DNA of 32,249 bases. Origin: a virus. Where the stretch lies: IMG/VR virus record IMGVR_UViG_3300049456_000091, positions 1-32,249 of that record. The stretch is one strand, 5' to 3'. The position numbers and the translations under genes were made by a program. Within the stretch, counting starts at the first letter, position 1; every line of letters begins with the position of its first letter. Below, one piece after another: positions 1 to 32,249 of the stretch. Under the pieces are notes generated by a model. That model did not search any database. It saw nothing but the letters and a program-made list of their open reading frames with translations, and was not told the DNA's origin.

Positions 1-159
1 GGAGGCGGCGGCGGAGGCGGAGGCGGCGGCGGTGGCGGTGGCGGTGGTGGTGGCGGCGGTGGTGGCGGTGGCGGCGGTGGCGGAGGCGGCGGTGGCGGTG
101 GCGGCGGTGGTGGCGGAGGCGGTGGTGGCGGAGGTGGCGGTGGCGGAGGTGGCGGTGGA
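1..159. repeat. GGN triplet repeat (53 units)
   Basis: This is an uninterrupted run of 53 GGN triplets, where N is A, C or T and never G. Read from base 1, every codon is glycine and only the wobble position varies. That pattern fits a polyglycine tract whose third positions have drifted, or expansion of a simple repeat. The tract begins at the window edge, so its full length is unknown. Confidence 0.9.
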
Positions 160-232
160 CTACTTCGCCGCGCGCAAACGGTCCTTCGTGCGGCAATCCG
201 AGAAACTTCTGGAGCTGATGCAGGCAGCCTGA
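2..232 (+). CDS. 3' end of an unidentified ORF leaving the GGN repeat (frame uncertain, 5' truncated)
   Basis: The gene starts outside the window. In this frame the repeat encodes an odd Ala/Val/Glu tract. The sequence after the repeat then looks like genuine protein, a charged amphipathic helix reading DYFAARKRSFVRQSEKLLEL and ending at a TGA at 230-232. In the frame one base back the repeat is pure glycine, which is more natural, but the tail to the stop at 256-258 looks less protein-like. The likely explanations are a glycine-rich tail whose frame was shifted by repeat-length change or sequencing error, or a real Ala/Val/Glu C-terminus. No function can be assigned. Confidence 0.35.
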   Translation, partial: EAAAEAEAAAVAVAVVVAAVVAVAAVAEAAVAVAAVVAEAVVAEVAVAEVAVDYFAARKRSFVRQSEKLLELMQAA

Positions 233-323
233 ACCTGGGCGGCCCGGTGGGCTCGTGACCTTCGGTCTCGCTACCACCGGGCCGCCCAAGCCTTCGCCAA
301 GACCAACCTCAACAGGACCTCAC

Positions 324-830
324 GTGACCGACCTTTTCGACCAGACCCTGACCCGAACGATCAAGGCGATCTCGCTGTGGCAACCATGGGCTACCCTGGT
401 GGCGCGCGGGTTGAAGACCCACGAGACCCGCCACTGGCCGACCGAGCACCGCGGCCCGATCGCCATCCACGCCGCCAAGACCCTCGACCTGGTGGGCGCG
501 CCGGTTCAGCTTTGCCATCGCGGCCTGGGTCGCGCCTGGTGGGCGGAATGCCCGCAAGGCGCCATCGTAGCGATCGCGCGCCTGCGGACCTGCGTCAGCA
601 CCGATGCGGTCTTCCGCGACCTGACCCGCGCCGACGAGGCGGCTGGCGACTTCAGCCAGGGCCGCTTCGCCTGGCGGCTTGGCGATATCCGCCGCCTGGT
701 CGAACCGATCCCGGCCCTCGGCCGCCAGGGCCTGTTCAACTGGGCGCCTCCGCAGGACATCGAAGACCGCCTCGGGCCCGCGCTGGACCATGAAGCCATC
801 TGCGCGGCCATCGGCTGGGGGCGGGCGTAA
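324..830 (+). CDS. ASCH-domain protein
   Basis: A 168-residue protein that looks like an ASCH-domain protein, a PUA-like beta-barrel fold associated with RNA or modified-nucleotide binding. Family-like signatures are ISLWQPWATLVARGLKTHET near the N-terminus, followed by RGPIAIHAAKT, then PQGAIVAIARL, and GDFSQGRFAWRL in the second half. The GTG at 324 is chosen because an AGGA lies six bases upstream and the domain begins soon after; a GTG at 255 would add 23 low-complexity residues. The stop overlaps the next ATG (TAATG), so it heads a translationally coupled operon. Phage ASCH proteins are common, but the substrate is not known from sequence. Confidence 0.8.
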   Translation: MTDLFDQTLTRTIKAISLWQPWATLVARGLKTHETRHWPTEHRGPIAIHAAKTLDLVGAPVQLCHRGLGRAWWAECPQGAIVAIARLRTCVSTDAVFRDLTRADEAAGDFSQGRFAWRLGDIRRLVEPIPALGRQGLFNWAPPQDIEDRLGPALDHEAICAAIGWGRA

Positions 831-1075
831 TGGGCGCCGACGTCAAGCTGTCCGATGATCAGTTCTGGGCGCTGGAACGGTGGATGATCTCCATCGCGAC
901 GCAGGCCGGATTCCACAACCCGCTCGTGGCCGCCGAGATCCGCAAGACCGCCTTCATCGCCCTCACGGGCCGGGAGCCGGCCGGCGAGGCCGCGACGGCG
1001 CCCAGCGAAGCCGATGACTCGGTCGCCCGCCAGCGCCGCGCCCGTGAACAACTTCAAGAAATCAGGAGCAGCTGA
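830..1075 (+). CDS. Hypothetical protein, 81 aa
   Basis: Not recognised. The protein is small, soluble and mostly helical in appearance. It has an acidic, tryptophan-containing first half (LSDDQFWALERWMISIATQA) and a charged Arg/Gln/Glu-rich C-terminus. Its ATG overlaps the stop of the ASCH gene (TAATG) and its own TGA overlaps the next ATG (TGATG), so it is almost certainly translated as part of this operon. There is no membrane segment, signal peptide or recognisable motif. Confidence 0.65.
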   Translation: MGADVKLSDDQFWALERWMISIATQAGFHNPLVAAEIRKTAFIALTGREPAGEAATAPSEADDSVARQRRAREQLQEIRSS

Positions 1076-1542
1076 TGACGTCTCAGATGGAAGAACGGTT
1101 CTACCTCGACGACTACACCGACGAGGTCGTTCCCTGTGACTGCACGCTCGAAGGCTGGGCGGAGTGGTTGTCGAAGCCAGATCCGGACTGGAGCCGGCCG
1201 ATAGCAGCGACCGATGGCCAAAGCTTCCCCGCGACCCGCGCGGAGATCACTGAGGTCGAGTGCGTCAAGACCGCCGAAGGATGGACTTGGCCGGCCGACA
1301 TTGTCGCCGGGCTAATCGACGCCGACGCGACCTTCATGCTGCGCAACGGTCAGGGCGCAGGCTGGTGGCCCGACAATAGCGGCATGGAGCCCGCCGAAGC
1401 CCTCCAATACGCCGAGGGCTATGAGGCCGGTGAGCGCGCCTATCTGGCGGCCATGGTGTGGCGCGAGAGCGTCGAGATCCGCTTCGAACTGAACGACGAT
1501 GGCCCGAGCTGCGTCATCGTGGCCTCCAGGATCACCCACTGA
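1075..1542 (+). CDS. Hypothetical acidic protein, 155 aa
   Basis: Not recognised. The protein is strongly acidic and tryptophan-rich, with an N-terminal DDYTDEV segment and repeated W residues (GWAEWL, DPDWSRP, GWTWPADI, GAGWWPDNSG). It has no transmembrane segment. Start and stop both form TGATG overlaps with its neighbours, which supports the boundaries. An acidic early phage protein of this size could be a regulator or a decoy protein, but nothing in the sequence identifies it. Confidence 0.65.
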   Translation: MTSQMEERFYLDDYTDEVVPCDCTLEGWAEWLSKPDPDWSRPIAATDGQSFPATRAEITEVECVKTAEGWTWPADIVAGLIDADATFMLRNGQGAGWWPDNSGMEPAEALQYAEGYEAGERAYLAAMVWRESVEIRFELNDDGPSCVIVASRITH

Positions 1543-2087
1543 TGTCGGCTGAGCGGGTGAAGGGTCCGATCCGCATCCTGTGTGACGAGATCGGCTTCCG
1601 GTTCGATCCCAGGATCGAGCGCACCGACGTCCTGGTGGCGTTCGTCCGTGAGCTGGTCGATGAAGTGGCCGACCGACGCCAGACGGCCGCGGTGTTGGCA
1701 GGCCGCGTCGGCACGAAGGCGCCTTCCGAAGGGTCCTGGTCGGCCATCAATCTCGCGCAACATATGTTGTCCGAGACGAGTGTCCGGGGCCTGCAAGCCG
1801 GGGCGCGGCGACTGCACGAAGCCTGCGATCGACTGAACCCCGACGACGCCTATCCGACCGATCACCTGATCGACATGCTGGCGTCCTGCGCGTCGGCAAT
1901 CCTGTTCGGCCTAGAGAAGCCCTGCAAATCTCGCCATGCGGCAGAGGCCGCTGACCACGTTTGGAAGCACGTCTACGGCGTGAGCCGCTTCGACAGCGAG
2001 ACGCCCGCTTGGTCGAAGGCGTGGGCCTGTGTTCGCCTTCAGGAGGCGATTATCTCCCTGCTACCGCCAGCCGGTGACCGCTCATGA
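1542..2087 (+). CDS. Hypothetical helical protein, 181 aa
   Basis: Not recognised. The ATG at 1542 overlaps the TGA of the preceding gene; the open frame continues upstream but there only runs antiparallel-like through the neighbour, so the coupled ATG is preferred. The sequence looks all-helical, with a central segment LIDMLASCASAILFGLEKP that is hydrophobic but not a clear membrane span. It ends in LQEAIISLLPPAGDRS, and its stop overlaps the next start by four bases (ATGA). Its position in the left operon suggests an early or accessory phage function. Confidence 0.65.
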   Translation: MSAERVKGPIRILCDEIGFRFDPRIERTDVLVAFVRELVDEVADRRQTAAVLAGRVGTKAPSEGSWSAINLAQHMLSETSVRGLQAGARRLHEACDRLNPDDAYPTDHLIDMLASCASAILFGLEKPCKSRHAAEAADHVWKHVYGVSRFDSETPAWSKAWACVRLQEAIISLLPPAGDRS

Positions 2088-2302
2088 CCATCAACGACCT
2101 TCAGGACCCGATTGTCGGCCTCGCCGCCTATTCCGAACTGGTCCGGGATGAGCTGAAGCGCCGGTTCGGCGTGCCCTTTCCTGACGGACTTCGGCGAGAT
2201 GTGGAGCGTGGCCACGCTGCGCAGGTGCTGCCGACCGCATTGGTCGCCGAGTGGGGGCAGCGGTTCGATCTGACCGACCTTCCGCCTCGGAGCGCCCGCT
2301 GA
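2084..2302 (+). CDS. Hypothetical protein, 72 aa
   Basis: Not recognised. The ATG at 2084 shares an ATGA overlap with the previous stop. The product is a small charged protein containing SELVRDELKRRFGVPFPDGL, and it ends in PPRSAR. The stop at 2300-2302 overlaps the ATG of a nine-codon open frame that itself overlaps the start of the excisionase-like gene, so translation may be passed on by coupling. Confidence 0.6.
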   Translation: MTINDLQDPIVGLAAYSELVRDELKRRFGVPFPDGLRRDVERGHAAQVLPTALVAEWGQRFDLTDLPPRSAR

Positions 2303-2328
2303 TGGCCAGTGAGCTGCCGATCATCTGA
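2302..2328 (+). other. Nine-codon bridging micro-ORF
   Basis: An ATG overlapping the upstream stop (TGATG) opens a frame coding MASELPII. It ends in a TGA at 2326-2328 that overlaps the ATG of the next gene, again as TGATG. It may be a real leader or coupling peptide, or simply a by-product of compact spacing. No function is claimed. Confidence 0.25.
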
Positions 2329-2609
2329 TGCCCAGCGCCACGCCCCCCGCCCCGCGCCTGCTGTCGGCCGCCCAGGCGGCGGCCTATCTCAGCCTGCCCA
2401 AGGCAGAGGTCGCACGCCTGGCGCTGGGCGCGGTGCGGCTGGGCCGCCGCGTGCTCTACGACCGCGTGGCGATCGACCGGGAGCTTGACGCCCGGGGCGG
2501 CCTCGCGCCACCGTCGCCGCCGCCGGCGCTCACGGCGGACAACGATGACCCAGAGGCGGCCTTTGAACGATCCGCTCCCGATCTCGGCGATGCTGCCCGG
2601 CGTCCATAG
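2328..2609 (+). CDS. Excisionase-like helix-turn-helix protein
   Basis: A 93-residue protein. Residues about 11-50 (LLSAAQAAAYLSLPKAEVAR, then a short loop, then LGRRVLYDRVAIDRELD) match the MerR-like winged-helix fold of phage excisionases and 'helix-turn-helix domain' proteins. These bind DNA near att sites and tilt recombination toward excision, or act as regulators. The C-terminal third is Pro/Ala-rich and disordered. The gene overlaps the integrase gene in a different frame, the usual xis-int arrangement. The ATG at 2328 is coupled to the preceding micro-ORF. The excisionase role is inferred from fold and position. Confidence 0.7.
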   Translation: MPSATPPAPRLLSAAQAAAYLSLPKAEVARLALGAVRLGRRVLYDRVAIDRELDARGGLAPPSPPPALTADNDDPEAAFERSAPDLGDAARRP

Positions 2610-3714
2610 GATCAGGGCGCGCCTGAGGTCCGGCGGCGCCGCCGAATATTGGTACGCTTGGCGCGGCGGGCCTCGAATCCTGGCGGCCTCGGCGCCCAAC
2701 AGGCCGGCCCTCGCCCGCGCCGTCGCCAAGGCGACGCCGGCGGCGATCGAGGCCTACGGCAGAGCCACCGCCTCGGCCGCGCCCGACACCGTCAGCTTCT
2801 ATGGCCTGGTCACCCGATATCTCGCCGCCATGGAGGAGGTGCCGACCCTGGGTCCCCGCAGCCGATCCGATCGCCGCAAGCATCTCGACTTCGCGCGGGG
2901 GCCGGACGGAGCCCTGAGCAAGATGGAGGTCCGCGCCTTCGAAAGCCGCAAGGCCAGGGCCTTCCTGCTGAAGTGGCGGGACGGCTTCAAGGCCACGCCG
3001 AAGACCGCCGACGAGCGGCTCTATGCGGTGTCCGTCGTGCTGGCCTGGGCCGTCGATCAGGGCGAGCTGTCTGCCAACCCCGTCGCCGATTTCCCGCGGA
3101 TCTACCATTCGAACCGGGCCGAGATCATCTGGCGCCCGGACCAGCAAGCCGCGATCCTGGAGGATGCCGCGCCGGCGTTCCGCGCGGCCTTTGAGCTCGC
3201 GGCCTGCTCGGGGATCCGCGAGGATGACCTGATCCGCCTGCCCAAGACCGCGGTCGGCCAGGACGCCATCGTCTGGCAGACCGCCAAGAGCCGCCGGCGC
3301 CGCACCATCGTGATTCCGATCACGCCGCGCCTGCGACGCTGCCTGGCGGCCATGCCCCGGCATTCGGCGACCACGGTCCTGGCCTCGAGCCGCGGGCGGC
3401 CCTGGACCGCGTCGGGCCTCGCCGCCGCCCTACGCCGTCAGCGCCTCAATGCCGACAAGAAGGCCAAGGAACGGCGCGGGCCGGAGGCTCAGGCCGACAT
3501 CGAGGGCCTACGCTGGCACGACCTGCGCGGCACGGCAGCCACCAACTTCCTGCTGGATGGCCTGGAGTTCCAGGAAGTCGCCTTGATCCTGGGCTGGAAA
3601 CCCGACCGCGTGAAGGAAATCGCCGCCCGCTACGTCAGCGGCCAGGCCATGGGCCTGGCCATGGTCCGCCGCCTGGCGCGCAACGCCAAGAAGGACCGCG
3701 CGCAGAGCGCCTGA
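2545..3714 (+). CDS. int: Tyrosine-type site-specific integrase
   Basis: A 389-residue tyrosine recombinase that would join attP to the host tRNA gene and excise the prophage. Catalytic residues by position are R225 (in ACSGIREDDL), K248 (in WQTAKSRRRR), H325 and R328 (in WHDLRGTAA), W351 (LGWKPD, Trp in place of the more usual His) and the nucleophile Y363 (in AARYVSG). The N-terminal arm/core-binding part covers about residues 80-180. The ATG at 2545 follows a GCGGA and overlaps the excisionase-like gene by 65 bases; an ATG at 2590 is an alternative. The gene reads toward the attachment core 90 bases downstream. Confidence 0.93.
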   Translation: MTQRRPLNDPLPISAMLPGVHRIRARLRSGGAAEYWYAWRGGPRILAASAPNRPALARAVAKATPAAIEAYGRATASAAPDTVSFYGLVTRYLAAMEEVPTLGPRSRSDRRKHLDFARGPDGALSKMEVRAFESRKARAFLLKWRDGFKATPKTADERLYAVSVVLAWAVDQGELSANPVADFPRIYHSNRAEIIWRPDQQAAILEDAAPAFRAAFELAACSGIREDDLIRLPKTAVGQDAIVWQTAKSRRRRTIVIPITPRLRRCLAAMPRHSATTVLASSRGRPWTASGLAAALRRQRLNADKKAKERRGPEAQADIEGLRWHDLRGTAATNFLLDGLEFQEVALILGWKPDRVKEIAARYVSGQAMGLAMVRRLARNAKKDRAQSA

Positions 3715-3734
3715 GAACGCCTGGAAAACGGAGA

Positions 3735-3758
3735 CTGTAAAACGCCCTGTAAAACGCC
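3735..3758 (+). repeat. Tandem 12-bp repeat, candidate integrase arm sites
   Basis: CTGTAAAACGCC occurs twice in immediate tandem at 3735-3746 and 3747-3758, between the integrase stop and the attachment core. The inner nine bases GTAAAACGC recur on the far side of the core at 3936-3944. Direct repeats of this kind beside attP are typical binding sites for the N-terminal domain of a tyrosine integrase. The role is inferred. Confidence 0.55.
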
Positions 3759-3759
3759 G

Positions 3760-3795
3760 CTTGAGGCTCGCCCAGGACGGGCGGATTTGCTCAAG
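3760..3795 (+). terminator. Hairpin downstream of int, possible terminator
   Basis: CTTGAG at 3760-3765 pairs with CTCAAG at 3790-3795. Inside this, CGCCC at 3769-3773 pairs with GGGCG at 3779-3783 around a five-base loop, followed by GATTT. It could end integrase transcription or be an attP structural element. The T-run is poor, so confidence is low. Confidence 0.35.
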
Positions 3796-3803
3796 GAAGT
3801 CCG

Positions 3804-3847
3804 TGGCTGGGGAACTAGGACTCGAACCTAGAATGACGGTACCAAAA
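3804..3847 (-). other. attP: attP core: 3' half of a tRNA-Gln(TTG)-like sequence
   Basis: On the minus strand this segment reads like a tRNA-Gln from the anticodon loop (TTTTGGTACCGTC) through a perfect T arm, with CTAGG and CCTAG enclosing TTCGAGT, to an acceptor strand ending GCCA. The 5' half is absent: just upstream on that strand the anticodon stem partner is replaced by unrelated bases, so this is not a functional tRNA gene. Phages that integrate into tRNA genes carry exactly such a 3' fragment to restore the gene. Phage genes lie on both sides, so attP fits better than attL or attR. Confidence 0.75.
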
Positions 3848-3935
3848 TCGGGGACTTCATGAGATTCCTCAGGGTCTTGGGGTGTAAAAACCCGCCCTGC
3901 GCGCACCAATCAGATCAATAGCTTACGGCGCGGGC

Positions 3936-3944
3936 GTAAAACGC
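3936..3944 (+). repeat. Third GTAAAACGC copy, right arm of att region
   Basis: This is an exact copy of the nine-base motif found twice on the integrase side of the core, in the same orientation. A related TGTAAAA also occurs at 3883-3889. Matching motifs on both sides of the core support an intact attP with two phage-derived arms. Confidence 0.45.
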
Positions 3945-3957
3945 GAACGCCGTTCGC
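3943..3957. repeat. 15-bp palindrome GCGAACGCCGTTCGC (copy 1 of 3)
   Basis: A perfect seven-base inverted repeat around one central base, lying two bases beyond the stop of the HTH regulator. Copies with the central base on the complementary strand occur at 23958-23972 and 28623-28637. It is a possible protein-binding site. Confidence 0.5.
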
Positions 3958-3958
3958 C

Positions 3959-4222
3959 TCAGCCGTCCGCCAATGTCAGCGCGACCGAAACCGCCGCGAA
4001 TTCCGCCGCTGGATCCGCGCCGATCGCCAGCACGAAGGCCCGGAACTCGGCCGGATCCAGCCGTCGCTCGCATCGTTCGGACTTGGCGACATAGGACTGC
4101 TGGCGATCGAGGCGCGCGGCCAGCTGGCGCTGGGTCAGGCCGGCGCGCCGGCGCAGGTCCACAAGGTGAGCCACGAAGGCCCGATAGGCCGGATCGGTCA
4201 GGCTGGACGGCATCTTTGCCAC
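3959..4222 (-). CDS. XRE-family helix-turn-helix regulator
   Basis: An 87-residue protein with a Cro/C1-type HTH: LVDLRRRAGLTQRQLAARLD followed by RQQSYVAKSERCERRLDPAE, covering about residues 19-58. The turn sequence LTQRQLAARL and recognition helix QSYVAKSE are typical. The remaining 25 residues are Ala-rich. It starts at a GTG at 4222; an ATG at 4213 is a shorter alternative. It diverges from the ORF at 4339, with an inverted repeat between them. It may be a lysogeny regulator, but it is small for a full repressor and lacks a cleavage or dimerisation domain. Confidence 0.75.
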   Translation of the reverse strand: MAKMPSSLTDPAYRAFVAHLVDLRRRAGLTQRQLAARLDRQQSYVAKSERCERRLDPAEFRAFVLAIGADPAAEFAAVSVALTLADG

Positions 4223-4262
4223 AGGTCCCCTCAGCGCCCGATGGAGTAAGACCCGTGTGGGT

Positions 4263-4281
4263 TGAGCCCATATCGGGCTCA
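4263..4281. promoter_or_regulatory. Inverted repeat in divergent region, candidate operator
   Basis: TGAGCCC and GGGCTCA are separated by ATATC, forming a perfect seven-base inverted repeat in the 116-bp region between the divergently transcribed HTH gene and the ORF at 4339. The size and symmetry fit a dimeric HTH protein site. No convincing -35/-10 pair was identified around it. Confidence 0.45.
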
Positions 4282-4338
4282 GGCCGTGTAACCGCGCTGG
4301 GCTGGGTCGGCGCCGAGAGTTTCAAGGACCCGCAAGCC

Positions 4339-4656
4339 ATGACGATGCATTCCACGCCGCCGGACGCCGATACCCGTCTGCAGGCCCTGGCCCTGGCCCT
4401 CGAGCTCTTGACCGCCGCCGAGCCGCCGGGCGGCGCCGACGCGGCCCAGGCCCGCGCGTTCAATCAGCTGGCCAACCGGGTGATCGCCCGGGTGATCGCC
4501 ACGCCGGCCCTGGCCCTGGCCGGCCTGCGCGTGAAGGCGCAGGCGGTGGCCTGGTGCTGCGCCAGCCGCCATGACTTCGCCCTGGGCGAGACGGCCGGCG
4601 AGCGGGTGATCGCCTCGCTGCTGGCCGACCTCCTGGCCACCGTCCCCGCGGCTTGA
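4339..4656 (+). CDS. Hypothetical protein, 105 aa
   Basis: Not recognised. An Ala/Leu-rich helical protein of 105 residues from the ATG at 4339; a second in-frame ATG lies at 4345. AAGGAC lies 11 bases upstream. It has a Cys pair (AWCCASRHD) and alternating helices (LQALALALELLTAAEPPGGA, then NQLANRVIARVIATPALALA). It diverges from the XRE regulator and converges with the DUF1353 gene at a strong hairpin. It is one of the few plus-strand genes right of attP, so it may belong to the immunity region. Confidence 0.55.
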   Translation: MTMHSTPPDADTRLQALALALELLTAAEPPGGADAAQARAFNQLANRVIARVIATPALALAGLRVKAQAVAWCCASRHDFALGETAGERVIASLLADLLATVPAA

Positions 4657-4664
4657 ACGCAAAT

Positions 4665-4696
4665 GGCCCCCGGCGCCAATCAAGGCGCGGGGGGCC
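4665..4696. terminator. Strong GC hairpin at convergent gene junction
   Basis: GGCCCCCGGCGCC at 4665-4677 and GGCGCGGGGGGCC at 4684-4696 pair over 13 bases with one mismatch around a six-base AATCAA loop. It sits nine bases past the stop of the plus-strand ORF and 42 bases from the stop of the minus-strand late operon. The likely role is a bidirectional terminator, although neither side has a long T-run. Confidence 0.65.
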
Positions 4697-4738
4697 AGAA
4701 GGCCTAGCGATGAGGGGCTCGTGTGTCGCCGGGTCAGA

Positions 4739-5194
4739 TCACGTCCACTGCGGGCCGCCAACCACGACAGCCTTGCGGATCAGGCCGGCGTGAAGCGGAT
4801 CGACGCCGCAGACCAACAAGGCTTCGCGCAGGATGTCCGCCGCCTCGAGGCTGGAATAGGGCCGCGAGCGGGTGATCCACCGTTGGCCCTTCCAGATCCC
4901 GGTCCCCAAGGTGCTGCATAGCAGGTCGTGGACGACAAAGGCCTTGGCGCCGATGCCATCGGGCGGAAACCCAAAGGACCAGGCCGCCTGCGGAATAGAG
5001 CCCAGGTCGGTGTGGAAACCCCAATCCAGGCCGGGGACGGTGATGCTTTCGCCGCTGTTCTGCGCGCCCACCTCGTAGGACAGGAACGGCGGGCCGGCGA
5101 CGTACCATTGCATCCGGCCGTCCCTGGTCGGGATCGGGCGGCCTTTGTCGTCGGTCCATTCCACCAAGCCCAAATGATTGGTGAAGGCGCTCAT
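4739..5194 (-). CDS. DUF1353 family phage protein
   Basis: A 151-residue protein resembling DUF1353, a phage family of unknown function usually near lysis or tail genes. Visible family features are FHTDLGSIPQAAWSF in the middle, then AKAFVVHDLLCSTL with the HD pair, and a helical segment AADILREALLVCGVDP before the C-terminus. The start is the ATG at 5194 because it overlaps the stop of the preceding small gene (ATGA); an upstream in-frame ATG would add residues encoded entirely within that neighbour. It is the last gene of the minus-strand late operon before the convergent hairpin. Confidence 0.75.
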   Translation of the reverse strand: MSAFTNHLGLVEWTDDKGRPIPTRDGRMQWYVAGPPFLSYEVGAQNSGESITVPGLDWGFHTDLGSIPQAAWSFGFPPDGIGAKAFVVHDLLCSTLGTGIWKGQRWITRSRPYSSLEAADILREALLVCGVDPLHAGLIRKAVVVGGPQWT

Positions 5195-5328
5195 TGGATG
5201 AAGGCCATGGCCGCGCAGGAGCCATGGCAATAGCGAGCCCCCACGACGTCAATGTAAACGATCAGTAAACCGACGAGGATCGCCGAAGCCGCCAGCAGCC
5301 CAGCAACCCATATCATGATGCGGTTCAC
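5191..5328 (-). CDS. Small single-span membrane protein, 45 aa
   Basis: The GTG start at 5328 overlaps the stop of the lipoprotein gene (GTGA), and the stop overlaps the next start (ATGA). The translation has one hydrophobic span (IMIWVAGLLAASAILVGLLI, then VYIDVVG) followed by a short tail with two cysteines (RYCHGSCAAMAF). Four-base overlaps on both sides argue that it is a real gene. The position after a lipoprotein suggests a lysis-related or inner-membrane accessory role; this is inferred only. Confidence 0.6.
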   Translation of the reverse strand: MNRIMIWVAGLLAASAILVGLLIVYIDVVGARYCHGSCAAMAFIQ

Positions 5329-5612
5329 TGGACTGGCGGCGCCGGCGCGACGACCGTTCCGACAGCCAGAGGCGCAGATGGCTGGATCGGGGCTCCGGTC
5401 TTGCAGCCTGACCGCTCAAGATGGACGTGCCCGCTGGGGACCGGACCCACCATGATATCCAGGATATCGGTGTGAGCGCAGGCCGGGTCCTTGGCGATTT
5501 CCATGGCCGCCTTGGCCCAATCGGTTCCGCCGCCGGCGCCTGGAAGGCCGGCGCAGCCGGACAGCGAGGCGGCGAGCAGCACAGCGCAGCCCGCGAACAG
5601 GATGGTTTTCAT
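5325..5612 (-). CDS. Small phage lipoprotein
   Basis: A 95-residue protein with a textbook lipoprotein signal: KTILFAGCAVLLAAS followed by the lipobox LSGC, so the mature protein would start at Cys20. The mature part is about 75 residues, with two further Cys (DPACAHTD and RSGCKTG) and a Pro/Ala-rich end. Lysis regions of Gram-negative phages often encode a small outer-membrane lipoprotein (o-spanin). This could be one, but it is not adjacent to the coiled-coil candidate at 7311-7718. Exclusion or surface functions are also possible. Confidence 0.7.
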   Translation of the reverse strand: MKTILFAGCAVLLAASLSGCAGLPGAGGGTDWAKAAMEIAKDPACAHTDILDIMVGPVPSGHVHLERSGCKTGAPIQPSAPLAVGTVVAPAPPVQ

Positions 5613-5702
5613 GGGGATCTCCGAGATTTGTGAAAAGCAGCGAGCCGTTACGGTTTTCGCTGGTGGGTTAGTGAAAGCCTGGGCTTATGCACCCGCTGGG
5701 TC

Positions 5703-6095
5703 TTATGGACCTGATCCATGGGCCGGCACGGCACGGCCGGCGTCCTCACCTTGCCCTGGAACGGCAAGGCAGATATCGTTGCGAGGATCATCAAGGCCGC
5801 ATCGCTTGCACCGCAGCGTATGCAATTCGCCGTTTCCGGCCTTGATTTCCTTGGGGCAGTTCGGCTCGCCAGCCCTCCAGTAGTCGTGCTTTAGCGGGCC
5901 ACCGAGGCCGTCAAGCGCCCTGCTGAGCAGCGCAATGGCCTCATCCTTTGGGATGATATGCGTGGCGCTGACCGGGTGCTCGCCCTCGCTGCGAATGCTA
6001 AAGCGGACCCCGCCCTCAACCTCCTGAAGGTTGACGAAGCCGACATATCCCTTTTCGGGGCTGCGGCCGGTATAGGCGAACTGCGGGTGTTCCAT
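5703..6095 (-). CDS. Putative zinc-ribbon protein
   Basis: A 130-residue protein, not recognised by family. The N-terminal half looks like a beta-rich domain (FAYTGRSPEKGYVGFVNLQE and onward). The C-terminal half holds four cysteines at about 80, 96, 99 and 109 (CPKEI, LRCKRCGLDD, NDICL), spaced like a zinc ribbon. The start ATG at 6095 has GGAG eight bases upstream. It lies between the lipoprotein and nuclease genes in the late operon. The last 15 residues look low-complexity and may not belong to a folded domain. Confidence 0.55.
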   Translation of the reverse strand: MEHPQFAYTGRSPEKGYVGFVNLQEVEGGVRFSIRSEGEHPVSATHIIPKDEAIALLSRALDGLGGPLKHDYWRAGEPNCPKEIKAGNGELHTLRCKRCGLDDPRNDICLAVPGQGEDAGRAVPAHGSGP

Positions 6096-6166
6096 TGTAG
6101 TCTCCGGCAGGCGGTGTTCATTTTTGCGGCCTCATTCGTGGGGGAAAAAATGAACAGGGTGAAGAA

Positions 6167-6598
6167 TCAGTGCGGCGGGTCTTGCGCCGGCGGCGCGTCG
6201 TGGCACCAGGCCGCCTTATGCAGATCGCCGTCCTGGCCGTAGGGCCGCCCCAAGCCGGCGGCGATCATGACAGAGGCCCAGTCCCGACCGTCCGGCAGGG
6301 TGACTGAGCCCAGCAGGCGGCCGTATTTGTCATGCTTCCGGGACCAGGTGACAGTGATGGCGTCGCCCGGCTTGACCAAGGTGCGGGCGAAGACCGCAGC
6401 CTTCAGGCCGAGCGTGACCTCGCAGTCGGTCTGGGCCGGCGGCTTGACGTGCTCGGGGGTATCGACGCCAAAGATCCGCACGTCGATGGGGTCGAAAGGC
6501 GCCGGGAAGTGGGCGACGTGCACGCGCAAGGTGTCGCCGTCCACGGCATGGACGACCGTCGCGTGGTAGACAATCGCCGCAGCGAATAGCGCGAGCAT
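6167..6598 (-). CDS. Exported thermonuclease (SNase-like)
   Basis: A 143-residue staphylococcal-nuclease-fold protein, predicted to cleave DNA or RNA in a Ca2+-dependent way. The active-site set is complete: D22 (VDGDT), R41, D46 and E49 (in VRIFGVDTPE), and R94 (in DKYGRLLG). Residues 1-18 form a hydrophobic leader ending in VHA, fitting a signal peptide, so the enzyme probably acts in the periplasm or outside. It is shorter than many homologues, with a compressed C-terminus. It starts seven bases after the stop of a tiny membrane-protein gene in the same operon. Confidence 0.85.
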   Translation of the reverse strand: MLALFAAAIVYHATVVHAVDGDTLRVHVAHFPAPFDPIDVRIFGVDTPEHVKPPAQTDCEVTLGLKAAVFARTLVKPGDAITVTWSRKHDKYGRLLGSVTLPDGRDWASVMIAAGLGRPYGQDGDLHKAAWCHDAPPAQDPPH

Positions 6599-6604
6599 GT
6601 GACC

Positions 6605-6727
6605 TCACAAACAGGAGCAGAACCAGCCGACGACCATGCTCATCAGGGCAATGACCACGCGCTTGGCTATCAGGATCGAAACCGTGACCATGACGCATGT
6701 CGCGGCGATCCAGAACGGGGCGTTCAT
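6605..6727 (-). CDS. Tiny membrane protein, 40 aa
   Basis: The ATG at 6727 overlaps the stop of the endolysin gene (ATGA). The translation begins MNAPFWIAATCVMVTVSILI and continues into a second hydrophobic stretch (VVIALMSMVVGWF), ending in CSCL. It is almost entirely hydrophobic, with a short K/R turn between two segments, so it may be a hairpin-type membrane protein such as a small holin or holin modulator. Coupling to the endolysin supports reality; the function is inferred from position. Confidence 0.6.
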   Translation of the reverse strand: MNAPFWIAATCVMVTVSILIAKRVVIALMSMVVGWFCSCL

Positions 6728-7314
6728 GCCGCGGCCCGGGCCGCCCAGCCCTTCTGAAAGGCCTTGAGGTCTCGCTGTTTGGCGATGAGGCGGGTGTAGA
6801 AATCGGCCTGTTCGGTGCGGATGGTTCGCAGCAGGGCGCGGCCTTGGTCCTTGGCTGCCTCGGCGGCGACGGCCATGACGGTCTTCGGGCCAATCTGGGC
6901 GTCGATGGGGATCGGTGAGCCCAGATCCACCAGGGACTTCTGCAGGATCGCCGCCGCGCGTTTCGGGCCAGTGTTCACCGCGATGTCGAAGCACTTCCAG
7001 GCAATCAGGTCCGGCTGCAGGTTGGTGTACCAGCCCGGGGTCCACCAAAACTGGAAGTAGATGTCGGCGGCGGAATCAGCGTTGAGCCCGACGATGTCCT
7101 TGCGATCGACGTGACCGTCATGGTCCAGGTCGAGGAAGCGGACGGTGTCGGGGTGCGCGGCGATCTCCTGCAGGGCCCAACGCAACGAAACCCCGCAATT
7201 GGTGACGCCGCCCGGATCGTGGGGATTGTCTGCCAGGCAACCCTCCAGCGGCAAGGTGCGGCCGATGCAGAACGCCGCCTTGGGATCGCGGATCGCGATG
7301 TCGGCGAGGCTCAC
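6724..7314 (-). CDS. Endolysin, GH108-type muramidase with EF-hand loop
   Basis: A 196-residue peptidoglycan hydrolase of the glycoside hydrolase 108 (secretion-activator, ZliS-like) family, which degrades the cell wall at lysis. The catalytic glutamate is E24 in LPLEGCLADNPHDPGGVTNC, matching the EGG...DPGGxTNxGI signature. The family C-terminal domain covers about 105-195 (peptidoglycan-binding-like). Residues 62-73 form a canonical EF-hand loop (DLDHDGHVDRKD), suggesting Ca2+ control. There is no signal peptide, so it needs a holin. Its start overlaps the stop of the upstream coiled-coil gene (ATGA). Confidence 0.88.
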   Translation of the reverse strand: MSLADIAIRDPKAAFCIGRTLPLEGCLADNPHDPGGVTNCGVSLRWALQEIAAHPDTVRFLDLDHDGHVDRKDIVGLNADSAADIYFQFWWTPGWYTNLQPDLIAWKCFDIAVNTGPKRAAAILQKSLVDLGSPIPIDAQIGPKTVMAVAAEAAKDQGRALLRTIRTEQADFYTRLIAKQRDLKAFQKGWAARAAA

Positions 7315-7718
7315 GTCGAAAGCCTCGGACCGTAGGTGGCCACCGGCCCGGCCATCAGCACATCGATCTGCGCCTTAAGTTCCTTGACCTCCGCTTGGCA
7401 CCTGGCGTGATCCCCCTGGGCCGCTTCGGCCAAGGCCAGCGCGGCCGCCGTATCGGCCTTTCCCTGATCAAGCTCGGTTTGCAGCTCTGATACGCGCCCG
7501 CGCAGGTAGCGGAACTCTCGACGGAATTCGTCGAGGAGCTCGGTGCTTCCCTCGCTGAGCGCGCTGGACAACTCGGCGGCCGCCCGGGTCATGTTGGCCG
7601 GCTCGCGGCGCTCCGCGCCCTTGCGGCGCGCCAGAAGTTCCAACGCCTTCACCACGGCGCCCCCAAGCCCAAGGGCGCCGGCAACCTGGATCAGGTGGTC
7701 GATCGACGGCGAGGCCAT
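7311..7718 (-). CDS. Membrane-anchored coiled-coil protein, i-spanin-like
   Basis: A 135-residue protein. Residues about 8-28 are hydrophobic (LIQVAGALGLGGAVVKALEL) and are followed by a basic RRKGAERR segment. Residues 45-120 then form a long charged coiled coil (EFRREFRYLRGRVSELQTEL and on). Such an N-terminal anchor plus periplasmic coiled coil fits an i-spanin (Rz-like), or a small phage scaffold protein found beside endolysins. It overlaps the endolysin start by four bases. No o-spanin is embedded in it; the lipoprotein at 5325-5612 is a possible partner. Confidence 0.55.
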   Translation of the reverse strand: MASPSIDHLIQVAGALGLGGAVVKALELLARRKGAERREPANMTRAAAELSSALSEGSTELLDEFRREFRYLRGRVSELQTELDQGKADTAAALALAEAAQGDHARCQAEVKELKAQIDVLMAGPVATYGPRLST

Positions 7719-7749
7719 GCGCTACTCCGGTAGGTCGGGGTGGTGACGG

Positions 7750-8214
7750 TCAGGGAAAGGTTGATGGTGCGGCAGCCTGAGCAGCCTCGGTCGGCAGGAC
7801 CTCCCCGGCCTTGGCGATGTCTTCGCCGAGCTTAGAGGCACGGTTGACCTCGCCGCCGAAGAGGTCGCCGTCGATGAACAGCACTGGGCCGAAGCCGATG
7901 CCAGCGCTGGACGGAAAGCGGCCGACGATCGCCTGCGCCGCGTCTCCCGCCGCGACCGGATCCTCGAGGACGCAGAAAGCGTTGTCGGCGTCGAACTTGA
8001 CGACCGCCCCGCCACGCGCCGCGACCTCCTCCATGACGATGCGCTGGAGATCGCGGATGGCCAGCAGGGCGGGAACGATCCGCTCCTCGTCCGTGATCCG
8101 GCTGAAACCGCTCATATCCACGACTAGGACGGCGACGATCCGGGTCCGCGCCGCCGCAGCCGCCTCTCGCTCGGCCGGCGCGAGGTCCAGCAGGGATTCG
8201 AGGTCGGGGCCCAT
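7750..8214 (-). CDS. Single-domain class III nucleotidyl cyclase
   Basis: A 154-residue protein consisting of one adenylate/guanylate cyclase catalytic domain. The metal-binding Asp residues are D33 (VVDMSGFSRI) and D77 (VVKFDADNAF). K73 and D117 (DGDLFG) occupy the base-selecting positions in the adenine-type combination. N124 (EVNRASKLGED) is the transition-state Asn, but the Arg four residues later is Lys (K128). Class III enzymes work as dimers and make cAMP or cGMP from NTPs. There is no regulatory or membrane domain. The gene is embedded between the holin-like gene (12-base gap) and the coiled-coil gene, so it is expressed with lysis functions. Family assignment is firm; activity and role are not. 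Confidence 0.85.
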   Translation of the reverse strand: MGPDLESLLDLAPAEREAAAAARTRIVAVLVVDMSGFSRITDEERIVPALLAIRDLQRIVMEEVAARGGAVVKFDADNAFCVLEDPVAAGDAAQAIVGRFPSSAGIGFGPVLFIDGDLFGGEVNRASKLGEDIAKAGEVLPTEAAQAAAPSTFP

Positions 8215-8226
8215 AAGGCTGCTGCG

Positions 8227-8616
8227 CTAGGCCCCGGTGGCGTTGGCGATCGCGACCTTCTTCATGGTGTCCGACGCCCCCCAGCGGTAGCCCGCATAGG
8301 CGCCCAAGATCGAGCCGCTGATGAACGACAGCAGCGACGCGATGATCGGCAGGGTCTCCTTTGGGATGTTCTGGATGGTGAACAACCCGTAGAGTCCGCC
8401 GCCAATCAGCACCAAGGCTCCGACGACCAGGATGAAATCCAAAAGGCTGGTGCTGCTGGGCTGCGGCAGCGGCCTAGTCCTCGGGGGGGCCACAATGCGC
8501 TGAGCAATGGCCTCGGCAATCACGGACCAAAACGGCGGCTTGGCCGTCGGGGCCGCATCGGCCGCGGTTTCAGGCACGTCGGCGGGCGCCGGCGCGGGCT
8601 TGGAGGCTGCGGCCAT
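8227..8616 (-). CDS. Holin-like membrane protein with two spans
   Basis: A 129-residue protein. The first 55 residues are Pro/Ala-rich and cytoplasmic-looking. Two predicted membrane segments follow at about 59-82 (LLDFILVVGALVLIGGGLYG) and 89-110 (LPIIASLLSFISGSILGAYA), then a short charged tail. Two spans, small size and location upstream of the endolysin in the same operon fit a holin, which would form lesions in the inner membrane to release the endolysin. The long N-terminal tail is unusual. No specific holin family is recognised. Confidence 0.65.
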   Translation of the reverse strand: MAAASKPAPAPADVPETAADAAPTAKPPFWSVIAEAIAQRIVAPPRTRPLPQPSSTSLLDFILVVGALVLIGGGLYGLFTIQNIPKETLPIIASLLSFISGSILGAYAGYRWGASDTMKKVAIANATGA

Positions 8617-8768
8617 GGGGGTCTCCGGTGTTGTCGGTGGATGGTTGGTGGCCGGGCGCCTAGCAGGCCGCCTCGGCGAGGCCGGGCTTGCCGAGCGTCG
8701 GTTGAGCGGAATTTCCGCAGCGGACGTTGCCCATCGTTATCTCCGCCCCATCAGCCGGGCACGTTGAT

Positions 8769-8966
8769 CTACACATCGAGGGCGGCCTGAAGACCCCTAA
8801 TCATCGCCTCAACCTCACTGCGTGGGATCAGAAACGCCATGCGCCCCGCGCGCGGATGCTCGATCTCCAGGGCGATCATCCGCGCCTCATCGAACGTCAG
8901 ATTAACGACCCGCCAGCGCGGGTTAAGTGCGGCATCACGGATCGGTCCATCGAGATCGTCGCTCAT
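8769..8966 (-). CDS. Hypothetical protein, 65 aa
   Basis: Not recognised. A small acidic, probably alpha/beta protein (RWRVVNLTFDEARMIALEIE, then RSEVEAMIRGLQAALDV). It begins two bases after the stop of the subtilisin-like protease gene, so it is co-transcribed with it. There is no signal peptide, in contrast to the upstream genes. It could be a cytoplasmic partner or immunity protein for the protease, but there is no sequence evidence beyond adjacency. The 152 bases downstream (8617-8768) hold no convincing gene, only GC-rich inverted repeats. Confidence 0.55.
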   Translation of the reverse strand: MSDDLDGPIRDAALNPRWRVVNLTFDEARMIALEIEHPRAGRMAFLIPRSEVEAMIRGLQAALDV

Positions 8967-8968
8967 CG

Positions 8969-10291
8969 CTATCGCCTTCCCAAGAGTGAGCGCCCACTGC
9001 GCTTGGTCCCGCCGTAGTTCAGCGCCACGTTCAGCATCTTGTTCACGTCGATGCAGGACACCGGATAGGCGCCAAAGCCGGTGGTGGCGATGCCGTTGGC
9101 GGGATTAGCGATAATATCCCAGATGTCGTAGTTCTTCAGGCTGGGATTGCCGGCCCATAGATACTGCGCCAGGGCGGCGACCTGGGGCGCGGCGAACGAC
9201 GTCCCGGCGTAGGCGGTAGAGTACGCATTCGTCGGGCACGCGACCCGGACGTTGTTCCCAACGATCGCAGCAACCAACGTCCCGGGGCCGCCCGACGACG
9301 AGGGCGAAGACGGGCCATAGTTGGCGTAGCTGTCGCGTGCGAAGCTGTTGGTCACCGAGGCAACCGGCATGATGAACGGGCTTATGCATCCCGTGATCGT
9401 GCACTGCGCCGTCCCGGTATCTCCCGTCGAACCACATATGAAAAACCCCGCGTTCCACAGGGCCTGGAGTATTCCGGAGGCCGTGCCGCTGATCCCCACG
9501 GCGATGCTGAGGTTGATGACCCCGCGCCCGCCGCCGGGGCCATAGGTGGTGGTGACGTTATCGAGGACCCACTGCAACCCCGTGATGAAGTCCGCGAGGG
9601 TCAGGACACCAATATCGCTGGAGACGCAGACCGGCATCAGCGTCCCGCCCCATCCCAGACTGGCGATGCCGGTCGCGTTGTCGGTGACGGCGCAGACCAG
9701 ACTAGCGCAGGCCGTGCCGTGCCCCGGCGCGATGGTGTCGGTCTCCGGCGTCGAGGTGTTGCCGTTGTGGGCGTTCCAGCCGGTGAGAATGTTCGCGGCA
9801 AGATCGGTGTGCGCCTGACAGCCGGTGTTCAAATCTATCACGGGCGGTATGTCGCGCCGACCGTTCAGCTTGAGGATGTCCCACGCGGCGGGGCAGTTGA
9901 CGTTGGCGAAGTTCGGTTGCGTGCCCGATCCGCCATTGTAGTAGGGGTCGCCCGGTGTGGCTTCGATTTTCCCGATATAGTTCGGATAGACAACCTCCGC
10001 CGCGTTGGACGCCTCAAGGTCCAGCGCCAGGATTTCGCAGTCCTTCCCCGGCGTGCGGACATAGACCAGCTTGTCGAGCGGGAAGTAGCGGACGATCTTG
10101 GCGCCATGACGCTTGAGCACGGGCTGCCAGTCGCCTGGCAGGTCGTGGCCCGGTTTCAGCTTGACCAGGCACTCGTCCATGACGCGGGGCTTGGCCCACT
10201 CGGCGGTGTTGTGGACGACCTCCTGCGCGAACCCTCGCGACGAGGCGAGGATCAGCGCCGGGGCCGCCAGGAACAGCGAGCGGCGCAGCAT
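8969..10291 (-). CDS. Secreted subtilisin-like (S8) serine protease
   Basis: A 440-residue subtilase. Residues 1-23 are a Sec signal peptide (RRSLFLAAPALILASSRG, cleavage after FAQ). Residues 40-108 resemble an I9-type pro-domain (CLVKLKPGHD). The catalytic triad is D153 (PPVIDLNTG), H191 (PGHGTACAS) and S365 (AGTSFAAPQVAAL). The oxyanion-hole Asn appears to be replaced by Thr289 (FFICGSTGDTG where AAGN is usual). The start ATG at 10291 overlaps the stop of the fibre gene (TGATG). An export signal on a phage late gene points to action in the periplasm or outside. It may mature the neighbouring secreted fibre proteins or attack surface proteins; both are inferences. Confidence 0.85.
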   Translation of the reverse strand: MLRRSLFLAAPALILASSRGFAQEVVHNTAEWAKPRVMDECLVKLKPGHDLPGDWQPVLKRHGAKIVRYFPLDKLVYVRTPGKDCEILALDLEASNAAEVVYPNYIGKIEATPGDPYYNGGSGTQPNFANVNCPAAWDILKLNGRRDIPPVIDLNTGCQAHTDLAANILTGWNAHNGNTSTPETDTIAPGHGTACASLVCAVTDNATGIASLGWGGTLMPVCVSSDIGVLTLADFITGLQWVLDNVTTTYGPGGGRGVINLSIAVGISGTASGILQALWNAGFFICGSTGDTGTAQCTITGCISPFIMPVASVTNSFARDSYANYGPSSPSSSGGPGTLVAAIVGNNVRVACPTNAYSTAYAGTSFAAPQVAALAQYLWAGNPSLKNYDIWDIIANPANGIATTGFGAYPVSCIDVNKMLNVALNYGGTKRSGRSLLGRR

Positions 10292-12885
10292 CAGAACGCC
10301 CACACGCGGACTTCACCGCGAGCGCCCGCCCCACCCGAAGCCCCCGTGCCTCCGTTCTGCACCGAGCCCGCGCCGCCGCCGCCGCCGCCAGGGACGCCAC
10401 CAGCGCCACCAGCCCCAGCTGTCGTGGCGTGCGACCCGCCGCCGCCGCCGCCGCTTCCGCAAACCAAGGCCTGTCCTGCGGCCAATGAGTACCCATCGGT
10501 TCCATTGACGCCCGTGGCGCCACCCGCCGTCGTGAGCCCAACTGAGGCGAGGTTCCCACCACTGGTTCCGCCAGAGAACATGGCATTCGCGGCGCTGATC
10601 CCGCCACCCGCGCCGCCGCCGGTCCCACCGAACGCAGCATCCGAGGAATTGCCCCCAGCGGCCCCGTTCGCGGGAAGGCCCGACACGCTTCCCAGCCAAG
10701 CAGTAGCCGAAGTCGGGTTTCCGATTAACCCATTGGCGCCCCCAGTTGTGTTGGTGGCGCTGGTGCCCGCCGAAGCGTAGCCCCCCAAGCCGCCCCTGCC
10801 AGCGACGGCCGCGAGCTGACCGCCGCCGCCGCCGCCGCTACCCCAGGCCGTGATCCAGGACCCGAAAGAGCTGTTGCCCCCGCTCGTTCCGTCGTTGCCC
10901 CGGGTGCTGTTGCTTGCCGCTGTAGTGCCGCCGGTCCCGCCGGCCCCAACCGTGACCGTCTCCGTCGCACCAAGGACAGACGCCGGAAACCAGCCGCTCT
11001 TGATGGTGCAGCCGGCGCCGCCGGCCGCACCAGACGCCGCGGCGGAGGTCGCCTGTTTGGCGCTTCCGCCGCCGCCCGCCCCGCCCGAGGCAAGCTCGAC
11101 GTAGACCATGGTGATGCCATCGGGCTTGGTCCAAGTCCCCGAGGCGGTGAACTGCTGATAATTGGTCGATTTTGCAGCGCCAGCCGCGCCATTGGCGCGA
11201 TCCGTCTCGCTCCAGCCGCGCGTGACGATGGAAAGGCTGGTGCTGGCCGCAGAAGCGCGGGCAGCGATGCGCTGAGACGTATCGGTGGTCAGGGTCGGGC
11301 AGCTACCGTTGGCCTCGCCCGCCGCCCCCGCCGCCGCGACCGTCTTGTCCCAGCCGGGCGCCGCCGTGAACGCCAGACCCGTCGCCGGGGCGATGTCGGT
11401 CTCGTCGGGGCTGGTGAGCAGGATGGAAGCGCCAGAGCCGTTGCTGATGCTATAGCGGCACAGCGGCATGACCTTGACGCCGGCGGGGACGTTGAGGGTC
11501 TGGAGCGCCCGCGACGTGCTGATGCTGGCTGCGTTGACGTCCAGGGTCGCGGTGGACCAGTAATAGGTCGAACCGACCTGGGTGAACGGCAGGATGTTGC
11601 CCGAGCCGTCTGTCTTGATCGAGCCGATCCGGCGCTTCTTCGTGTAGGCGCCCGCCCCTGGCATGATCGGCGACGTGGCCGAGGTGCTGCAAAGCTTATC
11701 GACAACCTGAGTGTCGGGGCGCTCGATCAGGAAAACGCTGTACCACGTCGAGTTGGCGACAGAGCCCGTATCGAGACAGCCGTTTCCGGTCCCAAGCGTC
11801 CACGCCCCGGTGGTCAGGGTGATCGCGCCGGTCTTCATCAGCACGGTGTTGTCGTCGGAAGCCGCAGCGCCCGCCGCAACGTCGATCTTGGTGTTGGGCG
11901 AGCCGCCGTCATTGGAAAGCATCAGGCCGCCGAAGTGGCCGGCCAAAGCCGCAGCATCGACGCAAAGCGTGCCCGAGCCGGTGATCGCCGTGGTCGTGCC
12001 CGCGATGCAGGTCGAGGATGAAGTCAGGCCAGCGCCGACCGAGACGTTGGTGACGGTGCCCGCGCCGGCCGAGGCGCAAGACAGGACGCCGGAACCGTTA
12101 TCAGAGAAGGTCTGGCCGCTAGGGCAGACCGTCGCCGGGAAGGTCAGGGTGTGGTTGGTGGTGTTGTCCGCTGTCTTGAGAGTGGTGGTCCCGGCGGTGA
12201 CCCCGGCAAGGCCGATAGTCCCCGAGGACGTGCCAGGCACGCCCAAGACCGGCGCCGCTGTCGCAGTCGGGGAAGCCGTGGACCCCGTGGCGTTGGCGAC
12301 AACCGTGCCGCCGGCTTGCGTTGCGATCATCGCGGGCGTGACGCCGCCGGCCGTGATCTTCAGGGCGCCGCTGGAAATCGAAAGCTCGGCGCTGAGCGAA
12401 GTGGCCGCAGCCGTCCCGCCGCCTTCCCCGTTGATGTGCCAGGTATTGGCCACCGAGCCATCGCTGGTCGCGCAGGCAAGGCCCTTGGCCCCGAGGCTGC
12501 TGATCCCGGCAATTGTCGAGGCGGACGCCAGGGTGGTGAGCCCGGTGCCGTCGTTCTCGACGCAGACCGTTTGGCCTTGCTGGAAACCCGCCGAATTGGC
12601 GGCCGGCAGGGTGATGGTGACTGGGCTTGAGCCCGTGATCAGGATCAGGCCGCCGATCTCGGAGGCCAGGACCGTGTGGTCGGCCGAATAGGTGGTGGTC
12701 CAGACCTGCGGATAAATCGTCTGGCCGGGGCCGACAGGGGACGAATTTTGAGCCCCCAAGCCGGTTGTCAGACCCGCGCCCAGCCCAATCGGGGCCTGGC
12801 TCTGGATCGGGGATTGCGCCAGAGCGCCGGCGGCGAATACCCAGGCGAGGGCGGCGGTAACGCCGAGACGAAGGGCGCGGGTCAT
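10291..12885 (-). CDS. Large fibre/adhesin with glycine-rich C-terminal domain and signal peptide
   Basis: An 864-residue protein. Residues 1-24 look like a signal peptide (RALRLGVTAALAWVFAAGAL, cleavage after AQ). The middle is Ser/Thr/Ala/Gly-rich beta sequence like phage fibres. From about 590 a motif FTASGTWTKPDGITMVYVEL opens a glycine-rich domain with many GGAGGGG runs to the end, typical of tail-fibre tip adhesins. The start overlaps the preceding stop (ATGA). The role is probably host binding or surface display. A Sec signal is unexpected for a protein assembled onto virions in the cytoplasm. Confidence 0.75.
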   Translation of the reverse strand: MTRALRLGVTAALAWVFAAGALAQSPIQSQAPIGLGAGLTTGLGAQNSSPVGPGQTIYPQVWTTTYSADHTVLASEIGGLILITGSSPVTITLPAANSAGFQQGQTVCVENDGTGLTTLASASTIAGISSLGAKGLACATSDGSVANTWHINGEGGGTAAATSLSAELSISSGALKITAGGVTPAMIATQAGGTVVANATGSTASPTATAAPVLGVPGTSSGTIGLAGVTAGTTTLKTADNTTNHTLTFPATVCPSGQTFSDNGSGVLSCASAGAGTVTNVSVGAGLTSSSTCIAGTTTAITGSGTLCVDAAALAGHFGGLMLSNDGGSPNTKIDVAAGAAASDDNTVLMKTGAITLTTGAWTLGTGNGCLDTGSVANSTWYSVFLIERPDTQVVDKLCSTSATSPIMPGAGAYTKKRRIGSIKTDGSGNILPFTQVGSTYYWSTATLDVNAASISTSRALQTLNVPAGVKVMPLCRYSISNGSGASILLTSPDETDIAPATGLAFTAAPGWDKTVAAAGAAGEANGSCPTLTTDTSQRIAARASAASTSLSIVTRGWSETDRANGAAGAAKSTNYQQFTASGTWTKPDGITMVYVELASGGAGGGGSAKQATSAAASGAAGGAGCTIKSGWFPASVLGATETVTVGAGGTGGTTAASNSTRGNDGTSGGNSSFGSWITAWGSGGGGGGQLAAVAGRGGLGGYASAGTSATNTTGGANGLIGNPTSATAWLGSVSGLPANGAAGGNSSDAAFGGTGGGAGGGISAANAMFSGGTSGGNLASVGLTTAGGATGVNGTDGYSLAAGQALVCGSGGGGGGSHATTAGAGGAGGVPGGGGGGAGSVQNGGTGASGGAGARGEVRVWAF

Positions 12886-13847
12886 TGGACTTCCTTGGCA
12901 ATGAAGCGATGCGCGGTCGTGGCCGCGTTGACCGAAACGGCGGACTGGATCACGCCACCAGAGGTCACGAGAGAGAATGACGCGCAGGCCGGGAGTTCAG
13001 CGTCGTCGCTGGCCCCGGTCGTGGTCGCTGAGGTCGATGTGCTGACGAACAGGCTCTCGGTGGCGCTGCACGGGTTCTGTATCCAGCCGCCCTTGCGCGA
13101 GCTGTTGCTGGCCATCGCGTTCTGGGCCGTGCCTCCGGTCGTGATCGTGCCGCCCTTGTCGGTTGGGGTGACGGCTACAGGCGTGGCGCCGAATGATGCG
13201 TTGCCTATCGAGCCGCCCGACGCGAAGAGCAGATCGACCCGGTTCATGAGGCGCTGCATCTGGGCGTTCAGCGAACAGGACCCGGTATTGGACGCGCAGA
13301 CGGTATCGCCCTTGGCGCCAAGCAAGAGATCGACGTTGGCGATATGACCGGCCTCAAGCGCGTAGCCGCTCGGGCCTCCGGTCCCGATATTGAAGGTCGG
13401 GGTGCTGGCAAACGCCGGCAGCAGCCCCGAGATCCCAAAGCTGGTGTTGCCGATCGAACCGCCGGCCTGGAAGGGGGAGCCCAGGGCCGTGATGATCGAC
13501 GACAGGCGCTGATTGCCCCGCTTGGCGAGCTGGATGGCGTCGCAGGTCCCGTTGTCGGTCGAGCAGGCCGCGTCGGTGTTGACGCCGATCGCCGCGTTGA
13601 TGCTGGTCAGCAGGGCCGTCTGGAGGTCCTGCTTGGCCGCGCTGGCGTCGCCCCCGCCGCCCCCGCCAACGCCGCCACAGCCGACATAGGCGCCCGCTTG
13701 ATCGACGCAGTATTGGCGGTGGGCGTCGGCGGCGCTGTCGTAGCCCGCGATGCCGCCGGTGTTGTGGGTCGGGCCAGGCTGGGCCAGCGAGGGGCCGCCA
13801 AACGAGCACGCAAGCGCGATCAGCCCTGCGGTGAGCAGCTTCTTCAT
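12882..13847 (-). CDS. Putative exported structural protein, 321 aa
   Basis: Not assigned to a known family. Residues 1-23 form a Sec signal peptide (KKLLTAGLIALACSFGGPSL, then AQ). A polyglycine hinge (GGVGGGGGGDA) follows, then a helical stretch. The body then has repeated short phrases: GGSIGNTSFG and GGSIGNASFG, and ATT/TSATTTGA runs typical of fibre-like beta structure. Several Cys pairs (ACSTDNGTCD, CASNTGSC) suggest disulphides formed outside the cytoplasm, consistent with export. It is the first of three consecutive signal-peptide genes in the late operon. Confidence 0.65.
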   Translation of the reverse strand: MKKLLTAGLIALACSFGGPSLAQPGPTHNTGGIAGYDSAADAHRQYCVDQAGAYVGCGGVGGGGGGDASAAKQDLQTALLTSINAAIGVNTDAACSTDNGTCDAIQLAKRGNQRLSSIITALGSPFQAGGSIGNTSFGISGLLPAFASTPTFNIGTGGPSGYALEAGHIANVDLLLGAKGDTVCASNTGSCSLNAQMQRLMNRVDLLFASGGSIGNASFGATPVAVTPTDKGGTITTGGTAQNAMASNSSRKGGWIQNPCSATESLFVSTSTSATTTGASDDAELPACASFSLVTSGGVIQSAVSVNAATTAHRFIAKEVQ

Positions 13848-13888
13848 GGTGGACCTCTCGGAAGTGGTGGGCGAGCGGCTTGCGGCCG

Positions 13889-14368
13889 CTATGGGTCGGG
13901 GATCAGGGCGGCGGCGCGGAACAGGGCGTCGATATCGTCGGCGGTGAGCGAGATTGCGGTCCCCAGCGTACTCACCAGGGGGTTGTCGCGGCGCAGCTGG
14001 GTGGCGGTCGCCCAGTTGATCCGGGTCACCGCGTCGGCCGCCGCGACGGCGGCCTCGACCGCCGCCAGATGGCCTGCGGTGTTCAGGGCCAGCTGCGCCT
14101 GGCGCATCGTGACGACGGGGGGGGCCGGGGCAGCCTCGGTGATCCAGGATCGCGCCGGCGCGCCGGCTACGTCTGTGAGAGCGCTCCCCGTGACGACCCG
14201 GCCGCTCGCGGGCGGCCCAGGCTCCGTGATCGGCTTGATTCCGAGGGCCGCGAGTTCCTCGTCGGTGGCCAGGTCTGGCCAGTTGTAGGGATAGGCGCCG
14301 TCGGCGATCTCGAAGGGGCCGTCGATCTCGCGCCACGCGCCTGGCGCGGTCTCATAGGCGAACGCCAT
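13889..14368 (-). CDS. Tail-fibre-region phage protein, 159 aa
   Basis: Residues 26-44 (YPYNWPDLATDEELAALGI) match a motif common in small phage proteins next to fibre genes (Y-P-x-N-W, then helix, then LGI). A Pro/Ala linker follows and then a helical C-terminus that resembles the C-terminal part of XkdW/DUF4376-like proteins (LRRDNPLVSTLGTAISLTAD). It begins three bases after the stop of the SPRY-like gene. The likely role is a fibre-associated or chaperone-like protein. Exact function unknown. Confidence 0.6.
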   Translation of the reverse strand: MAFAYETAPGAWREIDGPFEIADGAYPYNWPDLATDEELAALGIKPITEPGPPASGRVVTGSALTDVAGAPARSWITEAAPAPPVVTMRQAQLALNTAGHLAAVEAAVAAADAVTRINWATATQLRRDNPLVSTLGTAISLTADDIDALFRAAALIPDP

Positions 14369-14371
14369 GGA

Positions 14372-14977
14372 TCACTCCCAAATGTTGAAGCCGGTCGGGC
14401 GGACGCCGAGGAACGGGACCTGACCGGTGTTGATCTTCTGCGTGGTGGTTCCGATCAGCTGGGCCTCGACGACGGCGAACACCGCGCCTGTGACCCCGCT
14501 GAAGCTGATGCCCCCGACGCCGGCGACCGGGTCGTTGGCGCCGGAGTTGTTCCAGTTTCCGGCCGCGCCCTTGCGGAACCAGATCTTGCGATTGTCGAGA
14601 TCCACCGCGACCCCGATGGTGTCGCCCACCGCATAGGTGTTCAGGGTGGCGACGAGCGCGGTGGCGACATAGACCGCGCCATCGCTGCGCCAGCCGACGC
14701 CATTGGTCATGGCGTTGACGCCCTGGTTGGCGCTGTCGGTGGACTTGCAGATCCCCGACATATAGATGCCGTTCGCGCCGCCGGCGGTGACCTCGAAATA
14801 GAACTTGCCGACGCTGTGGCTCTTGGTCCCGCGCGCCGAATAGGGATCGCCGGTGACGAAGGAGAAGGTGGCGGTCAGCTTGTCGCCGCTGAGCGTGACG
14901 CCGGACCCCAGGGCCGCGGGGTCGAGGGTGGAGAGCGGGGCGCCCGTCGCGAACAGCGCCGCCAGATAGGGCCGCAT
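14372..14977 (-). CDS. SPRY-like domain tail protein, 201 aa
   Basis: Residues about 35-200 resemble a SPRY/concanavalin-like beta-sandwich: KSHSVGKFYFEVTAGGANGI, then VGWRSDGAVYV, and the diagnostic GDTIGVAVDLDNRKIWFRKG. Such domains bind proteins or glycans and are used by phages in tail-tip receptor recognition. The ATG at 14977 overlaps the TGA of the upstream fibre gene (TGATG). It has no signal peptide and no membrane segment. A receptor-binding role is inferred from fold and location between tail and fibre genes. Confidence 0.7.
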   Translation of the reverse strand: MRPYLAALFATGAPLSTLDPAALGSGVTLSGDKLTATFSFVTGDPYSARGTKSHSVGKFYFEVTAGGANGIYMSGICKSTDSANQGVNAMTNGVGWRSDGAVYVATALVATLNTYAVGDTIGVAVDLDNRKIWFRKGAAGNWNNSGANDPVAGVGGISFSGVTGAVFAVVEAQLIGTTTQKINTGQVPFLGVRPTGFNIWE

Positions 14978-15888
14978 CAGCTGAAGGCCTTGAGCAGCAC
15001 GCCCCTCAGCGCCGGGGTCACGGCATCTTCGACATAGTAGACCAGCAGATCGACGGTGCTGGCCGGCGTCGATAGCGCCACGGTGCCGCCCGGCATCTTG
15101 AGGCTCGCCGGCACGCTCCAGGTGCGACTGCCGGTTCCGTCCTGCTTCAAGGTGATGAACCCGGACTTGCCGGCCTGCAGGTTGCTGAACGTCAGCGTCA
15201 GGTTCCCGGTCAGGGCGCCGATCACGAAGTTCTCGCCGGCGTTCAGATCGATATTCACCGTGGCGGCATAGGACAGCGCCACTGGCGCGGCGGCGCCCAG
15301 CAGGGCGGCCGGCGAGACCGAGGCGCGGTTGGCGACTCCGGCCAGGATCTGGGCGACCGTGGCGGCCGGAAGCGGCGCCAAGGCCGCATCCAGCAGCAAC
15401 CAGTCGGTATAGGGGCCGCCGGAGCCGGAGACGTCGGCGGAGGTCGCTGGCGTGATGGTCAGGGTCGGCGGCGCCGAGCCCATGCTGGCGCTGGAGATCG
15501 GCCCGGCGATCCAGGTGTTGGGGTCCGACAGCCGGATCAGGATGCCCCGCTCGCCGTTGGCAAAGGTCTTGGTGTTGGCGGCGCTGGCCAGGGTGACGGC
15601 CTTGGCGCTCACCGTCGGCGAAAGGCTGGAGGCGCTCGTGTCGGCCTTCGGCGTGCCGGCGACCGCCGCGGCGGCGCTGGCAGCGGCGGCCGTGGCCGAG
15701 CCCGAGCTGGAGAGCGCGTCGGCGGCGGTCTGCGCCGCCGTCGTCACCAGCCACACCACCAGGGCCACCAGCTCGGCATAGAGCGTCGCGAACCAGGCCA
15801 CGAAGCCGTTGCCCGCGGCGACGAAGGCGGAATCCGTCATGCCACGATTGGGCGCCGTGGGCGGCGGCGTGAAGCTGGGCGTGGTCAT
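14977..15888 (-). CDS. Tail fibre-like protein, 303 aa
   Basis: The ATG at 15888 overlaps the upstream stop (ATGA). The N-terminal 80 residues contain helices with an Ala-rich coiled coil (SATAAAASAAAAVAGTPKAD). The rest is Ser/Thr/Ala-rich beta sequence, including GALTGNLTLTFSNLQAGKSG and TLKQDGTGSRTWSVPASL, phrases common in phage fibre and baseplate proteins. It ends with a short helix-containing tail. It would form part of the tail tip. It is not assigned to a defined family. Confidence 0.6.
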   Translation of the reverse strand: MTTPSFTPPPTAPNRGMTDSAFVAAGNGFVAWFATLYAELVALVVWLVTTAAQTAADALSSSGSATAAAASAAAAVAGTPKADTSASSLSPTVSAKAVTLASAANTKTFANGERGILIRLSDPNTWIAGPISSASMGSAPPTLTITPATSADVSGSGGPYTDWLLLDAALAPLPAATVAQILAGVANRASVSPAALLGAAAPVALSYAATVNIDLNAGENFVIGALTGNLTLTFSNLQAGKSGFITLKQDGTGSRTWSVPASLKMPGGTVALSTPASTVDLLVYYVEDAVTPALRGVLLKAFS

Positions 15889-16793
15889 GTGCGGGTAAAG
15901 CTCTGCAGGTTGACGCTGAGGGCCGTGCGGGTCGGCCAGGAGACGGTCTGCGACCAGTCGAGCAGGACGCCGAAGATGAACATCGCCGCATAGCGTTCGT
16001 TGGCCACGAACAGCACGGCGGTGGCGTCGAGGTCGTCCAGGAGGGTCGTCACCTCGTCCAGGTGGCGGTTGTCCACCAGGATGTCGAAGGCGCCGGTGCG
16101 CTTCTTGCCGCGCTTGATCAGGAAGTCGTCGCCGAAGGTGTCGTCCCCCAGCCGCGAATAGCTCGTGGTCCCCAGCTTGCCGCCATATTTGGTGCCGCCC
16201 AGGTCGGCCAGCAGCCCCGTCGTCAGCTCGCCGCACAGGGCCGTGGCGCCGGTGTTGTCGATGGTCACCTCGACCAGCAGGTCGGAATAGCCGCTCGGCA
16301 GATCGGTGAGGCCCTTGTCGCGCAGGGGCGTGATCGGTTCGCGAAACCAGCGGGCCCAGTCGGTGATGCCGCTGGTGGAGACCAGGTTGACCGTCTTGTC
16401 ATAGACCACGCCGTCGATGGCGTCGGTGCAGACGACCCGCAGGGTCTGGCCCGCGACATTGCCGACGTAGACCACGCTGATCCGGCCGACGACCTGGATC
16501 TTCTTGTAGATGGTGTCGGGGTTGGCGGTCTGCAGCTGCAGGCGTTGGTCCAGCATCTTCCAGCGGTTGGTGGGGCCCTGGTCGGTCCACTTGCTGGGGT
16601 CGAGCAGGGCCGGGTCGTTGCCGACATTGCTGTTGATCGCCGAGGCGAAGCGGCGATGCACGCCGTCCACCGTGCGGCGCACAACATTGCCCGAGGCGTA
16701 GGTTGTGCCGACCAGCCAGGCGGCCTCGGTCTCGGCGACATTGCTGGAGACCAGGGCGGTGTCGTCCACCACGAAGGCGCGGCACAGCTTCAA
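15885..16793 (-). CDS. Tail-tip protein with carbohydrate-binding-like segment, 302 aa
   Basis: The start is chosen as the TTG at 16793, which overlaps the tape-measure stop (TTGA) and follows GAAGGTGG by five bases; the longer open frame upstream lies inside the tape-measure gene. Residues about 20-65 (AAWLVGTTYASGNVVRR, then DPSKWTDQGPTNRWKM) resemble the short W-x-x-G-x-x-Y-x-x-G-x-x-V module of chitin-binding CBM5/12-type domains. The rest is beta-rich. Located directly after the tape measure, it is probably a distal-tail or hub-associated protein. Confidence 0.65.
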   Translation of the reverse strand: MKLCRAFVVDDTALVSSNVAETEAAWLVGTTYASGNVVRRTVDGVHRRFASAINSNVGNDPALLDPSKWTDQGPTNRWKMLDQRLQLQTANPDTIYKKIQVVGRISVVYVGNVAGQTLRVVCTDAIDGVVYDKTVNLVSTSGITDWARWFREPITPLRDKGLTDLPSGYSDLLVEVTIDNTGATALCGELTTGLLADLGGTKYGGKLGTTSYSRLGDDTFGDDFLIKRGKKRTGAFDILVDNRHLDEVTTLLDDLDATAVLFVANERYAAMFIFGVLLDWSQTVSWPTRTALSVNLQSFTRT

Positions 16794-19700
16794 GAGACCA
16801 CCTTCAGCGGGATCGCCCCGTTGGCGGCGTCGTCGAGGGTGGAGGCGGTCTGGCTGGTGTTGCGCGCGATGGTGGCCAGCGGCTGCCACAGGGCATCGAC
16901 CACGCCCTGGGTGACCGATTGCGCCATGCCGTTGCCGGAGCCGACCGCGACCGAACCGGCCGGCGTGGTGCTGGCGGCGGCGGCCGTGGCGCTGAGCTGG
17001 GCGGCCGTGGCCGCCTGGGCGGCGGTGTTGGAATTGGCGGCGGCCTGGGCGGCGGCCGTCGCGGCTTGATACTGGGCGGCCGCCAGGGCCTGGGCCTTGG
17101 CCATGGCGTCGATGCCGGCCTGGATCGTCGCCTGCTGGGCGGCCAGGGCGACCCCCAGGCCGAGCACCGCGTCCTTCACCGAGAGCACGCTGTCGTTGAC
17201 GGTGATCAGGCCATCGACGCTGGCCTGCAACGCCGCCAGTTGGGCGTCGGCGGCGCTGGCCTGGGCATTGGCCTGGGCCTCGCCTTGGGCGGCGGCGTCG
17301 CGGGCTTCGGCGACGATGGCGTCGGCGCCCTGTTTGCTGGTGGCGATGGCGGTGTTGGAGGTCACGAAGGCGCGGATCGCGTCGGGCAGCTGGCCCAGCG
17401 CGGTCTGGTCGCCGGTGGCGGCCAGCGCCTGGACGTTGCTGAGGTTGGCGCGGTCGGCGGCGGCCTGGGCGATGGGGTCGAGGCCGGCCAGGGACCCGCT
17501 GGTGAGCTCGGCGCGCAGGCTCTTGAGGCTACCGGCGATATCGCGGAACTGTTGGGCGGTCTGGGTGAGCGAATCGGCGACCTTCTGGAACGCCGCCTGC
17601 AGGGCCGAGCGGGCCTCGTCCACCGTCTTAGCGGCGGCCTGGTTGGCCTGGTCGGCGGCCTGGGACATGGACGCGGCGTACTTCTGCACAACCTGGTCCA
17701 GCTCGGCCTTGTCGAGAGTGTCCAGCTGGGCGTTGAGGCTGGCCAGCATGTCGGCGGTGATCAGCCCCTGGTCGGCGGCGGCTTGTACGGCCGCGCGGCG
17801 GGCGTCCTGGGCGGCCTTGAGGTCCTTCAGGTCGGCGGCTTCGGGGTTGGTGATCTTCAGGAGCGCGTCGGCGAACACCCCGCCGAGCTTTTGAGCATTC
17901 TCGTAGTCGCCGAGCGCCTTGGTGATGGCGTCGAAGCCCTTGCCGGCCGCCAGCATCGACTGGACCAGCTGGCGCTCCGTGTCGGAGGCGTAGGTGGCGT
18001 CGGCCAGCATGGCCTTCAGCCCCGCCTCGGCCGCCCCGGCCGCGTCCGCCACCCCGGCCGTGAGGATCTGGCCATTGGAGAGCTGGATATGGGCGGGGTC
18101 GCGGGTGCCGATGTCGATCGACTTGACCGTGGTGGCGAAGCTGATCCCGGCGTCAGACAGCAGCTTCATGCCATCCAGCACCGCATTGGCGGCGGTGTTG
18201 GCCAAGGTGGTGGTGTCGGCGTTGCGCTTGTTGCCCGACAGGCTGAACGAACCGCCGTCGAAGGTGGCGATGGCGCCGTGGTTCGAGGGCTTGGACTTGG
18301 CCAGGTCGAAGATCGCCACCACGGCGGCGGCGGCGGCGGCGATGATCGGGTTTCCAGTCACCTCCAGGGTCGTGCCGAACGCATTTGCCCCGTCGCTGAG
18401 CGCCTTGCCGCCCTTGCCGCCGATCGCGTTGCCGGCGGCGCTGGCCAGCGCGGCCAGGCCGCCCGCGGTTCCCTGGTTCTTGAAAGCGGCCTGGACCGTC
18501 TGGATGGTCTGCTGGAAATCGTCGAACACCCGCTTCCAGTCGTGGCTTTGAAAGGCGTTGCGAAGATCGGCGGCGCTCTTGCCGGCCTCGTCGATGGCGT
18601 CGATCAGCCGGGTCTGGCGCTCGGCCAGTTTCTTCTGCGCGGCCTGCTGGGCCGGCAGGGCGGCCAGCGCCGCCTCGGCCTGGGCCCGCTCGACGGAGCC
18701 GATCTTGGCGACGTCCACCGCCTCCTGGGCCTTGGAGCGTTCGATCTGCTGGTTGATCGCCAGGATCTGCGCCTCGATCACCGCGCGGCTATAGGCCGAG
18801 GTCTGCAGGGACGCCTGCGAGGCCAACAGGTCGGCCTGGATCGACAGGGCCCCCTGCTCGCGGGCGGCGGCCTCCTGCACCGCGTCCACCCGCTGCTTTT
18901 CGGCCAGCTGGGCCTTCTGGGCGAGCTGCAGCCGGGCCTGGGCGTCCAGCGCCGCCTCAGCCTCGAGCGCCGTGGTCTTGCCCTCGGCCAGCAGGGCCTC
19001 CTGCTGGAGCACCAGGCGCTGGCGGTCGTCGTCCTGCTGGCGGGCCAGGGTGTCGGATTCCACGGCGGCGCGCTGGGCGGCGGTGGCCGCCAGGTCGGCG
19101 GTGATGGCGTTGATCTGTTCCTGGGTCTGGTTGAGCGCCGAGGATTGATCGAGGGCGTGGTTGGCCAGATCGATGCCGGCCTGGCGGATAGCGGCCTGTT
19201 TCTGTTCGTCGGCGGCCTGGTTGTTGAGCGCCTGGGCGGTCTTGGCGGCGGCGGCGGTGATCGACTTGCCGACCTCCTTGTCGAGGCCGGCGTTCTTGGC
19301 GATCCGCTCCTGCTCGATTTCCTGGACCCGGAGATCGGCCAGCTGGGCGATGTCGCCGGTCAGCGCCATGCGGGCGGCCAGCTCGGCCTTGGTCGCCTCG
19401 GCAATGGCCCGCTCGTCGCCGGCCGCAGTGGGGCCGGAGTGGCGGCTGGTCCCGGCCGCGAGCTGGGTCGCCGGTTGGGGCTTTTCGCCCGGCGCGGCCG
19501 AGAGCTGGGCCATGCCCTTGCGGATCTGGGCGGCGCGAAGATCGACGTTCAGGGCGTTCAGGGCGGCCTGCTGCGAGGCGCTGAGAGCCCCGCCGCCGCT
19601 AGTCTTCTTCACCGCCGCGATGCTGTCCTGGGTCCGGGCGATGATGGCGTCCGGCGACTCGGTGTGGGTGAGCATGGCCAGGAAGCTCAGGCCCGCCTTC

Positions 19701-20536
19701 TCGGCGTCGGCGAAGGCGCTCTTGACGCTCAAAAGGGTGTCGGCGAATTCGGCGAAGGTGACGTTGGATTTGGCCTTCATCACGTCGTCGATTTCGGAGA
19801 GCTTGTGCTTGGCCTCCTCGGCCTTGGCGATCAGGCCCGAGTCCATGACCACGCCGAGGTCTTCGGCTTCCTTGGCCAGTTTGTTGAAGTTGGCGGCGCC
19901 CTCGCGCAGCATGGGCAAGAGCTCGGAGATCCCCAGCCGCTTGGCGATGGCGGCCTGTTCGGCGGCCGAGCCGGTCTTGGCGATCCGCTCCACCAGCACC
20001 GGGAAGAAGTCGCCGACGTCGTGGAACTGACGCAGCTGCTCGGGCGAGAAGCCGACGGCGGCGAAGGCCTTGGTGGTGAGCGAGCGGGCCAGGCCCGACT
20101 GGACGAGGCCCAGGCTGGTGTTGAGGCCCTTCAGCGCCTCGTCGGCGGTCTTGACGTCGATATCCGACTGGCGGGCGGCGAAGTTGAATTTCTGGATGAA
20201 GTCGGTGGAGACCCCGATCGCCTTGGAGAGCTTGCCGAACTCGGCGCCCTCGTTGATCGCCTCGGTGGTCTTGTGCAGGGCCTCGTAGCCGACGCCCAGC
20301 GCGGCGGCGAAGGCCAGGCCCAGGGGGCCGATGGCGCCCAGCGACTTGCCGAGCAGGCCGGTGGAGCCGGCCAGCTCCTTGACCTTGTCCGTCGCGCCTT
20401 CAAAGGCTTTCTCGAGCCCCTTTTCGAGCTTGATGCCGCCCAGGGCGCCGGAAACCTTCTTGACGCCGTCGAAGAACGCCGAGGCGTCGAAGCCGAGCGT
20501 GACGAACAGGTTGCCGATCGAATTGCCGCCCGCCAT
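16790..20536 (-). CDS. Tail length tape measure protein
   Basis: A 1248-residue protein whose length would set a tail of roughly 180-190 nm by the usual rule of about 0.15 nm per residue. The N-terminal region (SIGNLFVTLGFDASAFFDGV) is typical of tape measure proteins. There are hydrophobic patches near residues 67-86 (AIGPLGLAFAAALGVGYEAL) and about 720-740 (NPIIAAAAAAVVAIFDLAK). Long Ala/Gln/Glu-rich coiled coils run through the middle and C-terminal third. It follows the tail chaperones, the universal siphovirus order. No lysozyme or peptidase domain is obvious. Confidence 0.92.
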   Translation of the reverse strand: MAGGNSIGNLFVTLGFDASAFFDGVKKVSGALGGIKLEKGLEKAFEGATDKVKELAGSTGLLGKSLGAIGPLGLAFAAALGVGYEALHKTTEAINEGAEFGKLSKAIGVSTDFIQKFNFAARQSDIDVKTADEALKGLNTSLGLVQSGLARSLTTKAFAAVGFSPEQLRQFHDVGDFFPVLVERIAKTGSAAEQAAIAKRLGISELLPMLREGAANFNKLAKEAEDLGVVMDSGLIAKAEEAKHKLSEIDDVMKAKSNVTFAEFADTLLSVKSAFADAEKAGLSFLAMLTHTESPDAIIARTQDSIAAVKKTSGGGALSASQQAALNALNVDLRAAQIRKGMAQLSAAPGEKPQPATQLAAGTSRHSGPTAAGDERAIAEATKAELAARMALTGDIAQLADLRVQEIEQERIAKNAGLDKEVGKSITAAAAKTAQALNNQAADEQKQAAIRQAGIDLANHALDQSSALNQTQEQINAITADLAATAAQRAAVESDTLARQQDDDRQRLVLQQEALLAEGKTTALEAEAALDAQARLQLAQKAQLAEKQRVDAVQEAAAREQGALSIQADLLASQASLQTSAYSRAVIEAQILAINQQIERSKAQEAVDVAKIGSVERAQAEAALAALPAQQAAQKKLAERQTRLIDAIDEAGKSAADLRNAFQSHDWKRVFDDFQQTIQTVQAAFKNQGTAGGLAALASAAGNAIGGKGGKALSDGANAFGTTLEVTGNPIIAAAAAAVVAIFDLAKSKPSNHGAIATFDGGSFSLSGNKRNADTTTLANTAANAVLDGMKLLSDAGISFATTVKSIDIGTRDPAHIQLSNGQILTAGVADAAGAAEAGLKAMLADATYASDTERQLVQSMLAAGKGFDAITKALGDYENAQKLGGVFADALLKITNPEAADLKDLKAAQDARRAAVQAAADQGLITADMLASLNAQLDTLDKAELDQVVQKYAASMSQAADQANQAAAKTVDEARSALQAAFQKVADSLTQTAQQFRDIAGSLKSLRAELTSGSLAGLDPIAQAAADRANLSNVQALAATGDQTALGQLPDAIRAFVTSNTAIATSKQGADAIVAEARDAAAQGEAQANAQASAADAQLAALQASVDGLITVNDSVLSVKDAVLGLGVALAAQQATIQAGIDAMAKAQALAAAQYQAATAAAQAAANSNTAAQAATAAQLSATAAAASTTPAGSVAVGSGNGMAQSVTQGVVDALWQPLATIARNTSQTASTLDDAANGAIPLKVVS

Positions 20537-20550
20537 TGCTCGCCTCCTGA

Positions 20551-20732
20551 TTTTCGCTTGGGCCGCCGCTCGTCGCGCGGGGCGCTCCCGACCCGACGTC
20601 GGCCGGTTTTGCTTGGGCCGCGGTCAGACCGCGGGGCGTCCTCGACCCGACGCGGCCTGGATTTTTGCTTCGGCCGCGGCCGACGCCTGCGCGAGGACCG
20701 CCCCTACGGGAGCTCCCGACCCGACGCGGCCT
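20551..20732. repeat. Three tandem copies of the palindromic intergenic element (a, b, c)
   Basis: Three head-to-tail copies lie at 20551-20606, 20607-20660 and 20661-20732. Each begins with a TTTTGCTT-like run, continues with GGCCGC and a variable inner hairpin, and ends with CGACCCGACG and GGCC, so the two ends pair. Copy c also covers the last codons and stop of the tail chaperone extension. This is the densest cluster of the family and occupies the spacer before the tape measure gene. Confidence 0.85.
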
Positions 20733-21060
20733 GTTCGGCCGCACGGCGGCGCTCGCCGCGCTCGACCAGGGCGTCGAAGAACGCCTCGATCTCGTCGTCG
20801 CTCTGGGCTTCTTCCGGCTCACCGCCGATCCGCTTCAACAGCGGCTCGAGCTCCGGCAGATCCTTGGCCCGCTGCATGGCGGCGGTGTTCCAGGATTCCA
20901 CTAGGGCATCGCGACGGCGACGGAACACCGCCTCGTTACGGCCCTTGAGGATGACGGTGAGCATCGCCGGCGTCTGGCGCCAGAAGTCGGCCGGCGGCAG
21001 GTCCAGCGAGACCCAGCTGTGGAACAGGCCTAGCCAGTCCCAGCCCCGGCCGCTGGCTTC
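20704..21060 (-). CDS. Tail assembly chaperone extension (-1 frame, probable frameshift product)
   Basis: An open frame of about 118 residues in the -1 frame relative to the upstream chaperone, overlapping its end. It contains WDWLGLFHSWVSLDLPPADF followed by WRQTPAML, the W...FW...TPAEL signature of alphaproteobacterial GTA-type tail chaperones. It then has SWNTAAMQRAKDLPELEPLL, shared by other phage tail chaperones. No ATG or GTG lies in frame upstream of the motif, so expression probably needs a -1 ribosomal frameshift, as in lambda G-GT. The last residues and stop lie inside repeat copy c. Confidence 0.7.
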   Translation of the reverse strand, partial: EASGRGWDWLGLFHSWVSLDLPPADFWRQTPAMLTVILKGRNEAVFRRRRDALVESWNTAAMQRAKDLPELEPLLKRIGGEPEEAQSDDEIEAFFDALVERGERRRAAEQAASGRELP

Positions 21061-21392
21061 CGAGGGCGCGCGGGCTTCGGCGCCTCCGCCTCGGCCGCGA
21101 AGGCCAGCCCCCAGGCCGTCAGCACGGTCTTCAGCGCCACCCCGATGCCCAGCGCGCCGACGATGCCGCGGACGGCGGCGTCGGTGAGGTCCGGATGGTG
21201 CTGCAGCAGGCCCGCGCGGATGAAGGCCACCAGGTCGGCGCTGCGCATATGCAAGGTCAGCTTCTGCGCCAACTCGCCCATGGGCAGGTCGAAGGCGTCC
21301 TCCAGGGCGGCCATGGCGTCGATGGCGAACACCAGGCGGTAGGCCTGGCCATCGACCTCGAACGCCTGCTCGCCCTTCAACGGGTTTTGCAT
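21030..21392 (-). CDS. GTA-type tail assembly chaperone (G-like), 120 aa
   Basis: A 120-residue protein with the features of the gene-transfer-agent-like tail chaperone family: FEVDGQAYRLVFAIDAMAAL near the N-terminus, MGELAQKLTLHMRSADLVAF in the middle, and a Pro/Ala/Lys-rich tail before the stop at 21030. It lies between the tail tube and tape measure genes, as G does in lambda. It would keep the tape measure protein in an assembly-ready form. The tail ends in a region overlapping the -1 frame extension. Confidence 0.8.
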   Translation of the reverse strand: MQNPLKGEQAFEVDGQAYRLVFAIDAMAALEDAFDLPMGELAQKLTLHMRSADLVAFIRAGLLQHHPDLTDAAVRGIVGALGIGVALKTVLTAWGLAFAAEAEAPKPARPRKPAAGAGTG

Positions 21393-21401
21393 GGATAGTC
21401 C

Positions 21402-21456
21402 TTTTGCTTGGCCGCCGCTCGTCGCGCGACGCGCTCCCGACCCGACGTCGGCCTAG
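21402..21456. repeat. Palindromic intergenic element (copy d)
   Basis: Nearly identical to copy a, sharing the CGCTCGTCGCGCG inner arm and the CTCCCGACCCGACGTCGGCC end. It covers the stop codon of the tail tube gene (21453-21455) and fills the spacer to the chaperone gene. Confidence 0.85.
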
Positions 21457-21881
21457 AAATTCCGGGTCACGTCGCCGGTGACCCGCAGGGTCAGGTTGGT
21501 CTCCAAGAGGGAGCCCACCGCCAGGTCGGCGCCATAGCTCTTGATGAAGGCCAGGAAGATGTAGGTCTTGCCGTTGGGGGTGGTGATCCGCACCGAGCGG
21601 GCCGCGTTGCCGCCGATCAGCGGGTCGCCCCAGTTCTCCAGATAGGTGTCGGTGGCGTCGCCGGGCTTCCAGTTCAAGGTCATGGCGGACTCGCCGAAAT
21701 CGGCCAGGTCCGCGATGAATTCCTTGGCGGTGGAATCCATGTCGGTGGCGTCGATCTCGCCCACCGAGCGGGTCGGCTTGGCGACCTTCTTGAGCATGCC
21801 GAGCTTGAACCAGTCCGAGCCGTCGCCGAGGATGCCGACGTGAACCAGCGTGCCGCTGGCCTTGATTGCCGTGGTGGCCAT
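21453..21881 (-). CDS. Major tail tube protein
   Basis: A 142-residue protein located between the tail terminator and chaperone genes, the standard place for the tube subunit. The sequence is beta-rich with the pattern of lambda V/phi-like tube proteins: GDGSDWFKLGMLKKVAKPTR, then EFIADLADFGESAMTLNWKP and TPNGKTYIFLAFIKSYGADL. It ends with RVTGDVTRNF. It would polymerise into the tail tube. GGAG lies upstream of the ATG, though element e occupies most of the space to the previous gene. Confidence 0.85.
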   Translation of the reverse strand: MATTAIKASGTLVHVGILGDGSDWFKLGMLKKVAKPTRSVGEIDATDMDSTAKEFIADLADFGESAMTLNWKPGDATDTYLENWGDPLIGGNAARSVRITTPNGKTYIFLAFIKSYGADLAVGSLLETNLTLRVTGDVTRNF

Positions 21882-21900
21882 GGGTGGATCTCCTGAGGTA

Positions 21901-21952
21901 AGGCGCGTCGGGTCGGGAGCGCGCAGCGCGACGATCGCGCCTTGGTGAAAAT
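21901..21952. repeat. Palindromic intergenic element (copy e, inverted)
   Basis: Opposite orientation to copies a-d: it begins GGCGCGTCGGGTCGGGAGC, has an inner GCGCGCAGCGC hairpin and ends GACGATCGCGCC. It is separated by three bases from copy f, which is in the other orientation, making an inverted pair. Confidence 0.85.
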
Positions 21953-21955
21953 CGG

Positions 21956-22013
21956 ATTTTTGCTGGCCGCTCGGCCGGGCCGGCTACGCCGGTCCCGATC
22001 CGATCGCGGCTAG
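21956..22013. repeat. Palindromic intergenic element (copy f)
   Basis: It begins ATTTTTGCTGGCCGC, has an inner GGCCGG-CTAC-GCCGGT-like hairpin and ends CCGATCCGATCGCGG. The stop codon of the tail terminator gene (22010-22012) lies within its end. It is paired with the inverted copy e. Confidence 0.8.
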
Positions 22014-22420
22014 GCCGGGGTGAAACACGGCCGCACCTGGAGGATGGTGCGGAACACCGTTTGGCTGCGGTCACTGGCCGGCCCGTCGGAAAGCTCGGCG
22101 GGGTCGTCGTGGCGGTCCTCGACCTCGACGCCCTGGAACGGGTCGGCGGTGAAGCTGGCGCAGGCGGCGACCACGGCGTCGGCCAGGGTCGCGGCGGCGG
22201 CGTAGTCCCCGGCTAGGCAATGGACGTCCACCAGGGGCGTGACGGTGTCCACCGGGCCGTCCATTACATAGTCGAAGCCGCCGGTGGCGCGGTGCAGGCC
22301 GATGGCCGAGGCGAACTTTCCGGGCCCCACCAGGCCCCAGGCGATGCGCTTGGGATTGGCCTCGATCAGCGCCGAGATCGCGGCGTTGGCCAGCAGGGCG
22401 GCGCGCAGGGCGGGCTCCAT
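22010..22420 (-). CDS. Tail terminator/completion protein (DUF3168-like)
   Basis: A 136-residue protein with the DUF3168 pattern: MEPALRAALLANAAISALIE, then RIAWGLVGPG, the DYVMDGPVDTVTPLVDVHCL strand pair, and a helix AATLADAVVAACASF. The family caps the tail at the head-proximal end (SPP1 gp17/lambda U role). It lies between the HK97 gp10-like gene and the tail tube gene, as expected. Confidence 0.8.
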   Translation of the reverse strand: MEPALRAALLANAAISALIEANPKRIAWGLVGPGKFASAIGLHRATGGFDYVMDGPVDTVTPLVDVHCLAGDYAAAATLADAVVAACASFTADPFQGVEVEDRHDDPAELSDGPASDRSQTVFRTILQVRPCFTPA

Positions 22421-22429
22421 GGAAAGACC

Positions 22430-22489
22430 TTTTTGCTGGTCGCTCGGCCGTCACGCCTTGCGGCGCTCCCGATCCGCTCGCGACGGTTC
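22430..22489. repeat. Palindromic intergenic element (copy g)
   Basis: A diverged copy: it begins TTTTTGCTGGTCGCTCGG, has an inner CGCC-TTGC-GGCG hairpin and ends CTCCCGATCCGCTCGCGAC. It abuts the stop codon of the HK97 gp10-like gene (22488-22490). Confidence 0.8.
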
Positions 22490-23102
22490 AGCCCTTCGGC
22501 GACCGCGACCGCGCGCGGGCGGCGGCCTTGGTGATCTGGGCGGCCAGAGCGGTCTTCAGGGTCTCGGCGACTTCGCCTTGGGTCTCTTCGAAGGCCGGGC
22601 GCAGGAACGGCTTGGGCGCGGCGCCCGGGTGATCGACCTCATGGGCGACGCCGACCACGGCCCCGCCCTGCCAGATCTCCAGCACCTCGCCGCGGCGGGG
22701 CCGGATCTTGTGCGGCCGGACCCCGAATTCAATCTGCGACGCCACGCTGGACTTGGCCTTGGCCGGCCCGACCAGCACCACGATCGCCGGGCCATCGCGC
22801 TGGGCGGTGCGCAGGGCCTTGACCGCGGCGGCGTCGGACAGGCCGCCGTGTTTGGCCGTCGCGAAGGCGGCCTTGCCCAGCACCTGCTTGCCGTTGGAGG
22901 CGACGAGGATAGAGGCGGCCAGCTTGCCGGAGCGTTTGGGGGCATTGGCCTTCATCCGGTCGGCGAGGGGCTGGGCGGCGGCCACCAGCGCCCGCTTGAC
23001 CACGGCCTTGCCGGTGCGGCCGGAGGTCTGTTCCACCAGCTCCTGCAGGGCCGCGTTGAGCGCGGCCAGGCCGGTGATCTTGGCGGTTACGCCGTTGGCC
23101 AT
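22488..23102 (-). CDS. HK97 gp10-like head-tail/tail completion protein
   Basis: A 204-residue protein of the HK97 gp10 family. The N-terminus reads KITGLAALNAALQELVEQTS. The family-typical KANAPKRSGKLAASI follows in the first third, and ASQIEFGVRPHKIRPRRGEV and PKPFLRPAFEETQGEVAETL appear toward the end. It participates in joining the tail to the head connector. It is longer than many homologues because of an insert around residues 70-105 and a basic C-terminal tail. Confidence 0.85.
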   Translation of the reverse strand: MANGVTAKITGLAALNAALQELVEQTSGRTGKAVVKRALVAAAQPLADRMKANAPKRSGKLAASILVASNGKQVLGKAAFATAKHGGLSDAAAVKALRTAQRDGPAIVVLVGPAKAKSSVASQIEFGVRPHKIRPRRGEVLEIWQGGAVVGVAHEVDHPGAAPKPFLRPAFEETQGEVAETLKTALAAQITKAAARARSRSPKG

Positions 23103-23124
23103 TCGCTTTGCTCCCGGCTCTGAT

Positions 23125-23181
23125 CTTTGCTGGGCCGCGATCAGAACGCCGAGGCGTTCTCGACCCGACGCCGGCCGGTCA
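23125..23181. repeat. Palindromic intergenic element (copy h)
   Basis: It begins CTTTGCTGGGCCGCG, has an inner AGAACGCC-GAG-GCGTTCT hairpin and ends CGACCCGACGCCGGCC. It includes the stop codon of the head-tail joining gene (23179-23181). Confidence 0.85.
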
Positions 23182-23514
23182 GGTCACCCTTGCTGAGGCG
23201 GTGATCTCAAGGCCCACGCGGCGGCCGACCGGCTTGACGGCGGTGATGCCGTAGACCCGGTCCTCGAACAGGACCTGGTCGGCCGGGGTCAGACTGGCGG
23301 CGACCGACGACCAGCGGATGAGGAAGCGGTCGGTGACCGAGGCCCCGACCTGCTCGGCGCGGACCCGTTCGCCGTCGCTGATCGGCGTATATTGCGCCGC
23401 CACCCCGCCGGGGACCAGATCCACCCAGGGATCGGCGACCGGGCCGCCATAGTCGTCGGTCCCGGCGCTGGCGCGCTGGAGCCGGATACGGCGGTCGAGG
23501 TCGCCGGCGCGCAT
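23179..23514 (-). CDS. Phage head-tail joining protein (SPP1 gp16-like)
   Basis: A 111-residue protein of the Phage_H_T_join family. It begins MRAGDLDRRIRLQRASAGTD and continues with the family DDYGGPVADPWVDLV strand pair, then TDRFLIRWSS and VLFEDRVYGITAVKPVGRRV. It forms the stopper ring between connector and tail. It starts three bases after the stop of the preceding gene, a compact pair. Confidence 0.88.
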   Translation of the reverse strand: MRAGDLDRRIRLQRASAGTDDYGGPVADPWVDLVPGGVAAQYTPISDGERVRAEQVGASVTDRFLIRWSSVAASLTPADQVLFEDRVYGITAVKPVGRRVGLEITASARVT

Positions 23515-23517
23515 GGC

Positions 23518-23931
23518 TTAAGGCTTGGCGACGCCGGCCGGGACGTAGTTGAGCTGGATCTCGGTGGCCGAGACGCCGAAGCCGATGAAGGTCGGGTACA
23601 TGCCGGTGGCGATATCCGCCGCCGGACAGATGCCGCCGGCCGTGGCCGAGCCGAAATAGGGCGTGCCCGCCACGACCGTGGCGCCGATGGCGATCTTGCC
23701 GCCACGCTGGATAGTCAGCGGCTGGCCCGCCGCGCAGCTGTGGCAGGCGGTGCCGCGGATGACGCGGGCCTCGGCGGTGGCCGAGTCCGCGTCGTGCAGC
23801 TTGCACTTGGTGGTGGCGGCCTCGAGATAGACCTGCTGGCCGGCGATGACAGCGACGGCGGCGATGTGCTGTTCGAACGCAGCGTCAGCGCCGGGAACGA
23901 CGCTGGCGGCGGTGATGACGAGGTCGGCCAT
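23518..23931 (-). CDS. Putative capsid decoration-like protein, 137 aa
   Basis: Not firmly assigned. The sequence is beta-rich with repeated VxAGxxVYLEAAT-type strands: DLVITAASVVPGADAAFEQH, then VIAGQQVYLEAA and AAGQPLTIQRGGKIAIGATV. It ends with GFGVSATEIQLNYVPAGVAK. This layout resembles DUF2190/decoration-type phage proteins that stud the head surface. It is located among the connector genes. GGAG precedes the ATG by eight bases. Other structural roles are possible. Confidence 0.6.
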   Translation of the reverse strand: MADLVITAASVVPGADAAFEQHIAAVAVIAGQQVYLEAATTKCKLHDADSATAEARVIRGTACHSCAAGQPLTIQRGGKIAIGATVVAGTPYFGSATAGGICPAADIATGMYPTFIGFGVSATEIQLNYVPAGVAKP

Positions 23932-23957
23932 GGGGATTCTCCGGAAGGGTCAGGAAG

Positions 23958-23972
23958 GCGAACGGCGTTCGC
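23958..23972. repeat. 15-bp palindrome GCGAACGGCGTTCGC (copy 2 of 3)
   Basis: The same seven-base arms as at 3943-3957 and 28623-28637. It lies 27 bases upstream of the start of the decoration-like gene, a position where a binding site could affect expression. It is distinct from the longer elements. Confidence 0.5.
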
Positions 23973-23991
23973 GGGTGAGGTTGGGAAAACG

Positions 23992-24050
23992 TGACGCGTC
24001 GGGTCGGGAGGTCCCGAAGGGCCGACGATCGCGCCACAAGTAAAAATTTA
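23992..24050. repeat. Palindromic intergenic element (copy i, inverted)
   Basis: It begins GACGCGTCGGGTCGGGAGG, has an inner TCCC-GAA-GGG-type hairpin and ends CGACGATCGCGCC, followed by AAGTAAAAATTTA. It reaches the stop codon of the connector gene (24048-24050). Confidence 0.85.
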
Positions 24051-24644
24051 CAGGCGAGGGACGCGGAATGGCTTGAGCAGCCGGGCCACCGCGGGGTTCG
24101 CATCGACGGCGACGCGGACGTCGATGATCTGGCCCTCGCGGTGCTCGAAGAGGTCGGCGGTGAGCAGTTTGATGGCCGCCTTGAGGTTGCCGGGCACGGC
24201 CGCGGCGGCGCCATAGCCGGCGACGAAGGTGATATTGACGGCGCGCGGGTGGGCGGGGGCCAGGATCGGCCAAACCTTGCCGGACAAAAGCCGCAGACCG
24301 GCCAACGGGCCATCAAGGACGGTGTAGAGGTTCGGGTCCACCGTCTGGCTGACGCCGTTGACGTCCAGATAGCTGAAGGTGGTCAGGCTGATCAGCGGCG
24401 GCAGCGGCAGGTGGACCATCAGGCCCGGCCAGCACTCGAAGCTGAGGGTCCAGGACTGCTGCACCAGGCAGCGGCCGAGCACCCCGCCGTAACCGTCCAG
24501 CAGGCCGTGGACGGCGTTCAGCATGGCGGTGATGTCGGCGTCGTGCTCGGTGATCCCGGCGTCGATCCGCAGGTGCGACTTCATCTCGTCGAGCGAGACG
24601 GCCAGGGTGGCCGGCGGCGCGGCGAGGCGAAGATCCTGCAGCAT
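24048..24644 (-). CDS. Head-tail connector protein (gp6-like)
   Basis: A 198-residue protein of the HK97 gp6/TIGR02215-like connector family. The conserved helix is SLDEMKSHLRIDAGITEHDA near the N-terminus, followed by ITAMLNAVHGLLDGYGGV. A beta part with SWTLSFECWPGLMVHLPLPP and VNITFVAGYG comes next, and the C-terminal helix is LKAAIKLLTADLFEHREG. It forms the ring under the portal. It is expressed in the head operon before the joining protein. Confidence 0.88.
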   Translation of the reverse strand: MLQDLRLAAPPATLAVSLDEMKSHLRIDAGITEHDADITAMLNAVHGLLDGYGGVLGRCLVQQSWTLSFECWPGLMVHLPLPPLISLTTFSYLDVNGVSQTVDPNLYTVLDGPLAGLRLLSGKVWPILAPAHPRAVNITFVAGYGAAAAVPGNLKAAIKLLTADLFEHREGQIIDVRVAVDANPAVARLLKPFRVPRL

Positions 24645-24650
24645 CGCGGC

Positions 24651-24869
24651 CTAACGGGTCTCGCGCGGGCCAGCGGTGGCCTTGGCGCGACGCGACGCTG
24701 GACCCGAGGCTGGGACCGAGGCCGCCGGCGGCGTCCAGAGGCCGCAGACGAACTTGGCGTAGCGGCCGGCCACCAGCGCCTGACCGAGCGCCGCGCCCAC
24801 GACCTTGTCCTCGCCGGCGTCAGCGGCGAAATCCGGACCCTGCGCGATGGTGACCATCTTCACCAACAT
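24651..24869 (-). CDS. Small hypothetical head-region protein, 72 aa
   Basis: Not recognised. It starts three bases after the previous stop at the ATG at 24869; an ATG four codons later is possible. The body (MVTIAQGPDFAADAGEDKVV, then ALVAGRYAKFVCGLW) looks folded, and the last 25 residues are Pro/Ala/Arg-rich. It is encoded between the small protein at 24873 and the connector gene in a tight series, so it is very likely expressed with the head genes. Confidence 0.55.
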   Translation of the reverse strand: MLVKMVTIAQGPDFAADAGEDKVVGAALGQALVAGRYAKFVCGLWTPPAASVPASGPASRRAKATAGPRETR

Positions 24870-24872
24870 GGC

Positions 24873-25112
24873 TTAGGCCGCGATGCCCATCAGCTTCAGC
24901 CGCGCGTCGAGGGCGCGGATCCAGGCGACGATAGCGTCGGCCTGGGCCTGGCTGTAGCCATAGGGCGTGGTGTTGGTGGCGGCGGTCGCGGCCGGCGCCG
25001 TCAGGGTGACCGCGCCGCCGTCGTAGGTGATCGAGCCGCCCGGCGCGACGTCGAGCTGGTCGCCGCCCTGGATCATGCGGATCTTGGTGTTGTAGGTGGG
25101 ATCGGCGGCCAT
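24873..25112 (-). CDS. Small hypothetical structural-region protein, 79 aa
   Basis: Not recognised. The N-terminal half is beta-like and Gly/Asp/Thr-rich (TYNTKIRMIQGGDQLDVAPG, then SITYDGGAVTLTAPAA). The C-terminal helix is YSQAQADAIVAWIRALDARL. A short beta domain plus helix resembles head-fibre or decoration-type small proteins. It is tightly linked to the gene downstream, with three bases between, supporting a virion or assembly role. Confidence 0.6.
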   Translation of the reverse strand: MAADPTYNTKIRMIQGGDQLDVAPGGSITYDGGAVTLTAPAATAATNTTPYGYSQAQADAIVAWIRALDARLKLMGIAA

Positions 25113-25129
25113 GGGCGGTGCTCCTAAGG

Positions 25130-25184
25130 GCGCGGCGCACGTCGGGTCGGAAGGGCTTCGCCCGACGATCGCGCGACAGGTTTA
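25130..25184. repeat. Palindromic intergenic element (copy j, inverted)
   Basis: It contains CACGTCGGGTCGG, an inner AAGGGC-TTC-GCCC hairpin and CGACGATCGCGCG. It reaches the stop codon of the MptE-like gene at 25182-25184 and lies 18 bases beyond the start of the 79-residue gene. Confidence 0.85.
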
Positions 25185-25967
25185 AGGGACGTTCGGAAGG
25201 ACGATCTTGCCGCCCACCAGGGGCGACGGATGATTGGTGTGGTCGTAGGCCGCCTCGATCTCGGCGGCGGCGGGCAGGACCGGACGCTCGACGAACTCCA
25301 CGCGGGCGCTGACTTCGCCGTTGCGGCCGGCGGGCGCGTCGTGGATCCGCACGTCGCGCGAGCCCATGGCGCCATAGCCGTAGAGCGACAGGCCCTCGCA
25401 GGTGTCCAGCAGCGACGATCCCTCGGAGACGTTGATGGCGATGCCCCGCTCGTGGGCGACGCCCAGCCAGAACTCGACGCAGGCGCGGCCCTTCTCGGCG
25501 TGGTGGGCGTTGGCGTAGGTGTAGTCGATGCCGAACAGGCTGACGGTCGCCGCCCCCTCGGCGATCGCCAGGGCGACGGCATAGGCGGCGGTGGAATTGA
25601 AATAGGCGTGGCCGGCGGCGTTGATCACGTCCTGCAGCGGAAACTCCACCAGGCCGGGGTAATCTGGGTGCAGGCGGCTGGTGTAGATCGGACCCGGGTG
25701 GGTCTTCATCCAGCCGAGCATGCGGGCGATGTTCGACTGCGGCAGGGCGGCGGCGCGGATCTCCTGGATGCGCACGTCGTCCATGTGGAAGATCCGGTCG
25801 CAGGCGACGACGTCGCCCAGCGCATTGATCGCCCAGACCTGGTCGCCCAGGGCCGACCGGCCGCCCAGTTGGCGAGCCAGGTTGAGGTATTGGTTCAGCG
25901 ACGGGCCAAGGCCCAGGATGACGACGTGCAGACCCTTGGCGGTCGCGGGCGGGGGAGATGACGACAT
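25182..25967 (-). CDS. MptE/DUF115-like Rossmann-type protein in the head module
   Basis: A 261-residue protein whose motifs resemble the DUF115/MptE-like group (glycosyltransferase- or pyrophosphokinase-like Rossmann fold). Visible are VVILGLGPSLN at the N-terminus, then WAINALGDVVACDRIFHMDD, then PIYTSRLHPDYPGLVEFPL. YFNSTAAYAVALAIAEGAAT and SLFGIDYTYANAHHAEKGRA follow. Similar proteins occur in other phages without known function. An enzyme between the capsid and connector genes suggests modification of a virion or surface component, but the reaction is unknown. The last 60 residues look like a separate beta tail. Confidence 0.6.
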   Translation of the reverse strand: MSSSPPPATAKGLHVVILGLGPSLNQYLNLARQLGGRSALGDQVWAINALGDVVACDRIFHMDDVRIQEIRAAALPQSNIARMLGWMKTHPGPIYTSRLHPDYPGLVEFPLQDVINAAGHAYFNSTAAYAVALAIAEGAATVSLFGIDYTYANAHHAEKGRACVEFWLGVAHERGIAINVSEGSSLLDTCEGLSLYGYGAMGSRDVRIHDAPAGRNGEVSARVEFVERPVLPAAAEIEAAYDHTNHPSPLVGGKIVLPNVP

Positions 25968-26083
25968 GGGGGAGGTCTCGAAGGGGCGGGGGAGAGCGGG
26001 AGCGCCTGGACCGCCGGTGTGACGCAGCGGCCCAGGCTCGACGGCCCGAGGTCTCCCCCGAGCCCCCGGGCGTCGATCCGGTC

Positions 26084-26518
26084 CTAGGCGGCGGTGGGCT
26101 GCTTGCGGGCGCCGCCGAGGATGACGTTGGCGCCGGCGACGATGCCACCGGACACGGTGGGCGCCATCACCACCTGGACGTATCGCTTCGCGCCCTTGTA
26201 AGCCGCGCGCTTGACGACGTTCTTGCCGACCCCGGAGGTCCGCGCGGTCGCCTGCACCGGCATGCCGGCCAGGAGCTCGGTGGAGATCAGATCGGCGTCG
26301 GCGACCGAGGTCATGGTCCCGGTGACGTCACCCTCCTTGAAGGTGACGACGACGGTGGCGCCGGTGGCGGTGATCGCCCCGTAGCTCAGCTCGAACTCGA
26401 CGGTCTCGAAGCCGTTGCGATCGATCACGACGCCGGTCTTGCCGCCGGAGCCGGTGGCGCCGAGCGAGATCGGCGCGATCGAGCGCACGACGCGGATCTG
26501 ATTGTGGCCCTCGGCCAT
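26084..26518 (-). CDS. Putative capsid-associated protein, 144 aa
   Basis: Not assigned to a named family. The ATG at 26518 is preceded by GAAGGAA; the open frame extends upstream through a repeat element but without a plausible start. The sequence is beta-rich: HNQIRVVRSIAPISLGATGS, then VEFELSYGAITATGATVVVT, GKNVVKRAAYKGAKRYVQVV and PTVSGGIVAGANVILGG. Its position directly after the major capsid gene, and its own strong ribosome-binding site, suggest an abundant virion protein such as a decoration or minor capsid protein. Confidence 0.6.
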   Translation of the reverse strand: MAEGHNQIRVVRSIAPISLGATGSGGKTGVVIDRNGFETVEFELSYGAITATGATVVVTFKEGDVTGTMTSVADADLISTELLAGMPVQATARTSGVGKNVVKRAAYKGAKRYVQVVMAPTVSGGIVAGANVILGGARKQPTAA

Positions 26519-26530
26519 GGCTGAATTCCT

Positions 26531-26584
26531 TCTTTTCTGGTCGCGCGATCGTCGGCCTGCGGCCGCCCGACCCGACGCGCTGCG
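26531..26584. repeat. Palindromic intergenic element (copy k)
   Basis: It begins TCTTTTCTGGTCGCGCG, has an inner GGCC-TGC-GGCC hairpin and ends GCCCGACCCGACGCGC. It is the only copy not abutting a stop codon: the capsid stop is 48 bases away, and it lies in the spacer before the capsid-associated gene. Confidence 0.8.
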
Positions 26585-26631
26585 TGGATTGGGGAATCGC
26601 CCCGGGGCCGAAGCCGCCGGGGCGACGGGGT

Positions 26632-27879
26632 TTAGGCCAGCTTGACGCGGGCGAAGGCTTCCTCGAGCACCGGCATGCCGTCCAGCTCGGCGCGGCCGAT
26701 GAAGCCGTCCTGGTTGGTGGCCGCATAGAGCTCGCGCAGCGCCTGGACCTGCATGTCGAGGCAGTCGGCGATCCAATAGTTGGAGAAGTCGCCGAACAGC
26801 CCGACGTAGAGGCCGGTGGTGAAGGTGTTGGGGGCGTATTCCGACACGCTGAGCGGGTTGCCCAGGATCGAGTCCGGCTCACCTTCGCGCACCGACATCC
26901 GCCACAGATATTGGCCCTCGCCGTCCTTCAGCTTGGTGAGCATCTTCACCGCGTCGCGGTGGAACAGCCATTCGCCCTTGGTCCAATACTGGGCCTTGGT
27001 GGAATATTTGGCCTCGCTCAGACCGTCGAAGGTGATGGCTGTCGTGGTGTTGCCGGTGGAAACGTCGCGGCCGGTGGAGATGCCGTCGCTGGAAGCGGTA
27101 AACACGCCCAGCGGCTGGTTGTTGCCCGAGCCGGTGAGGAAGCCCTTCTCTTCGCTGATCGCGAACTTATAGGCCAGCCGGGCCAAGATGGTGGCTTCCG
27201 CCGGCAGGGCCGAGGTGCGCAGCAGGGTCTTGGAGACCTTGATCAGCTTGGCCAGCGGGTGCGGCTTCAGCTCGCGCTTGCCGAAGCTCATGGTGGAGTC
27301 CTCGCCGCCGGTGGCGATCTCGGTGGTCCAGTCGGCGTCGGCCGGATCGTTGTCGAGCGACGGCGCGCCCAGGCCGTTCGAGCTCGCCACGCGGAACTTG
27401 GTGGCCTTGCCGCGGATGAACACCAGGTTGTCGACGGCCTGGATCAGTTGGGCCACGAACTCCTGGGGCGCCAGCAGATAGCCGCCGGCGGTGTTGGGGG
27501 TGACGGCGAGCGCGCGTTGCTCATCGGCGGTGAGGGCCGTGGCGCCGTTCAGCAGATAGCTGCGGAAGGCCTTCATCCGGACGGCGCGGACCTCATCAGG
27601 CTCGCCGGTATCCGCCTCGCCGGTTTCGCGGGCCTTGCGGGCCCGCTCCTCGGCGTCGCGGCCGGCGGCCTCGGCGTCCTGGCGGGCGAGCTCGAGGTTG
27701 CGCTCCTCGGCCTGGATCAGCTTCCGCTTGGTCTCGGATTCGTTGAAGAGGGTCTCGTGCTGGGCGAGCTCCTCATTGGTCATGTCGCGCTTCTCGGCGC
27801 CGGCCTTGTCCATCAGGGCCTGCATCGCCGTGACGGCCGTACCCCGCGCTTCGCGCAGGCTCTTGAGACGATCGCTCAT
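26632..27879 (-). CDS. Major capsid protein, HK97 fold
   Basis: A 415-residue HK97-family capsid subunit. The N-terminal 105 residues are a charged coiled coil (the delta/scaffolding domain: MDKAGAEKRDMTNEELAQHE, then KLIQAEERNLELARQDAEAA), normally removed by the prohead protease. The mature part begins near VRAVRMKAFRSYLL, with the family motif TPNTAGGYLLAPQEFVAQLI. Later it carries GFLTGSGNNQPLGVF and TKAQYWTKGEWLFHRDAVK. The ATG at 27879 has AAGGAA about eight bases upstream. It follows the protease gene, as in HK97. Confidence 0.95.
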   Translation of the reverse strand: MSDRLKSLREARGTAVTAMQALMDKAGAEKRDMTNEELAQHETLFNESETKRKLIQAEERNLELARQDAEAAGRDAEERARKARETGEADTGEPDEVRAVRMKAFRSYLLNGATALTADEQRALAVTPNTAGGYLLAPQEFVAQLIQAVDNLVFIRGKATKFRVASSNGLGAPSLDNDPADADWTTEIATGGEDSTMSFGKRELKPHPLAKLIKVSKTLLRTSALPAEATILARLAYKFAISEEKGFLTGSGNNQPLGVFTASSDGISTGRDVSTGNTTTAITFDGLSEAKYSTKAQYWTKGEWLFHRDAVKMLTKLKDGEGQYLWRMSVREGEPDSILGNPLSVSEYAPNTFTTGLYVGLFGDFSNYWIADCLDMQVQALRELYAATNQDGFIGRAELDGMPVLEEAFARVKLA

Positions 27880-27948
27880 CGTTGAGTTCCTTTCGGGTGG
27901 GGGCTCTTCACCGCCCCCGGGTGACTGCCGCCTGCGCGGCGGGAGATT

Positions 27949-28006
27949 CGTCGCGGGTCGGGTCGGGAGCGCCGCAGGCGCGACGATCCCGCGACCAGCA
28001 AAAATG
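27949..28006. repeat. Palindromic intergenic element (copy l, inverted)
   Basis: It contains GTCGCGGGTCGGGTCGGGAG, an inner CGCC-GCA-GGCG hairpin and CGACGATCCCGCGACCAGC, followed by AAAAATGA. The end lies two bases from the stop codon of the protease gene (28008-28010). It sits in the 128-bp spacer before the capsid gene. Confidence 0.85.
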
Positions 28007-28007
28007 A

Positions 28008-28598
28008 CTAGACGCGCGCCTGCAGCTGGCGGGCGCGGGCGAGGTTGAGGTGGCGCGCCGCCTGGGCCTGGACCACCTCGGTCCACGCCCGCATCTCCCG
28101 CAGGCCGACGTCGGTCTGCGGATAGGCCGGGAAGACCACCGGCGAGACGTCGAAACAGCGCAGGCTCTTGAGGGTGCGGACCACGCGGCCCTCATCGTCC
28201 TTGGCCCAGTCCTGGCCGTTGGGGCGGACCGAGAAACCGAAGCTCATCTGGCTGACGTCGCCGCGCTCGATGGGGGCCAGCACCAGGTCGCGAATGGTCT
28301 GGGTGTCCGGCACATCGATCTCGATGGCCAGGCCGCGGCTGTCTTCCTTCAGGCGCAGGGTCTTGGAGCGGTTGCGGCCGAGGATGAAGTTCGAGTCATG
28401 GTTGAACAGGGCGCGGACGTCGTCGGAGCCGTCCACGGCGCTGGCGAAGGCGCCGGGAACGATCTGCTCGCGGAAGCCGCCGAGATCCTCCGACAGCTGG
28501 TTGAACACCGCGGCGTGACCGCGCAGCACCGGCGCCTTGCCCTCGCGGGTTTCGACGGCCAGGCCCTCGACGGCGAAGAAGCGGCGTTCGAGATCCAT
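28008..28598 (-). CDS. HK97-family prohead protease
   Basis: A 196-residue serine protease (herpesvirus-assemblin fold, U35/S78) that trims the capsid delta domain and itself during head maturation. The likely catalytic residues are H67 (RALFNHDSNFILGR) and S119 (in DVSQMSFGF). The conserved GHAAVFNQLSEDLGGFREQI and VLAPIERGDVSQMSFGFSV motifs are present. It starts three bases after the portal stop. The C-terminus is a charged tail rich in Arg/Ala. Confidence 0.93.
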   Translation of the reverse strand: MDLERRFFAVEGLAVETREGKAPVLRGHAAVFNQLSEDLGGFREQIVPGAFASAVDGSDDVRALFNHDSNFILGRNRSKTLRLKEDSRGLAIEIDVPDTQTIRDLVLAPIERGDVSQMSFGFSVRPNGQDWAKDDEGRVVRTLKSLRCFDVSPVVFPAYPQTDVGLREMRAWTEVVQAQAARHLNLARARQLQARV

Positions 28599-28601
28599 GG
28601 T

Positions 28602-29963
28602 TTAGGCCTCTGTCAGGTCGGGGCGAACGGCGTTCGCGGTGAGGAATTGGGTCAGGGCGCGGGTCAAGAGGTCGCTCTGGTCACGCTGCGAGGCGGTGGG
28701 GGCGGTCTTCAGGAGCACGTCCATGATCCGGCTGGCCGGGGCCATGTTCAGCGGTTGCAGGCGGTCGTCGCCGCCCGGCAGTGGGGCCAGGTTCATCTGG
28801 CGGCGGATCTCGTTGGGGGTCATCAGGCCCCACTGGACCAGCAGGCCGTAGCCTTCCATGCGGGTCTTGAAGTCGCCGCGCAGCAGGCCGTCGATGTTGA
28901 ACTCGAAGTAGAACCGGCGGCGCATCCCCTCGCTCATCAGGGCGGCGTTCAGCGCCTGTTCCCAGACCACGAACTTGGGTCGCATGTAGTAGGTGATGAA
29001 GCCGATCGACTGCTGCTCGATGCCGGTCCCGAAGTTGGAGACGCCATTGGTCTCGCCGATCAGGAAGCCCGGCACGCCGAACACCCGGGCGATCTTGTTG
29101 ACCGCCATGCCGTGGGTCTCGACGATCTTGGCGTCGTCGTTGGACATGGCTAGGGCCTTGATGTCCATGCCGCCCTCGAGGATGGCGACGCGGTGGGCGT
29201 TTTCCAGGCCCCGGTGACGGCGTTCCCAGGTCTCGCGCAGCCGGTCGGCCGCCTCGTTGGACAGTTCGGCCGGGATGGTGATCGCCGATTTCGGTGTGGC
29301 GTTGTTGCCGAAGAACCGGCTGAGATAGTCGCCGCAGGCCTGGGCCAGGCCTATGGTCTCGCGGTGGCGTTCGACCTTGGATTCGGCCTCGACGATGTTG
29401 CCGCGCTTGGGCGGGCCGCCGCGCAGGTGGAGCACTTCATGCTGCAGCAGCGTGCGGGCGGCGGCGCCGTCCGGCGGGGTCCAGCGGTAGGCGACCCCGG
29501 CGGCGGTGCGGAACGGGCGGAATTCGGAGGGATGGCCGGGCTCCAGCGCCATGGGCCCGCGCGGGCCGGTGACGATGCGCGCGTAGCTGTTGCCGTGGGT
29601 CTGGCGCCAGCCTTCCATCATCTGGCGGAATTCGGCCGAGGTCTGCCAGCCGTTGGGCTGGTCATGCAACAGGGCGTGCAGCGGGTTTTCCGGCCGCGCG
29701 ACCCGCTCGGCATCGGAGATCCGCTCGAAGAAATCCAGCGGGACGGTGGCGACGGTGTCTTCCAGCAGGCCGACGCAGGCATCGACCTCGGGGCTGCGGC
29801 GGGCGTTGTCGGGGGTGACGCTGACGCCGGAGGCGGTGGCGGCATATTGGCCGAACCATTCGGCGATCACCGGATCGCGCGGCGGGCCGAGGTTGGCGAC
29901 CTGGGCGCGGGATTCAGAGCCGCCGAACAGGCGGGAGAGCAGGGACCGTCCGTCTTTCGCCAT
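28602..29963 (-). CDS. HK97-family portal protein
   Basis: A 453-residue portal protein that forms the dodecameric DNA channel at one head vertex and docks the terminase. Family features are SPEVDACVGLLEDTVATVPL in the N-terminal third, DQPNGWQTSAEFRQMMEGWR, then HGNSYARIV, and GLMTPNEIRRQMNLAPLPGG near the C-terminus. The last 15 residues span the palindrome at 28623-28637. Copy m precedes its start, with GAGGGGATCC giving the ribosome-binding site. Confidence 0.93.
   Translation of the reverse strand: MAKDGRSLLSRLFGGSESRAQVANLGPPRDPVIAEWFGQYAATASGVSVTPDNARRSPEVDACVGLLEDTVATVPLDFFERISDAERVARPENPLHALLHDQPNGWQTSAEFRQMMEGWRQTHGNSYARIVTGPRGPMALEPGHPSEFRPFRTAAGVAYRWTPPDGAAARTLLQHEVLHLRGGPPKRGNIVEAESKVERHRETIGLAQACGDYLSRFFGNNATPKSAITIPAELSNEAADRLRETWERRHRGLENAHRVAILEGGMDIKALAMSNDDAKIVETHGMAVNKIARVFGVPGFLIGETNGVSNFGTGIEQQSIGFITYYMRPKFVVWEQALNAALMSEGMRRRFYFEFNIDGLLRGDFKTRMEGYGLLVQWGLMTPNEIRRQMNLAPLPGGDDRLQPLNMAPASRIMDVLLKTAPTASQRDQSDLLTRALTQFLTANAVRPDLTEA
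28623..28637. repeat. 15-bp palindrome GCGAACGGCGTTCGC (copy 3 of 3)
   Basis: This copy lies inside the portal gene close to its 3' end, encoding part of its C-terminal TANAVR sequence. The same palindrome as at 23958-23972, with seven-base arms around one base. Confidence 0.5.
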
Positions 29964-29975
29964 CGGATCCCCTCA

Positions 29976-30030
29976 TGTTTGCTTTGGGCGCGGTCAGAAC
30001 GCATCCGCGTTCTCGACCCGACGCGCCCAG
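29976..30030. repeat. Palindromic intergenic element (copy m)
   Basis: The clearest folded copy: GGGCGCG pairs with CGCGCCC, and the inner AGAACGC-ATCC-GCGTTCT-type arms pair around a four-base loop. Between the stems lies the conserved CGACCCGACG. It sits six bases from the terL stop codon (30036-30038) and just before the portal gene. Confidence 0.9.
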
Positions 30031-30035
30031 GGCGC

Positions 30036-31754
30036 CTAGCGCAGGCCCCCGCCCGCGAGGATCATCGTCTCGAAGTCCACCTTGCGGCCCGCCTGGGGCC
30101 GCCGGCTCATCAGCTCGAAGGCGTTGAAGTGGGCGCAGAGCGGATCGATCTTGGCCTTGCCGGCGGCCTGTTTGGTGACCAGGACCGCATTGCCGCGGGC
30201 CTCGACCTTGGCGTTGCCCACCGCCCAGCGCATCAGCGCCTGGGGGGCGACGCGCAGGGTGCCGTCCTTCAGCTTGCGCTGGGCGCCCCAGACGGCGGCC
30301 GACAGCTTGTAGCCCTGGCTGATCGCCACCACCTGGCCCTCGGCGTCGGTGATGTCGTGGTCGGCCAGCGCATCCACCGTGGCGGCGATGCAGACCGGAT
30401 CGAGGCCGACGCCGCCCTTGGCCGCTAGCTTGCCAGCGTCGCGGATCTTCACAACGATGGCGGTGAGCTCTTCGATGTCCTGGGTGGGGGTGGTGCAGAG
30501 CGTCAGCTCGCCCAGTTCCGCCAGGTCCTGCAGTTTCGGGGCGTTCTGCGGCCGAAGCCGCAGCACATCGTCCTGGGCCCAGGCGTGGGCCCAGCTGAGC
30601 CATAGCCCCGTGCCGGCCTCGCGGCCGATGGCGTCCAGGCCCACCAGGTCGTCGAGGCCGCCGCCGTCGATGCCGACCACGATGACCTCGCACCGCGCGA
30701 TCAGGTCGTCGAGGCTGACCAGGCTCTGGTCCTCGGCTTGCTCCCAATAGTCGGCGCCGACCCAGCGGTCGTTCATCAGGGTCAGGCCGATCTCGACGTT
30801 GAGATGCTTGGCCAGGAAGGTCTGTTTTTCGCCGCCCTGGGCGTGGAGGATCTTGGCCAGCTCGTCGGAGAGCCATTCGACATCGACGCTGCGGTCGAGG
30901 TTGGGGTTGGTGATGTAGAAGTTCTGCGGGTCGAGATAGGCCTCGGCCTCGAGCATCTTTTCCGGGAATTCGTAGAGCAGGCCCAGGCTCTTGGGATCGA
31001 CGATCAGGCCGTCGCGGACGGCGCGGAAGTAGTGCAACTTGGCCTTGAACACCCCGGCCGGCGGTTCGTCGGCGTGGGTGGTGAGGAAGATCACGAAGCC
31101 TTCCGGCCGCGACACCAGGCCGCCGGTGGCCTCGCGGATGATCGCGTCGGCCCGCGGCCGCTTGCCGAACACCCAAAGCTCGTCCACCAGGACGAAGGCG
31201 GCCTTCTTGCCGGAAACGATGTCCGAATCGGCCGCCACCACCTTCAGCACCGCGTCGGTGAGCCGGTGGGTGATCTGGCGCAGATGCTCTTGGATGTAGA
31301 GCAGTTTGGAGAGCTCGGGGTCGGCCTTGACCATGTCGCGGGCCGGGAAGAAGGCGTTGTTGGCGACTTCGAGCGTCGGGGCCAGCAGCAGCAGTTCGGC
31401 GGACATCCGCCAGTTGCGCACCAGGGCGGTGACCATGATCCCGGCGGCGATGGTGGACTTGGAATTCTTCTTGCTGATCAGCAGGAAGAACTCGCGGATC
31501 AGGCGGCGGCCGGCGGCGGCGTCATAGGCGCCGAAGATCGCGGCGACGAAGTCGAACACCCAGGGCTCGCAGGCCTCGCCGAAGGTGGGCGACCCGGCGG
31601 CATCGACGATACGCAGGGTCTTGAAGACCGCCAGCGCCGCCTCGGCCTCGGCGGGGAACAGCGGCGGGGGCAGCAGGCTCTGGCGCGCGACGATCCGTTC
31701 GCGCCAGTCGGGGCAGGCGGTGCACCAGCTGGCGGACTCGGCCGGGGCGGCCAT
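30036..31754 (-). CDS. terL: Terminase large subunit
   Basis: A 572-residue packaging ATPase/nuclease of the HK97-type Terminase_1 family. The N-terminal ATPase has a Walker-A-like loop at 94-101 (SKKNSKST, deviating from the classic GxxxxGKT as is usual in this family), Walker B at 186-192 (AFVLVDEL) and a coupling motif FLTTHAD at 223-229. The C-terminal RNase-H-like nuclease starts near [14 protein letters not shown], where D363 is a candidate metal ligand. Its ATG overlaps the small-subunit stop (ATG/TGA). Confidence 0.95.
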
Positions 31755-32212
31755 CAGTGGGTGAGGCTGGCCGGCGGGGCGCCGGGGGCGAAGATACCGC
31801 CCACTTCCTCGGCGGCGGCCTGGCGCTCTTCCTTCTTGCCCGGCTTGGCCGCGCTCGCGGATGGCGCCCGATAGGCAACCTCGGCGGCCTCGGTCTTGGA
31901 GGTCTCGGCCAGGTACGCCTTCATCGCCGTGACGTTGCCAGCCTTGGCCTTGGCGTAGAGCGCCTGGACGATCTCGTTGCGCGCCAGGCTCCGGCCATGG
32001 CTGAGCTCGCGAAAATAATACTTCCGCAAGGTCGGCAGCGAGAGGCCCAACTGCAGGGCGATGTCGTCGTCGCTCGCCCCCGCGCCCTTCAATTGTGCAA
32101 CGTTTTCGCGGCCTTGCGGCGTGACCCGATGGCGCTTACGCCCCCGCGGATCCCGCGGCGGCGACCACGGATCCCCGAGGAGATCCAGCACCGGCCCGGA
32201 TTTCTCAGCCAT
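31754..32212 (-). CDS. terS: Terminase small subunit
   Basis: A 152-residue protein immediately upstream of terL. It carries the DNA-recognition helix pattern [19 protein letters not shown] at about residues 48-66. [20 protein letters not shown] follows, matching the small-terminase group with RH-x-V-T-P-x-x-R upstream. It would bind the packaging site and load terL. The ATG at 32212 has GGAA nine bases upstream; a TTG at 32239 is a weaker alternative. The charged Ala/Lys/Glu C-terminus probably contacts terL. Confidence 0.85.
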
Positions 32213-32249
32213 AAGAAAAAATTCCGCGCGTGATTCCAACGCCGGTCCC

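Follow-up and report, generated by a model that had tools for sequence, protein, structure and literature searches.

Thirteen palindromic elements in the late operon of a temperate phage as likely members of an interspersed repeat family of Caulobacteraceae

Why should the structural gene junctions of one phage carry thirteen copies of a related palindrome? The DNA analysed here, called the window throughout, corresponds to a virus record in IMG/VR (32,249 bp) that encodes a tyrosine integrase and is a temperate phage of Caulobacter-family bacteria. PHROGs annotation reveals an HK97-type late operon on the minus strand, comprising terminase, portal, protease, major capsid, connectors, major tail protein, tail chaperones and tape measure, and the elements are held in the gaps of its segment from terminase large subunit to tape measure (16790..31754). 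In the head-tail genes, GC at third positions reaches about 0.92, versus about 0.75-0.85 in many ORFs called in the rest of the window, suggesting a mosaic origin of the window. The left end of the record (1-162) is a glycine-rich (GGX)n coding repeat.

Alignment and covariance modelling demonstrated that thirteen related palindromes of approximately 51 nt are indeed present and alignable. Two covariance models were used, R2 with scores in bits and R3, trained on chromosomal copies only, with E values. Element a (20555..20605, plus strand; 54.6 bits, E 7.7e-7), element b (20609..20659, plus; matched by both models) and the long variant c (20665..20733, plus; 45.6 bits, E 5.9e-4) form a c-b-a tandem with a period of approximately 55 nt, in which b is the middle and a the third copy, the tape-measure start following 18 nt further on. 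Element d (21404..21454, plus; both models) lies at the junction of major tail protein and chaperone and is 90% identical to a. Before the major tail protein, element e (21899..21949, minus; both models) forms an inverted pair with f (21960..22012, plus; 39.7 bits, E 0.062), which belongs to a divergent subtype (CGATCCGATCG), as does g (22433..22486, plus; 42.4 bits, E 0.15). Element h (23126..23177, plus; both models) occurs at the head closure/neck junction, and i (23990..24043, minus; R3 E 3.9e-12), the window copy closest to chromosomal copies (91%), at the head-tail adaptor junction. They are followed by j (25133..25183, minus), k after the major capsid protein (26534..26584, plus), l at the protease/major capsid junction (27949..28001, minus) and m at the terminase/portal junction (29979..30030, plus), all matched by both models. 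Both orientations occur, as the preliminary description had reported, with nine copies on the plus strand and four (e, i, j and l) on the minus strand. Its restriction of the elements to the head-tail part was likewise confirmed: all thirteen sit in minus-strand gaps between terminase and tape measure, and a search by R3 with every filter off yielded no convincing copy in the rest of the window.

In model orientation, TTTTGCT often comes first. The outer stem, with 5-8 pairs, then opens and leads into a conserved RTC block; next come an inner hairpin, which is variable and has 4-7 pairs, and the conserved block CGACCCGACG, after which the outer stem closes. The TTTTGCT end had been described as a common feature of all copies; it is found in six of the thirteen, an exact match being absent from the other seven. 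The conserved block is present at all thirteen sites, exactly in ten and with one change in l, which ends CGACCCGACC, while f and g deviate by CGATCCG in place of CGACCCG; the exact block is absent from the rest of the window. Its pairing is ambiguous, as RTC fits either of two GA steps. Two main subtypes, GTCG..CTCCCGACCCGACG and AGAA..TTCTCGACCCGACG, are common to phage and hosts, and f and g with their CGATCCG constitute a third; automatic extraction of the apical loop was unreliable in the CGATCGTCG subtype. No curated covariance model of Rfam matches the element up to E=1.

The stems had been proposed to vary while keeping their pairing, and covariation was clearly observed in the inner as well as the outer stem. 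Among the window copies alone, 163 of 179 cells were paired versus 127.8 in shuffles, and double-sided changes numbered 30 versus 9.8, neither count being reached in any of 2000 shuffles. Covariation was also strong in a set of 29 mixed copies, and in 45 chromosomal copies 67 double-sided cells compared with 19.2 after shuffling. The chromosome-only model recovered 11 of the 13 window copies at E<6e-4; f (0.06) and g (0.15) ranked next, with nothing elsewhere in the window scoring better than these two. Taken individually, elements a, c, d and k had weak folding z-scores. Chance and GC-rich composition are thus ruled out as an explanation, since covariation exceeds that of the shuffles and a model built on host sequences alone finds the window copies. 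This recovery also shows that the elements of phage and hosts form a single family of common descent with a conserved two-stem hairpin. Mean column identity among copies is 53-66%, and many phage copies have chromosomal copies as their most similar relatives.

The search of Caulobacteraceae chromosomes that the preliminary description had proposed located the family in Brevundimonas and Phenylobacterium. When 84,980 species genomes were scanned with a sequence pattern, 13 loci emerged, the majority from Caulobacterales; pattern matches in Actinomycetes and Geodermatophilus were not upheld by the covariance model. By the same type of model, the family is patchy in Brevundimonas (30 of 61 genomes, with from at least 1 to at least 17 copies) and occurs in 12 of 100 Phenylobacterium genomes (from at least 1 to at least 3 copies), these copy numbers being lower bounds because scoring was confined to the best 28-150 candidates of each genome. 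A MAG labelled Bordetella, which turned up with Brevundimonas in the genus sample, carried seven copies. An order-wide sample was positive in 10 of 200 genomes, nine of which were among those already drawn from Brevundimonas and Phenylobacterium; apart from the one further genome, no copy was detected among the remaining sampled genomes of the order. Two consensus copies had no match on plasmids, so that spread by plasmids was discarded. Among 56 host copies examined, 46 are located outside called genes, and the chromosomal copies adjoin ordinary genes such as polA, gdh, ftsK/lolA, a CorA-type transporter, an FtsJ-family methyltransferase and pseudopilin operons. At the 3' end of polA, the elements are paired in two species of Phenylobacterium (L071 7555-7661; L155 2394-2496).

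The family also extends to other phages. Three prophages carry it: G010, the closest relative of the window phage (terminase 68% and capsid 76% identical), has two copies, G117 has one at the junction corresponding to that of element i, and G037 has four, at terminase/portal and after the capsid gene, together with one more upstream. Twelve other viral records were positive, L012 with three copies, G168 with one and ten more with 1-4, and where flanking genes were identified these were mostly structural. Viral matches in the first two pattern searches were mostly due to chance, the real ones being L012 in the first and L129 in the second. Among isolated phages, one weak consensus match (MT837438) was not confirmed by the covariance model, and no copy was present in the compared stretches of capsid relatives from IMG/VR (L020-L045; 25 of 26 scanned). 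The earlier remark that phage genomes rarely hold so many such repeats is therefore borne out, with mostly 1-4 copies in the other records. At 13 copies in 9.5 kb, the density in the window phage is far above that in hosts and other phages.

Taken together, we consider it likely that the thirteen elements belong to an interspersed palindromic repeat family, approximately 51 nt long, of Caulobacteraceae (Brevundimonas, Phenylobacterium) and their temperate phages. Mobility is supported chiefly by junctions that hold a copy in one genome and none in another, which favour the view that the elements behave as insertions. In three-way junction alignments (window, G010, L020), copies present in one phage are precisely absent from others, and the rest of the gap is conserved around the missing copy, most clearly at protease/capsid. 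Terminase/portal and protease/capsid, the sites of m and l, are filled in the window and empty in L069 and L020, while portal/protease is filled in L069 only. A chromosomal example is the gap between ftsK and lolA, which is filled in G031 and, by a separate copy in opposite orientation immediately behind the stop, in G395; most of 29 aligned orthologues are empty there. Such scattered single occupancy favours gain, though deletion could explain any single site. With relatives only about 70-80% similar, target-site duplications are unreadable.

The elements prefer gaps behind stop codons. The preliminary description had most copies abutting or including the upstream stop, and this applies to eight (m, l, j, i, h, g, f and d), which begin at most 6 nt after the stop or overlap it by at most 3 nt. 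It does not apply to k, located 47 nt beyond the capsid stop, or to e, b and a, which are further members of pairs or tandems. Many copies leave just 11-23 nt, ribosome site included, before the next gene. Between terminase and tape measure, every operon gap of more than 10 nt is occupied except one (25968-26083, 116 nt). This element-free gap is GC-rich, and its GGGGGAG and CTCCCCC stretches could pair.

How might such a distribution arise? Copies may move as DNA hairpins by means of an activity acting in trans or by copy-type recombination, and they would land or survive solely where no gene is broken. As a long and tight late operon offers few safe sites beyond its cistron boundaries, copies would collect there. 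Local multiplication may have contributed, as suggested by the tandem arrangement of c-b-a and the 90% likeness of a and d; the inverted f/e pair points in the same direction. Simple drift from the host pool does not obviously yield the density in the window phage. Against a mobile repeat counts the host copy number, which, taken as lower bounds, is low for a successful element of this kind. Once transcribed, copies could form stable intercistronic hairpins that may protect the upstream message or set the ratios of late proteins, and such an effect on expression could make the elements tolerated or useful. A more far-reaching proposal, that of a Y1-independent class of mobile hairpins with phages as the vehicle, spreading in the late operon by local copying at stops and acting as regulator of the head/tail ratio, appears doubtful to us.

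In several respects the family resembles REP/REPIN sequences with their RAYTs (PMC3116915), which are likewise short extragenic palindromes with compensatory changes, placed singly, in tandem or inverted between genes. The present elements are also short extragenic palindromes in several copies per genome. They differ from the published systems by their low copy number, their density in a phage, the lack of a Y1 association, a two-stem layout and the asymmetry of the conserved block. That they are true REP/REPIN elements moved by a REP-associated tyrosine transposase (RAYT) is in our view very improbable. The compensatory changes and the tandem and inverted doublets would fit, and a Y1 gene is present in the element-bearing genomes G004, G010 and G031. 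However, Y1_Tnp (PF01797) was detected in only 2 of 61 Brevundimonas genomes compared with the element in 30 of 61, and 28 of the 30 element-bearing genomes had no PF01797 match. Furthermore, Y1 loci scanned with the covariance model (L089, L090) contained no element, and no Y1 domain was found in the window proteins tested. As Y1 does not track the element, the layout is REP-like but the defining link to a RAYT was not recovered. Of the earlier reading, REP-like mobile palindromes that are shared with Caulobacteraceae chromosomes and resemble insertions thus hold up, while mobilisation by a RAYT does not. Screening for Y1/PF01797 in Brevundimonas and among the window proteins identified no transposase or other mobiliser for the family. 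REP elements associated with RAYTs carry a signature tetranucleotide, GTAG or GGAG, at the 5' foot of the hairpin. Counted at any position in a copy, GTAG occurs in 2 of 13 window and 2 of 45 chromosomal copies; GGAG occurs in 7 of 13 and 44 of 45, respectively, again at any position and not specifically at the stem foot.

Folding and covariation fit an RNA hairpin and a single-stranded DNA hairpin equally. A second explanation is that the elements are intercistronic RNA hairpins maintained by selection, which would shield upstream mRNA from 3'-5' exonucleases and set the proportions of head and tail proteins. The stable, covarying stems between nearly all non-overlapping late cistrons agree with this, as do their position after stops with 11-23 nt to the next start at many junctions and their recurrence in distant phages, both after the capsid gene (window, L069, G037, G415) and near the tail terminator or tail protein (L012, G410). 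On the other hand, the same junctions are without a copy in close relatives, the family also occurs outside phages and orientation is mixed. The coding strand also displays no wobble bias (4 G-U versus 6 A-C mispairs), thus giving no sign of selection on the mRNA strand. As judged from the sequence, tuning of late mRNA by hairpins is plausible, but as the explanation of the elements this selective role is rather unlikely. Intrinsic terminators were rejected, as no GC-rich stem followed by a T run occurs at any element, and no sigma-70 promoter was found at the elements.

Two further explanations were weighed against a mobile repeat family. Boundary sequences serving as recombination linkers would aid modular exchange between phage genes and would be expected at gene boundaries of a mosaic module and in unrelated phages, as observed. 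However, at the mean column identity given above the copies offer short homology only, copy-free junctions also show steps in identity (L020: TerL 47% versus portal 72%) and chromosomal copies have no such role, which leaves linkers very improbable. Double-stranded DNA operators, such as repressor stoperators, would account for repeated, partly palindromic sites along one operon; yet the stems covary rather than keep one sequence, copies point both ways and members of the family also lie at the ends of ordinary chromosomal genes, and we regard operators as extremely improbable.

Considered as a repeat family, the elements can be compared with other known systems. Caulobacter CIR repeats, likewise intergenic hairpin repeats of Caulobacter and relatives, have two arms, GANTC sites and a length of approximately 110 bp (PMC2229807). 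The present elements are of approximately 51 nt, and GANTC (CcrM) sites are absent from all 58 copies (0 of 13 and 0 of 45), so that identity with CIR was rejected. Like bacterial MITEs, reviewed in the same paper (PMC2229807), they are small non-autonomous insertions that form stem-loops, but of about half the usual MITE size. Cluster O mycobacteriophages likewise have many palindromes within one genome; these 17-bp repeats have invariant arms, are likely protein sites and are distributed genome-wide, partly in genes (PMC4351075), whereas the present elements covary, sit in late gaps and are common to host chromosomes. Integron attC sites were also rejected, the core boxes GTTRRRY/RYYYAAC being found in 0 of 13 window and 4 of 45 chromosomal copies. 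No description of the family was found in the literature searched, which covered few subscription papers and is not proof of novelty. A repeat family outside Rfam that joins host chromosomes and phages is now defined, a host 'hitchhiker' DNA whose copies have accumulated in a viral gene cluster, and it offers junctions of essential genes that are naturally occupied in some genomes and vacant in others. Two questions thereby become testable, namely how palindromic repeats move without a RAYT and whether intercistronic palindromes affect expression in a tightly regulated viral operon.

Some copies may also contribute coding sequence. In two Brevundimonas genomes, elements occur at successive gene junctions within pseudopilin operons for Type II secretion (L097 5939-6600; L099 6431-7539). 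Open frames there continue across the element into the GFTLVEL pilin motif, and leader peptides may thus be encoded by the repeat. In the window, a second frame (20704-21060) overlaps the tail chaperone gene (21030-21392) and has its stop inside element c. This arrangement matches the expectation for a programmed frameshift of tail chaperones, with element c supplying the C-terminus.
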